From assembly GCA_020444515.1 (NCBI GenBank), contig JAHLKX010000010.1, positions 62,001 through 126,000 of the forward strand: a stretch of DNA of 64,000 bases, written 5' to 3'. The position numbers and the translations under genes are program-made. Shown here in pieces: positions 1 through 64,000 of this stretch. The DNA is from Bacteroidota bacterium. Lineage in GTDB: Bacteria; Bacteroidota; Bacteroidia; Bacteroidales; JAADJA01. Below the pieces are notes generated by a model. The model did no database searches. It worked only from the letters and a program-made list of their open reading frames with translations, and was not told the DNA's origin. The number at the start of each line of letters is the position of its first letter. The stretch's first letter is position 1.

Positions 1-87
1 TTTATTGAAAAATTGAAAGTTTCAAAAGAAGTTAAAACTGAAATCCTGAAAATCACGCCGTTCAATTATACCGGAAAAACGGTTTAA
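1..87 (+). CDS. purB: adenylosuccinate lyase, C-terminal end (partial, truncated by window start)
   Basis: Frame 1 reads FIEKLKVSKEVKTEILKITPFNYTGKTV*, resembling the PurB C-terminus (ITPFNYTG). Confidence 0.6.
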   Translation, partial: FIEKLKVSKEVKTEILKITPFNYTGKTV

Positions 88-97
88 CGCATAGTAT

Positions 98-1924
98 ATG
101 TTCCGGAAATACCTTCGTGTTCTTGCTTACATGAAACCATATTGGGGTTCAGCGGCACTCAATGTGTTGTTTAATCTACTGGTTATTGCGTTCAGCCTGG
201 TATCTTTCGTTATGCTGGTCCCTTTTCTGAACCTCTTATTTGGTATTGAAAAGCTGGTTGTAGAGAAGCCGGAACTTACCTTAAGCGCTGAAAGCGTGCT
301 CGACTACATTAACTATTATATCAGTCAGATCATCATTACCTCAGGCAAAACACAGGCCCTTGTTTTTATCTGCTTATTTCTATTGAGCACCTTCTTTTTT
401 AGGAATCTTTTCCGGTTTCTGGCCATGTATTTCCTGGCTACGGTCAGAATCGGCTCTGTAAAAGACATCCGCAATGATTTATACCAAAAACTCTTAATCC
501 TCCCCCTCTCCTTTTATTCAGCCCGAAAAAAGGGTGATATCATTTCCCGGATCACTTCTGATGTTCAGGAAGTTGAAATTTCGATCATGACTTATATAGA
601 GATGATTTTTCGCGATCCGATAACCATTCTGGCTTATTTTATCACTTTATTTGTGATCAGTCCACAACTAACTTTTTTTGTTATCATCATTTTGCCGGTA
701 ACGGGATTTATTATTGGCCGCATCGGCAGGTCACTCAGGAAAGAATCAAAGATCGGGCAGGCTCAATATGCTGGATTGTTAACCATTGTTGAAGAGACCA
801 TCTCCGGTTTGCGGATTATTAAAGCTTTTACGGCCATCGATTTTAGCCGGGAACGCTTTATTTCGATGAATAATAAATACACCAGGGTTTTAACATGGAT
901 TTACCGTACAAGAGACTTATCCTCACCACTGAGTGAATTCCTGTCGTCAGTAGTGATCATTATTGTGCTATGGTTTGGAGGGCAATTGGTACTGGATGAA
1001 GATCCGTCCATAACAGCAGCCATGTTCATCACCTACATTGTCATTTTCTCCCAAATTATCCCTCCGGCCAAGACTTTTGCTACAGGTTTTTATAGCATAC
1101 AGAAAGGGCTGGCTTCGGCCGAGCGGATTTTTGAAATTATGGATGCTGAAGAAGTTATCATCGAAAAAGAGAATGCCATTGTAAAACAAGGATTTGATAA
1201 ATCAATTGAATACAAAAATGTGTCGTTCAGATATGAAACCGAAGAGGTACTGAAAAACATCCATGTCAATATTGAAAAAGGCAAGATCATTGCGCTTGTT
1301 GGACCTTCAGGCGGAGGGAAATCAACTTTTGTCGATTTGTTACCCCGTTTTTATGATACGACCGGTGGAAGCATCCTGATTGATGGGGTGAGCTTAACAG
1401 AATACAATATCAACAGTATTCGCAACCTCATGGGGATTGTTACACAGGAAGCGATCCTGTTTAACGATTCGGTTTTTAATAACATCGCTTTCGGAAAAGA
1501 AGATATAACCGAAAAAGATGTGATCAAAGCTGCGAAAATAGCCAATGCCCATGAGTTCATCGAACAGATGGACGAGGGTTATGAGACCAATATAGGTGAT
1601 CGGGGAACGAAGCTTTCAGGAGGCCAGCGTCAGCGGATCAGCATTGCCCGCGCCATTTTGAAAAATCCACCCATCCTGATCCTGGATGAAGCTACTTCTG
1701 CATTGGATACTGAATCGGAGCGATTGGTTCAGGACGCATTGGCACGGGTCATGAGCAATCGAACAACCATTGCCATTGCTCACCGACTCTCCACCATTAT
1801 CCATGCTGATGAAATTATTGTCCTGCAGAAAGGCGAAATTGTTGAACGAGGAACACATCAGAATCTTTTGGCAAAAAATGGCGTGTATAAAAAACTTTAT
1901 GATCTTCAATCTTTTGAGTCCTGA
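98..1924 (+). CDS. ABC exporter, fused permease-ATPase (MsbA-like)
   Basis: N-terminal TM domain; Walker A GPSGGGKST, signature LSGGQRQR, Walker B ILILDEATSALD. Confidence 0.93.
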   Translation: MFRKYLRVLAYMKPYWGSAALNVLFNLLVIAFSLVSFVMLVPFLNLLFGIEKLVVEKPELTLSAESVLDYINYYISQIIITSGKTQALVFICLFLLSTFFFRNLFRFLAMYFLATVRIGSVKDIRNDLYQKLLILPLSFYSARKKGDIISRITSDVQEVEISIMTYIEMIFRDPITILAYFITLFVISPQLTFFVIIILPVTGFIIGRIGRSLRKESKIGQAQYAGLLTIVEETISGLRIIKAFTAIDFSRERFISMNNKYTRVLTWIYRTRDLSSPLSEFLSSVVIIIVLWFGGQLVLDEDPSITAAMFITYIVIFSQIIPPAKTFATGFYSIQKGLASAERIFEIMDAEEVIIEKENAIVKQGFDKSIEYKNVSFRYETEEVLKNIHVNIEKGKIIALVGPSGGGKSTFVDLLPRFYDTTGGSILIDGVSLTEYNINSIRNLMGIVTQEAILFNDSVFNNIAFGKEDITEKDVIKAAKIANAHEFIEQMDEGYETNIGDRGTKLSGGQRQRISIARAILKNPPILILDEATSALDTESERLVQDALARVMSNRTTIAIAHRLSTIIHADEIIVLQKGEIVERGTHQNLLAKNGVYKKLYDLQSFES

Positions 1925-2064
1925 TTTCAATGCAGCATAATATGCTCAGACAACTTGCTTTTTAGGGCATTGTTGATAGCATGGTTTAAAAGTTGCGTAA
2001 TTTTCCACTGCATCCTTACGTTTATACCTATAAAATAATCTATTTTTGCCTCAAAATTCAATGT

Positions 2065-2541
2065 ATGGATTTAAGTAAAATTTTAGCAATTTCAGGAAAG
2101 CCCGGACTTTATAAAATGCTGGCACAAACCAAAAACGGATTGGTTGTAGAATCAATTCCCGATGGAAAGAAATTTACTGCTTTTACCCATGAACGGATCA
2201 GTACCCTCGAAGAAATCAGCATTTATACTGAAGATGAAGACAAGCCCTTGAAGGATGTGCTCAAAGCCATGTTTGAAAAGCTTGATGGAAAGGCGGCCCC
2301 TTCCCGCAAATCAGATAATGAGGAATTAAAAACTTTCTTCGAAGAAGTAATACCCAACTACGACAAGGAAAACGTTTACGTTTCGGATATCAGAAAGGTT
2401 GTCAACTGGTATAATATACTTCAGGAAAACGACATGTTGAGTTTTGAAGAGGAGGAAGCAAAGGATAAGGAGGAAAAAAAATCTGAGGAAGTTAAGGATG
2501 AGGAGGATAAAAAACAGGAGGATTCAGAAAAAACCAAATAG
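2065..2541 (+). CDS. DUF5606-type protein
   Basis: MDLSKILAISGKPGLYKMLAQTKNGLVVESIPDGKK, typical Bacteroidota DUF5606; internal Met preferred over ORF-track start 1993; acidic/Lys C-tail. Confidence 0.8.
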   Translation: MDLSKILAISGKPGLYKMLAQTKNGLVVESIPDGKKFTAFTHERISTLEEISIYTEDEDKPLKDVLKAMFEKLDGKAAPSRKSDNEELKTFFEEVIPNYDKENVYVSDIRKVVNWYNILQENDMLSFEEEEAKDKEEKKSEEVKDEEDKKQEDSEKTK

Positions 2542-2563
2542 CCCCTTGAATGGGGCATTTTTT
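2541..2563 (+). terminator. intrinsic terminator after DUF5606 gene
   Basis: GCCCC-TTGAAT-GGGGC followed by ATTTTTTT. Confidence 0.75.
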
Positions 2564-2564
2564 T

Positions 2565-3353
2565 ATGTCGAGGACAAATAAAATAATTGAAGATCACAAG
2601 GTAATTGAAGTTTTAAATCCTTCACCCGGAAACTATTTCCTTACCCTTCAATCACCGGTTGAAATCCCTGCCATTCTGCCGGGTAACTTTGCTGAGATCA
2701 AGGTTCCTGATGCTCCCGATGTTTTTTTGCGGCGACCATTTTCGATTCTTGATGTGGATTATAAAAATCGATTGATCCGTTTCTATGTCAAAGTAATTGG
2801 AAAGGGAACGAAAAAACTGGGAGAGCTTAATGTTGGTGACCAGGTCAGCATGATATATCCGCTGGGAAATTCTTACACCCTGCCTCAACCGGGTCACAAA
2901 GCCCTCATCGTAGGTGGAGGTTCTGGTATAGCTCCTTTTATTTTGCTGGGTAAAGCATTGATCAAAAACAGCAATGAGGTGACCTTCCTGATTGGTGGAA
3001 GAAGTAAACAGGATGTTCTTTTAATCAATGAACTTTCATCTTATGGTGCGGTACTTATCACTACAGAGGATGGTTCCCTGGGAGAAAGAGGCTTGGTCAC
3101 CGAGCACTCGGTATTTAGACCCGATAAATTCAAATTTGATAAAATTTACACCTGTGGACCCGATCCCATGATGAAAGCTGTGGGTGATCTGGCAACAGCT
3201 GCCGGAATTGATTGTGAAGCTTCACTGGAGAATATGATGGCTTGTGGTTTTGGGATATGCCTTTGCTGTATAACACCCACCCAGGAAGGAAACAAAAGGG
3301 TTTGCTGGGATGGGCCGGTATTCAATGTTAACTACCTGAAATGGCACAGTTAG
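2565..3353 (+). CDS. pyrK: dihydroorotate dehydrogenase B electron transfer subunit
   Basis: FAD/NAD-binding reductase with C-terminal Cys cluster [16 protein letters not shown]; adjacent to pyrD; start after terminator hairpin. Confidence 0.9.
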
Positions 3354-4255
3354 GAATAAAAATACACGATCTGGAATTTAAAAATCCGGTCACGGTAGCC
3401 TCCGGCACCTTCGGGTTTGGAGAAGAGATGGCCCAATTCGTTGACTTGAATAAACTGGGTGGTATTTTTGTAAAAGGACTTACTCTTAAAAACCGCGAAG
3501 GAAATGATTATCCGCGCATGGCGGAGACAGCTTCAGGGATGCTCAATGCCGTAGGTCTGCAAAATAAAGGCATCGATTATTTTACCCACCATATTTACCC
3601 CAACATCAAAGATTATAATACCCATATCATCGCCAATGTAAATGGCGGCACGGTTGAAGAATACGTGGAGCTTACCGAAAAGCTGAACGAACTGGACAGG
3701 GTGACAGCCATTGAACTGAATATTTCCTGTCCCAATGTTAAAGCAGGTGGGATGTTGTTTGGCACCAGTTGTCCATCTGCCATTGCCGTAACCGATGCTG
3801 TCAGAAAGGTTTACGACAAAACGCTGATCGTTAAACTTTCGCCCAATGTAACGGATATTGCTGAAATGGCAAGAGCCGTGGAAGGAGCTGGTGCGGATTC
3901 CATCTCATTGATCAATACATTGGTTGGGATGGCCATAGATGCGGAAAAAAGAAAGCCCATACTTTCAACCGTTACCGGAGGACTTTCAGGACCTGCCATT
4001 AAACCCGTGGCACTGAGAATGGTCTGGCAGTGTTATAAATCGGTTAAAATCCCCATTTTTGGAATCGGGGGTATCATGAATGCAACAGATGCCATTGAGT
4101 TCATCCTTGCCGGATCATCAGCCATTCAGGTGGGGACTGCTAATTTTATTGATCCAACAATTTCTGAAAAGATCATCCTGGGTATTGATGAATATCTCAA
4201 TCGTCACAAAATCGCATCGGTTAGCGAACTCATTGGAGCACTGGAAGTGCATTAA
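3341..4255 (+). CDS. pyrD: dihydroorotate dehydrogenase B catalytic subunit
   Basis: [50 protein letters not shown] motifs; overlaps pyrK. Confidence 0.95.
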
Positions 4256-4353
4256 AATCGGGATTATTCTCAACTTTAAAATAAATCATTCCCTTTGGCG
4301 GTTATTCTCAGGATATCATAGTTTGTTTACATTTGCACGCTGAATAAAAATTT

Positions 4354-4962
4354 ATGTTAATTCGCATACATCCTGATAACCCATCTGAACGGCAGATTAA
4401 AACCGTGGTGGAATGTCTCAATGACGGTGGTGTTATTATTTTTCCCACCGACACCATTTATGCTATGGGATGTGATATATTCAAATCCCGTGCTATCGAC
4501 CGAATATCAAGGATCAAAGGAATAAAAGCAGAAAAAGCCAACTTTTCTTTTCTCTGCCATGATTTGAGTCACCTGTCTGATTATTCCAAACCCATCCACA
4601 ATGATGTATTCAAACTCATGAAACGAACACTTCCCGGCCCTTTCACCTATATTCTGGAGGCCAGTAATACTGTTCCCAAAATACTGCATCGAAAAAAAAA
4701 GACCGTGGGGATACGTGTTCCGGACAACAACATCATCACTGAAATCATCCGACAGCTGGGCAATCCTGTTATGTCAACCTCCATCCGGGATGAAGATGAG
4801 ATCATTGAGTATTCAACCGACCCGGAACTGATTCATGAAAAATTCGAAAACCTGGTAGATATTGTCATTGATGGCGGGTACGGCGACAATGAGCCTTCTA
4901 CGATCATTGATTGCACCGGTGATGAAATATTCGTTGTCCGTGAAGGAAAAGGGAAATTATAA
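4354..4962 (+). CDS. L-threonylcarbamoyladenylate synthase (Sua5/YciO/YrdC family)
   Basis: GGVIIFPTDTIYAMGCD, KKKTVGIRVPDN, PSTIIDCTGDE motifs. Confidence 0.9.
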   Translation: MLIRIHPDNPSERQIKTVVECLNDGGVIIFPTDTIYAMGCDIFKSRAIDRISRIKGIKAEKANFSFLCHDLSHLSDYSKPIHNDVFKLMKRTLPGPFTYILEASNTVPKILHRKKKTVGIRVPDNNIITEIIRQLGNPVMSTSIRDEDEIIEYSTDPELIHEKFENLVDIVIDGGYGDNEPSTIIDCTGDEIFVVREGKGKL

Positions 4963-4963
4963 C

Positions 4964-5296
4964 ATGAAACACAACTGCGGAAATATCTTCGATTTACCTA
5001 AAGAAGAAAATGGAATAGAAATCTTCACAACCCTTTTTGAATCCGCATCCATCAAGATTGAACGTATTTTTGGCCAGCATCCATACACCCAGCCAGGAGA
5101 ATGGTATGATCAGGAAGAGGATGAATGGGTAGTTCTATTAGAAGGAACAGCCAAAGTGGAGATCCAAAATGAACAAATTATTGAATTGAAAGCGGGTGAC
5201 TATCTTTTTCTGCCAGCCCATAAAATACACCGGGTCAATGAAACAAGCGATGTTAAAAAATGCATTTGGCTGGCCATTCACGGAAATTTAAAATAA
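4964..5296 (+). CDS. cupin domain protein
   Basis: MKHNCGNIFDLPKEENG...WVVLLEGTAKVEI...GDYLFLPAHKIHRV; internal start preferred over 4862. Confidence 0.8.
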   Translation: MKHNCGNIFDLPKEENGIEIFTTLFESASIKIERIFGQHPYTQPGEWYDQEEDEWVVLLEGTAKVEIQNEQIIELKAGDYLFLPAHKIHRVNETSDVKKCIWLAIHGNLK

Positions 5297-5309
5297 ATCA
5301 CATATTGGG

Positions 5310-5340
5310 TTTGGATTTCAAAAAAAAAGGCCTAATTTTG
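5310..5340 (+). promoter_or_regulatory. Bacteroidota-type promoter of tRNA-Lys
   Basis: TTTG (5310-5313) - 19 nt - TAATTTTG (5333-5340), matching TTTG-N19-21-TAnnTTTG. Confidence 0.65.
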
Positions 5341-5359
5341 CACCCTCAAATTCAAAAAT

Positions 5360-5432
5360 GATTCCGTAGCTCAGCTGGTAGAGCATATGCCTTTTAAGCA
5401 TAGGGTCCTGGGTTCGAGCCCCAGCGGGATCA
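5360..5432 (+). tRNA. tRNA-Lys(TTT)
   Basis: Cloverleaf: acceptor GATTCCG/CGGGATC, anticodon stem TATGC/GCATA with loop CTTTTAA, T-arm CTGGGTTCGAGCCCCAG. Confidence 0.93.
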
Positions 5433-5438
5433 CAAAAA
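5419..5438 (+). repeat. attL-like core: CCCCAGCGGGATCACAAAAA (tRNA-Lys 3' end)
   Basis: 20-bp identical copy at 39858-39877; integrase gene lies just inside. Confidence 0.85.
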
Positions 5439-5456
5439 GACCCACAAAAAATATCA

Positions 5457-5492
5457 AATCTGCTTAAATCATTGATTCTGAGCGGATTTTTT
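5457..5492 (+). terminator. putative terminator downstream of tRNA-Lys/attL
   Basis: AATCTGCT...AGCGGATT stem (one G-T pair) followed by T-run. Confidence 0.5.
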
Positions 5493-5701
5493 ATTTGGAA
5501 CAATTCAAAATAAACCAAAATCTTCAAATAAAAGGTGACCAATTCGAGACCCATTTTATTTTTTCAAAAATAGGTCCCGATCTTCTGAAAGTGTTGATAA
5601 CATTGGAAAATTAGTAGGCTATTTAGGTCAAACCTATCCCAATTTTTTGTAAATTTATTACTAATCAGGTGACCCATTTGGGAACCAAAAAATTCAACAC
5701 A

Positions 5702-6943
5702 ATGAGACATACACTTACAGTTTTGTTCCACCTGAGAAAAGCTAAAGCCGATAAAAGCGGCCAGGCCCCCGTTTATATGCGCATCACCATCGATGGCAAG
5801 CGGGTTGAATTAACTGCTAATCGTAAGGTTCACCCCGATTTGTGGGATGATGACCTTTGCCGGATGAAAGGAACTTCCGAGGAAGCCAGGATATTGAACA
5901 ACCACCTCGACAATCTGAAACAAAAGGTCAACAAGCAATTTAATGTATTGGAAAGCCTGGAAAATGAAGTTACTGCCGAATCAATCAAAAACATGGTTTG
6001 TGGGGTGAGTCAGCGCAAGCATACCCTTATCAGTATATTTCAATATCACAACGATCAGTTTAAACAAAGGATCGGATCAGATTACGCCGAAGGCACATAT
6101 AAAAGGTATGTTGTTACGCTGGGCAAACTCAAGGCTTTTCTTCAATACCAATATCACAAATCCGATTTTTTCCTCGACGACCTCAATCACCAGTTTATCA
6201 CCAATTTCGAGTTGTACCTTAAAACCATACAAAAAATAGGTCATAACACCACGGCCAAATACATCAAAAACCTGAAAAAGGTGATCAATATGGCAGTTGC
6301 AAACGAATGGTTGCAGCGTAATCCTTTTATGAATTTCAAATGTGCATACAAGGAAACCCACCGGGGATATTTAACCAGCGAAGAACTCCGGACTTTGGAA
6401 GAAAAAGAACTACCCATCAAACGCCTGGAAATAGTAAGGGATATATTTATTTTTCAGTGTTATACTGGTTTGGCTTATTCGGATGTTGAAAAGTTATCGC
6501 CGGATGATATTAGCACGGGCATTGATGGAGAAAAATGGATCATCATCTATCGTAAAAAGACCGGAGGCCGCTCCCCCATTCCGTTGCTACCTAAAGCACT
6601 TGAAATCATTGAGAAGTACAAAGATTTTCCGATCAACGAAAATGAAGGCAAGCTGCTGCCGGTAAAATCCAACCAAAAGATCAACGCCTATTTAAAAGAA
6701 ATTGCTACCATTTGCGATATTGATAAGAATCTCAGCACACACCTGGCAAGGCATACGTTTGCAACCACTGTTACACTTGCCAATGGCGTTCCCATTGAAT
6801 CAGTCAGCAAAATGCTGGGGCACACCGATATACGCACTACGCAGATATATTCAAAAGTGATCGATTCAAAGATCAGTGCCGATATGCAAAAACTGAAACA
6901 AAGTATGTCTTCAATTTCTGATACAAATGTTGTCAATCTCTAA
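5702..6943 (+). CDS. tyrosine recombinase/site-specific integrase (CTnDOT-like with Arm and SAM-like domains)
   Basis: N-terminal Arm domain (YMRITIDGKRVELTANRKV), catalytic LSTHLARHTFATT...MLGHTDIRTTQIYSKV; next to tRNA. Confidence 0.95.
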   Translation: MRHTLTVLFHLRKAKADKSGQAPVYMRITIDGKRVELTANRKVHPDLWDDDLCRMKGTSEEARILNNHLDNLKQKVNKQFNVLESLENEVTAESIKNMVCGVSQRKHTLISIFQYHNDQFKQRIGSDYAEGTYKRYVVTLGKLKAFLQYQYHKSDFFLDDLNHQFITNFELYLKTIQKIGHNTTAKYIKNLKKVINMAVANEWLQRNPFMNFKCAYKETHRGYLTSEELRTLEEKELPIKRLEIVRDIFIFQCYTGLAYSDVEKLSPDDISTGIDGEKWIIIYRKKTGGRSPIPLLPKALEIIEKYKDFPINENEGKLLPVKSNQKINAYLKEIATICDIDKNLSTHLARHTFATTVTLANGVPIESVSKMLGHTDIRTTQIYSKVIDSKISADMQKLKQSMSSISDTNVVNL

Positions 6944-6970
6944 TATTTTTTATCTAATTACAAGAACTAA

Positions 6971-7012
6971 TTTGTTGACAACTTGATCTCATTTAGCCTG
7001 ATTGTCAACAAA
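6971..7012. repeat. 11-bp perfect inverted repeat TTTGTTGACAA / TTGTCAACAAA
   Basis: 6971-6981 and 7002-7012, downstream of the integrase gene and upstream of the HTH gene. Confidence 0.7.
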
Positions 7013-7158
7013 TTGTTGATAATTCATACCAATTAAAAATAAATTTTACCCTTCATTTTTTGTAATTTTATAGTAAATTACTTTTAGCCCCCCTATTGGT
7101 GATTTCATAGAGAGTTTATGAAGAAGTTAAAGCAAGTTGATAATTAAATATCAATGAC

Positions 7159-7431
7159 ATGAACATTGAAGTAATAACAAAACAGGACTTAAACCAGCTC
7201 AAACAAGAACTACTGGAAGAGATCAGGAAATTGAATCCTGGTACGAATGCCATTGATAAAAAATGGCTGAAGACCCGTGAGGTCTGCAAACTATTGAATT
7301 GTTCACCGGGCACGCTTCAAAACTTGAGGTTAAATGGTACATTGGAATATACAAAAGTGGGGGGCACTTTATATTATTCTCTGGAGAGTATAACCAAAGT
7401 ATTGGAGGCTAATAAAAGCAAAGCAGCTTGA
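7159..7431 (+). CDS. excisionase-like helix-turn-helix DNA-binding protein
   Basis: KKWLKTREVCKLLNCSPGTLQNLRLNGTLEYTKVGGTLYYSLESI, HTH_17-type. Confidence 0.85.
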   Translation: MNIEVITKQDLNQLKQELLEEIRKLNPGTNAIDKKWLKTREVCKLLNCSPGTLQNLRLNGTLEYTKVGGTLYYSLESITKVLEANKSKAA

Positions 7432-7477
7432 TCCCTTTGGGGTGACAGCTGCTTTCTTCGCCTGATAAAGAATTAAA

Positions 7478-8260
7478 ATGAGACACAAACCTGATTATAT
7501 TAACCTTCCTATTGAGTTATTGACTTTTTCGGTCAGGGAACGAAAAGTCAATCAACTCCAGCTTTTTATTGGGTTGAAGTCTTTATTTACGAATGGCCAA
7601 TTCATTTTATCGAGAGAAACAAAATCACAAGTTTGTATCTATCTCGGCTACAAGTCAGAAAAAACTTTCAATAATAATTTCCAATGGCTTGTTCAAAACA
7701 GATGGGTATATTTTAGGAAGGGACATTGTATTATCAAGAGCTTCACCAAAATAGCAGTAAAGTATGATTTTACATGTTACAAAGTAGCTTTGTTTATTCC
7801 TGAAATAGATATGCCCAATTTCAAAGCATTCATTTATGGTGCAATAATAACATACTTGATGGTGTGGAAAGGGAACAAGGATAGACGTTCCGGAGCTGAT
7901 TTGGGGAGCTCTTATATGAAGCGTAACCCTGTTTCCTCTTCCCTCCTGTATTACAATTTGCCGGTAAGATATATGGCAAAAGCATTAAATATTAGTAAAT
8001 CAACAGCATCTAATTACAAGAACATTGCCAATGATGCAGGTTATATTGAAGTTAAACATGATTATTCTTTTGTAGTTTTTGGGGGGTCAAATTTTAAGGA
8101 GTATATGAAATGGCTTAGCCCAGAACAAAAATGCAAAATTTGTAATATGGATGGTAAAATTTACATCCAAAATCCTGATCTGATCAAATCAAACATAATT
8201 ATCAAACGCAATAGACCAATGCGTATGATGCTCCGTAAGTCATCAAAAAAAGCAGCATAA
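7478..8260 (+). CDS. hypothetical protein; possible replication/regulatory HTH protein of the element
   Basis: 260-aa ORF with good coding character; HTH-like segment VRYMAKALNISKSTASNYKNIANDAGYI. Confidence 0.6.
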   Translation: MRHKPDYINLPIELLTFSVRERKVNQLQLFIGLKSLFTNGQFILSRETKSQVCIYLGYKSEKTFNNNFQWLVQNRWVYFRKGHCIIKSFTKIAVKYDFTCYKVALFIPEIDMPNFKAFIYGAIITYLMVWKGNKDRRSGADLGSSYMKRNPVSSSLLYYNLPVRYMAKALNISKSTASNYKNIANDAGYIEVKHDYSFVVFGGSNFKEYMKWLSPEQKCKICNMDGKIYIQNPDLIKSNIIIKRNRPMRMMLRKSSKKAA

Positions 8261-8698
8261 GGTTTTGCATTCAATTGACGGGTGTCAGTTTTGATTGCAA
8301 AAAAAATTTTGCGTTCGGGTAAAAATCATAAAAAACAAGCATTTTTCTCTATTTCCTTTCTTTTTCCTACTCTTTTTCTTCATCTATTTGGAGTATATTT
8401 AAGATGCATTATAAAAGCTAAATATTATTATCCCCTTATAAACCCCAAATTATCCGTCCAAGTTTTTTCCAATATTCAAAGCAACAAGTCAAATACAGCA
8501 ATGGGTAACCATAGAGTCATAAGCCTTAGAGCCCAAGCCCAGAGCGGTCAAAATGTCCGGCTTCGCCTGTATACCCTGTCAATAGAAGGACTTGGCATAC
8601 TATCATAATATTTTAATAAAATCTATTACTATCAGGTGTTATATTCTTTATACTTTTAATCCTTTATTTAATTTGAATTTAGTCATCGATCGCATTAT

Positions 8699-11623
8699 AT
8701 GAACAGAAACAAAATTACCCTTTCACAACTTGAAGGATTTTTAATGAAGGCTGCCGACATCCTGAGAGGCAAGATGGATGCATCAGAATACAAGGAGTTT
8801 ATCTTCGGGATGTTGTTCCTAAAGAGAATGTCGGATGTATTTGACGAGAAGAGGAAAAAAATTATTAAGGAAGAATATCCCCATCTGAACACAGGCAAAC
8901 CGGAATACGAAGAACTATTAAATGACCTGCTGAAAGATAAAACAACCTACGGTTCCACTTTCTATGTCCCCCCTCGTGCAAGGTGGAATGAAGGTTTTAT
9001 TGATGAAAACGGAGTACAGCAACCTCCGATTAAAAACCTCCACCACAATATCGGTCAAATGCTTACCAAAGCCCTCGATGCCATTGAGGACGAAAATGAC
9101 CAGCTGTCGGGTGTTTTAAAGAACAGGATCAACTTTAACAAAGAGGTCGACAACAAAAAAATATTAAAAGACAGTGACCTGAAAGATCTGATCGATCATT
9201 TCAATGCCTTCCCTCCCCTGGTTAACGACAATTTTGAATTTCCCGACTTACTCGGTGCCGCCTACGAATATTTAATAAAGTTCTTTGCCGACAGTGCCGG
9301 CAAAAAGGGAGGCCAATTTTACACACCAGCTCAGGTGGTAAGGTTAATGGTGCAATTGATCAAACCACAGGAAGGTATGAGCATATACGACCCGACAGCC
9401 GGTTCCGGTGGTATGCTGATACAATCCCATCAATATGTGGGTGAACAAGGTCAAAACATCGAAAACCTTGAATTACATGGACAGGAGAATGACCCCACAG
9501 TGGTTGCCATCTGTAAAATGAATATCATCCTGCACAACATCACCAAGTACAACATCGAATTTGGCGATACGCTTGCTGATCCCCTTAATTTGGAGGAGGG
9601 CCGAGTTAAACAATTCGACCGGGTAATTGCAAATCCACCCTTTTCCCAAAACTACAAAATACAGGACATACAGCATTCAAGTCGTTTTGAATTTGGTTTT
9701 GCTCCCGAAACAGGTAAAAAAGCTGATCTCATGTTTGTTCAGCACATGGTCGCCAGTTGTAAAAAGAAATCAAAGGATGGTTCACCTGGTAAGGTTGCTG
9801 TTGTAATGCCCCATGGTGTTCTCTTCCGCAGCGGAAAAGAAAAAGACATACGAACCGGTATGCTCGAAGCCAATATCATTGAAGGAATTATCAGCTTACC
9901 GCCTGCCTTGTTTTATGGCACGGGTATTCCGGCCTGTATCATGGTGTTCAACAAAAATAAGCCGGACGAATTGAGGGATAAAATATTCCTGATCAATGCG
10001 GATGCCGAATATGCAGAAGGGAAAAACCAAAACGCACTACGGCCCGAGGACATTGAGAAGATAGATTATGTATTTACCCACAAAATTGAAATTCCTCGCT
10101 ATTCAAAATTGATTGATCTGGCTACGATCAAATCAAAAGAAAACGATTATAACCTGAATATCAGAAGGTATGTCGATAACACCCCCGATCCCGAGCCGGA
10201 AGATGTAAAAGCACACCTGGTTGGTGGTATTCCGAAATCCGAAATTGAAACCAACCAATCATTGTTCTCGAAATTCGGAATATATGCGTCTGATCTCTTT
10301 GAGGACAGGGACGAGACTTACTTCAACTTCATTTCGGACATCAGGGAAAAAGAGGACATCAAAAAACGTATTGATAACAATCAAAATGTAAAACAAACCT
10401 ATAGCAAACACTATGATGATTTAGCCGAATGGTGGTTAATTGCCAGGGATGATTTTGCTTCACTTGCATATACCAATGGTAACCGGAAAAATGAAGTGAA
10501 AGACCAAATAGCCGACTACCTTACAGTAGCTGGTGCCAAATTACCCGAAGTCCGTAAACGGTTGATCACCTCCCTCATCAACAAGTTAAGACCGCACAAA
10601 GTACTGGACAACTTCCAGATTGCCGGCGTATTTGTCAATTGGTGGGACAACATCAAATACGATTTGCGGACCATCATGTCAACAGGCTGGAGCCCTGGCC
10701 TGATACCGGACGAATACATGATTGAAAAATATTTTCAGGAAGAACAAAATGAATTGGACGACCTGGATAGTCAAATAGCTGAAAATGAGAGCAGGTTGCA
10801 GGAAAGTCTCGAAGAAGCCATATCTGTTCTGGAATACGAACCCGATGAGGATGAAAAGGTAACCAGTGCTTTCCTGAAAAAGGAGCTGACTTCTGAAATT
10901 CAGTACCAGAACACCAAAGGTACACCTGAAGCCATGCAGCAAAGCAAAAAGTACCAGGAGGTGATCATAGCCATTATAGGTTATGAAAACACATTAAAGA
11001 ATCTGAAAGCCACGCTAAAAAAGAAAAAGGAAGAACTTGAACTGAAGCTGATCATCAAACGCTGGGGTACAGAGGATGAAAAACGGGAAGCCTCCAAACT
11101 GCTTAATGCTGCAAACAATGAAATAAACAGGCTAAACGACCGCATTGATGAATTGATCCTCGGCTATCGCAATTTGCTCAAAGACACCTCCAGTTTCGAC
11201 AACATTAAAAAATCGGTAGCTGCTTTTGAAAAAACCATCAAGAAGGAAGGCATTTACCCAAACCTGCTTTCTCCAATAGCCCTGGCAAAAAAAGAGTTTA
11301 AAGAAATTACCAAAAGGTATAACGCTCTCTTAAAAGCAATTATGAACCTTTCCACAAAACTAAAATCCCTGGATGATCTCCTGGAAAGCATTGGTGGCAT
11401 GATGACCGAAGAAGAAGCGAAGGAACTGATTTTAAAAAAACACCACGATTTGGTTTTTGAACAACTATCAAGGTATCTTAATGCAGAAAAACGAATTTGT
11501 GTTCAGTTTTTTGAAAAGGAATATGATAAGTATTTTACCTCTAAAAAAGACATCGATCAAGATAAGACGATTACTTTTAAAGAATTGGATAAAATGTTGC
11601 AACAACTTAATTATTTGAGCTAA
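8699..11623 (+). CDS. hsdM: type I restriction-modification system methyltransferase subunit, long C-terminal coiled-coil extension
   Basis: N6 MTase motifs [11 protein letters not shown] and ANPPFSQN; HsdM N-domain; ~450-aa extension. Confidence 0.95.
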
Positions 11624-12870
11624 TGATCGAATGGACTGAAAGGCCTTTAAGTGGTTTAGCTAAATATATTAATGGTTACGCATTTAAGCCTGAACATTGG
11701 ACTAAAGATGGCCTTCCAATTGTCAGGATAGAACAACTTAAAAATCCTGATACAGAATACGATTATTGTAATATCAAAATTCCTGATTATAACATTATTG
11801 ATAATGGTGACCTTATTTTCTCATGGAGCGCTTCATTGTTTCTAAGAATTTGGCAACATGGAAAAGCTGCATTAAATCAACACTTATTTAAAGTTATACC
11901 ATTTGACATTGTTGACAAACTATTTCTTAAATATATCCTTGATTATAGCATTGATGAACTACAAAAGAGCTCTCATGGCTCAACCATGCAACATATTACA
12001 AGAAAGGAATTAGATTACTTCAACGTTAAGATCCCATTATTTAAACCTACCCAATCCAAAATAGCCCAAATCCTTTCCACCATCGATAAAGCCATCGACC
12101 AAACCAAAGCCCTCATCCATAAATACCAGCGCATTAAAACTGGCTTGATGCAGGACCTCCTCACCAGGGGCATTGATGAAAATGGCAACATCCGTACAGA
12201 AGAAACCCACAAGTTTAAAGACAGTCCTTTGGGCAGGATACCGGTTGAATGGGATTGTTTACCTATTAATAGCTTTATATCATATATCTCATATGGTTTT
12301 ACCAATCCAATGCCAGAAACATTAGAAGGACCATACATGGTTACAGCAGCAGATGTAAATTATGGGAAAATTCTTTACGATACCTGTCGAAGGACATCCC
12401 AAGAAGCATTTGATTCTTTACTTACAAAAAAAAGCAGACCAAAAATAAGTGATCTATTAATTACAAAAGATGGTACTTTAGGTCGTGTTGCTATTGTTGA
12501 CAGAACAAATGTTTGTATAAATCAATCAGTTGCTGTTTTACGTCCAAATGAATCCATATTAGTTGGGTTCTTCAAACTTTTACTTGAAAGTCCATTTTAT
12601 CAAAAATTGATTATGGATGACTCAGGTGGTTCAACTATTAAACACATATATATTACTAAACTTGTTTATATGCCCCTTGCAGTTCCAAAGGATACTGTTG
12701 AGCAAGATAGATTATTAGCAATTTTCAATAAGTATAATGATTTATTGCTCCAGGAGGAAAATACATTAACAAAACTTCAAAGAATAAAATCAGGCTTGAT
12801 GCAGGACCTCTTAACAGGGAAAGTATCAGTAAATCATTTAATAAAAGAAGAACCAAATGAAAAAAATTGA
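11623..12870 (+). CDS. hsdS: type I restriction-modification specificity subunit
   Basis: Two TRD halves with repeated central repeats (KYQRIKTGLMQDLLT / KLQRIKSGLMQDLLT). Confidence 0.95.
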   Translation: MIEWTERPLSGLAKYINGYAFKPEHWTKDGLPIVRIEQLKNPDTEYDYCNIKIPDYNIIDNGDLIFSWSASLFLRIWQHGKAALNQHLFKVIPFDIVDKLFLKYILDYSIDELQKSSHGSTMQHITRKELDYFNVKIPLFKPTQSKIAQILSTIDKAIDQTKALIHKYQRIKTGLMQDLLTRGIDENGNIRTEETHKFKDSPLGRIPVEWDCLPINSFISYISYGFTNPMPETLEGPYMVTAADVNYGKILYDTCRRTSQEAFDSLLTKKSRPKISDLLITKDGTLGRVAIVDRTNVCINQSVAVLRPNESILVGFFKLLLESPFYQKLIMDDSGGSTIKHIYITKLVYMPLAVPKDTVEQDRLLAIFNKYNDLLLQEENTLTKLQRIKSGLMQDLLTGKVSVNHLIKEEPNEKN

Positions 12871-14695
12871 TGGTAAACCAAAATCCCTCCGGCAGCTTTT
12901 AACCGGTGTAAAATACACCGTCCATTATTACCAGCGTGAGTACATGTGGCGCATCAAACAAATTGAAGAACTAATGGATGACCTTACCGATGAGTTTTCT
13001 TTGTTTTATGATCCCAACGATTCACGCAAACAGGTGAGCAATTATGGCCACTATTTTATGGGCTCCATTGTACTTACCTCAAACGATAACAACGAAAATG
13101 CCATCATCGATGGTCAGCAGCGGCTAACTTCCTTAACCCTGTTGCTTATTTATATTTATCATTTGCTGGAAGATGATGAAGATAAGGGCGAAGTTCAGAA
13201 CCTGATTTATTCCCAGCAGTTTGGCGAAAAATCATTCAATATCAACGTTGAAGATCGCACAGAATGTTTAAATGCACTGTTCAGGGACAAACTGGAAGAT
13301 TTTAAACCCAACGGGGAATCGGAGTCGGTCAGGAATATTTACAACAGGTATCTCGACATTGATGAAATATTTCCCGATGATCTGAAAGGTGAAGCTTTAC
13401 CATTTTTCAAAGACTGGTTGATCGATAAGGTTGATTTTATTGAAATAACGGCAGACACCGAACAGGACGCTCATAAGATTTTTGTATCCATGAACGACCG
13501 TGGGCTAAGCCTTACCCCTACCGAGATGCTCAAAGGTTACCTGCTGTCAGAAATCAGTGACGATGAACAAAGGAATAAAGCCAACGACGTCTGGAAAAAA
13601 ACCATCCTTGAATTAAAAGATCTTGACAAGGACGAAGATTCCACTTTTATCAAAACATGGCTTAGAGCACAATACGCTGAAACGATCAGGGAAACCAAAA
13701 GGGATGCTGTCAATAAGGACTTCGACATCATTGGTACGACCTTTCATAAATGGGTTAGGGAAAACACCAAAACCATCGATCTGAACAAGCCGGTTGACTT
13801 TGAAAACTTTGTGTTGCACAATTTCACCCGTTATGCCGAAATTTACATTAAGATTTGGGACCTTGCTACAGATTATGATCCTGATTTTAAGCATGTATTT
13901 TACAATGATGACATAGGCTTTACATTACAGAGTCAGGTTATCCTTGCAGCAATAAGTATTGACGATAACGATAAAGTAGTGGATGAGAAAATCAAAGTAG
14001 TTTCTCGATTCCTGGATCAGTTTGCAGCCCGCAGGGTTTTCAACTATAAAAACATGGGGTACTCAACCATCAAAAACTCAATCTTTAATCTCACCAAAAA
14101 AGTTCGGAACCTTCCACTCGATGAATTAAAGAAAACCCTGTACGATGAGATTAACACCCTGGAGTTCACCCTGGAAGGAATTGACAGTTTTGGATTAAAT
14201 GGTTATACCAAGCGTTTTATGCTTCATTTGCTTGCCCGCCTTACCCATCATGTGGAAGAGCAAAGTGGCATGCATACCAAATTTGAGGATTATGTTGACC
14301 GGAACATTAAGCATCCTTATGATATTGAGCACATCTGGGCCGATCATTTTGAAGACCATAAAAAAGAATTTAAAAATGAAAACGAGTTCCAGGAATGGCG
14401 CAACTTCTTTGGAGCTTTGTTAATTCTTCCTCGGGATAAAAACAGAAGCTACAACGACTCCCCATATACCGATAAAGTAAAAATGTATTTCAGCGAAAAC
14501 CTGCTGGCTCGCTCACTCAATGATAAATGTTATAAAAACAATCCCAACTTCCTGAAATACATCAGGAACAACAATCTTGATTTTAAACCTTATAAAAAGT
14601 TTACTGTGGATAGCATTGAAGAACGGCAGGATTTATACAAAGAGTTAGCGTATGAAATCTGGAACCCTGAGTTGATAAAGAATCTCGACAACTGA
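12857..14695 (+). CDS. DUF262/DUF1524 (GmrSD-like) putative restriction protein
   Basis: N-terminal DUF262 motifs (YQREYMWRIKQIEELMDDL, IIDGQQRLTSLTLLL) and C-terminal HNH-like HPYDIEHIWADHF...NRSYND. Confidence 0.85.
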   Translation: MKKIDGKPKSLRQLLTGVKYTVHYYQREYMWRIKQIEELMDDLTDEFSLFYDPNDSRKQVSNYGHYFMGSIVLTSNDNNENAIIDGQQRLTSLTLLLIYIYHLLEDDEDKGEVQNLIYSQQFGEKSFNINVEDRTECLNALFRDKLEDFKPNGESESVRNIYNRYLDIDEIFPDDLKGEALPFFKDWLIDKVDFIEITADTEQDAHKIFVSMNDRGLSLTPTEMLKGYLLSEISDDEQRNKANDVWKKTILELKDLDKDEDSTFIKTWLRAQYAETIRETKRDAVNKDFDIIGTTFHKWVRENTKTIDLNKPVDFENFVLHNFTRYAEIYIKIWDLATDYDPDFKHVFYNDDIGFTLQSQVILAAISIDDNDKVVDEKIKVVSRFLDQFAARRVFNYKNMGYSTIKNSIFNLTKKVRNLPLDELKKTLYDEINTLEFTLEGIDSFGLNGYTKRFMLHLLARLTHHVEEQSGMHTKFEDYVDRNIKHPYDIEHIWADHFEDHKKEFKNENEFQEWRNFFGALLILPRDKNRSYNDSPYTDKVKMYFSENLLARSLNDKCYKNNPNFLKYIRNNNLDFKPYKKFTVDSIEERQDLYKELAYEIWNPELIKNLDN

Positions 14696-14978
14696 TACAG
14701 GTGCTCTTATAGCAGCTGATGATGATGTTCTTACACAGGCTGGTTAATAGGAAACAAATGCCACTATTATAGATACTATGGCAAATGTTCCTGATGATGT
14801 TCTTGGTGATGCTTATGTAGACGTTTGAAGATATGTTATAAATAGTGTTTTTATAAATACTCTGTATGATCTTATTTAAAAGGATATTACTAATGCTTTA
14901 AAAGAGGTAACGTTTGCAGGTTTTTGTGATATTAGTGCAAATGTTACTACATTTGTAACAGCTAATACAAATACTGCT

Positions 14979-15725
14979 ATGAATACTAAACTGATCAATA
15001 AACTACGTAAGGAATTTGAAGGTGTTAATACCATTACAAAAGATGATATTTATACCTTTTCTCAAAGGCATGGTCTTTCCCTTTCTGATAGTGCTGTTCG
15101 TAAAAGGATTCATACACTTAAAAGCAAGGGTATTATTATAGCCGTTAAAAGAGGTGTTTATTCCTTTAATGTAAAAGCTAAATATAACCCTCGCCCTGAC
15201 TATCTTATAAATAAGGCCAGGAGGATATTTACCGATAAATATCCTGAAATTGATTATTGTATCTGGTCATCGGCCTGGCTGCATGAATTTATGTTACACC
15301 AGCCCTTTTCCTACTTTTACATTTTTGAGACTGAAAAAGACATGCTCCAAACGGCATTTGAATTATTCAAGAACAACAACATAAAAACTTATCTGGAACC
15401 GGATAAGGAGATTATGATTGATTATGTTGGTGAAAACAAAAATTCAATCATTATTAAACTGCTCAATGCCCGATCACCAAAGATAAAAATTCAGAGCAAT
15501 AAGGTTCCTGCCCTCGAAAAAATACTGACAGATGCTTTTTGCGACAAAGAAATATTTTACTTCTACCAGGGTGAAGAGATAAGAACCATTTTTGAAACTG
15601 CCATTGGCAAATACAACATCAATTTTTCATCACTGCTAAGGTATGCCGATGTAAGAGAGCGGAAAGAAGACATCAAAGATTATTTATTGAAACACCAAAT
15701 AGTCGATAACAAAATATTGAAATAA
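14979..15725 (+). CDS. AbiEi-like/DUF6577-type antitoxin
   Basis: N-terminal winged HTH (IHTLKSKGIIIAVKRGVYSF), translationally coupled to the AbiEii gene. Confidence 0.75.
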   Translation: MNTKLINKLRKEFEGVNTITKDDIYTFSQRHGLSLSDSAVRKRIHTLKSKGIIIAVKRGVYSFNVKAKYNPRPDYLINKARRIFTDKYPEIDYCIWSSAWLHEFMLHQPFSYFYIFETEKDMLQTAFELFKNNNIKTYLEPDKEIMIDYVGENKNSIIIKLLNARSPKIKIQSNKVPALEKILTDAFCDKEIFYFYQGEEIRTIFETAIGKYNINFSSLLRYADVRERKEDIKDYLLKHQIVDNKILK

Positions 15726-16813
15726 TGATTTTACAGGAAACCCTAACCAAAGATTGGATCGATCAGTTTAATAAACAGCAGGAGTATCGAAAAGCCGATA
15801 CAAACCTGATTGAAAAGATGATCTTTGCCTTGTACCTGGTTGAACAATTAGTTATTCATAATTGCAAATTCATATTCAAGGGAGGAACATCCCTGATTTT
15901 GCTCCTTGGTAAAACATACAGGTTTTCAATCGATATTGATATTGTAACTTCCCATACTAAAACAGAGTTGGAAAAAATCCTTGATAATGTAGTTAAAAAT
16001 TCATCTTTTATAAGGTGGGAATTTCAGGAAGCCCGCAGTTCCAAAAAAGTTATACCATCCTCCCATTATACTTTATATTTTATTTCCCCCCGAACAGGAC
16101 AAGAAAATATTGTCTTGCTCGACAAACTTTATTCCAATGATTACTTACTCACTTATCCAAAATCAGAAAATCTGGACATCAGAACTCCCTGGTTAAAAAC
16201 AAATGATAATTTTAATAAGGTAATTGTACCGGATATTGATTCAATTTTAGGTGATAAACTTACAGCCTTTGCTCCCGGGACATCAGGTGTGCAATACAAT
16301 GATGAAAAGTCGCTACAAATTGCCAAGCAACTATTCGATGTTTCATTGCTAATTGATCAAGTCAGGGACCATAAAATTGTTACGCAATCATTTCTAAAAA
16401 TTGCTGAACAGGAAATCACTTTTCGGAAAAATGCATTCACTGTTAAGGATATTTATGATGACGTTTTTAATGCAGGTCTGCTCATAGCTAAAAATTCAAA
16501 ACTGGCTAATCAAAAAGAGGTGTCATCTTATACTGAACTAAAAGATGGCATTGATAAATTGATAAACTACCTGCCGTTGAGGAATTTTAGATTACCAAAC
16601 GCCATTGAAGCATCTGCCAAAGCAGCTTGTTTCATGCAGCACATAAAACATGATGCCCTTGCTTCTTTTGTACCATTTAAGGATAATATTGACCTAACAG
16701 CGCTTGAAATAACCAATACGGATTACAATTTTATAAATAGGTTCAAAAAAACGAACAAACCGGCATTTCATTATTGGTATAATAGTTTGAAACTTAATAA
16801 CCTGCTAAATTGA
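15725..16813 (+). CDS. AbiEii/AbiGii-family nucleotidyltransferase toxin
   Basis: FKGGTSLILLLGKTYRFSIDIDIVT nucleotidyltransferase motif; DSILGDKLTAFAPGTSG. Confidence 0.88.
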   Translation: MILQETLTKDWIDQFNKQQEYRKADTNLIEKMIFALYLVEQLVIHNCKFIFKGGTSLILLLGKTYRFSIDIDIVTSHTKTELEKILDNVVKNSSFIRWEFQEARSSKKVIPSSHYTLYFISPRTGQENIVLLDKLYSNDYLLTYPKSENLDIRTPWLKTNDNFNKVIVPDIDSILGDKLTAFAPGTSGVQYNDEKSLQIAKQLFDVSLLIDQVRDHKIVTQSFLKIAEQEITFRKNAFTVKDIYDDVFNAGLLIAKNSKLANQKEVSSYTELKDGIDKLINYLPLRNFRLPNAIEASAKAACFMQHIKHDALASFVPFKDNIDLTALEITNTDYNFINRFKKTNKPAFHYWYNSLKLNNLLN

Positions 16814-16821
16814 TTTAACCC

Positions 16822-19800
16822 ATGGCAATCCTGAGCAACGACAACCTGCACAAAGGTGAACAATACAAATCCCTGAAACTGGATGAGCTGAATCATGTTG
16901 AAGAACCCTTTCTTAAACAGTTAGAAGGATTGAATTGGGATGAGGTAATCCGTTTAGACATGTACAATCAGGAACCTGCTGACAGTTATCGGAATGATTA
17001 CAGCCAGGTAATCCTTTTACCGCATCTGCAAAAGGCACTAAAGAAAATCAATCCGTTTTTAACCGACAACCAGGTGGACGATGTTGTAAAAAAGATCACC
17101 ACCTTTCATAAAGGTAGTTTACTGGAAGCAAACAGGCATGTATTGGAATTGTTGTTGGAAAACACAACTGTTTCAAGAAATGAGCTGACCGGTGAAATAT
17201 CCCCAACAGTAAGGTATATTGATTTTGAAACTCCGGAAAATAACTCCTTTGTTGCCATATCCCAATTTAAGGTTAAAATTCCGGGTACAGAACATCACAT
17301 TGTTCCTGATATTACTTTATTTCTGAATGGTTTGCCAATCGTAGTGGTCGAATGCAAATCTCCCAGGGTAAAAGACCCTGTCAATGAAGCAATTGAACAA
17401 TTAATGAGATATTCCGAACAGCGAAACTATCCAAAGGAAGGCAACCAGGAACTATTCTATTTCAACCAGTTCATCATAACTACCTGTCGCCAGGATGCCC
17501 GGTTTGGAACAATCACCACACATACCGAAAAATACTTCTACAAATGGACTGATCCATACCCTTTCAAATTGGATGATTTGGACCACGGAAGCACCTCACC
17601 AAATTATCAGCAACGATTGATTGCAGGAATGTTATCCAAAAGGAACTTATTGGACTTGATCCAGTCTTTTACCATATTCACCTCGGATGAAACAGGAAGG
17701 ACTATTAAAATTGTTGGAAGGTATCAGCAATTCAGAGCGGTAAAAGAGTCCATTAAAAGACTTATTGACGGAAAGAACAGGGATGAGAGAAGTGGTATAA
17801 TCTGGCATACCCAGGGTTCCGGTAAATCATTGACCATGATGTTTATGGTCAGGGAAATGAGATTAAAACCCGAATTATTGGGTTGGAAGATTGTGTTTAT
17901 CACCGACAGGGATAAACTTGAAAAACAGCTTACCGAAACAAGCCAGAGTATTGGTTTTACAGTTAAGGTTGCAAATAAAATCTCCAAACTCAAAAAACTA
18001 TTGACAAATGATTCTCCCGACCTCATCATGGCTATGATCCATAAATTTCAGGAGCGTGAGTACGGGGATATTTTCCCTGAGCTAAATACCAGTCACCAGA
18101 TTTTAACCATGACAGATGAAGCCCACCGCTCACAATATTCTGTTTTGGCTGCTAACCTCGACCGTGCAATTCCGAATGCATCCCGTATAGCTTATACAGG
18201 CACTCCTATCGATAAAACCGAAAAAACATACGGTGATTACATTGATAAATACACCATGAAACAATCCAATAGTGACAAAGTAACTTTGGAAATTGTTTAC
18301 GAAGGCCGCACCCATAATGCAGAGGTTGAGGAGACAGAGAAGATGGATAAAAAGTTTGAGGATGTATTTAGCAATTATAATTTGATGGAAAGGATGCAGA
18401 TACTGGGATATGGCTCCCGTGATGCCTACCTTGAAGCGAAAGATACAATAAAATCAAAAGCAGAAGATATAATTGACCATTACACTGAGTTCATCTTCAC
18501 CAATGGATTTAAAGCCCAGGTTGTTGCAAGTTCCAGGGTAGCAGCCTTCCGTTACAAAGCAGCCCTCGAAACTGCTTTGGTAAAAAAAATAGAGGAATTA
18601 CAGCGAAATAATCCTTATTCCATAAATATTGAGGTCTTGCAAAAGCTCGAAGTTGCTCCCATCTTTTCAGGCAGCCATAACGACGAAGCATACCTAAATC
18701 CATTTACCGATAAATCTTATCAGGATAGAGCCATCAAACGCTTTAAAATGCCATTTGAAAGGGAAAAAGAAGGCATCAACGGCAATGTTGGGATAATCGT
18801 TGTAAACAGTATGCTCCTTACCGGTTTTGATGCCCCGATTGAGCAGGTTCTTTATTTGGATAAGGTTATTGTTGCCCATTCATTACTCCAGGCAATTGCT
18901 CGTGTTAATAGGGTTGGTCCACCTGCTAAGGAAGTTGGTTTTGTCGTGGATTATGTTGGTATCGGACATCACCTCAAAAGGGCGCTGGAAGATTATGACG
19001 AACGAGAACAAAAAAATATCATCGAGTTACTAAAGAAACCTGATGAAGAAATCAAGGAACTTAAAGAGGCTGTAACAAAGCTGTGGAACTTCTTAGAACA
19101 AAACAATTGCACCGATTTATCTGATCCTGATGCCTTCTTTGATCTGTTCTACGATGAAGATTTACGTTTTGAATACATATTGGCTTTCCGTGAGCTTACC
19201 AAAGCATTCAATAGTGTTTTACCACAAAAAGAAGCCCTGGAGTATTTTAAAGATTACAGAAAACTGCTTGAAATTAACATGCTTGCATCAAAACATTTAA
19301 GAGATGAGAGGTTAAGCATGAGGGGTATTCCGCCCAAGTTAAGATCAATAGCCGATGAATTTCTCAAGTCAAAAGGGATACAGCAAAAAGTTGCTCCTAT
19401 TTCTATTATGGACAATGACTTTCAAAAGCAAACACAAAAAAGGAATCGTTCAAAGACAAAGGCAGCAGAAGTTGAGCATGCAATCCGTCATTTTATTGAT
19501 TTAAACATCGATGAAGATCCTGAACTATTTGCATCATTCTCTAAGGCGCTTGAAAATATCCTGAAGGAATTTCGTGGTAACTGGGATATGATATACAAGG
19601 AACTTGAAAAACTTCGTAATAAGATAAATTCAAGGGAGAAAGAAGCTACCTACGGCCTCGACAGAAAGAAACAGATGCCATTTTTCAGGATATTTAAGGC
19701 TGAGTTGTTTGAAAACAAGGAGTTAAATGAAGATGAAATAAGTAAAAATGTTGATCTCACACAGAACATCTTCAATTTGGTCAGAACAGAAATACAACTC

Positions 19801-19974
19801 ACCGGTTTTTGGGACAGTGTACCGGCTCAAAATAAATTAAAGGCAGAATTGCAGAAACTTTTGTTATCCGCACAATATATTGATTTGCCCAACATTAGAG
19901 CAAAATACAGGCATATTGTTTCAAGAATAATGGAGCTGTCAAAATCAAATCACTTTTTAATTACTGCTGATTAA
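16822..19974 (+). CDS. hsdR: type I restriction endonuclease subunit R
   Basis: Nuclease PDITLFLNGLPIVVVECKSP, Walker A HTQGSGKSLTM, TDEAHRSQY, MLLTGFDAP. Confidence 0.96.
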   Translation: MAILSNDNLHKGEQYKSLKLDELNHVEEPFLKQLEGLNWDEVIRLDMYNQEPADSYRNDYSQVILLPHLQKALKKINPFLTDNQVDDVVKKITTFHKGSLLEANRHVLELLLENTTVSRNELTGEISPTVRYIDFETPENNSFVAISQFKVKIPGTEHHIVPDITLFLNGLPIVVVECKSPRVKDPVNEAIEQLMRYSEQRNYPKEGNQELFYFNQFIITTCRQDARFGTITTHTEKYFYKWTDPYPFKLDDLDHGSTSPNYQQRLIAGMLSKRNLLDLIQSFTIFTSDETGRTIKIVGRYQQFRAVKESIKRLIDGKNRDERSGIIWHTQGSGKSLTMMFMVREMRLKPELLGWKIVFITDRDKLEKQLTETSQSIGFTVKVANKISKLKKLLTNDSPDLIMAMIHKFQEREYGDIFPELNTSHQILTMTDEAHRSQYSVLAANLDRAIPNASRIAYTGTPIDKTEKTYGDYIDKYTMKQSNSDKVTLEIVYEGRTHNAEVEETEKMDKKFEDVFSNYNLMERMQILGYGSRDAYLEAKDTIKSKAEDIIDHYTEFIFTNGFKAQVVASSRVAAFRYKAALETALVKKIEELQRNNPYSINIEVLQKLEVAPIFSGSHNDEAYLNPFTDKSYQDRAIKRFKMPFEREKEGINGNVGIIVVNSMLLTGFDAPIEQVLYLDKVIVAHSLLQAIARVNRVGPPAKEVGFVVDYVGIGHHLKRALEDYDEREQKNIIELLKKPDEEIKELKEAVTKLWNFLEQNNCTDLSDPDAFFDLFYDEDLRFEYILAFRELTKAFNSVLPQKEALEYFKDYRKLLEINMLASKHLRDERLSMRGIPPKLRSIADEFLKSKGIQQKVAPISIMDNDFQKQTQKRNRSKTKAAEVEHAIRHFIDLNIDEDPELFASFSKALENILKEFRGNWDMIYKELEKLRNKINSREKEATYGLDRKKQMPFFRIFKAELFENKELNEDEISKNVDLTQNIFNLVRTEIQLTGFWDSVPAQNKLKAELQKLLLSAQYIDLPNIRAKYRHIVSRIMELSKSNHFLITAD

Positions 19975-20648
19975 TGGATATTGATTACACCATAATATAT
20001 TCCGATAGGAAAACACTCAACATCTCTGTTGAAAGAGACAGGTCAATTATAGTACGTGCCCCCAGGAATACCTCAAAAGAAAAAATTGAGGAAATTGTAG
20101 AAAAGAAAAAACTTTGGTTGTTTGAAAAAATACATCATTTACAAAAGTACCCGCTGCAAAAACACCAAAAGGAATTTGTCTCCGGTGAAACCCTGCTTTA
20201 TTTGGGAAGGAATTATAAGTTACATGTTATTGATAAATCGATCCCGGAAGTTGTTTTTGATCATGGATTTTATATCTCCCGGGATAATCAATCAGAAGCG
20301 CACAAGCTATTCAAAAATTGGTATTTAGCCAAAGCCAAAGAAAAAGTGAATGAATACATTAAGGGTTTTGCTACTGATTTAGGCGTCAGGTATAATCAGG
20401 TATTAATATCAGATTTAAAATATCGATGGGGTTCATGTACGCCAAAGAACAATTTAAACTTTAACTGGCGCTTAATAAAAGCACCGGTATTCGTAATAAA
20501 ATACATAATTGCCCATGAGCTTGTTCATTTGATCGAACCAAATCATACAGCTAAATTTTGGAACATCGTTTCAATCCAGGTTCCAAACTACAAAAAAGCA
20601 AAAGATTGGCTCAAAGCCCATGGTGATCTGTTGGAAGTTGATTTTTAA
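19974..20648 (+). CDS. YgjP/SprT-like (M48-type) metallopeptidase
   Basis: KYRWGSCTPKNNLNFNWRLI...YIIAHELVHLIEPNHTAKFW; start overlaps hsdR stop. Confidence 0.92.
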   Translation: MDIDYTIIYSDRKTLNISVERDRSIIVRAPRNTSKEKIEEIVEKKKLWLFEKIHHLQKYPLQKHQKEFVSGETLLYLGRNYKLHVIDKSIPEVVFDHGFYISRDNQSEAHKLFKNWYLAKAKEKVNEYIKGFATDLGVRYNQVLISDLKYRWGSCTPKNNLNFNWRLIKAPVFVIKYIIAHELVHLIEPNHTAKFWNIVSIQVPNYKKAKDWLKAHGDLLEVDF

Positions 20649-20657
20649 ATTGATATA

Positions 20658-21407
20658 ATGTATTCATTCGATATAAACCAGTTAAATTTTATAAATAGCA
20701 TATGGTTCCAATTAATATACCCATTTATTGCTAATTTACTTTCTATAATTGCAGGAGCATTTTTATTGGTAAAACTGCTTAAACCATATATTGTTCTTTC
20801 GGAAGTGTTTGTGTACAATAGGATACGCAATAATGATAGATTTTATTACAAATTCTATAACAGATCACTACTACTTAATATCCTTGAAGTTAAATCCTCT
20901 TTTCAAATAGCATACACAAATACTACAGGTAGCCGAATCTTTAAAAAAAACTTAATAGTTGACCAGGGAGCACTAATTAAAGTGAACAAGCGTAATCCCA
21001 AGTCAATTAAATTTAATGGCAACAAATATTACTGTAATAGTAATTCAGCATGGGTAAGAGGTATACCATTGTCCCGTGTAGTAAATCAACTTAAAAAGAT
21101 TAATTCATTTTCTACAAATCCTGAAATCGATTTTGTGTTAAAGATTACCTATAAATCTGAATTAACAGGCTTACAATATAGTCGTAGCAAAAAATATAGA
21201 TTAGCAGACTATTCTCTCGTTGGGAAGACTTACAATGAAATTAAAGCTCTAATAATTGATAAACTTACAAAGGATGGTTTTTTTAAACTTGGTCCAACTG
21301 TCGATATTTCAACACCTGATCAAAGAAATTTAGAAGATCGATTCCAATATATTTACAGAAAAAATGGAATATACTATGCTCGCAATTTTATTAAAAATAA
21401 TGCATAG
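20658..21407 (+). CDS. hypothetical protein with N-terminal TM segment
   Basis: 249-aa ORF, hydrophobic LIYPFIANLLSIIAGAFLLVKLL near the N-terminus. Confidence 0.6.
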   Translation: MYSFDINQLNFINSIWFQLIYPFIANLLSIIAGAFLLVKLLKPYIVLSEVFVYNRIRNNDRFYYKFYNRSLLLNILEVKSSFQIAYTNTTGSRIFKKNLIVDQGALIKVNKRNPKSIKFNGNKYYCNSNSAWVRGIPLSRVVNQLKKINSFSTNPEIDFVLKITYKSELTGLQYSRSKKYRLADYSLVGKTYNEIKALIIDKLTKDGFFKLGPTVDISTPDQRNLEDRFQYIYRKNGIYYARNFIKNNA

Positions 21408-21458
21408 ATAAATAGAACATAAACGATTAATCAATGGGTTTCTTTAAATAATAACATT

Positions 21459-22217
21459 ATGATCTCATATTCAGATATTGAAAATTCACATAAGCAATTT
21501 TATAATAGTTGCTTGTTATCAAATTATGCAATTGCCTGTAATTATTTTACCAAAATTCCAGTATTAAATTTCTTTGTAGATTATTTCGAAGAATTTGATT
21601 ACGACTTTTCTGATCCTATCACTTACTTTGATAATCCACGTGTTAATAATTTCCTCATAACTGCTTTTGGAGTACATTTTTTTTCAAATTTTAATGCATT
21701 TATTAAAGATTATGCTTCGTATAAGGCCAAAAATATATCAATTGCTGATTTGCTTAGTCGCTACGGGCCTATTTTTCATACTCATTTTATTATGAAAAGT
21801 TATAAAGGTATGACCTTACCTAATGAAGTACTTAAAAGTGATATTACAGGCTATTCATTAATTCTTAAATTGCATGATAACATAGATAAACCAGCTTTTT
21901 TAAAAAGTAGGAACACTTGCAATATTCATTTTCTTGGAGAAAAGAACAAAATTATTTCCTCAAAAAATTCGACCCTATTTGCAAGCAATAATATTTCTGA
22001 ACTCTATATGTACTTAACTATTAACCCTGCTCTGATTAATATCTTTGATACCAAAATTCAACATTCATTAACAATATATTGTGAAGAAGGAACAAAACAA
22101 TTTATACTTCGTGATACAAATGTTCCAAATCATAAGTTTTATTTACCATATGATTGGATTGGCCAATTCCAAAACGGTGAAATTCTTTTGTTCGAAAATA
22201 AATCAAATATGCCCTGA
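21459..22217 (+). CDS. hypothetical protein
   Basis: 252-aa ORF, AT-rich coding character, no recognised domain. Confidence 0.55.
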   Translation: MISYSDIENSHKQFYNSCLLSNYAIACNYFTKIPVLNFFVDYFEEFDYDFSDPITYFDNPRVNNFLITAFGVHFFSNFNAFIKDYASYKAKNISIADLLSRYGPIFHTHFIMKSYKGMTLPNEVLKSDITGYSLILKLHDNIDKPAFLKSRNTCNIHFLGEKNKIISSKNSTLFASNNISELYMYLTINPALINIFDTKIQHSLTIYCEEGTKQFILRDTNVPNHKFYLPYDWIGQFQNGEILLFENKSNMP

Positions 22218-22415
22218 TCCCCACGCAGAAAAATTTCTCAATCATCAATCTAAAAGGTATTGCAAGATTAATATTATTAAAGTATAGCAAACAGCTTCGA
22301 AGTCTTGTAGATAAGATCAAAATTGGTTTTAAGGCCACTTGCACATATTTTTTTTATGGTTTTTGCAAATTCATCTCAAAATCTTTATTTTTGCTATTAC
22401 TCAAATCATCTTTCC

Positions 22416-23336
22416 ATGAAAATAGAAAATTTTACCGCAGTATTTAGGAATTTAAACTTCCAAATAATTTTTGAAAAACAACACTTAATTAAAACTTTAC
22501 TCATTTTATTTAGCTTCTTTTCTTTGCACCTTAGTGCTCAAGATTATTACAAAATAATTGGCAAGCAAAGTATCTCCTATCCAGATTTTATTTTGCGATT
22601 TGAAATTCTTGATTTGGATACGCATGTTCCAATTAACAATGCAAGAATTTTTTTTAAGGACAAATATGGAAGAACTCAAGAAGCATTTACAAATGATAAA
22701 GGCATCGTACTTTTTATATATTACGACGGAAACCAATTTGAGGATGGTACATTTGAAGTAAGTATCTCAGGTTATAAATATAAATCCTTACAAGTGGACC
22801 GGTATGATATAACCAGATATATGAGAAATCATGGTTTTTATATGACTCAGCAAGAACCCTGGTCTGATGCAAATAGCAATTCAATTCAGAAAATAATTTC
22901 AGCATTGATTAATGACAATTATACACCTGCTGAATGGACAGGTGGACCAGATTTATATGAGTTTGACATAAAATTACAGAAAATTTACCAAAATCAACCT
23001 TATTCAACCTCTTCAAAAAACGAACAAAGTGATTATAGCAACACATCTGATGATTTATCCTCCTATAATAGCCAAGAAAAATTCTTAAACTCTGAATGGT
23101 TAGTTACCAATACACTTTCTGACGAACAGCCTAAGTTAATTAAATTCATTTCCGAAGGAAAGACAATTTATATTCATAGAAATGGTGCAAGTGAAAATAT
23201 TCCTTGGAGATGGAATGTAGAGAATGGATATTTGTGTATAAACGAAGGCAACGGAGATAAATTAATTTTTAAAGTTAAAGATAGTCAATTAATTAGTGAT
23301 AATGAGGTATTTATATTGGAAAAAAGAAAATTTTAA
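22416..23336 (+). CDS. secreted hypothetical protein: carboxypeptidase-regulatory-like domain plus C-terminal FLNSEW module
   Basis: Signal-like LLILFSFFSLHLSAQ; PINNARIFFKDKYG...DGTFEVSISGYKYKS; internal start preferred over 22323. Confidence 0.6.
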   Translation: MKIENFTAVFRNLNFQIIFEKQHLIKTLLILFSFFSLHLSAQDYYKIIGKQSISYPDFILRFEILDLDTHVPINNARIFFKDKYGRTQEAFTNDKGIVLFIYYDGNQFEDGTFEVSISGYKYKSLQVDRYDITRYMRNHGFYMTQQEPWSDANSNSIQKIISALINDNYTPAEWTGGPDLYEFDIKLQKIYQNQPYSTSSKNEQSDYSNTSDDLSSYNSQEKFLNSEWLVTNTLSDEQPKLIKFISEGKTIYIHRNGASENIPWRWNVENGYLCINEGNGDKLIFKVKDSQLISDNEVFILEKRKF

Positions 23337-23339
23337 TAC

Positions 23340-24410
23340 ATGAGAAAATATTTTTTTATTATTATTTCCTTAATGGTTATAACATTTTCACTTTCTGCCC
23401 AATATTCTGACATTTCATGGGTTAATTTTTTAAATACAAAATGGAAGACTATAGATAATCTTGGAGAGGAGGAAGATGATATATTATTCGTCACAGGAGA
23501 AGATAATAAGGGAATGGTCTTATGGTATTATGATCGTGAAAGAGAATGGAAAGTTAGAGGTTTATGGCATGTTGAAGATGGTAAATTGTACTATACACAG
23601 CTAAATTTCAAGATGGAAATAATGAAAGTCAAAGTCCTTCGAAAAATAGATAATGACACATATATTTTCGCTGGTGAAAAAATGAGTGATGGTTATACTA
23701 AATTTATTAGAGATTATAACATAACAGAAGAGGATGAAAAACAATTTGCCAAAGCACAACAAATGGTGGATTTACTCCCAATTATAAGAAAGGAAGCGGA
23801 AGAAGATAGACGAAAAAAAACCATTGATCCCGAAAAATCTGAAAGACAAACTTGGAATAATCAATTTGATATTTGTTTGGAGAAATATAAAAATGAACAG
23901 GATAGAGAACAAATCTGGGATGACTATACACAGAAGTATTGGGATAAAGGGGAGGTTGTAATTTATCCAAAAGACAATTTTTACGCATCAGCCAGAATCG
24001 ATATTGGCTATATTGTTGGAGTAAAATATTGTTTTTCGAATACAAATGATTTCTTCTATTTTAATAAATTAAACAATACAGTTGGAACTCCGGGTAATAC
24101 AGATTTTTATAAATTCAATTTAAAAACTAAACAAAAAAAAGTTTTATGTATGGGTTTTCAAATTGAAGGAATATTTTTCCAAGGCGAATTTAAAGATATG
24201 TTATTGGTAACTTCTTGGGAGCCTGCTCATATGCAGAAATTTTATCAAATTATAGACGATAATGGAAATGTAAAAAAAGTTATAGGATATAAAAAGAAAG
24301 TCTTTGAGGATGACGTAGCATGGGGAGAACCAGTCTTACAGTTTTTAGATGCCCAACTGCAAAATATAATTAATTCGAAAGAAATCAGACTGACGAAAAC
24401 CAAACAATAA
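23340..24410 (+). CDS. secreted hypothetical protein with FLNTKW module
   Basis: Signal peptide YFFIIISLMVITFSLSAQ; 356 aa. Confidence 0.65.
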   Translation: MRKYFFIIISLMVITFSLSAQYSDISWVNFLNTKWKTIDNLGEEEDDILFVTGEDNKGMVLWYYDREREWKVRGLWHVEDGKLYYTQLNFKMEIMKVKVLRKIDNDTYIFAGEKMSDGYTKFIRDYNITEEDEKQFAKAQQMVDLLPIIRKEAEEDRRKKTIDPEKSERQTWNNQFDICLEKYKNEQDREQIWDDYTQKYWDKGEVVIYPKDNFYASARIDIGYIVGVKYCFSNTNDFFYFNKLNNTVGTPGNTDFYKFNLKTKQKKVLCMGFQIEGIFFQGEFKDMLLVTSWEPAHMQKFYQIIDDNGNVKKVIGYKKKVFEDDVAWGEPVLQFLDAQLQNIINSKEIRLTKTKQ

Positions 24411-24420
24411 AACTTCATTT

Positions 24421-24948
24421 ATGAAAAAACAGTCATGGCTAATTCTAATCTGCATTATTCCATTAATTTTGATGGGGCAAGATAATAACGATCCTAAAAA
24501 TAAAGGTGATGTCTCTTTATTTAGAACAGAGCAAGATTTTATGAATACGGAATGGATTTTAACAAATTATAAATTTTACAATATGAGGATTGTTAAATTC
24601 ATTCCACAAATTCGTTCATATAATGACGAAACCAATTTTTATGGAATGAAAATGTACACTGTTACCTATTATGATAAACGTATTGAGAATACTGATTATT
24701 CTTTCGATTGGTACTTCAAAGATGGCAAATTACATATTAGGCAATTGACTAATAGTGGCTATGAAATATCGAAGTTTAATGTTGATGATAATTGTTTAGT
24801 GGCCAAATTAGATGGAGAAATATGTTATAACGATGGAGAAATATGTTATAAATTAGAAATATATCCTAATATTGAGCAATTCCAAAAGAAAAAGAAAAAA
24901 TTAGATCAAGAAAGGGAAGATATCATCAAAAAACGGAATCAAAACTGA
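24421..24948 (+). CDS. secreted hypothetical protein with FMNTEW module
   Basis: Signal-like WLILICIIPLILMGQ; DGEICYNDGEICYK internal repeat. Confidence 0.65.
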   Translation: MKKQSWLILICIIPLILMGQDNNDPKNKGDVSLFRTEQDFMNTEWILTNYKFYNMRIVKFIPQIRSYNDETNFYGMKMYTVTYYDKRIENTDYSFDWYFKDGKLHIRQLTNSGYEISKFNVDDNCLVAKLDGEICYNDGEICYKLEIYPNIEQFQKKKKKLDQEREDIIKKRNQN

Positions 24949-25071
24949 TTTTAAACTAATGTTTTGCATACTTAGCATTTATCAAGATTTATACTAAATT
25001 GCTATAATTTGATATGAGATATCTTTTATCAATAAAATAAAAAAAGTAGCACAAGTACTCCCAAAGCTAAA

Positions 25072-25192
25072 TAACATAATGTGAGTTATATGCGCAGCCG
25101 CACATATCCAGCACCTCACACCAGCTAAAGCTCCCCTGCCCCATCTCAACGTCAACCCTATTCAAAGCTGGACATATAACAACATTATGTTA
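25072..25192. repeat. long imperfect inverted repeat, attC-like folded site
   Basis: TAACATAATGT (25072-25082) + TTATATG (25086-25092) pair with CATATAA (25173-25179) + ACATTATGTTA (25182-25192); internal spacers 3 vs 2 nt. Confidence 0.6.
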
Positions 25193-25962
25193 AATAGCCG
25201 CTGACCAGCCCAGAGCGGCCTCGCTGTCCAACCGCACTATTTGAGATGTACGAGAAGATTGAGTTTGTAAGCCCTCCATTTCTCCGCCTGCCTCTCTTAG
25301 GCAGCAGCTACACTCCATTACATCACCCACCGCACAAACCAACCCGGCTTCCATTCCGTTGCACTGCCGCCACGTTCACCAGCCAAGCCATTACGGGCTT
25401 ATTTGGCTATCCCTGCTCCATGTGTTCACGTCATTTAAGATCATTAAGGTAGATACTCAGCCCGTATTTAATCTGTTCCGTCATTCCATTTCACTGGACG
25501 CTTACATTCCGTTCAGCAAATGCGTATTTCATGCAACCCTCGAGCCAGTTTAATAATAAGCTATCGCATCGCCCACAACCCACCTCAATGTCCGTGCAAT
25601 AGCCCATTATTTAAACCCCACAATACCCATTCACTTCACTCCATATCCAGCGATCCAGCTTCATTCCATTCCTACACAGCTTAATACCGGCTTCTGTCCG
25701 TTTTTCAAAAGAGTTCACGTTCATATGCAAAAGAATAAAAGTAAAAGGCCAACCCTGAAAAGCAAAAAAGACAAAAACTATCCGACCCTGTATATCCACC
25801 ATCCCTCCAACGCAGGTAGTTTTCCCTTTTTGCTTTGCCATCCCGATTTTTACTTTCATTCCTTTGCGCCGACCCTTCCTTCCACCATCATTTCCCCGAC
25901 CACCACCCCTAAAAGAGAGCGATATGTTATATATTCAATATCTTCGTGTTAAATTAATCTTG

Positions 25963-26145
25963 ATGCCCAGAAAAAAGAGATGTCCCGTTTGCAACAAAAC
26001 CGATCAGGTGATTCCAATCATATATGGATTTCCTGATGAATCATTGTTTATAAAAGCCGACAAGGGTGAGGTCATTCTTGGAGGTTGCGTAATCGTAGAA
26101 AACAATCCTGAATGGTACTGCAAACGTGATGATAAAAGATTTTAA
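25963..26145 (+). CDS. small zinc-ribbon-like protein
   Basis: MPRKKRCPVCNKTDQVIPIIYGFPDESLFIKADKGEVILGGCVIVENNPEWYCKRDDKRF; CxxC plus single C; start reassigned from 25864. Confidence 0.65.
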   Translation: MPRKKRCPVCNKTDQVIPIIYGFPDESLFIKADKGEVILGGCVIVENNPEWYCKRDDKRF

Positions 26146-26146
26146 T

Positions 26147-27409
26147 TTAAATCTTAATACTCCGAATCCCAAAAATCCTCTTTTTCTGGATCATCGTTTT
26201 ACTCATAACCACATACCTGACAGCATCCAACCCATGATTAAAATTATCAATCGGCACATTCAGACTATTCCCATCCTTATCAATCTTCCACCGGTAATTT
26301 TTCAACTCCCTGATCAAATTCCTGCTCCTGGCTGTCACCTTAATTTTATATTGCCGAATTTTACTAATCCCTGCCCTGACACTATCCGGTCCCTTCAAAG
26401 CCGGGTGCACATTAAACCCACTCGCATACAACTCCTGAATTGACTTGGGTTCCGCACTGTCTGCCACAACCTCATCCGAAGCATCTATTCCGGCACTGAT
26501 CATTTCCTTTACCAGTTCCTGATTCGTCATTCCCTTTCTATAAAGAATTTCATCCAGGTAAAGTGTATTTTCTCCCATATTTACCCTTACAATAGCGGTA
26601 GGGTCATTTGTAAAGCCCCAGTCTAATCCGTAGCCCAATAACTTACTTTGCTTTGGCATTTCATCAATGATCTCCCAGGAATCATAAATCAAGCCCTCTA
26701 AAACACCTCCCCAAAGCCCAAGTGTATAAATCTTGTAGTAGTTGCCATCAATATCTTTAAATGATTCCAGTAATTCAGCGCTTTGGGGGGTTACATAGGT
26801 ATTGTCCTTATAGGTAGTATGCAAGATGGTTGTATCATCTCGTATACTTTTTACGAAATGGAAATTGCCGTCTGCCTTTTCATACGATTCCTTTGCCGGA
26901 AAAAAATAGGAATTGATCCATTCTGTTTCCATCTCCGGATTAAAGGTTGCTATTTCCTGGATAATACCTCCACGCAGACTGGTCGTTGTTTTCAGGAAGT
27001 CATTGAATCCTATCTCATTCATTTCCTCATACCATACACCGGTAGGATCTTTAATTGATTTCGTTTTGTGTTCTTTATCCAGCCCCCTGGCAATGATCAT
27101 ATTCCCGTTTTTCTTAAATATGATACGAAGCGGGTTTTCTACAAAAGCAAAGTAGTCCATCAATCCATAACTGCTGACAATGTCCTTAATGGTCTGAAAC
27201 TGGCTGTCTTTTATATGGGCATATGCCTTCCTAACAAGAATGATCCTTGAATAGGACTTTCGCATGGTATCAATGATAACTTTCTGGGCAGCAAAATATG
27301 ACTTTGCCGAATCCCTTCCACCATACATCAGGATATACCTGTTTTTATCATTCAGGAGCGGCAGGTAAATCGGGTTGAATATCTTCGGATTCGAGAAATC
27401 TATTATCAT
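26147..27409 (-). CDS. phage terminase large subunit (PBSX-like)
   Basis: LMYGGRDSAKSYFAAQ ATPase P-loop-like, GVWYEEMNEI, GYGLDWGFTNDPTAIV nuclease motif. Confidence 0.92.
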   Translation of the reverse strand: MIIDFSNPKIFNPIYLPLLNDKNRYILMYGGRDSAKSYFAAQKVIIDTMRKSYSRIILVRKAYAHIKDSQFQTIKDIVSSYGLMDYFAFVENPLRIIFKKNGNMIIARGLDKEHKTKSIKDPTGVWYEEMNEIGFNDFLKTTTSLRGGIIQEIATFNPEMETEWINSYFFPAKESYEKADGNFHFVKSIRDDTTILHTTYKDNTYVTPQSAELLESFKDIDGNYYKIYTLGLWGGVLEGLIYDSWEIIDEMPKQSKLLGYGLDWGFTNDPTAIVRVNMGENTLYLDEILYRKGMTNQELVKEMISAGIDASDEVVADSAEPKSIQELYASGFNVHPALKGPDSVRAGISKIRQYKIKVTARSRNLIRELKNYRWKIDKDGNSLNVPIDNFNHGLDAVRYVVMSKTMIQKKRIFGIRSIKI

Positions 27410-27695
27410 TGCTTTGAGGTAACTGAATTACTATTGTTTCTTCGCCAATGGTCATGCTATGGTCAGTCCTGTTTAATTTCGGGATAAAAAAGTCAAGCAG
27501 CCCCGACATGATCCTGAGCCGTTCACCGGGATCAAGTTCCATCAGGTCCAGCTTCATCTGTTCCAGTGAGTAGGAATCAACCAATTGCTGAAACTTCTCC
27601 CTGATAGCCCCTGTAGCCTTATTTTTACTTCCTTTCGGTCGTCCGTTAGAACTACATCCTGGCAAAAACCGTCCTTGCTCATCCCTTTTGTCCAT
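27348..27695 (-). CDS. phage protein upstream of TerL (DUF5681-like)
   Basis: DEQGRFLPGCSSNGRPKGSKNKATGAIREKF; overlaps terL start. Confidence 0.7.
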   Translation of the reverse strand: MDKRDEQGRFLPGCSSNGRPKGSKNKATGAIREKFQQLVDSYSLEQMKLDLMELDPGERLRIMSGLLDFFIPKLNRTDHSMTIGEETIVIQLPQSNDNRFLESEDIQPDLPAAPE

Positions 27696-28125
27696 TTCGA
27701 TAAATTAGTTTTTCTATGCTCGAAACACTCAACCCATATTTCTTTGATAATTCCGCTTTAATGTCCTTGTACTTTTTATCCTGTTTAGCCATCTCATCAT
27801 ATTCCTTTTTGACCAGGGCTTTGATGATCTCTTTTTCACCAACCAGTCCCACATCAATTATTTGCTTAATATCTATCTGGTATTTATCCATAAAATCACT
27901 GGAGAGCATTTCCAATTTTTCAGTCATTTTAATCTTACCTCTTTTTATTGGCTCTTCCGAAATACCAATCTTTAATCTTAACAATCCCCTTTTCAGGCCA
28001 ACAATACTGGTGATGGGTTTACTGTTTTCAGCCAGCAATTTGATGTGTTCATTAATCTTGTCGAGTAACATTCCATAGGCTTTTTTCACCTCTGCATTCG
28101 ATTGTTCTATCGCATATATTCTCAT
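27679..28125 (-). CDS. putative terminase small subunit-like/HTH protein
   Basis: C-terminal HTH DIKAELSKKYGLSVSSIEKLIYRN; position directly upstream of the terminase genes. Confidence 0.55.
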   Translation of the reverse strand: MRIYAIEQSNAEVKKAYGMLLDKINEHIKLLAENSKPITSIVGLKRGLLRLKIGISEEPIKRGKIKMTEKLEMLSSDFMDKYQIDIKQIIDVGLVGEKEIIKALVKKEYDEMAKQDKKYKDIKAELSKKYGLSVSSIEKLIYRNGQKG

Positions 28126-28260
28126 CGCTTTTTTATTGCAAATATAAATATTAAAATCGTATTTTTTGGCAATTTATAATACTGTTTTTTAATTTTTTAT
28201 AAACTTTACCTAAAGCTCAACTTAAAGCTTTTTATTTTTGTGATTATAAAATATCTTGAT

Positions 28261-28416
28261 ATGAAAAAAAGGAAAAAATCTCTTAAAAACGCATCTGATT
28301 CTTCCAATGGGATCTATGGCATTAACGCCAAAAAAAAGAAACTACCCCGCCATCGTTCGGCTGTCCGTTCTGATGTTGCCAACAAAGTCAAAAGTATCAT
28401 TGTCAAAAAAGACTAA
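28261..28416 (+). CDS. 51-aa basic protein (not in ORF track)
   Basis: MKKRKKSLKNASDSSNGIYGINAKKKKLPRHRSAVRSDVANKVKSIIVKKD*; ends 5 nt before the protease gene. Confidence 0.6.
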   Translation: MKKRKKSLKNASDSSNGIYGINAKKKKLPRHRSAVRSDVANKVKSIIVKKD

Positions 28417-28421
28417 TCATT

Positions 28422-29468
28422 ATGAAAACTTATTTTAGGTCAAATACAATCTACAACCAGTCCCTTACCCAAATCGACAGGGCTAATGGGATCATCAAAG
28501 ACATTATTCTTTGTCAGGTAGGTGAAGCTAAAGGTCACGACCTTTTTATCAATAATGACTTTATTGATAAGGTTGTTGAGTTGGGCAATGAAACCAAAGC
28601 AGGCATAAAAGCCCGTTTTGGTCATCCCAATATCTGTTCTACTGCCCTGGGAAGTTACCTCGGCAGGTACAAAAACTTTCGCAAGCAGGATGATAAGGCT
28701 ATCGCTGATTTATACCTGGATAAAACCTCAATAAAATCTCCCAATGGAAACCTTTACGATTATGTCCTTGACCTTGCTGAGTCCAATCCTGATATGTTTG
28801 GAGCCAGCATTGCTTTTAAAGCTGGGAAGGCTGATAAAAAACTGGAAACGATCAATGGTGTGGAGGTCGAAAAGAATTACGCTACTATTGTTGGTCTGTT
28901 TGCTGCCGACCTCGTGGATGATCCTGCAGCTACCAATGGCTTATTTGAAGTACTGCATGAGGATGACTTTGCTTTCCAGGCATCAGTTTTTCTTGATGAA
29001 CACCCGGAAATTTACGAGCTCCTTTCCAAAAAACCGGAAATCCTCAACGAGTTTCTCCGAAACTACGAACAATACAAAACCCGTCAAAAGGTTGAGAAAC
29101 CAGAAACCTCATTCAATCTAAAGGATGAACTAACCAACCTAAAACAATGGATTTCCGATTTATTTTCAAAGCGTGGTCATGCTGTTCCTGAAGAGGCTGG
29201 TCACACTGAGGTGCGAAGCCTCGAAGTGCGTGCGGAGGAATTGAGAACAGAATTTGAATCCCAGTTAAATTCCCTGGAATCCAAATACCTTGACACCATC
29301 AACCAACTCCAAACCGAGTTGAACAAAAGCAAGGCATTCCCAACTGTTCCAGATAAAAAAGCTGATCCTAAGATCAATATTCAAAAAAAGATCAACACCG
29401 ACGATTCCGGCAAAGTGTTGCTCGAAAATATACCGGACAATGTTAAACGTAAACTAAAAAACAATTAA
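28422..29468 (+). CDS. putative capsid maturation protease/scaffold
   Basis: GIKARFGHPN...ATIVGLFAADLVDDPAATNGLFE, with C-terminal coiled coil; immediately upstream of MCP. Confidence 0.7.
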   Translation: MKTYFRSNTIYNQSLTQIDRANGIIKDIILCQVGEAKGHDLFINNDFIDKVVELGNETKAGIKARFGHPNICSTALGSYLGRYKNFRKQDDKAIADLYLDKTSIKSPNGNLYDYVLDLAESNPDMFGASIAFKAGKADKKLETINGVEVEKNYATIVGLFAADLVDDPAATNGLFEVLHEDDFAFQASVFLDEHPEIYELLSKKPEILNEFLRNYEQYKTRQKVEKPETSFNLKDELTNLKQWISDLFSKRGHAVPEEAGHTEVRSLEVRAEELRTEFESQLNSLESKYLDTINQLQTELNKSKAFPTVPDKKADPKINIQKKINTDDSGKVLLENIPDNVKRKLKNN

Positions 29469-29470
29469 TC

Positions 29471-30823
29471 ATGGCTAATATATTCACTCAATCCATCGAT
29501 CCTCCTTTCACCAAACAAAGTGTAAGCGAGTACTTTATCGACCCCATGTTCATGGCCGAAGACATCAGGGGTGCAATTACTGTAAGAACCGACATCAAAG
29601 GAACAGAGAAATTAAACCGCATTTCACGCCCTTCAATGATCACTAAACCAAAGGTCAATCCTGGGTTTTATCCTTCCGGGACATTTGAATTGACAACTTC
29701 TGAAATAACAGTCAAACCCATGGCCATCGAATTTGAACAGAATGGTCGGGAGTTCTGGGGATCCATTGCAGAACAGCTTTTGGCCTCAGGTTATAAAGAG
29801 GATGATGTGGAACAAATGTCTAATCCCGACATCTGGAACAAGATCATGCTCCCCATCATTGCTCAGGCAGGTCAAAATGACCTTGTCCGTCAAATGTTCT
29901 TTGCTGATCCTGTCAATGAAGTATTGGCTACAGGAAAACCCAATGGCACAGTCAATGAAAACTATTCCGGCTACACCGGTTTTCTGACTCACTTCCTTGC
30001 TGATTTATATGCAGGAACTATTCCAGCAGCACTGCACATTAAAATTGACTCTTCTGTAACTCCTGTCAAAGCAGAGAAGATTTTAACTTATACAGCCAAC
30101 ACGGATACAAGGATCACAGTTACCATCAATGGCGTTGATTACAATGAGAATTACGATACAAATGCTACCACTACGGTGGTTAACTGGTTAGCTTCTCACA
30201 AAGCAGCTATCGAAGCCAGAGCCGGTATCAATGGAGTGCTGGTAACCAACCCCTCTGGTGCGCAAATCAAGGTAGTTTCAAAATATGGCGGCCAGTCTTT
30301 CGATTTTACCGCTGTTGCTGATGGTTCAGGTTCATTTGCTCAATCTGGTGTAGTGGCTGCTGTGAAAGCCTCAACTTTGGACACAGATGAAGCGGATGCT
30401 ACCCTCGAACAAATGATCGACAACATGCCTTCTGAATTACTGGAATTAAATCCAATCTTTATGATTACCCGGTCTATGTGGAGGAACCTGTTCAAAACAT
30501 GGAAAAGCCTGGGGACTGAAACAGCCAATGAGATCACTTTCAAAGGCATCAAAGTTCCTACTTATGAGGGTATTCCTATCATCATCCGCCCCGATTGGGA
30601 TATTTGGATCAAGGCATCATTCAATGATATTTTGCCTCACAGGGCAATCCTTACTACTCAAAAGAACCTTTTGTTTGGAACCGATGCCACAACCGACAGT
30701 GAAATGATGGAAACCTGGTACAATCAGGATGAACAGAAAAGGCGTTACAGGGTGCAGTACAAAGCCCAAACCGCCTATTTACATAAAGAACTTGTTGTTT
30801 TAGCAGGCTTCAAGGATGACTAA
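29471..30823 (+). CDS. phage major capsid protein with inserted domain
   Basis: Position between protease and portal; C-terminal YRVQYKAQTAYLHKELVVLAGF; Ig/beta-type insertion near residues 190-300. Confidence 0.75.
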   Translation: MANIFTQSIDPPFTKQSVSEYFIDPMFMAEDIRGAITVRTDIKGTEKLNRISRPSMITKPKVNPGFYPSGTFELTTSEITVKPMAIEFEQNGREFWGSIAEQLLASGYKEDDVEQMSNPDIWNKIMLPIIAQAGQNDLVRQMFFADPVNEVLATGKPNGTVNENYSGYTGFLTHFLADLYAGTIPAALHIKIDSSVTPVKAEKILTYTANTDTRITVTINGVDYNENYDTNATTTVVNWLASHKAAIEARAGINGVLVTNPSGAQIKVVSKYGGQSFDFTAVADGSGSFAQSGVVAAVKASTLDTDEADATLEQMIDNMPSELLELNPIFMITRSMWRNLFKTWKSLGTETANEITFKGIKVPTYEGIPIIIRPDWDIWIKASFNDILPHRAILTTQKNLLFGTDATTDSEMMETWYNQDEQKRRYRVQYKAQTAYLHKELVVLAGFKDD

Positions 30824-30861
30824 ATCTCAGGTAAATGTCTCATTAAATGCCTGTGTGGTGG

Positions 30862-30915
30862 CACTCCCCCTGCTGAGCTTGTCGAAGCAAGGGGGGTGTC
30901 CGCCCACTGGCGGAC
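30862..30915. repeat. REP-like double hairpin between MCP and portal genes
   Basis: CACTCCCCCTGC-TGAGCTTGTCGAA-GCAAGGGGGGTG followed by GTCCGCC-CACT-GGCGGAC. Confidence 0.7.
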
Positions 30916-30927
30916 GGGGGATGTTAT

Positions 30928-32199
30928 ATGTCTTACAAGCTTTTTGAATATAAATATACGCCATTATTAAATTTGTTCGAGTCCGACTTCATCGATCTCG
31001 ACAACGCCTATGATTTTATCCCATTTGGTGAAGATAACCTCATCCCCCAGCAAATTGTCCAATTATCACGGAGTGTAGCTGTTCATAGAGCAATACTTAA
31101 CAGTAAAGCCTTTTTCGTTGCCGGAAATGGATTTGTAACAGAAGACAAAATCCTGTCCGATTTTCTTTTAAAGGTCAATAATTATGATGAAAACCTGCGT
31201 GATGTATTCTTTAAGCTGTTGTTTGATGAATTGAATATTGGTAATGCATACCTGGAACTGATCACTGATAAAAATAAATCCTTTTTAATGCTTTACCATA
31301 TTGACGGAAGTAAATGCAGATTATCAGCTAAGGAAGATACCATTTTGATCCATCCCGATTGGAGTATTTACAAAGGAAAAAGGGATGAACTAACAGAAGA
31401 AATTCCTCTCTATCCATATTACAGTAAGGATGAAAACAAGCTATACCATACTGTTATCCACATCAAACAATACGAGCCGGAATTTTACCACTATGGTTTG
31501 CCTACCTGGTATGCCGGCCTGAACAGTGTGATCATTGCAGGTCTTACTGATGTCTGGAATCAATCAAGGCTGGAAAAACAATTCAATGCATCAGGTTTGT
31601 TGGTCATTCCCGGAGTTAATGATGATAAGGATGCTGAAACCCTCGATGCTGAATTTGATAAGTTTAAGGGTAGTGCCAATGAAAGGAGCCATGACCTGAT
31701 AGTCCAATATCTAAAAGATTTAGGTCCTGGTCAACAAAGGGATGTTGCCCAGTACATCGAATTTAAAACTAATGAGGAAGGCAACTGGATTGAATTACAT
31801 AGGCAGGCACATACAAACTTGTTATCCATTCACAATTGGTTTAAAAGCCTGGCCAGTTTCTTTGGTGAAAAGACTGGTTTCGATACAGCCAGGATACTTA
31901 ACGAGTACGAAATAGCTTTAAATACAACCATCAGGGTTTACCAGTCTAAATACATCAATCTATTCAAAAGAATTTTCACTGATTTTGGTTTTAATCCTGA
32001 TAGTCTGGCAATCACAAATGAAAGTCCTGTTTACCGTATCCACCCCATCAAATATGTCTGGGAAGTTCGCCGTGAAATGGGTCTTGATTACAATCCCAAA
32101 GATCCCAAACAGCAACTATTTTACAGTGAGCTGAAAAATAAATTCACAACGCAAATTGATAAAGATTCAATCGACAATGAAATTGAAAGTACTAAATAA
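30928..32199 (+). CDS. phage portal protein
   Basis: FIPFGEDNLIPQQIVQLSRSVAVHRAILNSKAFFVAGNGF; size and context. Confidence 0.8.
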   Translation: MSYKLFEYKYTPLLNLFESDFIDLDNAYDFIPFGEDNLIPQQIVQLSRSVAVHRAILNSKAFFVAGNGFVTEDKILSDFLLKVNNYDENLRDVFFKLLFDELNIGNAYLELITDKNKSFLMLYHIDGSKCRLSAKEDTILIHPDWSIYKGKRDELTEEIPLYPYYSKDENKLYHTVIHIKQYEPEFYHYGLPTWYAGLNSVIIAGLTDVWNQSRLEKQFNASGLLVIPGVNDDKDAETLDAEFDKFKGSANERSHDLIVQYLKDLGPGQQRDVAQYIEFKTNEEGNWIELHRQAHTNLLSIHNWFKSLASFFGEKTGFDTARILNEYEIALNTTIRVYQSKYINLFKRIFTDFGFNPDSLAITNESPVYRIHPIKYVWEVRREMGLDYNPKDPKQQLFYSELKNKFTTQIDKDSIDNEIESTK

Positions 32200-32210
32200 A
32201 TGAGGGTGCC

Positions 32211-32678
32211 ATGTTAATAACAGTAAGAGAAGTCATAGAATTAGCCTACATAACTTTGATAGATGATAACCTGATCAAGGAGGAAATTATTGACGCTGCT
32301 GAAAAAACCTACATTAAGCCGGTTTTGACTACCGATCTATACAATGGTGTAATTTCCAATCCGGCATCATATACAGCCCTAATTGATCCCTATATCAAAC
32401 CCTGCCTTGCATTTTACGTGAAATACCTTATCTACAGCCAGCAGTTATTTGAAACGGCCGAATATAGTAGCCCCGATCCGACTAAAGGCCCTGAATTGCT
32501 CGACCCTTCAAATGCAGCGCTTATAACCAATGATGTTCATCAGAGCATTATAAAAGATATTTTATTCATTGCCAGGCAAAAGGAAAAAACATTGATCGAA
32601 TACCTCGACAAACAAGCCTTTGAACTACGCCAGGCTCCTACTATAAAAAGAATCAGTGGAATAATAATTAAATCTTAA
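32211..32678 (+). CDS. head completion/connector-like protein (DUF6712-like)
   Basis: EIIDAAEKTYIKPVLTTDLYNGV...YIKPCLAFYVKYLIY, downstream of portal. Confidence 0.65.
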   Translation: MLITVREVIELAYITLIDDNLIKEEIIDAAEKTYIKPVLTTDLYNGVISNPASYTALIDPYIKPCLAFYVKYLIYSQQLFETAEYSSPDPTKGPELLDPSNAALITNDVHQSIIKDILFIARQKEKTLIEYLDKQAFELRQAPTIKRISGIIIKS

Positions 32679-32682
32679 AATC

Positions 32683-32937
32683 ATGAGAAATCAAAATAAA
32701 TTCTTCAGTCCCAACGGCCAGCTTCGCATTGATGATACATTGGTGCACGATGGCGATTGGCACACCATAACGGTCAGTGATGATGCCAGGTTTAATAAAC
32801 TTTACGATGGTAATGTCAATATTTTAACTCGAGATAATTTATCCGGTAAAACCATCAAATACACCGATCAGCCATTAACAGGTCGTTTCACTCAAATTCA
32901 ATTGCTATCAGGTGTTATTTATGCTAACAGAAATTAA
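32683..32937 (+). CDS. small phage structural/decoration-like protein
   Basis: 84 aa, beta-rich, in head operon with 5-nt and 3-nt gaps to its neighbours. Confidence 0.5.
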   Translation: MRNQNKFFSPNGQLRIDDTLVHDGDWHTITVSDDARFNKLYDGNVNILTRDNLSGKTIKYTDQPLTGRFTQIQLLSGVIYANRN

Positions 32938-32939
32938 TA

Positions 32940-33569
32940 ATGCTGTCAAGGAATAACATATCAATCCTTCGTAAATCAATACCTCCTCAGGTAGAACTGG
33001 ACTTTTGTTTACTTTTTAGCGGCAATGGAAACATCAAAATTGATAATTTGAATCAATATGTTGATTATCGTAATGATTTTCAACTTGATATTGAATTTAA
33101 CGTCAAATCCTTTCCCCTCGAAGGATATATGTGGCTGATAAATTCCTGTATTGATGCTGAAAACAATAAAATGGGTACTGCAATTGATGGGGTAAATCTA
33201 TATGTCCAAATTGATAGAGGCTCAGGTGATATATCGGAGCTATATTTGCCTTTTTCTGATTCAGGTTCCTGGCATCAGCTTTCCATCATAAACAATCGAG
33301 GCACATTGTCTGCTGCCCTTGATCACGAAGAGTTACTTTTAAATCATGAACCGGCTCTTCATCTACCCGATTCATTGGGTTTTATACTCGCTGCCAATAC
33401 AGCATTATTGGATGGCCTTATTGGTTATGTTGATAATATCCTGCTTACTGATTTACGGGCCCCAATAGCTCAATATTTATTAAATGAAGGAGAGGGTGAT
33501 ACAGCTTATGACTCCGTCAATGGTTTCAATGGTATCATTACTAAAGGTGATTGGCAATTGCATATTTAA
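32940..33569 (+). CDS. LamG/concanavalin-like domain protein
   Basis: VDYRNDFQLDIEFNVKSFPLEGYMWLINS...GSWHQLSIINNRGTLSAALD...LLDGLIGYVDNILL. Confidence 0.65.
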   Translation: MLSRNNISILRKSIPPQVELDFCLLFSGNGNIKIDNLNQYVDYRNDFQLDIEFNVKSFPLEGYMWLINSCIDAENNKMGTAIDGVNLYVQIDRGSGDISELYLPFSDSGSWHQLSIINNRGTLSAALDHEELLLNHEPALHLPDSLGFILAANTALLDGLIGYVDNILLTDLRAPIAQYLLNEGEGDTAYDSVNGFNGIITKGDWQLHI

Positions 33570-36500
33570 TCCCTCACACACCTTATGCTCAATCCATGTG
33601 TAACCCCAATACCAAGACTCATTAAAAATCCATAATTATAACTTACACCGGTAGCGACAGTCATGCTACCATTTTCAGTTGATGTCCACATATAACTAAA
33701 AGATCCAACATCAAGAACCCAATTATAATTCGGATACCAATTCCCAGCAGGAAGAATACCCATACCAAATTCATTTGTTCCGTAATTTGTAAGACTTTCA
33801 TTCCACCTAGGATGATCTGTTGTATTACACCCCCCCCCAAGAGGTGAATTCACTTGTCTACAAGATTTCAATTTATTAGCGACATTATCTTCAGTAATAC
33901 CTATGAAGTTTGTAACTAAGTATTCTTCTAATTCATCCCATTCGGACCGGCTAGGTATGTGCCAGCCATCAGGACAAATGCCCTGAACTCCACTTGGATT
34001 CGTGTTACTACTTACAGCTCCATTCATTATCGTGCTCCAATCATACAACCCACCATATATATTACAATAATTGGTATCATTATTAATACAATGGCGTATG
34101 ATACTATTTCCAGCGAAATCTTTTGTTGTTTTTATATTTTCAGCCATCCAACACTGATTCCCAATTAAAACAGTATTGTATTGATTCCCGTCAATATCAG
34201 TAATTTGAGTTCCACATTGCAATGTGTCTTCTCCCAATGTACTGAAGGAAATTTCATTTCCGTAAGCCGTGCCCACGCTATTTGTAGCATAAGCACTTAA
34301 ATAATATAAAGTTCCTTGATCTAAACCTGAAATATTTGAAATAAATAAACCAACACCTGAACCCTCAATTGTATGAGCATCCAAAATTGTAGGGTTCTGG
34401 GAAATACTCCAACAAACACCATATGCTGTAACAGGAGAACCTCCATCATTAATTACATTACCACCAGATGTAGCAGTGGTATTAGTAATATTTGTCACAC
34501 CTTCAGTTGTCAGTGATGGTATATTAGGTTGAATTGTTGTGAAAGTTACCTCATTTCCATATGATGTGCCACTATTATTTGTTGCATAAGTTTTAATATA
34601 GTATGTTGTGCCAGGAACTAATCCAGTAATATCATCGTTAAAAACAGTAAGTGAATCAATTGTCCCTAAATCAGTCTTATCATTAAGAATTGTTGGGTTT
34701 GGACTAGTTGACCAGCAATGCCCATATTGCTCAATTATTGAGCTACCAATATTTACAATTTCACCTGTTAAATTTACACTTGTATATGTTATATTATTAA
34801 TACTCCCAGTTAAAACAGTTGATAAGTCTGTGTTTTTTAAACATCTTACTGAATTTCCATCTTTTTCATCTACCCAGTATCCTCTGTTGATTTGATTTGA
34901 ACTGGAATATAACATTCTAAAAATCGGATTTGTCCCACCGTTTCCTGAAGGGTCATAATTAGTTGAAGTCCAGTATAAACCATTATTATACATGCCATAA
35001 AATATGCTTGCTCCGTTACTGGTAGCTTCAAAAATAAAAGAACCTGTAGGTAGTGATGAGAATCCTAGACTATCATTGCCATTAGTGGTTGCAGACCACA
35101 TCCATCCATTAGTGGTCTTTAATTTATAAGCCACATCACTTCCTCTATCATCATCAAATATGTTCCATATTGGGTCCCCAACTCCAAACTGACTATCACA
35201 TGTTCCTTCAAGTATTTTGAACTCAGAATCTGTTGGAATATGCCATCCAGATGGACAAATACCTTGTGTTCCTTGTATTGAAGAATATTGCATCATTTCA
35301 TCCCAATTATATAGTCCGCCAAATAATTCACAATTTATTTCAAGATTATTATAACAATACTTTTCAATAATTCCATTATTCGTTTGTCCTATTTCAATAT
35401 TGGTCATCTTTCCGACATCCATATTTTCTTTAATCCAGCATTGGTCTCCTATTTTTATAGTATTATACCTCTGCCCACCATAATCAACATAGCTAATATC
35501 TTGACAAGGTTGCCCATTAAGTGTTTTTACATGCACTTGGTTGCCATATATAGTTTCACCATTTCTAATAGCATATGCCCGTAAATAATAAACAGTATTT
35601 TTATTTAGGCCTTCTAAAACTCCAGAAAATTCTCCGAAACCATTTCCTAAAGAAATATAGTTATTAATTAGGGTCGGATTTGTTTCAATATTCCAACATA
35701 TTCCTCTATCTTCTACTGCATATCCTCCATCATTAAATATAGTTGCATTACAAAAAATACTTGTTTGAGTTACGTAATAATTTTCTGAAATTTTAATTGA
35801 GTTAATAATATCTTTACTTTGATCATTAATACATCTAGCCGAAAACCCATAACCCATAAGGTTGTTATCATACCTGCCACTTGGATAAAAATGAATCCGC
35901 CTATATATCCCCTCAAGAATATCTATTCCTTTTGTAGAAGTCCAATGTTCTGAATAATCTTCCCATGCATAACTTCCGTCAGGATCAGGGAAACGCATAC
36001 CTGCACCCAATAATGAAAAACCAAATAAGTCATTTCCAACCCAACAAGATTCTGACCTTAAATTCAATCCTGCATCATTGCCACGTTCACCAACTTTATT
36101 CCATTCATCATCTCCAATATCAAAATAACTATCGGCATAACCTTCTAAAATCTTCCAATCATCATCTGTTGCTAAGTGCCATCCTTTAGGACAGGCTTCG
36201 ATGGCACTTTGCCAATCATAAAGTCTACCCTTGTTAATACAATTCGAAATATTATCATCATAGCACCAACTATTTATTGTATTAAAATTCAGATTTTCCT
36301 TGAACCAGCATTGATCACCAATTTGAATGGTATGATATAGTTTTCCATCTCTTTTGTCAACAAAATTTTCCCCGCAAATAAATTTTGGCAACTGAGAAAA
36401 CTTACCAGAGTTTTCATAAATAAAATCATTTTTATCAACATTATTTGTCTGTCCATCAAAATCAAAATCAGAGTTCAAATAGCCATTTTCACCCGCCTCT

Positions 36501-39085
36501 GATTTCCAGCTCAGATCTATATCATGAACATCGATTATGGCGTCGGAATTAGCATCACCGGCAACCATTCCCCATTTTCCGTTATCCAACTGACTATATC
36601 CATCCTCTCCAAGAAATATTGTATTTTCATTTACAGTGAAGTCTACAGGGTATTTATTATTCACTTTAATCAAAGGTTGTGAAGATAAAATTCCCAAATG
36701 GTTACGGTGCCAAATCGCTAAATATAATTCATTTTCAATCAACAAAGAAAATTGTATATTTTCACTTCCATTTTTGTTGATGATCGTTCCATCATCTAAT
36801 AATAAACATGCTTGCCTCACTTTTGGTGCAGCATCAAAAGCGGAATTAGCATCTTCACTATCTCTTAGTTCAAGTAATACCCAGTCAACAATGCTATTTT
36901 CTGTTAAATTAATTGTGCTCTCTGTTCCAAAATAATACCAAGGGAATTTATCAAAAGGTTGATCAATAGGTAATAGTTCTTCGTCAGATAAACTATTAGT
37001 CATATTTTGACTTAGGTAAGGACCCTCAAGGTAAACTTTTGCATTAACATATTTAGGTAAAGGATCAATGAATAACTCAATTTCTTCATCTCCCGATGGA
37101 TATCTTAAATTATCTGTTCCTTGCATAGCTTCAAAGTGATAATGGTGATACCCTTCATTAAATTGATTTGGCTGGGTAGTATAGGTAAAGTGCATTGTAT
37201 AATCCCCAGAAGACTGTCCTTGCATTTGAAATGTTTCATCATCAAATACCAAGTTAACAAATTCAGGTTCAATAAATGGATAAAAATAGTAATAGTAATC
37301 AATGTTAAATTCACGTATTATATCAGATTGTCCACTTTCAGGTTCAACAAATCCGTTTATAATTGAGCAAGCGTCTGTTGTTACGGTTATTTCTGAAGTA
37401 CCGGTCTCACCCTGATCATCTGTTGCCTTCACTTCGATATTATTCAATCCGTTCACTAAATTGATAGTTCCTGTAAAGTTTGGTTCCGAGTAATTTAAAT
37501 TTATCCATGAACTACCATTATTCTTAGCCATAACGCTTAAAATCTCCCTTCCGCAAATTTCACTTGAATAATCAACAGTGCCGAATAAATTTACTTGTGG
37601 TGTACTAATGAATGCTCCATCTTCAGGATTAGCAATATCTATAATTGGGTATGAGGGAGTTATATTCCAATCTTCATTAAATGGTATCCAAAAACTTTCA
37701 TTTGATTGCCAAGGTGTTATATCTGTATAATTCCATCTTGGCCATACACCTCCGTTTATTCCCCACCACTTATCAATAAATGTAAAATCCACATAGAAAT
37801 TTCCCTCATCAAGATTGTCAATTTCATTGCCATCAATTGTTATTACTTCTACAGGATGTTGGGGTTGCCAGCCAGTTGAGGTTGCATCCCATACATGCCA
37901 ATAAACTCTATCATAAGCTGGATCGTTTCTTTTGATTGTAAATCTCATAATAATATAGTCCACGTCACCTATTTCAGGGCTCTCGAAATCAACATCATAA
38001 TTTAGTATTATGTAATATTCATTATCATCCTCATTAAAGTATAAATTAACCCTTAAATATTTCTCAGGGTACATTCCCCAATTATGTTTATAAAATTTTG
38101 TGTATCCCAGATTACATGTACCAGCATATCCAGTTTCGGTGTTTTCAAGCATTTCAATAGCATTATTACTTTCTATCAGGCCCCTAAGACTCTGATAATC
38201 TACACATGACAAAAAATAGCTTATTGGTTGATCAATTAATTGCCATGCAACTTCCATAAATATATTATTAAAAATAACCATTGGAGATGTTGAAGTTAAT
38301 AGTATCGAAGCCTTGGGAATTGTTGTAAGATCACAGAGTGACTTCACAAAATGGTATGCCTCCTGATAACTAAAAGGCTGATTAACAGAAGTATAGCTTA
38401 ACAATTGATCTCCTATATAATACATATAAGTATATTCTGGTAATATTGAATTGAATGAAGCCCCTTCGATTGGCAATGGAAGATCTGCTAAACTTAGAAA
38501 ATTATTCTGCAACTCATATTCATTATAACCTTCAATAGCAATACTTAAGAGCTCATATTTTGAAATTTCTCCTAATAATGCAAATAAATCTTGACACTCT
38601 TCTATGGCTTGGATATGATATGATGTAACTTGCATTGGTGGTACTCTCTCATCTGTCATACAAGGAATTTCCGAATCTTTTGTTGTTTTTTGATAAAATG
38701 AATAGTTAAGTTTGAGCACGTCATTTATATATTTCTCCTGACTATTTTTATCAGAATATACTATGTAAGGTTGATATCCAATTACTGGTAATTTATTTAC
38801 AATATCCTTTTCGTCCTTTATAGCATCAAATTCATTATTAGAATGAATATGAAAAATATTGTATTTTTCTTTTTTTTGAATTATTGAGAATCCATTTTTA
38901 TTATTGAAGTAATCTTCAGCATTAATGGAATCATGTAACTTTATGTAAAAATCACTGGTAAGATAAGTGATTTCATCCTTATTCCAAACGCCTGATTTAA
39001 TTATGGAAAACACATTACTTACTTCCTGTGAAATTATACTTAATGGAATGATATTTAGTAGTATGATAATTACTCTTGTTTTCAT
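33566..39085 (-). CDS. 1839-aa secreted multi-domain protein with three FISUMP (Fibrobacter succinogenes major paralogous) domains, Fn3-like repeats and a dockerin/EF-hand-like segment
   Basis: Repeated YNTxxIGxQCWxxENx...GICPxGWHIPxxxEWxxLE...SxRCxxD; GDANSDAIIDVHDIDLSWKSEAGE; N-terminal signal-like segment. Confidence 0.88.
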   Translation of the reverse strand: MKTRVIIILLNIIPLSIISQEVSNVFSIIKSGVWNKDEITYLTSDFYIKLHDSINAEDYFNNKNGFSIIQKKEKYNIFHIHSNNEFDAIKDEKDIVNKLPVIGYQPYIVYSDKNSQEKYINDVLKLNYSFYQKTTKDSEIPCMTDERVPPMQVTSYHIQAIEECQDLFALLGEISKYELLSIAIEGYNEYELQNNFLSLADLPLPIEGASFNSILPEYTYMYYIGDQLLSYTSVNQPFSYQEAYHFVKSLCDLTTIPKASILLTSTSPMVIFNNIFMEVAWQLIDQPISYFLSCVDYQSLRGLIESNNAIEMLENTETGYAGTCNLGYTKFYKHNWGMYPEKYLRVNLYFNEDDNEYYIILNYDVDFESPEIGDVDYIIMRFTIKRNDPAYDRVYWHVWDATSTGWQPQHPVEVITIDGNEIDNLDEGNFYVDFTFIDKWWGINGGVWPRWNYTDITPWQSNESFWIPFNEDWNITPSYPIIDIANPEDGAFISTPQVNLFGTVDYSSEICGREILSVMAKNNGSSWINLNYSEPNFTGTINLVNGLNNIEVKATDDQGETGTSEITVTTDACSIINGFVEPESGQSDIIREFNIDYYYYFYPFIEPEFVNLVFDDETFQMQGQSSGDYTMHFTYTTQPNQFNEGYHHYHFEAMQGTDNLRYPSGDEEIELFIDPLPKYVNAKVYLEGPYLSQNMTNSLSDEELLPIDQPFDKFPWYYFGTESTINLTENSIVDWVLLELRDSEDANSAFDAAPKVRQACLLLDDGTIINKNGSENIQFSLLIENELYLAIWHRNHLGILSSQPLIKVNNKYPVDFTVNENTIFLGEDGYSQLDNGKWGMVAGDANSDAIIDVHDIDLSWKSEAGENGYLNSDFDFDGQTNNVDKNDFIYENSGKFSQLPKFICGENFVDKRDGKLYHTIQIGDQCWFKENLNFNTINSWCYDDNISNCINKGRLYDWQSAIEACPKGWHLATDDDWKILEGYADSYFDIGDDEWNKVGERGNDAGLNLRSESCWVGNDLFGFSLLGAGMRFPDPDGSYAWEDYSEHWTSTKGIDILEGIYRRIHFYPSGRYDNNLMGYGFSARCINDQSKDIINSIKISENYYVTQTSIFCNATIFNDGGYAVEDRGICWNIETNPTLINNYISLGNGFGEFSGVLEGLNKNTVYYLRAYAIRNGETIYGNQVHVKTLNGQPCQDISYVDYGGQRYNTIKIGDQCWIKENMDVGKMTNIEIGQTNNGIIEKYCYNNLEINCELFGGLYNWDEMMQYSSIQGTQGICPSGWHIPTDSEFKILEGTCDSQFGVGDPIWNIFDDDRGSDVAYKLKTTNGWMWSATTNGNDSLGFSSLPTGSFIFEATSNGASIFYGMYNNGLYWTSTNYDPSGNGGTNPIFRMLYSSSNQINRGYWVDEKDGNSVRCLKNTDLSTVLTGSINNITYTSVNLTGEIVNIGSSIIEQYGHCWSTSPNPTILNDKTDLGTIDSLTVFNDDITGLVPGTTYYIKTYATNNSGTSYGNEVTFTTIQPNIPSLTTEGVTNITNTTATSGGNVINDGGSPVTAYGVCWSISQNPTILDAHTIEGSGVGLFISNISGLDQGTLYYLSAYATNSVGTAYGNEISFSTLGEDTLQCGTQITDIDGNQYNTVLIGNQCWMAENIKTTKDFAGNSIIRHCINNDTNYCNIYGGLYDWSTIMNGAVSSNTNPSGVQGICPDGWHIPSRSEWDELEEYLVTNFIGITEDNVANKLKSCRQVNSPLGGGCNTTDHPRWNESLTNYGTNEFGMGILPAGNWYPNYNWVLDVGSFSYMWTSTENGSMTVATGVSYNYGFLMSLGIGVTHGLSIRCVRD

Positions 39086-39279
39086 AAATGAAATATATTT
39101 GGTGTGTAATAAGCAAATATATGAAATTTAACCTTTTAGCTAATATATTGGGTACTTATTGTATAAACTCCATATATTTCAGGATAAATATTGTTTTTAT
39201 TTTGATGAATAGTGAATTTCCATTTCATCTTAAATATCGCCCCTTCACCCTATCACAAAGCTATTTTCCATAAATTTTT

Positions 39280-39388
39280 TTAGCAAGCAAAATGAAAATT
39301 ATTTTTATTGGTTATTGGTTCATTCGCAAAATGTATAAAAATAATTTGGCTTACGCAATACCCTACCTTTCGTCATTTTACTTGCTAA
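39280..39388. repeat. nested long hairpin (16-bp outer stem, 13-bp inner stem)
   Basis: TTAGCAAGCAAAATGA (39280-39295) vs TCATTTTACTTGCTAA (39373-39388), one mismatch; AAATTATTTTTAT (39296-39308) vs ATAAAAATAATTT (39335-39347), perfect. Confidence 0.7.
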
Positions 39389-39390
39389 TC

Positions 39391-39465
39391 GTAAATGCAA
39401 AATACACACCCGCCCCTCATGGTTCAAGGCTACCGCCTTTCACTCCTAAATAATTTTGCATTTAC
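39391..39465. repeat. 13-bp perfect inverted repeat
   Basis: GTAAATGCAAAAT (39391-39403) / ATTTTGCATTTAC (39453-39465). Confidence 0.7.
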
Positions 39466-39857
39466 TAAAAATTTATTCCAAATGAAGAGATGTTTACAGG
39501 TTGTAGGCGCCCTTGTGCGCAGGATTGTTCATTGGATAGCTGTAGGGTTCGATATAAAGCCGCAGAGCCACGATCTCTTTCTGGACGACATGATTATCAT
39601 TAAGAAATTGATCGCCTGTAACAGGATGAAAATCGCAACATCAACCTTCTGATAATTAATTTATTAGATAGGTGAAATTAACACAAAATTGTTCAAAATA
39701 AATTGGGATAGTTCACTAATTTTTATTAATTTTATACTACTTTCGTAGCACGTTCTTTTAGTACTGATCAACCATTCAGAAGGTCACAAATTCGAGACCT
39801 ATCAGAATTATCGATTATAACTATTTGATTATAAGCCCAAAAGGGGAAAGGTTCATT

Positions 39858-39877
39858 CCCCAGCGGGATCACAAAAA
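39858..39877 (+). repeat. attR-like core CCCCAGCGGGATCACAAAAA
   Basis: Identical to 5419-5438 at the tRNA-Lys 3' end; preceded by GGTTC as in the tRNA T-arm. Confidence 0.85.
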
Positions 39878-39885
39878 AATGCAAG

Positions 39886-39911
39886 CCCACTCTGTTAAGA
39901 GTGGGTTTTTT
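39886..39911 (+). terminator. intrinsic terminator following attR
   Basis: CCCACTCT-GTTA-AGAGTGGG-TTTTTT. Confidence 0.75.
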
Positions 39912-40041
39912 ATTGCTTGAGCGTATCAAACTTTTTTGATAAAGCGATTGGAAGAAAAAACTCAAGGTCATAAAATGACCGGGCTTGCGTTTTGACGGAG
40001 ACAAAAGGGATCATGCAATAATCCCAGCAGGATCACTCAAA

Positions 40042-40070
40042 GAAAAAGCCACATTCGTAGAGGCTTTTTC
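40042..40070 (+). terminator. second terminator-like hairpin
   Basis: GAAAAAGCC-loop-GGCTTTTTC; follows CCCAGCAGGATCAC (tRNA 3'-like). Confidence 0.65.
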
Positions 40071-40631
40071 ATTTTATGATATCTGGGGCGATATTTTTTT
40101 CCTACTCTAACCAGATAACGCAGGAGAATCCAGCGGATCAGTTGATTAGAATACCAACACCTGTAACAAATGGCTTGCAAGTAGTTTTTTTTAGGGTCTA
40201 TTTTGAAAAGGTTTGACTTATAAAACTACTGTGTAGTTTTAACAGTTAATGTTTAATGATATCTTTAGGAAAGGCCAATGTTTCTTAAGAGCTATCTGTT
40301 ATTCCCCAGACATTTCCAACTTCTATATCGTTTTATAAAATAACGAACGCTTAACAAATCCACAATTAGAATTTATCTCATAAGGTGTTATCTTTTTAAA
40401 TGTTGCATACTATTTTACCTTGACATTAATCGAGTCACTATGCCTAATAGCTGCTGTTCCCCTATTACTTAGGCACCCCAAGGTATTTTTCCCGTAGATG
40501 CAGTAAGATTATGTTTTGAATCATGATGAAGTCCTATTTTTTCTTTTTGAGGTATGAGCAACAAATGAGAATTAAAATAAGAAAAGGTTAGATGTTAAGC
40601 TAATGCGACTAACTTTACCAGATTAAAATAT

Positions 40632-42110
40632 ATGAAAATGCAATTAACTGTAAACAGGAAAGATGCCAGATTCTCACCAGATTCAACAAGGGTAATAACG
40701 CGCTTTCTTTTCACGAACGAAGAAAGGGCAATAAATACCATCCGCACTGTCCTCAACATGTCAGCGAATGAAGCATCGGTTGCATTAAGCCAGGTGCTGA
40801 GAGATTATGCAATGCGGCATCGAAATATCTCAAAAATATTTGAAAAGAATTTTAATAAAATCGCCAATTTGTTTTCGTCTTTAAAAATTAATCCTGAGTT
40901 GCTCGAAATAACCCAAAAAATTCTCATCGGTGCCTATTTTACAATGGAATATTCAGTTGAATCGGCGGCTTTCTTTAATCCTTCCATTGTTGAACATCCC
41001 GATCAATCGGAAACCGGACCGGATGAAAAAAGAGTTATTCTAAGTTTCAGAGCCACCGGTGAAGGGCACATCTCTTCAATTGTTTTCCGGACAGGTATTT
41101 TAGACAAGTTTAATATGCTCAAGCTAGAGCCTGTGGGCAAAATGCTTGAAGAAGCTCAGCATATCCGAAGACATATATTTTCTAAAGAATCTTTTAAACG
41201 TAAACTGGATGAAATGCAGGATTTTCATGCCCTGATTCCATCCGAATTAATACTTGATAAGCTTGAAGAGAAATTTACATATGATCAGCTCAAAAGATGC
41301 ATTGATGATGCCAGAATGTCCATCGAGAATGCCGGTGATCATGAGATCCTTTTCAATCAGATCATCTGGCTCGCTTCGTCACATTACGAGCTCGAGTTTT
41401 CGCTGGACACCAACCTTTCAGAAAGGGTTATTTTCCCCGTTTCGGTAAACGAAAAAAACGGAATTGAAGATGCCCGGTTCGTCAAGTTTATGAATGATGA
41501 TAGTGAAACAACCTATTATGCCACCTATACCGCTTATGATGGCGTTTCGATATTACCTAAAATGCTTGACACCAAGGATTTTTATCATTTCAGGATATTG
41601 CCGCTTCATGGTGAAATTGCCCAGAATAAAGGAATGGCCATGTTTCCAAGGAAGGTGAATGGGAAATATGCCATGCTTTGCCGACTGGATGGGTTTAATA
41701 ATTATATTGCATTTTCCGATAAAATTAATATTTGGCGTGAGGCTAAATTATTACAACAGCCCAAGTTTCCCTGGGAAATCATTCAGATTGGTAATTGCGG
41801 CTCACCCATTGAAACACCTGAAGGTTGGCTGGTAATTACACATGGTGTTGGGCCTATGCGTGAATATGTATTAGGGGCATCGTTGTTTGAACTCCAAAAC
41901 CCATGGAAGGAAATTGGCAGACTAAAATCACCCTTATTAATGCCTAACATCGAAGAAAGAGAAGGATATGTTCCTAATGTAGTATATTCCTGCGGTTCAA
42001 TTATTCATAATGAGGATCTGATCATCCCTTATGCCATGTCGGATTATGCATCTACTTATGCTACTGTAAATTTAAGAGAACTTCTGAACGAGTTAAAAAA
42101 CTCAGAATAG
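40632..42110 (+). CDS. GH130-family glycosidase/phosphorylase
   Basis: NGIEDARFVKF, ATYTAYDG, KGMAMFPRKVNGKYAMLCR, GNCGSPIETPEGWLVITHGVGPMREY, YSCGSIIHNEDLIIPYAMSD. Confidence 0.88.
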   Translation: MKMQLTVNRKDARFSPDSTRVITRFLFTNEERAINTIRTVLNMSANEASVALSQVLRDYAMRHRNISKIFEKNFNKIANLFSSLKINPELLEITQKILIGAYFTMEYSVESAAFFNPSIVEHPDQSETGPDEKRVILSFRATGEGHISSIVFRTGILDKFNMLKLEPVGKMLEEAQHIRRHIFSKESFKRKLDEMQDFHALIPSELILDKLEEKFTYDQLKRCIDDARMSIENAGDHEILFNQIIWLASSHYELEFSLDTNLSERVIFPVSVNEKNGIEDARFVKFMNDDSETTYYATYTAYDGVSILPKMLDTKDFYHFRILPLHGEIAQNKGMAMFPRKVNGKYAMLCRLDGFNNYIAFSDKINIWREAKLLQQPKFPWEIIQIGNCGSPIETPEGWLVITHGVGPMREYVLGASLFELQNPWKEIGRLKSPLLMPNIEEREGYVPNVVYSCGSIIHNEDLIIPYAMSDYASTYATVNLRELLNELKNSE

Positions 42111-42142
42111 CAATTGGTTAATTCTATGCCCTTGATGCACAA

Positions 42143-42209
42143 TGTGTGAATTATGTAACTCTTTACTTTAATTGTGTAATGCTTTCCTGAAGTTATGTTA
42201 CCAACTTTG
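42143..42209 (+). promoter_or_regulatory. regulon promoter copy A
   Basis: TGTGTGAATTATGTAACTCTTTACTTTAATTGTGTAA-N24-ACTTTG. Confidence 0.75.
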
Positions 42210-42245
42210 CATGAAATAAATTAATTTATTGTATAAACATTTAAT

Positions 42246-42665
42246 ATGAAAGCGATAAAACTTGTATTTACATGCATGGTAATTTTAATTTCAAATGCAT
42301 TACTTGCCCAGGATCCCGCGAAAAACAATCTGGATTCACCTCCACCATGGGGTCCTGCCGGATATATAGATGTGAGGTATTACTACCTGCCCGATGTGGA
42401 ATCCTATTATGATATTTATGCGGAACAGTTTGTTTGTAATATCGATGGCGAATGGCTACACCGAAACCGACTTCCATCACAATACAGGAACTATGATCTA
42501 TATGAAGGATACAAAATCGTTATGGAAGATTATAAAGGCAATGCACCTTATAAGTTCTTTGAAGATCAAAAAGTAAAATATCCAATAGGTTATCGGGGCC
42601 CGGAACAAAAAACAATTGGTGAAAATCCGAATAAAGAAAATTCCGACAAGGAAATTAAAGATTAA
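42246..42665 (+). CDS. small secreted hypothetical protein
   Basis: Signal peptide MKAIKLVFTCMVILISNALLAQ; WGPAGYIDVRYYYLPDVESYYDIYAEQFVCNIDGEW. Confidence 0.75.
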   Translation: MKAIKLVFTCMVILISNALLAQDPAKNNLDSPPPWGPAGYIDVRYYYLPDVESYYDIYAEQFVCNIDGEWLHRNRLPSQYRNYDLYEGYKIVMEDYKGNAPYKFFEDQKVKYPIGYRGPEQKTIGENPNKENSDKEIKD

Positions 42666-42763
42666 AAAAGACTTTGATTAAATAATTGGGTTAAAGCATC
42701 GATTGCTTTGAATTTACAAGATTTAATAAACCGAATCATATTCCATGCCTCGCATTTCGTGAA

Positions 42764-42830
42764 TGTGTGAATCATGTAAATCTTTTCTTTAATTCTGCCA
42801 GGCTTCTTTTAAATCAAAAAATCACTATTG
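42764..42830 (+). promoter_or_regulatory. regulon promoter copy B (degenerate second half)
   Basis: TGTGTGAATCATGTAAATCTTTTCTTTAATTCTGCCA-N24-CTATTG. Confidence 0.6.
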
Positions 42831-42889
42831 TTCTGTAATCCTACTCAATCCTGTTTTCAAAGTAAACTGGAATTTTTAAACCTTATCCT

Positions 42890-43048
42890 ATGAGAATTTT
42901 TCTCTATATCATAGCTATTATTCTGATTGTCTTTTGGGCAATCGGATTCTTTTTTTACAATACCGGAGGTATAATTCACATTCTTCTTGCTTTGGCCCTA
43001 TTTGCAATATTACTAAGGATTTTAATGGGTCCAAAAACCATTTATTAA
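42890..43048 (+). CDS. lmo0937-like small membrane protein, paralog 1 (not in ORF track)
   Basis: MRIFLYIIAIILIVFWAIGFFFYNTGGIIHILLALALFAILLRILMGPKTIY*. Confidence 0.85.
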   Translation: MRIFLYIIAIILIVFWAIGFFFYNTGGIIHILLALALFAILLRILMGPKTIY

Positions 43049-43128
43049 AACCTTTTGCTTTCATGATCAGTTTTTGAAACCACACTAATTTGTTAATCAT
43101 TATTGGTGATGCCCATTCCATTGTGGAA

Positions 43129-43195
43129 TGTGTGAATCATGTAACTCTTTCCTTTAATTGTGTAATGCTTTCCAACTATAATGAAACCACCTTTG
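43129..43195 (+). promoter_or_regulatory. regulon promoter copy C
   Basis: TGTGTGAATCATGTAACTCTTTCCTTTAATTGTGTAA-N24-CCTTTG. Confidence 0.8.
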
Positions 43196-43254
43196 TAATG
43201 TGGAATAAATTCACATATGATCCTGCAGAACAGGAATAATAAAAATTTACCAAA

Positions 43255-44076
43255 ATGACTAAAATAAATAAACTAATTGCCTCACTAACGATACTCTTAT
43301 CAGTAACTATGCTGGTGTCCATCAGTGGTTGTCAAAAAGATGAAGAGCCTACACCTGTTCCTCCGAAGACAACCAGCTATAACCTGATGGCAGAAGATGT
43401 ACTTGGTATATCCGGGAGGGCCACATTTACAGAAACCAATAGCGGCGCAGTAACTATAGATATACTACTAACGGGTGCCGCTTCAGGAACGCATCCGGCA
43501 GAACTGTGCGTAAATTCGGCAGTTGAAGGTGGTTCAGTTATTATAACACTGAATCCCGTTGACGCAACCGGAAAAAGTTCAACAGTTGAAACTACGATGA
43601 CCTACGCACAACTGATTGTTTACGATGGTTTCATTCACGTACTTAAAAGCAGCACCGAACCCGATGTAATTTTAGCTCAAGGTGATATAGGCGGCAATGT
43701 AATAACTGCGACTAGTAAAACTTTTGAGCTGGATACGCTAGGTTCTTTTGGCGTGTCAGGCTCAGCCTTATTTGAAAAAAGGGTTAATGGAAACACCTTG
43801 TTAACCATTACCATATCAGGTGCTATAGCCGGCGAAATGTACCCGGCGACAATAAACCTGGGTTCAATCGAAACGGTGGGTGGAGGGCCTGTTGTAATGA
43901 CACTGAACGACGTCGATGGAACCTCCGGTAAAAGCTATACGAACATCCGAAAACTTGATAGTGGAATTGTAATTATATATGATAACTGGTTAGTTTACGA
44001 TGGTTACATAAATATTTATCAGGACTCGGTTAGTTTAAACAATATAATTTGTCATGGCAATATAGGATCGAATTAG
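43255..44076 (+). CDS. lipoprotein with two CHRD-like repeats
   Basis: Lipobox-like SISGCQKDE; tandem GISGRATFTE... / GVSGSALFEK... halves. Confidence 0.65.
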   Translation: MTKINKLIASLTILLSVTMLVSISGCQKDEEPTPVPPKTTSYNLMAEDVLGISGRATFTETNSGAVTIDILLTGAASGTHPAELCVNSAVEGGSVIITLNPVDATGKSSTVETTMTYAQLIVYDGFIHVLKSSTEPDVILAQGDIGGNVITATSKTFELDTLGSFGVSGSALFEKRVNGNTLLTITISGAIAGEMYPATINLGSIETVGGGPVVMTLNDVDGTSGKSYTNIRKLDSGIVIIYDNWLVYDGYINIYQDSVSLNNIICHGNIGSN

Positions 44077-44131
44077 ACTAAAATTACTGATACTAAAAAT
44101 ACTATTTAATTGAATTTTAAAAAATACAACT

Positions 44132-45649
44132 ATGAAAACATTCACAAAAAACAAACTACTGATTTTAAGCATACTTATAAGTATGTTTTACACTTGTAAT
44201 CTATTGGCCCAGGACGCCAAGTCCATCATTTTTAATGATGCCAATAAAGCCAAACTTCTCGCCATTGAAAAACGGGCAGAAATATTATCCCCTTCAAATT
44301 TTGATGACGGATTGAAATATTATGAAAAAGCTAATTCGGCATATGAAAGCGACGACAATCTGGCTGATATCAAAGAATATTTGAAGGAATCTATTAATTA
44401 TTTCCAGAAATCAACCAGCGAAATCGATGTCATGGAAGTTCTTTTTGCTGAGACCTTGAATTCCAGGGATGATGCTCTTGACGCCGGGGCAGATACATAC
44501 GAAAAAGAATTGTGGGGGGATGCACAAGATGAATTCAGAGATGCAACCAACCAGTATGAAAAAGGCAATTCAGATAGGGCAAAAGAAAAAGGTAATGAAG
44601 CATATGATTTATACCGTAAGGCAGAACTTGCTGCGATTAAATCAAATTTATTCAATAGTGCCAGGGAATTAATTGCAAAAGCCGAAAACATGAAAGCCGA
44701 AAAATATGCCCCCAAAACCCTTGCTAAGGCCAAAAAGAGTCTGGAAGATGGTCAAAATGCATTGGAAACTGAACGTTATGATACGGATAAACCGCGTATG
44801 CTGGCAAAAAATGCAGAATACGAAGCACAACATACCATTTACCTTGTAAATTATATCAATAAGATGGAAGATCAGGATAAGGAAACTGAAGATCTGATCT
44901 TAAAAGGTGAATCCTATCTTACACAGATTGGTGATGCTACCGGAATGTCAGTTCAATTTGATGAAGGAAGCGGGATTGCAGCCGGAAAAATATCGGCCAA
45001 TGTAATCGAACTGAAAGACAACATTTCACTGCTAAACCATAACCTGAATATTTGTGAAACCTCCGTGGCTAACCAACAAAAGCAAATTGCCGCATATACG
45101 CAACAGATTAAAAACATGGGCAGCGAGCAACAGGAACAAAGTGCTGAGGCTTTGAGAAAACAGCAAATGCTGGAAGATCAGATAGCTTATGATCAGCATG
45201 TTGCTCAGAAATTTGATGAGGTTTTTAATATGTTTGATTTGAATGAAGCCGACGTGTTCCGTCAGGGTAACGATATCATACTGCGGATGACTGGTTTTAA
45301 TTTTGATATTGGCAGCGCTGAAGTAAAACCTGAAAATTATACCCTGCTGACAAAAGTCCAAAAAGCCATAAACATATTCTCCGAAAGCCAGATCGTTATT
45401 CAGGGCCATACAGATTCGCAGGGAGGTGACAGCATGAACATGACATTATCTCAAAAAAGAGCCGATGCCGTCAGGGAATACTTAATGGCCAATATGCCTG
45501 ATTATGACCAGTCAAATATTGCTTCTGTTGGATTTGGTGAAACTAAGCCTGTTGAAAACAATGAAACCAATTACGGCAGATCTCAAAACAGGCGTATTGA
45601 TGTTGTCATTAAAGTAAAGGCAGTATTAGAAACTGCCAGCACAAATTAG
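44132..45649 (+). CDS. OmpA-family outer membrane protein
   Basis: C-terminal FDIGSAEVKPEN...IVIQGHTDSQGGDSMNMTLSQKRADAVREYLM...GFGETKPVENN. Confidence 0.93.
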   Translation: MKTFTKNKLLILSILISMFYTCNLLAQDAKSIIFNDANKAKLLAIEKRAEILSPSNFDDGLKYYEKANSAYESDDNLADIKEYLKESINYFQKSTSEIDVMEVLFAETLNSRDDALDAGADTYEKELWGDAQDEFRDATNQYEKGNSDRAKEKGNEAYDLYRKAELAAIKSNLFNSARELIAKAENMKAEKYAPKTLAKAKKSLEDGQNALETERYDTDKPRMLAKNAEYEAQHTIYLVNYINKMEDQDKETEDLILKGESYLTQIGDATGMSVQFDEGSGIAAGKISANVIELKDNISLLNHNLNICETSVANQQKQIAAYTQQIKNMGSEQQEQSAEALRKQQMLEDQIAYDQHVAQKFDEVFNMFDLNEADVFRQGNDIILRMTGFNFDIGSAEVKPENYTLLTKVQKAINIFSESQIVIQGHTDSQGGDSMNMTLSQKRADAVREYLMANMPDYDQSNIASVGFGETKPVENNETNYGRSQNRRIDVVIKVKAVLETASTN

Positions 45650-45691
45650 AAAAGCAAATAAAATGCTTACTCGTTAGTCAAAATAAAAATT

Positions 45692-45724
45692 GCACAGGAT
45701 TAATATTTCGCTTTAATCCTGTGC
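45692..45724. terminator. strong hairpin, probable terminator
   Basis: GCACAGGATTAA-TATTTCGCT-TTAATCCTGTGC. Confidence 0.7.
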
Positions 45725-45812
45725 TTATTTATAGTTTTCCGCTGACTGAACCTTCGTTAGAGGATACTTTCATAAAAAAGAAATAAAAAATTAAAACAAT
45801 AATATAAACAAT

Positions 45813-46265
45813 ATGAAAAAAACAATTTTCATCCTTGCAATAGCTACGATTGTTGCAGGAACATTGATTACCAGCTGCGAGCTAACAAACAAGAAAGCAG
45901 AAAAGGCCCCTGATAAAATGCAAAATACATTGAATGATGATGAATTACAACTAGAAGAGGGCAGGTTAACCGGAGATTCAATTTCTGAATATCAAAAATT
46001 CAAGATTGAATCGGAAGAAAAAATTCTGGCTTTTGAAAATACCATAGCCGATTTCAAGATAAAAATCGAAAATGGGAAAAAGGAAACAAAGGCTGAATAC
46101 GAAAAGAAACTGGCCTCCTTAGAACAAAAGAACAACGAGCTGAAAAAGAAGCTTGAGGATTACAAAGAAGACGGAAAGGATAACTGGGCACAATTTAAAA
46201 GTGTTTTTAATCAGGATATGGATGAATTAAGTAAGTCATTTAATGAGTTAACTAAAAAAATATAA
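45813..46265 (+). CDS. coiled-coil lipoprotein
   Basis: Lipobox-like LITSCELTN; paralogous to 52542-53003 (ASLEQKNNELKKKLEDYKEDGKDNWAQF). Confidence 0.75.
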   Translation: MKKTIFILAIATIVAGTLITSCELTNKKAEKAPDKMQNTLNDDELQLEEGRLTGDSISEYQKFKIESEEKILAFENTIADFKIKIENGKKETKAEYEKKLASLEQKNNELKKKLEDYKEDGKDNWAQFKSVFNQDMDELSKSFNELTKKI

Positions 46266-46267
46266 TT

Positions 46268-46543
46268 ATGAAATCAGGCAAAGTAGTATTAGGATTAGTG
46301 GCCGGCTTTGCTACAGGCACCTTATTGGGATTGCTTTTTGCACCGGATAAGGGAACGGATACCCGCAAAAAGATTTCAAAAAAGCAGCATAAATATTCGA
46401 ATGCTGCAGAAAAAAAATTCAATACGTTTATTGATGAAATCACTGAAAAATTTGATGCGTTAATGAATGAAATCGGGTTTGGAAAATCTGAGACCACTGT
46501 AAAAGCAAACGAAGGAAAAAAAGAAGCAGATCATTCAGCATAA
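46268..46543 (+). CDS. YtxH-domain protein
   Basis: GKVVLGLVAGFATGTLLGLLFAPDKGTDTRKKI. Confidence 0.88.
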   Translation: MKSGKVVLGLVAGFATGTLLGLLFAPDKGTDTRKKISKKQHKYSNAAEKKFNTFIDEITEKFDALMNEIGFGKSETTVKANEGKKEADHSA

Positions 46544-46637
46544 ATATTTTCGGTTTGCATCGCTTTAATACATATCCCATTGGTCACTAAATATTTTATT
46601 ACCAGTTACATTAAACAGAAAATCACTTCGGCACGAC

Positions 46638-47759
46638 ATGATAAATAAAGCCCAAAGTCTACCATTTTCAATAAAGGCATCCATATTATTAATCGGAATG
46701 TTTGCCTTTATTTCCATGTTGTACATCGGAAGAGGCATTATTGTACCCATCATTTTCGCCATTATGATTGCCATCGTGCTACATCCGGTGGTTAATTTTT
46801 TTGTAAGGAAGAAAGTAAACAGGGTATTTGCTATAATCATCACTTTGGTGCTGGCTGTCCTGATCTTAGCCGGGTTTGGTTTTTTTTTATATTCCCAGGC
46901 GACCCGGTTTGGTGAATCATGGCCAAAGCTGGTAGAAACGTTTACCGAAATATTCAATTCCACCTCTGCATGGGCTTCTGATCAGTTCAATATTAGCCCT
47001 GAAAAAATACAGGTTTGGATTGCAGAAACCAAAGCTGATCTGCTCAACACAAGCGGCAATGCCATCGGGCAAACGCTTATAAATGTTGGCAGTAGTTTGG
47101 TGATCTTGTTCATACTTCCTGTTTACATTTTTTTGATATTATTTTACGAACCGCTCTTGCTTGAATTTATCCGCAGGTTATTTGGTCAGAGCCATCGCAG
47201 TATGGTGAGCAATATAGCCACCAGGATAAAAACCGTCATACAACTTTATCTTACGGGCCTGGTGATTGAACTTGTAATAATGGCAGCCCTGAATTCTATT
47301 GCGCTATTAATACTTGGTATTGAATACGCTATCCTTCTCGGTGTTATCGGAGCTGTTCTCAATCTTATTCCTTATATCGGAGGCATTGTGGCTGTGGCAC
47401 TGCCCATGATGATCGCATTGGTCACCAAAACCTCGCCATGGTTTGCGCTTTATGTACTGGCGGTCTATTATTTTATTCAATTGATTGATAACAATTACAT
47501 CGTCCCTAAAATAGTTGCCTCCAAAGTAAAAGTCAATGCCCTTGTTTCTATCATTGTAATTCTGGCCTTTGGCGCATTATGGGGCATCCCGGGGATGTTT
47601 ATTTCAATTCCACTAACAGCAATTGTGAAAGTCATTTTCGACCACATTGAACCTTTAAAACCCTGGGGATTTTTATTGGGCGACACCATGCCCGAGGTAG
47701 CCATATTTAAGATCAAGATCAAAAAGAAAATAGTGAAGGAGTCGGCAATTTCTGAATAA
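46638..47759 (+). CDS. AI-2E family transporter
   Basis: Polytopic; LLGVIGAVLNLIPYIGGIVAVALPMMIAL...DNNYIVPKIVASKVKVNALVSIIVILAFGALWGIPGMFISIPLTA. Confidence 0.92.
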   Translation: MINKAQSLPFSIKASILLIGMFAFISMLYIGRGIIVPIIFAIMIAIVLHPVVNFFVRKKVNRVFAIIITLVLAVLILAGFGFFLYSQATRFGESWPKLVETFTEIFNSTSAWASDQFNISPEKIQVWIAETKADLLNTSGNAIGQTLINVGSSLVILFILPVYIFLILFYEPLLLEFIRRLFGQSHRSMVSNIATRIKTVIQLYLTGLVIELVIMAALNSIALLILGIEYAILLGVIGAVLNLIPYIGGIVAVALPMMIALVTKTSPWFALYVLAVYYFIQLIDNNYIVPKIVASKVKVNALVSIIVILAFGALWGIPGMFISIPLTAIVKVIFDHIEPLKPWGFLLGDTMPEVAIFKIKIKKKIVKESAISE

Positions 47760-47806
47760 TTTTTTTAGAGAACAGACCAGAAGAAGCTAATGAGAGCACC
47801 ATAAAA

Positions 47807-48646
47807 ATGAAAAAGAAAATACCCATCATAAAAGTAAAAACTTTCGCTACTACCCAATCCATCAAACTCAGCGAAAAAGCAATCGAAAGAACAAAAAAGG
47901 CACATGGTTTTTTCTCTGAAGTTGGCAATATGTCTGTATTCGTTGGAAGGATCTTCAGGGAAACATTTTCTCGCAATTTTGAATTTAAAGAATTTATTCG
48001 TCAGTGTTTTGAGATAGGGAATAAGTCGTTGCCGTTGGTTGCCATCACCGGCGCCATTATGGGTATTGTACTTACCATTCAATCCAGACCTGCCCTGGCA
48101 GAATTTGGGGCTGTTACCATGCTTCCCGGCATGGTTGCTATTTCCATTATTCGCGAAATCGGCCCGGTGATTACAGCTTTGATCTGTGCGGGTAAAGTAG
48201 GGTCGGGTATGGGAGCAGAGCTTGGATCAATGAGAGTGACCGAGCAAATCGATGCCATGGAGGTATCTGCCACCAGTCCTATCAAATTTCTCGTCGTAAC
48301 GCGCGTAATAGCAGCCACCATCATGTTGCCTATTCTGGTATTGTTCGCTGATGCTTTTGGGTTAATGGGAAGCTGGGCCGGTTATAATATAAAGGGAGAC
48401 ATGAACTTTGTTTTATTTTTTTCCCGGGCTTTTGGATCCATTGATTTCATGGATTTCTTTCCGGCACTTATTAAATCTTTTTTCTTCGGAGCTGTTATTG
48501 GCATTGTTGGATGCTACAAAGGATTCAATGCCGGCAGAGGTACCGAAAGTGTTGGGAAGGCTGCTAACTCAGCTGTGGTACTGGCTTCCTTGCTTGTGAT
48601 CATGGTGGATATGGTGGCTGTTCAATTAACGGATATGTTGCAATGA
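47807..48646 (+). CDS. MlaE-family ABC transporter permease
   Basis: AITGAIMGIVLTIQSRPALAEFGA...IREIGPVITALICAGKVGSGMGAELGSMRVTEQIDAMEV. Confidence 0.95.
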   Translation: MKKKIPIIKVKTFATTQSIKLSEKAIERTKKAHGFFSEVGNMSVFVGRIFRETFSRNFEFKEFIRQCFEIGNKSLPLVAITGAIMGIVLTIQSRPALAEFGAVTMLPGMVAISIIREIGPVITALICAGKVGSGMGAELGSMRVTEQIDAMEVSATSPIKFLVVTRVIAATIMLPILVLFADAFGLMGSWAGYNIKGDMNFVLFFSRAFGSIDFMDFFPALIKSFFFGAVIGIVGCYKGFNAGRGTESVGKAANSAVVLASLLVIMVDMVAVQLTDMLQ

Positions 48647-49413
48647 AAAACTTAACAACAGATAGCGTCAAGAAAGTTTCAGCAGGGGAAACTATGATTG
48701 AAATCAAAAATCTGAGAAAGGGTTTTGATGCACAAGATGTATTAACCAATGTTTCATTAAAACTTTTATCCGGTGAAAACCTGGTAGTGCTTGGAAAATC
48801 GGGATCAGGCAAGTCAGTCCTGATCAAATGCATTGTCCGATTACTGGATCCTGACGATGGAACTATTGAAGTGCTTGGAACAGAAGTAAATTCATTGGAC
48901 AAAAAAGAATTGGGTGAATTGAGGAAGAAAATCGGTTTCCTTTTCCAGAGTGGAGCCCTTTATGACTCTATGACCGTGAGACAAAACCTGGAATTTCCGT
49001 TACGCCGAATTAAAAAAAATCTGAGCAAGAAAGAAATCGGTGAAAAAATAAATGAGGTACTGGAAAATGTCGGGCTTGAGAATGCTTTGAACAAGATGCC
49101 TTCGGAACTGTCAGGCGGAATGCGTAAGCGAATAAGCCTGGCTCGCACCATCGTGGTGGATCCCCTCATCATGCTCTACGATGAGCCTACAACAGGACTC
49201 GACCCGGTTACGTCTGACGAAATAAGTTCGCTTATCAATGCAGTTCAGAAAAAATACAAAACGTCATCCATTATCATTACGCATGATATTGAATGTGCTA
49301 GGATCACCGCCGACCGCGCAGTCATGTTGAAGAGCGGAGAAGTGTATGCCGAAGGCGGGATCGATGATTTTCAAAATTCGGAAGATCCTTTAATAAAGTC
49401 ATTTTTCAAGTAA
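48643..49413 (+). CDS. MlaF-like ABC transporter ATPase
   Basis: GKSGSGKSVLIKCI, LSGGMRKRISLARTI, LIMLYDEPTTGLDPV. Confidence 0.95.
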   Translation: MKNLTTDSVKKVSAGETMIEIKNLRKGFDAQDVLTNVSLKLLSGENLVVLGKSGSGKSVLIKCIVRLLDPDDGTIEVLGTEVNSLDKKELGELRKKIGFLFQSGALYDSMTVRQNLEFPLRRIKKNLSKKEIGEKINEVLENVGLENALNKMPSELSGGMRKRISLARTIVVDPLIMLYDEPTTGLDPVTSDEISSLINAVQKKYKTSSIIITHDIECARITADRAVMLKSGEVYAEGGIDDFQNSEDPLIKSFFK

Positions 49414-49429
49414 TTTAAGATCTAAAGCT

Positions 49430-50404
49430 ATGAGCTCATCAACATTTAAAGTGCGATTGGGATTGTTTGTTGCCGGAGGGTTTTTACTCCTCATTATCGG
49501 CATATTTATGATAGGCAGACAAAAAAATCTATTTAACCCTGTATTCAAACTTTCGACTACCTTCTATAATGTAAGCGGATTGCAGGTGGGAAATAATGTT
49601 CGCTTTTCAGGTATTAATATAGGAACGGTCGACATTGTTAAAATTATTAATGATTCAACCATACAGGTGGATATGCTAATAAAAAAGGATATACAACCCT
49701 TTATTAAATCCGACTGCCAGGCTGCGATCGGTTCCGAAGGAATTATCGGTGACCGGGTATTGATCATAACGCAAGGTTCCACTGATGCTGAATCGGTAAA
49801 AGACGGGGATATGCTGTTATCAATAGAACCAGTTGAGTTGGATGCCATCGTGGCAAGTTTACAAATATCAGCAACAAATGCCGAAGTAGTAACCAAACAA
49901 CTGGCCGAAGTAATGATCAATGTTAACCAGGGTAATGGTACCATTGGCAGACTGATTCAGGATTCGACCATTGCTGAAAATATCAATGATATTATTATAA
50001 ATTTTAAGGAGTTAAGCATCGGTTCGGAGGAAAAGCTGGCAATTATCATGAACAACCTGAATACAAATATCGATTCGATCATGGCCAGCCTCAATTTAAC
50101 AGCTGCAAATACAGTGATGACATCCGGGCAAATGAATGAAATCATGACGAAAATCAATGAAGGAGACGGCACACTTGGTTTGCTGATACAGGATACCACC
50201 ATGTCGGGGAATTTAAGTCAAACTTTCGAAAACCTGGAAACGAGCACAGCAAGTCTGGATGAAAACATGACCGCTTTAAAAAGCAGCTTCCTTCTGAGGG
50301 GATATTTCAAAAAGCAGGAAAAGAAAAGGATAAAAGCAGAAAAGAATGCGATTGAGATGGATGCAAAAATAGCTGCTGAAGAATTAAAAGAGGAGGGGAA
50401 ATAA
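49430..50404 (+). CDS. MlaD/MCE-domain protein
   Basis: VRLGLFVAGGFLLLIIGIF...FYNVSGLQVGNNVRFSGINIGTVD. Confidence 0.93.
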   Translation: MSSSTFKVRLGLFVAGGFLLLIIGIFMIGRQKNLFNPVFKLSTTFYNVSGLQVGNNVRFSGINIGTVDIVKIINDSTIQVDMLIKKDIQPFIKSDCQAAIGSEGIIGDRVLIITQGSTDAESVKDGDMLLSIEPVELDAIVASLQISATNAEVVTKQLAEVMINVNQGNGTIGRLIQDSTIAENINDIIINFKELSIGSEEKLAIIMNNLNTNIDSIMASLNLTAANTVMTSGQMNEIMTKINEGDGTLGLLIQDTTMSGNLSQTFENLETSTASLDENMTALKSSFLLRGYFKKQEKKRIKAEKNAIEMDAKIAAEELKEEGK

Positions 50405-50472
50405 CAACTACAGTTTGACAGGTGGCATTATTATCAAGGAATTATGAGATATTACATGAAACATCATGGGCT

Positions 50473-52347
50473 ATGTACCACAAATTTTTATTTATTATGT
50501 TTTTCGCCTTTTGTTTTTGCAGTCAGGTACATGCACAAAATCCGATATCCCACAAAGACTCAGTAAGAATCCAGCGCGATTCCCTGCTTTCCATCCGCGA
50601 TTCAATAAGGATCAAAAATGATTCTTTAAAATATGGTGCACTTGAAAATTTTTCGGAAAAATCAAAATTCACGAAATTTCTCCATCATTTAATTTTAAAA
50701 AAAGTTACCCCTGATACCCTACAAAAAGCAAAGAAAAGTAAAAGAATAAAACCGAAATCTTATCTCGGTAATGAAGGTTACATTATCAGAGATATTCATG
50801 TGGTCACATTTGATCCATTTGGCCATTTCATCCAGGATACTTCGATACATCCGCAGAAATTTTTAATGAAAGCGGGCAATACGCTGCACATAAAGACGTA
50901 TCCGTTTACCATCAAAAATATGTTGCTTTTCAAAGAGAATGAACCTTATGATTCTTTGGCGGTACAGGAATCCGAAAGATTGATACGGTCGCAGAGATTT
51001 TTGCGGGATGTTCAGCTTTTTACTTTACCGGCATCCAAAGGTTCCGACTCACTTGATGTGTATGTGTGGGTGTGGGATGTCTGGAGTTTAGTGCCTGGCG
51101 TCGCCTGGTCAACTAATTCGCTCAAAACAGATTTAACGGATGAAAATTTTATCGGACTGGGGCATCGCTTTCGTGGTGATATGAGATGGGACCGGCCGAC
51201 AGGCACCAATTTTACCCGTATCAGCTATTTAATTCCCAATATCAAAACATCCTATATTAGCGCCAGTCTTGAATATTATTTTTCGGGCAACAATGATCTG
51301 TTACGAAATATCGCTTTTGAAAGGACTTTTTATTCACCATTGACTAAATGGGCGGGAGGTGTTTTTTTAGGGCAGATGATCACTTCGGTATCATACATCC
51401 AACAAGATACGGTCCGGCATATTTCTTCGAATACGAATCTCCAGGATTACTGGGGGGCCTGGTCGTGGAAGTTGTTAAAAGGCAATTCGGTTGCGGCACG
51501 CACCACAAACCTGATCCTGTCGGGACGGATGATCATGACGAGATACCCGGGAAGACCGGCAGCATCGGAAGCGGCGAACATATTCAACAGTCAGACCACT
51601 TATTTCGCGGGACTGGGATTCACTTCACGAAAGTATATTCGCGACAGGTATATTTTTGATTACGGAAAAGTGGAAGACGTACCCATAGGCCGTGCTTTTG
51701 GACTAACAGCAGGCTTTGATGTTCAGCAAACCAACCGGTGGTATCTGGGTTTGCAGGCTGCCTGGGGCAATTATTACCGCTTTGGCTACCTGAGCACCCA
51801 CTTCGAATACGGTACATTTGTCCAAACCTCAGGACTTCAGCAGGGAGCAATAACCGGCAGGTTCAATTACTTTACACGATTATTCAAACTGGGCAATTGG
51901 AAAATAAGGCAGTTTGTAAAACCCACAGCAATTTTCGGTTTAAAACGGTTTCCGGGTGACAACCTCACTTTTAAAGAAGATATGAAGGGATTTGAAGAAC
52001 TTGCCTATGCAGCTTCAAGCATGGTGGTTTTAACCCTGCAAACCCAAAGTTACGCACCATGGAACCTGTTCGGATTTCACTTTGGTCCCTACTTTTTTAC
52101 CTCGCTGGGGATGCTGGGAAATGAATCTTCGGGCTTTAGCAAAAGCCGGCTTTACTCGTTTTTTGGGTTGGGGGTTTTAATTAAAAATGATTACCTGGTC
52201 TTCAATAACTTCCAAGTTTCCCTGGCATTTTATCCTTTTGTTCCAGGAAAAGGAGCCAATATTTTCAGGACAAATTCCTTTGAAACCCGTGATTACGGTT
52301 TCAGGAATTTCGAAATATCAAAACCCAGCATCGTGAATTTTAATTAG
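50473..52347 (+). CDS. outer-membrane beta-barrel with POTRA-like N-terminal region
   Basis: Signal-like FLFIMFFAFCFCSQVHAQ; GYIIRDIHVVTFDPFG...; aromatic-rich alternating C-terminal half; start after 50422. Confidence 0.65.
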   Translation: MYHKFLFIMFFAFCFCSQVHAQNPISHKDSVRIQRDSLLSIRDSIRIKNDSLKYGALENFSEKSKFTKFLHHLILKKVTPDTLQKAKKSKRIKPKSYLGNEGYIIRDIHVVTFDPFGHFIQDTSIHPQKFLMKAGNTLHIKTYPFTIKNMLLFKENEPYDSLAVQESERLIRSQRFLRDVQLFTLPASKGSDSLDVYVWVWDVWSLVPGVAWSTNSLKTDLTDENFIGLGHRFRGDMRWDRPTGTNFTRISYLIPNIKTSYISASLEYYFSGNNDLLRNIAFERTFYSPLTKWAGGVFLGQMITSVSYIQQDTVRHISSNTNLQDYWGAWSWKLLKGNSVAARTTNLILSGRMIMTRYPGRPAASEAANIFNSQTTYFAGLGFTSRKYIRDRYIFDYGKVEDVPIGRAFGLTAGFDVQQTNRWYLGLQAAWGNYYRFGYLSTHFEYGTFVQTSGLQQGAITGRFNYFTRLFKLGNWKIRQFVKPTAIFGLKRFPGDNLTFKEDMKGFEELAYAASSMVVLTLQTQSYAPWNLFGFHFGPYFFTSLGMLGNESSGFSKSRLYSFFGLGVLIKNDYLVFNNFQVSLAFYPFVPGKGANIFRTNSFETRDYGFRNFEISKPSIVNFN

Positions 52348-52417
52348 ATTGTGCTGGCCGGGTAAAACCAATAAAAGGTCCGCTTTAAGAATTTTGGCCT
52401 TCCGCAAGAAGTCAATA

Positions 52418-52484
52418 TGTGTGAATGATGTAACTCTATTCGTTAATTGTGTAATGCTTTCCAGCTATATACTTATCACCTTTG
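52418..52484 (+). promoter_or_regulatory. regulon promoter copy D
   Basis: TGTGTGAATGATGTAACTCTATTCGTTAATTGTGTAA-N24-CCTTTG. Confidence 0.8.
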
Positions 52485-52541
52485 TATTGTGAAAATTATT
52501 TCACCCCTGGCCCGGCAGTTTCGGGATTTAATACATATAAA

Positions 52542-53003
52542 ATGAAAAAAACAATTTTAACCCTTGCTATTGCTATGCTTACAGCAGGGACAATATTTAC
52601 CGGTTGCGAATCAAACTCCGGGAAAACGGAAAGCAATCCTGACCAAACGCAAAAGTCAATGAATGATGATGAAGGATTACAACATATGGGAACAACCATG
52701 ATGGCTGGTGATACAATTATGGATTATCAAAATTTCAAAAATGTATCTGAAAATAAAATCATTGCCTTTGAAAAAAGTATTGCACAACTAAAAGTGAAAA
52801 TCGCTGCCGGGGAAAAAGATACCCGGGAAGAATATTCGAAGCAATTAGCCTCTCTGGAACAAAAGAACAAAGACATGAAAAAGAAGTTGGGAGATTATAA
52901 AGAAGATGGAAAAGACAAGGGGGCGCAATTTAGAAATGAATTTAACCATGATATGGATGAGCTGGGCAAAGCAATAGAAGGTTTAACACTTAAAACTGTA
53001 TAA
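52542..53003 (+). CDS. coiled-coil lipoprotein, paralog of 45813-46265
   Basis: MKKTILTLAIAMLTAGTIFTGCESN...LASLEQKNKDMKKKLGDYKEDGKDKGAQF; start reassigned from 52482. Confidence 0.8.
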   Translation: MKKTILTLAIAMLTAGTIFTGCESNSGKTESNPDQTQKSMNDDEGLQHMGTTMMAGDTIMDYQNFKNVSENKIIAFEKSIAQLKVKIAAGEKDTREEYSKQLASLEQKNKDMKKKLGDYKEDGKDKGAQFRNEFNHDMDELGKAIEGLTLKTV

Positions 53004-53058
53004 CAGGACGAAAAGTAAACTAGTCGAATTATAATTATAAAAAACTTAATAAAACAAA

Positions 53059-53628
53059 ATGAAAACAATGACCTTTTTAAGCATTTTCCTCCTGTTGATT
53101 ATAGGAGCTAATGTTTCTGCACAGGAATCGAATGCGACCGAAAAGTACGGCAACACACTAAACCTGGGATTAGGAATAGGATACTACGGGTATGTTGGCC
53201 GTTCCATGCCGGTGCTTCATGCCGACTTTGAGTTCGACGTGGCAAAAAGTTTTACGCTGGCTCCGTTTCTTAGTTTCTATTCTTACCGAAACGATTACTA
53301 TTACGGTAATCCGCATGACGAAAACAGGTATTATTATCACGAAACTGTTATTCTTGTCGGTGCAAAAGGCACTTACTATTTTGATGATTTGCTTAATGCA
53401 AACCCAAATTGGGATTTCTATCTTGCCGGCTCGCTCGGTTTTGCCATTTCAAATTCCCGCTGGGATGATGGGTACCCTGGTGACAAAGATTATTATCACA
53501 GCGCCAGCCCTTTATTCCTGGATCTGCATATTGGTGCAGAATACCATTTCAATAACAAGTTGGGGGCATTTCTTGATTTATCAACAGGGGTGTCAACAAT
53601 TGGGTTGGCAATTCACCTGAACAAATAA
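53059..53628 (+). CDS. outer membrane beta-barrel-like protein
   Basis: Signal peptide LSIFLLLIIGANVSAQ; aromatic alternating strands, GAEYHFNNKLGAFLDLSTGVS. Confidence 0.75.
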   Translation: MKTMTFLSIFLLLIIGANVSAQESNATEKYGNTLNLGLGIGYYGYVGRSMPVLHADFEFDVAKSFTLAPFLSFYSYRNDYYYGNPHDENRYYYHETVILVGAKGTYYFDDLLNANPNWDFYLAGSLGFAISNSRWDDGYPGDKDYYHSASPLFLDLHIGAEYHFNNKLGAFLDLSTGVSTIGLAIHLNK

Positions 53629-53849
53629 TCTTTTATTAGGATCAGGCTAATGTCCTTTGCATTTTCATTATAACGCCATTGAATTTTTGAAATCACATAA
53701 AACTAACGACATGAATAATGAAAATAATCCCTGATATTTAATGGCGAAAAATGGTCAGGTATTATGAAGGCATATCCATTTCAATGGGCCGGTTCATTCT
53801 TAAATTCCAATAATTTTAATTTAAGGTTATTACCATCGATCATATTAAA

Positions 53850-53916
53850 TGTGTGAATGATGTAACTAATTTCAAGAATAATGTAATGATTTAATATGTG
53901 AAGAGAAATACCTTCG
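53850..53916 (+). promoter_or_regulatory. regulon promoter copy E
   Basis: TGTGTGAATGATGTAACTAATTTCAAGAATAATGTAA-N24-CCTTCG. Confidence 0.7.
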
Positions 53917-53961
53917 TTTTGTAATCCATTATTCGTTTTTAATCACTAAAACTTTAAAATC

Positions 53962-54117
53962 ATGGGAAATTTATTATACATCGTAGCTGTCATCCTGATC
54001 ATTGGATGGGCTGTCGGATTTTTTGCATACAGTGCCGGAAGTATTATACACATATTACTTGTAATAGCACTTATTGCAATACTTTTCAGGTTAATCAAGG
54101 GAGGAAAAACTGTCTGA
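53962..54117 (+). CDS. lmo0937-like small membrane protein, paralog 2 (not in ORF track)
   Basis: MGNLLYIVAVILIIGWAVGFFAYSAGSIIHILLVIALIAILFRLIKGGKTV*. Confidence 0.85.
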   Translation: MGNLLYIVAVILIIGWAVGFFAYSAGSIIHILLVIALIAILFRLIKGGKTV

Positions 54118-54248
54118 TCGCTTGCCTTCGTCGGTAAGTAAACAGGACCGGGTATCAGCATATTTATGTGCAGCATCTCCCCGGAATAAAATTAACACTG
54201 ATAAATCAACTAAACTTTTAACAATTAATAACTTATAATTCAATCAAA

Positions 54249-54668
54249 ATGAAAACACTGACAAAAAAGATATTATTAGGCGCTTTTTCAATCCTGATCT
54301 TATTATCGTTTAATTCATGTACGAAGAAAAATGATTTTCTGCCTTCAACAGTTACGCCTGCTGCAGAAGGATATGTTAAGGTAAAAAAGGACAAAAACAA
54401 TAACTACGTTATTAATATCCGGATATCAAACTTAGCTGCGGTTGAAAGCCTGCAACAATCAAAGAGTACTTATGTAGTGTGGATGGAAACAGACCAGCAG
54501 ACAACAGAAAACATCGGGCAGGTGAAGAGTTCAAATAAATTAAATGTGACATTTGAAACGGTATCTTCATCCAAGCCGGTTAAAATATTTATTACTGCCG
54601 AAGAGGATGGAAGTGACGAATTTCCGGGTAACCAGGTTGTTTTATCCACAGCCAAGATCAAGGTATAA
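54249..54668 (+). CDS. small lipoprotein, hypothetical
   Basis: Lipobox-like LLSFNSCTKKN; beta-rich. Confidence 0.65.
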   Translation: MKTLTKKILLGAFSILILLSFNSCTKKNDFLPSTVTPAAEGYVKVKKDKNNNYVINIRISNLAAVESLQQSKSTYVVWMETDQQTTENIGQVKSSNKLNVTFETVSSSKPVKIFITAEEDGSDEFPGNQVVLSTAKIKV

Positions 54669-54717
54669 TATATATGATATTTATTTTAGGAATACATTAT
54701 AAAATATAAATTTTGCT

Positions 54718-55344
54718 ATGAAACAGAATACAATAAACAAAGAAACAGAACAAAAAAAACTCAACGAGTGGAATTCTTTGGCAGATGATTTAAATGCCCT
54801 GCTGCATTTAGAAGCAGCCGTTTTAAAGGATGAATTTGAAAATCAGAAGAACCACCTGAAGGTATGGCTGGAATATGTAAATGACTGGGTGAGCAATGTT
54901 AAAGATGTTAGTGAAGAAAAGAAAATGCAACTAAAGTCTTCCGTCCAAAAGTTACGTGATCAGGTGGCCGCCGGTAAAGCCGATACAGAAGATGCCCTGA
55001 TAGAACAGCAGCAAAATATAAGCAATGGAATCGAGCAATTAAAAATAAATATTACGGAGGTTTATGGAGCATCAAAAACAAAGATCGGGAATTTTGCCGG
55101 GGAAGCTGCTGATAAACTGGATGATTTCCATACCCGTTTTGACTTGTTCAGGCTGCAGTTTTACCTTGGAAAAGAAGAAGCAAAAGAAGATTGGGAACAA
55201 AAAAAGAAAGAGATTTCAAATCAATTACAAAAGATTAAATTAAGCATTGCAAATGGATACGAAGATCGGGCGGATAACTGGGATCATTTTTCCGATGAAA
55301 TGACAGATGCCTGGATGCACATCAAAAATGCATTCAGGATTTAA
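54718..55344 (+). CDS. coiled-coil protein, sll1863-family stress-response-like
   Basis: Helical, charged; DDLNALLHLEAAVLKDEFEN..., GYEDRADNWDHFSDEMTDAWMHIKNAF. Confidence 0.65.
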   Translation: MKQNTINKETEQKKLNEWNSLADDLNALLHLEAAVLKDEFENQKNHLKVWLEYVNDWVSNVKDVSEEKKMQLKSSVQKLRDQVAAGKADTEDALIEQQQNISNGIEQLKINITEVYGASKTKIGNFAGEAADKLDDFHTRFDLFRLQFYLGKEEAKEDWEQKKKEISNQLQKIKLSIANGYEDRADNWDHFSDEMTDAWMHIKNAFRI

Positions 55345-55366
55345 TTGAATTATAAATTCGCTTTTC

Positions 55367-55540
55367 ATGAAAAATTCACTTTATGTAATAGCAGGCTTGC
55401 TGATAATCATTTGGGCCATTGTTTTTTTCGGATTTAACGCATATGAATATGTTCATATGCTGCTTGTACTGGCCGGATTTATCATTCTTATCCGGCTGAT
55501 ATTCAGGAAACAATTATCGAATAAAAATGATCTGGGCTAG
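55367..55540 (+). CDS. lmo0937-like small membrane protein, paralog 3 (not in ORF track)
   Basis: MKNSLYVIAGLLIIIWAIVFFGFNAYEYVHMLLVLAGFIILIRLIFRKQLSNKNDLG*. Confidence 0.8.
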   Translation: MKNSLYVIAGLLIIIWAIVFFGFNAYEYVHMLLVLAGFIILIRLIFRKQLSNKNDLG

Positions 55541-55786
55541 TTGATGTTAAAAATGAGGCTGTACGATATTTTTTGGTTAGACTCATATTCAATAAATGAC
55601 AGAATTTCGAAAATCATTATAAGTAAACCTGATAACTTTTAGCTTACTGTATCAGGCGTGGCTCAGTTTCAAGTTGCTTCTCATTCTTCTTAGGTCTTCA
55701 ATGAACATGATCAAGTCTGCAACACTTTTAACATCTCTATTCCTCAGGTATGCATAAGGTTCCACAAATTTCGGGTTAAATATATA

Positions 55787-55847
55787 AATGAGGCAGATTA
55801 TCATATGAATTGTGTAAAGTTTTCCGGTGAAAATAACGCTACCTTTG
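55787..55847 (+). promoter_or_regulatory. regulon promoter copy F (degenerate first half)
   Basis: AATGAGGCAG...21 bp...AATTGTGTAA-N24-CCTTTG. Confidence 0.6.
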
Positions 55848-55867
55848 GATCAAATAAATGTTATTAT

Positions 55868-56116
55868 ATGAGCATCGTGGATGAATACAAAAAAAATAAT
55901 AAAATGAAGAACGATCAATATGTCATTGCAACCATGGTTTCTATCATCTGGGGGCTTATTTTCTGGGGATCTATTTCAGTTATGGGAATCAACATGCTGG
56001 TTGCCGCAGTTGTAATCCCTTTCTTTGCCTGGCTGTTTTCGACACTTACGATCCAGGTGATTGATCAGAAATTGACAACCATTCGAATTTACAACCTTCA
56101 GAAATATAACCACTAA
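55868..56116 (+). CDS. small two-TM protein, hypothetical
   Basis: VIATMVSIIWGLIFWGSISVMGINMLVAAVVIPFFAWLFSTLTI; start uncertain (55868 or 55904). Confidence 0.55.
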   Translation: MSIVDEYKKNNKMKNDQYVIATMVSIIWGLIFWGSISVMGINMLVAAVVIPFFAWLFSTLTIQVIDQKLTTIRIYNLQKYNH

Positions 56117-56126
56117 TTCCAAAGCT

Positions 56127-56315
56127 ATGCTGACTTCGAAATATACACCAGAAGAAATCAACGAAATAAAAATCAAGCTCAAAAGGATGTACCCACAGTT
56201 GACAGCCGCCGATCTATCCTCCACGGTTGGAAAAGAAATGATCATGCTGAGCCTGGTTGCTTATAAGCTGCGTAAAACCCGCCAGCAGTTTCAGGATATC
56301 ATTGATGGACTTTAG
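56127..56315 (+). CDS. small hypothetical protein
   Basis: 62 aa, coding spacing consistent with upstream gene. Confidence 0.45.
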   Translation: MLTSKYTPEEINEIKIKLKRMYPQLTAADLSSTVGKEMIMLSLVAYKLRKTRQQFQDIIDGL

Positions 56316-56345
56316 ACCACCTGTCCACGATCGTAGAGCGGATCG

Positions 56346-57023
56346 ATGATAAAAGAATGCTTTAAAGAAATGAAACTATTTTTAGCTCAATTGAATTCCG
56401 ATCAGCTTGTAAAATTTGAGATTTTTGCAGTTGCAGTCACCGCTTTTCTCAAATTTATACTCATCGACTGGCTTAACTTGCGTGCTGTATACATTGTGTT
56501 GATCTGTTTGTTCTGGGTAGGCTATATTTTTTACAGGTACAAAAGCGATCCTTCGATCCTGTCGCGCTGGGGTATTCAACAGCAAAATTTTAGGGCCACT
56601 TTACTTTATCTCCTTCCATTTGCGATTATTTGCATTGCCGGTTTCGGAATATACGGTATGGCCGCTCAAACAGCTGTTATCAATTGGCATTTGATTCCCA
56701 TCCTGCTTGCATATCCTCTATGGGGGCTAATGCAGCAATTTATTGTAGTCGGGTTGATTGCTGGAAATTTGAAATTTATCACAAATCCCAGGTTTAAAAA
56801 CTATCAGATCATACTGATCACATCAATGTTGTTCAGTTTGGTGCATTACCCGGATGGCTTATTAATGGTGTTTACATTTATTATGCAATGGATTTTCACA
56901 ACTGCATTTCTTAGGTGGAAAAACATTTGGCCTCTGGGTCTGTATCATGGGTATATCGGCACCATTCTTTTATTCTTTATATTGGGAAGAGATTTATGGG
57001 AAGAACTGCTTTCAGGATTTTAA
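56346..57023 (+). CDS. CPBP-family intramembrane protease-like protein
   Basis: LMQQFIVVGLIAGNL, FSLVHYPDG, GLYHGYIGT; first Glu pair replaced by QQ. Confidence 0.7.
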   Translation: MIKECFKEMKLFLAQLNSDQLVKFEIFAVAVTAFLKFILIDWLNLRAVYIVLICLFWVGYIFYRYKSDPSILSRWGIQQQNFRATLLYLLPFAIICIAGFGIYGMAAQTAVINWHLIPILLAYPLWGLMQQFIVVGLIAGNLKFITNPRFKNYQIILITSMLFSLVHYPDGLLMVFTFIMQWIFTTAFLRWKNIWPLGLYHGYIGTILLFFILGRDLWEELLSGF

Positions 57024-57050
57024 TCCGGCTTCAGCTAAAGTTTTCATTTT

Positions 57051-57776
57051 TTAAATATGAAAAAATCTTTTCAGGTCAGTTCCTTTTCTCAATCGATAAT
57101 GAATGAAAAGCAATATTGCAGAAACGGGCAAGACTGAAACAAGTGCAATTACACTCCACTGAAAATTCAATCTGTTGTTAATCTGCAATGAAATAATTCC
57201 TTCTATACATACACTGAGAATGCCTGAAGCGATTAAAAATAATGCGATCAGGTTAATTCCGCGCTGTCTCGACCTCCTGACCAGGCTTATTAAAACAAAA
57301 ACAACCAGGTAAAAGGCAAAAACCAGGGGTATACCAAGCTTTGTACCCCATCCTATATTTTTGTTGAACATGTCGAATAGCACCATAAGGATTGAAGTAA
57401 TAATAAAGCTGCCGGTTAAGGAAACGATTATTTTTCTCTTCAAAAAAACAATCATTGTAATAATGAGAAATAGCGCCAAACACGAACTCATAGTGTACTT
57501 TGACCAGGTAATGTCTTTATTGATGATCAGGTCGATGATGAACGTGACAATCATGCCAGATAGTAATATCATTGCTGACAATTGCCAGAATAACCTGCGC
57601 CGCTGAATGGGGGTTAATTCTCTAAAATCAGACAGTAACCGTTCTTCTTGTCTTGTTTCCTGAATTTGAAATTCCTTCTCGTCATCCGGTGATTCCTCTG
57701 AAATATGTTTACCACATAAAGGACAATTTTTCATATTCTCTTCCAGTTCCACACCGCAATTTTTGCATAAGATCAT
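57051..57776 (-). CDS. zinc-ribbon membrane protein (DUF6320-like)
   Basis: MILCKNCGVELEENMKNCPLCGK plus six TM-like segments. Confidence 0.8.
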   Translation of the reverse strand: MILCKNCGVELEENMKNCPLCGKHISEESPDDEKEFQIQETRQEERLLSDFRELTPIQRRRLFWQLSAMILLSGMIVTFIIDLIINKDITWSKYTMSSCLALFLIITMIVFLKRKIIVSLTGSFIITSILMVLFDMFNKNIGWGTKLGIPLVFAFYLVVFVLISLVRRSRQRGINLIALFLIASGILSVCIEGIISLQINNRLNFQWSVIALVSVLPVSAILLFIHYRLRKGTDLKRFFHI

Positions 57777-57778
57777 AT

Positions 57779-59083
57779 TTAATCAGTTTTATAGGTTGTC
57801 AGTTTGACTTTTAAACCTTGATCGACAAGGAATTTTAAAAACCGTTTTTCGAGTTCTTTCGATTTGGTGATGTTTCCAAAACTTAAAATCAGATTATCCT
57901 TAAACCCAATAATTCCACAATTCACTTTTAGCTTTTTATTGGGAGGCGGAGGTGTCACAATGAAATATTTAATGCATTTATTAATTTCGGCAGGCAAAAT
58001 TACATTTCCAAGATTTGTTAATACCCCGCTGTATTGACTGGTTCCCAATGAATAATACTTCACTGAGAGGATGAAACTTTTCAGGAATAGTGGGATACTC
58101 CGTACCAGGAGTTTTTTTTCGCTACCAACATTTCTGGCAATATTTTTATTTACCAGTTTTTCATCTGTTTCCAATTGCATCTGATGAAATACTGTTTTAA
58201 TAATTTCATCAAAGGAATAATGTCCCAATCGCATATCGATTCCGGGCATCACATACAATGAGAAATTTCTCATTGATTTGGATTGATAAATCTTTCGGAG
58301 GTCAATGGGCACCTGTAACCGGATCCACTTATCTTTCCAATAACGACTCTTGATTTTCATATCCTGGTAAACCTCCTGAAGCACGAACAAATAGACAGCA
58401 GTAAGATAAACGGTGATGTTAACGTCTTTTCCATCTGCCATCGCTTTTATTTCATCTTTTGATATAATTGCATTGAGCACATCAAAACGCGGAATATCAT
58501 TGAGTGAAAAAGGCAAATGAAAAGCTTTGGATTGTTTTAACATGGGGGGGATGTCAACTTTGAAATACCGGCTATAAGAATCTTCAAATTCCTCTTCATG
58601 GGCTATTTCATCCGGGCGATGAAAATAGCATTTTTCAGGGATTTTTATTCCGCCTTCTTTGAGATAAATAATCAGCAGGGATTTTAGAAATTCGAATGCC
58701 CCTGAGCCGTCTGTTAGGATATGCGAAAACTCCACACTTAACCTATTCTTTACAGCGAGAATTCTAAATAAAAACCCGTCTTTTGTGAAATTCCTGCAGG
58801 GTGTCCGACAGTCAAATTCAACAGGCATTTCAAGATCGGCATATTCGAGATAATACCAGAAAAAACCTTTTTTAAGCCGAACTTGATAATAGGGAAATCT
58901 GTCCTTTATTGCATCAACTGCCAATAGCAGATTTCGAATGTTTATTCTGTTGTTTAGAACAACCGATATCCTAAAAACAGCCGTAAGCTCATCGGTAATA
59001 ACTGCCGGAAAAATTTTAGCAGCATTATCGAGTGGAAGCCAAAAATTTTCTGCTTTTTCCCCAGGAATATTCATACGCTCCAT
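57779..59083 (-). CDS. condensation-domain/alcohol acetyltransferase-like protein
   Basis: VEFSHILTDGSGAFEFLKSLL (HxxxDG-like); SGVLTNLGNVILP. Confidence 0.75.
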   Translation of the reverse strand: MERMNIPGEKAENFWLPLDNAAKIFPAVITDELTAVFRISVVLNNRINIRNLLLAVDAIKDRFPYYQVRLKKGFFWYYLEYADLEMPVEFDCRTPCRNFTKDGFLFRILAVKNRLSVEFSHILTDGSGAFEFLKSLLIIYLKEGGIKIPEKCYFHRPDEIAHEEEFEDSYSRYFKVDIPPMLKQSKAFHLPFSLNDIPRFDVLNAIISKDEIKAMADGKDVNITVYLTAVYLFVLQEVYQDMKIKSRYWKDKWIRLQVPIDLRKIYQSKSMRNFSLYVMPGIDMRLGHYSFDEIIKTVFHQMQLETDEKLVNKNIARNVGSEKKLLVRSIPLFLKSFILSVKYYSLGTSQYSGVLTNLGNVILPAEINKCIKYFIVTPPPPNKKLKVNCGIIGFKDNLILSFGNITKSKELEKRFLKFLVDQGLKVKLTTYKTD

Positions 59084-59304
59084 ATTACCTACTTCGGCTT
59101 ATTACCGAAATTTTAACCAACCGCACTCGTTCAACGTTTTATGAATATACTTTATAAATTGACAATATATTCAATCAACGGCGAATTACTTTTTATGCCT
59201 AGAAAGATAGTAAAAAAAGTTGATTTTCAGACAATTAATTTTAAAATATGACGGAAGCCTCATTTATTTTGTGTATATTTGCAACAAATATTAATAACAA
59301 TACA

Positions 59305-59496
59305 ATGTATAAAGGAACAGTAAAATTTTTCAATGAATCCAAAGGATTCGGATTTATTAAAGATGCCAACTCACCAAAAGAGTATTTCGTTCATTCAAAC
59401 GGATTAAAAGAAAGTATCAGAGAGAATGATGAAGTAACTTTTGATTTGGAAGAAGGAAAAAAAGGATTAAATGCGGTAAATGTTAAACTGGCATAG
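59305..59496 (+). CDS. cold-shock domain protein (CspA family)
   Basis: MYKGTVKFFNESKGFGFIKDANSPKEYFVHSNGL; start reassigned from 59248. Confidence 0.95.
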   Translation: MYKGTVKFFNESKGFGFIKDANSPKEYFVHSNGLKESIRENDEVTFDLEEGKKGLNAVNVKLA

Positions 59497-59526
59497 TTTA
59501 AAATATATAAACATTTAAAATTTTGG

Positions 59527-59554
59527 GTCCCGCTGTTAGCGGGACTTTTTTTTT
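59527..59554 (+). terminator. intrinsic terminator after csp gene
   Basis: GTCCCGC-TGTTA-GCGGGAC-TTTTTTTTT. Confidence 0.85.
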
Positions 59555-59563
59555 GACATGCCA

Positions 59564-61798
59564 TTAATCTGATTTATGGAACTCTTCGTACGCTTGCAAC
59601 ACCGTTAAATGAGATATTAAATAAGCCAGTGAACTTTCAGCACCCTGGTTGCGGTTTACGCCATAACTTTCGAACCCATCGCAACATCCTTTGGTCTCAA
59701 AATCATACAAACTCATTCTCAAATCGTTTTCACCCAGAAACCATAAAAAAGATGTGTATAGTTTGTTGAGGTATTCTTTATCCTTTGTAATATGAAAAGC
59801 CTGGTGGTACATTAAAACCATTGACATAGCATCGATGGGCTGTTGGGCAAATATTGAGCGTTCGCCCTCTTTTTTGTACCACTTTTCATTTCCAATAATC
59901 GATAAGCAGTTATCTCTAAGGGTATGACTTGTCAGAAAATTCAGGGATGCAAGTGCTGTTTTTGTTATTTTACCATCGTTCAGTATTTCCGCCGAGTGTA
60001 AAAGTGCAAGCGGTAAAATGCCATTATCATAAGCCAGCAAGGATTCAAACCATTTCCAATCGGAGGATTCATTTTCTTCGTAATGTTTGATTAATATATT
60101 GGCCAGGTTCCTTAACCTTTCTGTCATCGTGTCGTCCGATGGATTACTTTTAAGGTAATAACATATTCCAATCATGGTATTGGCAATACCCCTGATAGAC
60201 TTTATTTTTTCAAAATTGGGTGATGCATTAAAAAACATCAACTTTCCTGTTTGATAGTAGGCATCATTGGGGGCATTGCCTAATAAATATCCCAAAGCCC
60301 ATATCGTCCGGCCAAACGAATCTTCAGAACCAACTTCATCCAGGTAATTTCTGCTAAAGCTCAGGAAATTCCTGAAAGTGCCATTCATATTTTGCATATA
60401 GTGGATATAGCTCAGGTAAATGGGAGATAATTCAAGGGCCCGCTCATCTTTCATTTGCCTGTAAGCCATTAACACCATCAGCAGGGCTCTGGCATTGTCA
60501 TCCAGGCAATATCCTTCCTTTAAGTTCGGAATGCCAAATTTTGCATGTTGGATGATGCCGGTATCATCTGTCATACGATTAATATGGATCAATGAAAATG
60601 GAGGGAGAACAAGTAAATCAATTACCGTTTCTTTTTTTTCAATCGGACTTTGCTCTTCTTTCAGAATTGTTGAAGCAAGCTTAACATATCTTTCACCTGT
60701 TTTTGGCCAGGTAATCTTTTTTCCATAATCATGCGCTTTTCTTTTAAGCTCTTTTAATTGTTCAGGATGATCAATGAGTTCATTTATGATGGACGAAAGG
60801 CCTTCGTGATCATTAAAGTTAAAAAACCGGCCTCTTCCTTCGGCCAGTAATTCTGTAGCATGCCAGTAAGGTGTTGAAATGGCAGCGCAACCAACGCCCA
60901 CAGCATATGAAAGCGTTCCACTCGTAATTTGGGCTTCATTCAGATAAGGGGTTATATAAATATCAGAAGCATACAAGTATTTGAACAAATCCTGAACTCC
61001 AATAAATTCATTGAGAAAGATAACATGCTTTTCGAGTTGAAGCGATTTAACCAACCGCAATAAAAATATGCGATATTCTTCGCCCGAATGTCGCAATATG
61101 CTTGGGTGAGTTTTGCCAAGGACAATATAAATTATATTCGGGTGTTTTTCAACAACTTTAGGCAATGCCTTTATAACCGTTTCTATTCCTTTGTTTCGTC
61201 CAAGGAATCCAAATGTCAATAACACCTTCTTACTTTCAAGCTTAAAATCCGTTTTTGAATTTTCAGGGCTGTAATGAATGTCAGGAACACCATGTTCAAT
61301 GAGAACAATTTTTTCTTTGGGCACATCGTAAATACTCACCAGGAATTTAATGGCTTTATGGCTCATCACCACAATTTTATGTGCCATTTTGCAAATTTCC
61401 TGTAAAATAGCCTTTTCATTATATGAAGGGGCTTTGAGAATGGTATGCAGCGTAACCATGAGTGGAATGTCCAACCGATGTAATAAGGGAAGAATATACA
61501 CCCCGCTTTGACCGCCAAAAATACCGAATTCATGTTCAAGAATGCAAAGATCAGCTCCACTCAGATTAATGAATTTAGCAGCCTTAATATAATCTTCCTG
61601 ATGGTCCTGTCTGATGGTTAATTTTACTTGCGGAGGATATTCATATTCGATGTTGTTATCACTTAAAGCAATAACAAATCCTTCATGACCAGATTCTTTA
61701 CTTTCCTCGCTAACCAGCATGGCGTCGTAAAGGTTATTTGTAAAAGTACCGATGCCACATTGTCGGGGTGGGAAAGTTGCTATAAAAGCAATTTTCAT
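59564..61798 (-). CDS. GT4-family glycosyltransferase fused to alpha/alpha-toroid-like C-terminal domain
   Basis: FPPRQCGIGTFTNNLYD, LTFGFLGRNKGIETVIKALP, ITPYLNEAQITSGTLSYAVGVGCAAISTPYWHATELL; C-terminal EDSFGRTIWALGYLL. Confidence 0.9.
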   Translation of the reverse strand: MKIAFIATFPPRQCGIGTFTNNLYDAMLVSEESKESGHEGFVIALSDNNIEYEYPPQVKLTIRQDHQEDYIKAAKFINLSGADLCILEHEFGIFGGQSGVYILPLLHRLDIPLMVTLHTILKAPSYNEKAILQEICKMAHKIVVMSHKAIKFLVSIYDVPKEKIVLIEHGVPDIHYSPENSKTDFKLESKKVLLTFGFLGRNKGIETVIKALPKVVEKHPNIIYIVLGKTHPSILRHSGEEYRIFLLRLVKSLQLEKHVIFLNEFIGVQDLFKYLYASDIYITPYLNEAQITSGTLSYAVGVGCAAISTPYWHATELLAEGRGRFFNFNDHEGLSSIINELIDHPEQLKELKRKAHDYGKKITWPKTGERYVKLASTILKEEQSPIEKKETVIDLLVLPPFSLIHINRMTDDTGIIQHAKFGIPNLKEGYCLDDNARALLMVLMAYRQMKDERALELSPIYLSYIHYMQNMNGTFRNFLSFSRNYLDEVGSEDSFGRTIWALGYLLGNAPNDAYYQTGKLMFFNASPNFEKIKSIRGIANTMIGICYYLKSNPSDDTMTERLRNLANILIKHYEENESSDWKWFESLLAYDNGILPLALLHSAEILNDGKITKTALASLNFLTSHTLRDNCLSIIGNEKWYKKEGERSIFAQQPIDAMSMVLMYHQAFHITKDKEYLNKLYTSFLWFLGENDLRMSLYDFETKGCCDGFESYGVNRNQGAESSLAYLISHLTVLQAYEEFHKSD

Positions 61799-61887
61799 TT
61801 TATCTGTTTTTAGTTTAGGTTTACAATTCTTCTTTGGGCGGATAATTCCGCTGTGAAATAGATCATTCCGAAAATTCGAAGTGGATG

Positions 61888-62016
61888 CTAAAAGTCTATC
61901 TGCTTATTTATGTTGTTCTTATCTGCCCGTTTGGCTGCTTTTGCAGCTCTTTTTTCCTTCAGGGTTTTAACCGGTGCCTTCTTGATGCTCTTTTTGCTTT
62001 CTTTTTCTTTTGACAT
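61888..62016 (-). CDS. 42-aa Lys/Ala-rich small protein (not in ORF track)
   Basis: MSKEKESKKSIKKAPVKTLKEKRAAKAAKRADKNNINKQIDF*. Confidence 0.6.
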   Translation of the reverse strand: MSKEKESKKSIKKAPVKTLKEKRAAKAAKRADKNNINKQIDF

Positions 62017-62046
62017 GATTGTTAGTTCTTATGGTAAGTTATTATT

Positions 62047-62403
62047 TTATATCAGCAGTGATGTTTGATCAAAGCCACTTTTAATAATCGTTGAAATCAT
62101 TTTAAAACGCTCAGTGGCTTTAACTGCATGCGAAATATGGGCAGGAATAATAATCCCTTCACCTGTTTTCAACAAATTCAATTTATTATCAATCACAACC
62201 TCCGCTTCTCCATCAATAATTTGAATAAAAGTATCGTAAGGTGAAATTTTCTCTGCCAGTATTTCCCCGGTATCAATAGCGATTACACTCACATTGCCGG
62301 TGGTTTTCCGGATGATGGTTTTGGTTACTACAGAATTAGGAACATATTCGATGATTTCAATCAGGATGTGTGTTTTGGATTTTTCAACTTCAATTGTGGT
62401 CAT
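62047..62403 (-). CDS. cupin domain protein
   Basis: SPYDTFIQIIDGEAEVVIDNKLNLLKTGEGIIIPAHISHAVKA. Confidence 0.85.
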   Translation of the reverse strand: MTTIEVEKSKTHILIEIIEYVPNSVVTKTIIRKTTGNVSVIAIDTGEILAEKISPYDTFIQIIDGEAEVVIDNKLNLLKTGEGIIIPAHISHAVKATERFKMISTIIKSGFDQTSLLI

Positions 62404-62426
62404 GATTTTACCTTTATTCGTTTTTG

Positions 62427-62494
62427 ATAAAGGTACTGCCTGAGATGAATAGGGTTGTTACACAATTTAAAGTATTAGTTACATAATTCACACA
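62427..62494 (-). promoter_or_regulatory. regulon promoter copy G
   Basis: Minus strand TGTGTGAATTATGTAACTAATACTTTAAATTGTGTAA-N24-CCTTTAT, upstream of cupin gene. Confidence 0.75.
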
Positions 62495-63048
62495 TCCTCA
62501 AGTGTACTTCGCCTTTTGTTTTTAAGCATTTTAAAGTGCGTGGGTGTAAGTCCTGTAATCTTTTTAAATTGATTGGATAAATGGGCCACACTGCTATAGT
62601 GCATCCTGTATGATATTTCGGTAAGACTCAGCTCGTCGTAAACGATCATTTCCTTTACTTTTTCAATTTTATGGGCGAGATAAAATTTTTCAATGGTAAT
62701 GCCTTTCACCTCAGAGAAAAGATTGGCCAGATATGTATAATCGTAATTGAGCTTTTCACCTAAGTAATCTGAAAGGTTAACCTTGATTTGTTCTTCTGAA
62801 TAGTGGACCAATTCTATGATAGCGCTTTTTATTTTCTCAACCAAAATACTTTTTTTATTATCCATCAGTTCCAATCCCGATTTTTTTAACGCGATATCCA
62901 GTCGCTCGATTTGTTCAGTTGTTATATTTTCTATTAGATTGGCTTCCCCAATTTTTACATAAGTATAATGCAGGCCAAGTTTTTCCAGCTCTGATGTCAC
63001 TACCATCTGGCAGCGGATGCAAACCATATTTTTGATGTATAATTTCAA
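62488..63048 (-). CDS. AraC-family regulator with N-terminal MxCxxC (HMA-like) segment
   Basis: MKLYIKNMVCIRCQMVV...; C-terminal LSLTEISYRMHYSSVAHLSNQFKKITGLTPTHFKMLK. Confidence 0.9.
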   Translation of the reverse strand: MKLYIKNMVCIRCQMVVTSELEKLGLHYTYVKIGEANLIENITTEQIERLDIALKKSGLELMDNKKSILVEKIKSAIIELVHYSEEQIKVNLSDYLGEKLNYDYTYLANLFSEVKGITIEKFYLAHKIEKVKEMIVYDELSLTEISYRMHYSSVAHLSNQFKKITGLTPTHFKMLKNKRRSTLEDV

Positions 63049-63455
63049 TTAAAACTTACCGTGTTATAGATATTATTGTTAGTAAAAATACATAAAATAA
63101 AAAAAATATGATCCGTCGAGAATAAAGGCAATGACTGTATGGAATTTTCAGGAGTTGGAATATATTTTGGAGATGCGCCATATGCGTATTTTCGATTCAA
63201 CATTTAGATTCTAATAGGAACAATAATTCCAAACAAGAATCAGTTGGAATTTGCTTTCCAATCATTTCAAAAAGAGTGGCGAAATTTACTTTATTCCACA
63301 ATATCATAAGTTAAAGCATTAAAGACCTGGTTCAAGGGAGTGAATGAGGAATCCAATTATTCCTTGCAAAAATTAGTTTTACCATTCAAAATACATTTTC
63401 AGGAAGACCACATTGAGATGGTCTGGTTAAGCTCGGTTGTGTTTTTATTTTGGCT

Positions 63456-63691
63456 GAGGGGGAAAAACGCTTAAAATATATCCAAACCCAACCACCGGTC
63501 TTGTAAACATTACTGGCACCAACAATGCAACAGTCACTGTTTTCAATACTACTGGTGCTATTGTTGCCGAATACAACAATTTTAATTCAGGTCAAATTGA
63601 TTTGACAAATTTGAATGAGGGCATCTATTTCCTCAGTATTGTCATTGATAATAAAACAACCCTGAATAAAAAGATCAGCGTGCTGAAATAA
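63456..63691 (+). pseudogene. orphan T9SS type A sorting domain tail
   Basis: Frame reads LKIYPNPTTGLVNITGTNNATVTVFNTTGAIVAEYNNFNSGQIDLTNLNEGIYFLSIVIDNKTTLNKKISVLK*; in-frame stop just upstream, no start. Confidence 0.7.
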
Positions 63692-63743
63692 ATCAGGGGA
63701 ATCGCAATAGTTTAAACGGTAGCTCAAATGGGCAACCGTTTTT

Positions 63744-64000
63744 TTATTTCCGGGAAAGTGTGCGGTGAATTTCCAGTACTTGAGGTATTACCAGTCGATT
63801 ACCATCGTTGTGGATAACAAAATCGGCCCGTTTGATTTTCTCCTCCTGTGGCCATTGGTTTTTCATCCTGCTCAGAACATCCGATTCCGAAACCCCATCC
63901 CGCAGCATCACCCGCTGAATCGCCATTTCAACAGGACAGGCCACCACGATGATCTTATCAAAATCCCTGTAAAAACCACTTTCAAATAAAATAGCCGCCT
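63744..64000 (-). CDS. coaE: dephospho-CoA kinase, C-terminal part (partial, truncated by window end)
   Basis: AAILFESGFYRDFDKIIVVACPVEMAIQRVMLRDGVSESDVLSRMKNQWPQEEKIKRADFVIHNDG. Confidence 0.88.
   Translation of the reverse strand, partial: AAILFESGFYRDFDKIIVVACPVEMAIQRVMLRDGVSESDVLSRMKNQWPQEEKIKRADFVIHNDGNRLVIPQVLEIHRTLSRK

Follow-up and report, generated by a model that had tools for sequence, protein, structure and literature searches.

Does a phage head module that stands alone in a bacterial chromosome, with its packaging genes and no tail genes, belong to a working mobile element, or is it what remains of a tailed prophage? The question arises at positions 26147-33569 of a 64,000-nucleotide stretch (62001-126000) of contig JAHLKX010000010.1 from a Bacteroidota bacterium with a 5.0-Mb genome (the window; the whole of this stretch was analysed), for which an initial annotation had proposed a capsid-forming satellite, with a decayed prophage as the main alternative. 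From sequence comparisons, the locus looks like part of a lineage of mobile elements that build heads and about which little is known, not a broken phage; the literature that we searched contains no description of this head-only lineage.

The module lies within a 34,459-bp element (~34.5 kb) that occupies a tRNA-Lys gene and is flanked by an att direct repeat. Its features are as follows (coordinates, strand, identity):

5360-5433, +: tRNA-Lys (TTT), the integration target (ARAGORN, Rfam)
5419-5438: attL core, CCCCAGCGGGATCACAAAAA, direct repeat with 39858-39877
5669-6943, +: tyrosine integrase (Pfam Phage_integrase, 3e-15; Arm-DNA-bind_5; SAM_5)
7159-7431, +: excisionase-like HTH protein (phrog_66; phrog_7735, excisionase)
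7478-8260, +: possible replication initiator (weak HTH_36, Pfam E 0.03)
8699-19974, +: defence cargo, comprising type I R-M (HsdM, HsdS, HsdR), a GmrSD-type restriction protein and a DUF6577/AbiEii pair (Pfam, PADLOC)
19974-20648, +: YgjP-like metallopeptidase, closing the cargo operon (Pfam, 8.6e-57)
20658-24948, +: five genes without identification, 28-30% GC, several with signal-peptide-like starts
25041-25902: non-coding stretch on the 3' side of terL, conserved in the C3 element described below (68-98% identity)
26147-27409, -: TerL (Terminase_3, E 1.8e-38; Terminase_3C, 1.8e-20)
27348-27695, -: TerS-like protein, conserved in the lineage (position; weak DUF5681, 0.005)
27679-28125, -: p148, conserved, upstream of TerS, with no assigned role
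28422-29468, +: putative prohead protease/scaffold (position and sequence character)
29471-30823, +: major capsid protein, MCP (homologue of BS-TP3 gp3)
30928-32199, +: portal (phrog_11226, E 4.8e-15; Phage_portal, 1.6e-8, just below the cut-off)
32211-32678, +: connector (p155), next after the portal (profile match to BS-TP3 gp7, E 3e-7)
32683-32937, +: p84, a small conserved protein (68% identical to the C3 copy)
32940-33569, +: p209, final gene of the head operon, a possible LamG-like adhesin or decoration protein
33566-39085, -: 1839-aa secreted protein with Fib_succ_major (FISUMP) domains, facing the head operon
39858-39877: attR core, direct repeat with 5419-5438

The att repeat consists of the final 15 bp of tRNA-Lys plus the next 5 bp, and it recurs at 39858-39877; this 20-bp identity, which is part of a 28-nt match (25/28) between the tRNA-Lys 3' end and 39850-39877, confirms the att sites of the initial annotation. 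Site-specific integration by an integrase of its own, a trait of capsid-forming phage-inducible chromosomal islands (cf-PICIs), is therefore present in this element. The integrase is 64% identical to that of a tRNA-Lys element in the congener G005, in which the possible replication initiator also has a 40% homologue. We sought an empty tRNA-Lys or tRNA-Ser site in congeners and found none; the host flanks are not conserved there.

As the initial annotation had it, the module contains TerL, a TerS-like protein, a putative protease/scaffold, MCP, portal and one connector, accompanied by two small proteins, and the terminase genes diverge from the capsid genes: TerL, the TerS-like protein and p148 are encoded on the strand opposite to the rightward operon (28422-33569). 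The element has its own head and packaging set, in which the protease is assigned by position and TerS by position and a weak match. An alignment of the putative protease reveals a conserved N-terminal half with a GHPN motif and a coiled-coil-like C-terminal half; this protein has no Pfam or PDB match, and its one match to a tail family is at chance level (E 0.09). The MCP has no direct Pfam or PHROG name, nor any match in the phage or plasmid records that we searched. We assign it from homology and gene order: it is 30% identical (E 6e-10) to gp3 of Bacteroides phage BS-TP3 (PQ571276), the closest named tailed relative, gene order is equal in both, and the record for gp3 cites structural similarity of that protein to a phage major capsid protein. 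BS-TP3 gp6 (portal) and gp7 are likewise homologous to the portal and connector of the window element. The structure-based check that had been suggested went part of the way: an AlphaFold model of the connector (pLDDT 78) is mainly helical with a C-terminal hairpin and has no PDB fold match, the model of the MCP was of low confidence (mean pLDDT 49), and profiles of portal, connector, MCP, protease and p209 had no informative matches when PDB was searched by HMM. The C3 copy of p209 weakly matches virion structural families (phrog_701, phrog_18802); its place at the end of the operon and its fast evolution form the pattern expected of an adhesin.

We judged gene absence against Pfam, PHROGs and BS-TP3 profiles. 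Of the tail tube, tape-measure and baseplate genes of a complete tailed temperate phage, none was found in the window element; among the genes of the head module and the cargo genes without identification, no tail family was matched, apart from the chance-level hit of the putative protease and one match to part of the FISUMP protein. In BS-TP3 and in a tailed prophage (G382), six tail-region genes (gp55-gp60) sit between terL and the protease gene, and the counterpart of gp60 in G382 has matches among tape-measure families. When profiles of BS-TP3 gp4, gp5, gp7 and gp55-60 were compared with those of 161 ORFs from eight head-only loci, gp7 alone matched; the same test on six further head-only loci again returned only gp7. 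As a control, gp60 (1e-106) and gp59 (3e-6) were detected in other, tailed distant relatives. Lysis genes were not recognised in the window element either. The earlier claim that tail, lysis and replication genes are all missing between the att sites thus stands for the first two categories and is uncertain for the third, because 7478-8260 may encode a replication initiator.

The same genome harbours a second such element, on contig C3. This 38,106-bp (38.1 kb) element is at tRNA-Arg (att core GAGTCCTCCCGGGATCACA), and its head module is in the same order; among head-only loci, these two elements are the only ones for which both att sites were identified. Their integrases are just 31% identical, their excisionase-like proteins 35%, and the C3 cargo differs, with Hma-type defence genes and a primase-helicase; the latter fills the slot that the possible replication initiator has in the window element. 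Conservation of the head kit is graded: TerL is 93% identical between the two elements, MCP 91%, portal 82%, p84 68%, protease 64%, connector 62% and p209 32%. The dN/dS values are 0.04 for MCP, 0.07 for TerL, 0.08 for protease, 0.13 for p84, 0.14 for p148, 0.33 for TerS and 0.45 for p209, at synonymous sites that are highly diverged to saturated (dS), and the reading frames are intact; a dead prophage remnant would look otherwise. By these comparisons, a tail-less head kit is common to elements with distantly related integrases and differing cargo. The C3 element likewise has no recognised lysis genes. Searches of the genome for other Terminase_3 genes, for Terminase_6N genes and for PhageMin_Tail proteins found none.

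The head layout, which the initial annotation had suggested searching for together with the integrase and cargo, also recurs beyond this genome. The head-only kit stands at no fewer than 25 further sites in related bacteria. Full-length relatives (MCP ≥60%) number about 26, with as many as four in one genome, and most of them lie on short contigs. Nearly all those of which the surroundings were read have a divergent TerL facing protease-MCP-portal-connector; the exception, G1126:C165, seems broken up. Full-length relatives occur in an IMG/VR sequence (L007, from a scan with the portal), in genomes G565, G715 and G765, and on one contig of a Gracilibacteria MAG that is probably misbinned; a Loclat Bacteroidales MAG has two. 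In the G751 family, 10 of 43 genomes have a match, and a single genome can hold as many as four copies. The distribution is nonetheless patchy, because a sample of 396 genomes across the phylum yielded a full-length MCP only in the window's own genome. In a portal tree, a fully supported split sets the BS-TP3 group apart; on its other side are the head-only loci together with the G004/G127 group, and the tree gives no resolution as to head-only monophyly. Since relatives in another family share the tail-less module, tail-lessness is a trait of the whole lineage. That two different elements and many relatives share the module under purifying selection supports the view that it is self-contained and tail-less, and not a deletion product.

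Some relatives are equipped differently downstream of the connector. In the G751 family the head genes are followed in their operon by p115 and a beta-roll fibre of 405 aa (both conserved), then by a small TM protein, an endolysin and spanin-like genes; in L021 and G565 this position is taken by other fibre genes. Lysis genes are present in G1121, G1120 and G1122, which are still tail-less. The endolysin is GH108-type in G1121 and G1122 and GH24-type in G1120 (matches to phrog_315, 5e-32; phrog_7, 1e-47; and PDB lysozymes). The whole G1121 element spans ~19 kb. An integrase gene next to tRNA-Ser stands at one end and a spanin-like lipoprotein gene, after which host genes follow, at the other; between them are an excisionase, a possible replication gene, an exonuclease, R-M genes, TerL-TerS-p148, protease, MCP, portal, connector, p115, beta-roll fibre, small TM protein and GH108-type endolysin, leaving no room for a tail module. 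Its attR was sought and not found. The window and C3 elements have no homologues of p115 or the 405-aa fibre, and no relationship was detectable between p84 and p115 or between p209 and the fibre. Replication genes are carried by the G751 element, as they are by the C3 element.

What kind of entity do these genes describe? For the element in the window, we give an even chance to an integrative element that makes its own DNA-filled heads, encodes no tail and probably uses a helper for lysis and tails. Such an element would excise upon induction, replicate and package its own ~34 kb into its own heads; a helper, either co-resident or an infecting phage, would supply lysis and probably tails, as for capsid-forming satellites, and the R-M and abortive-infection cargo would repay the host for carriage. 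With no recognisable lysis genes of its own, the element would most likely need a helper in order to lyse the cell, and probably also to obtain tails; as no other gene of the terminase and tail families sought was found in the genome, that helper would be an infecting phage or a prophage of another type. One consideration runs against such dependence: p209 may serve the element as an adhesin of its own, for which a thief of tails would have no use. Moreover, the relatives with fibre, endolysin and spanin-like genes (G1121, G1120, G1122) indicate that the lineage is not simply helper-dependent, and may include self-lysing, tail-less phages. The lineage as a whole could instead consist of autonomous temperate phages that are tail-less, or have only a connector and spike, a minority reading that we nevertheless take seriously: the head would dock by means of a fibre attached where portal and connector form the vertex, injection would proceed without a tail tube, and the window and C3 members would be variants with a different adhesin, their lysis genes lost or unrecognised. 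The whole G1121 element, the confirmed endolysins and the conservation of p115 and the fibre all speak for autonomy, whereas the missing G1121 attR and the lack of fibre, p115 and lysis genes in the window and C3 elements do not, and the literature searched offers no HK97-type phage that lacks both tail tube and nozzle. At a similar, slightly lower probability, these could be autonomous temperate viruses of Bacteroidota descended from tailed phages whose tail was lost entirely, with an HK97-type head, portal, one connector, an exchangeable adhesin and their own replication and lysis genes, ~19-38 kb in size and in several copies per host genome. Gene content suggests that helper dependence of the cf-PICI kind best fits the window and C3 elements, and autonomy the members with fibre and lysis genes.

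That tail proteins are present and merely unrecognisable, for example as a very short podovirus-like tail built from p84, p209 or the 20.6-24.9 kb genes, is improbable. These proteins do lack identification, and the five cargo genes lack matches, but those five lack counterparts in the C3 element and several begin like secreted proteins; furthermore, the G1121 element is too tightly filled to hold a tape measure or tube, and our controls show that the profile method detects divergent tail genes. Decay of a prophage that lost its tail module is less probable again, although in tailed relatives terL and the protease gene are indeed separated by tail genes, and one copy (G765:C15) has stop codons in its MCP. 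The same tail-less module is found at ~26 loci with different integrases, most head genes have intact frames and dN/dS of 0.04-0.14, and the main alternative of the initial annotation does not survive these data: recurrence, intact frames and purifying selection rule out recent decay. That the lineage lost its tail long ago is likely, and is compatible with both helper-dependent and autonomous lifestyles. Of the satellite proposal itself, the tail-less head module in a defence-laden integrative element holds; its satellite status is qualified by the lysis genes of some relatives and by the fact that neither a helper nor a sign of tail capture was found.

Two other parts of the element deserve comment. 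The FISUMP protein matches a 'minor tail protein' over part of its length; we considered such proteins as virion spikes and disfavour this, as they have signal peptides and related proteins also occur outside elements, so that they are probably cargo. The non-coding region 3' of terL (folding z -3.5/-5.1) is found only in the two elements of the window's genome, and is a candidate packaging site or structured RNA.

A head-only, multi-copy, defence-laden lineage in Bacteroidota would extend the capsid-forming satellite strategy to another phylum. Its members could move defence systems, and could account for metagenomic head genes that never adjoin tail genes; those with fibre and lysis genes raise the question of whether HK97-type infection can proceed tail-free, or with the tails of other phages.

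Among known systems, cf-PICIs are defined by an integrase, their own TerS/TerL, protease, MCP, portal and connector, and no tail genes (PMC10690885); those described so far come mainly from Firmicutes and Gammaproteobacteria, with a mean size of 14 kb (PMC10803314). The window element is alike in logic, with its own integrase, packaging and head genes and no tail genes, and we liken it to cf-PICIs by gene content, not by sequence homology: it would work like one, and we do not class it as one. Against that 14-kb mean, its 34,459 bp and heavy defence cargo agree with the earlier description of an unusually large element. The elements here differ in belonging to Bacteroidota, in measuring 34-38 kb (~19 kb in G1121), in having no recognised packaging HNH endonuclease gene in the head module and in the fibre and lysis genes of some relatives (PMC10803314, PMC11389934), as well as in their divergent terminase, single connector and large defence cargo. 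BS-TP3 and the G382 prophage share a homologous MCP, portal and gp7-type connector; BS-TP3 differs by its gp55-60 tail region, a ClpP-type protease, gp4/gp5 between MCP and portal, and a genome of 57.5 kb. The Streptomyces satellites MiniFlayer and MulchRoom also encode heads and packaging functions of their own; MiniFlayer has a tail fibre in addition (podovirus-like short fibres), and MulchRoom seemingly uses its helper's tail (PMC10690885). Both lack replication genes and have virulent phages as hosts, whereas the elements described here integrate, and the C3 and G751 elements have replication genes. MiniFlayer is the nearest precedent for an element with both its own head and its own fibre.

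Conserved 3' of terL, in the window's element (25041-25902), in the second head-module element of the same genome (the C3 element, at tRNA-Arg) and in the elements of four related genomes (G751, G1121, G1120 and G1122), is a non-coding stretch of about 1 kb. In the window it carries an inverted repeat (TAACATAATGT at 25072 and ACATTATGTTA at 25182), the spacing of which is nearly equal in the C3 element. Six relatives show long nested stems in this region; both partners are changed in 23 pairs in one or more of the sequences, and the overall covariation term is not favourable. An Rfam search of the region returned nothing at gathering score. We consider the region a candidate for either a packaging site or a large structured RNA. 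Separately, the ORF at 24421-24948 contains a 20-bp tandem repeat in two exact copies (GATGGAGAAATATGTTATAA, 24811-24851).

In the congeneric genome G005, the same tRNA-Lys as that used by the window's element is occupied by another element (L144; G005:C79:250900-270899). It has relatives of the window's integrase (64%) and excisionase (67%), along with a related HTH_36 protein (40%); its cargo differs, and a portal search of the G005 genome gave no match, which makes this tRNA-Lys an integration hotspot at which modules are exchangeable. Single copies of the head module do decay: in the one at L045 (G765:C15), stop codons interrupt the major capsid protein gene.

Locus L043 is 99.95% identical to G751 over 11.6 kb, head module included, and the two MAGs are assigned to different families, which would reflect either recent transfer or assembly contamination. 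A head-module contig binned in a Candidatus Gracilibacteria MAG (L023, JAOZLT010000055) is likely misbinned.

Secreted FISUMP-domain proteins are grouped around both elements (window 33566-39085, minus strand; C3 contig), and their relatives are also found outside them. The C3 element additionally carries Hma-type defence genes (L009, 9628-18481):

HmaA-like helicase (3e-210)
HmaC-like ATPase (1e-117)
DUF1156 methyltransferase
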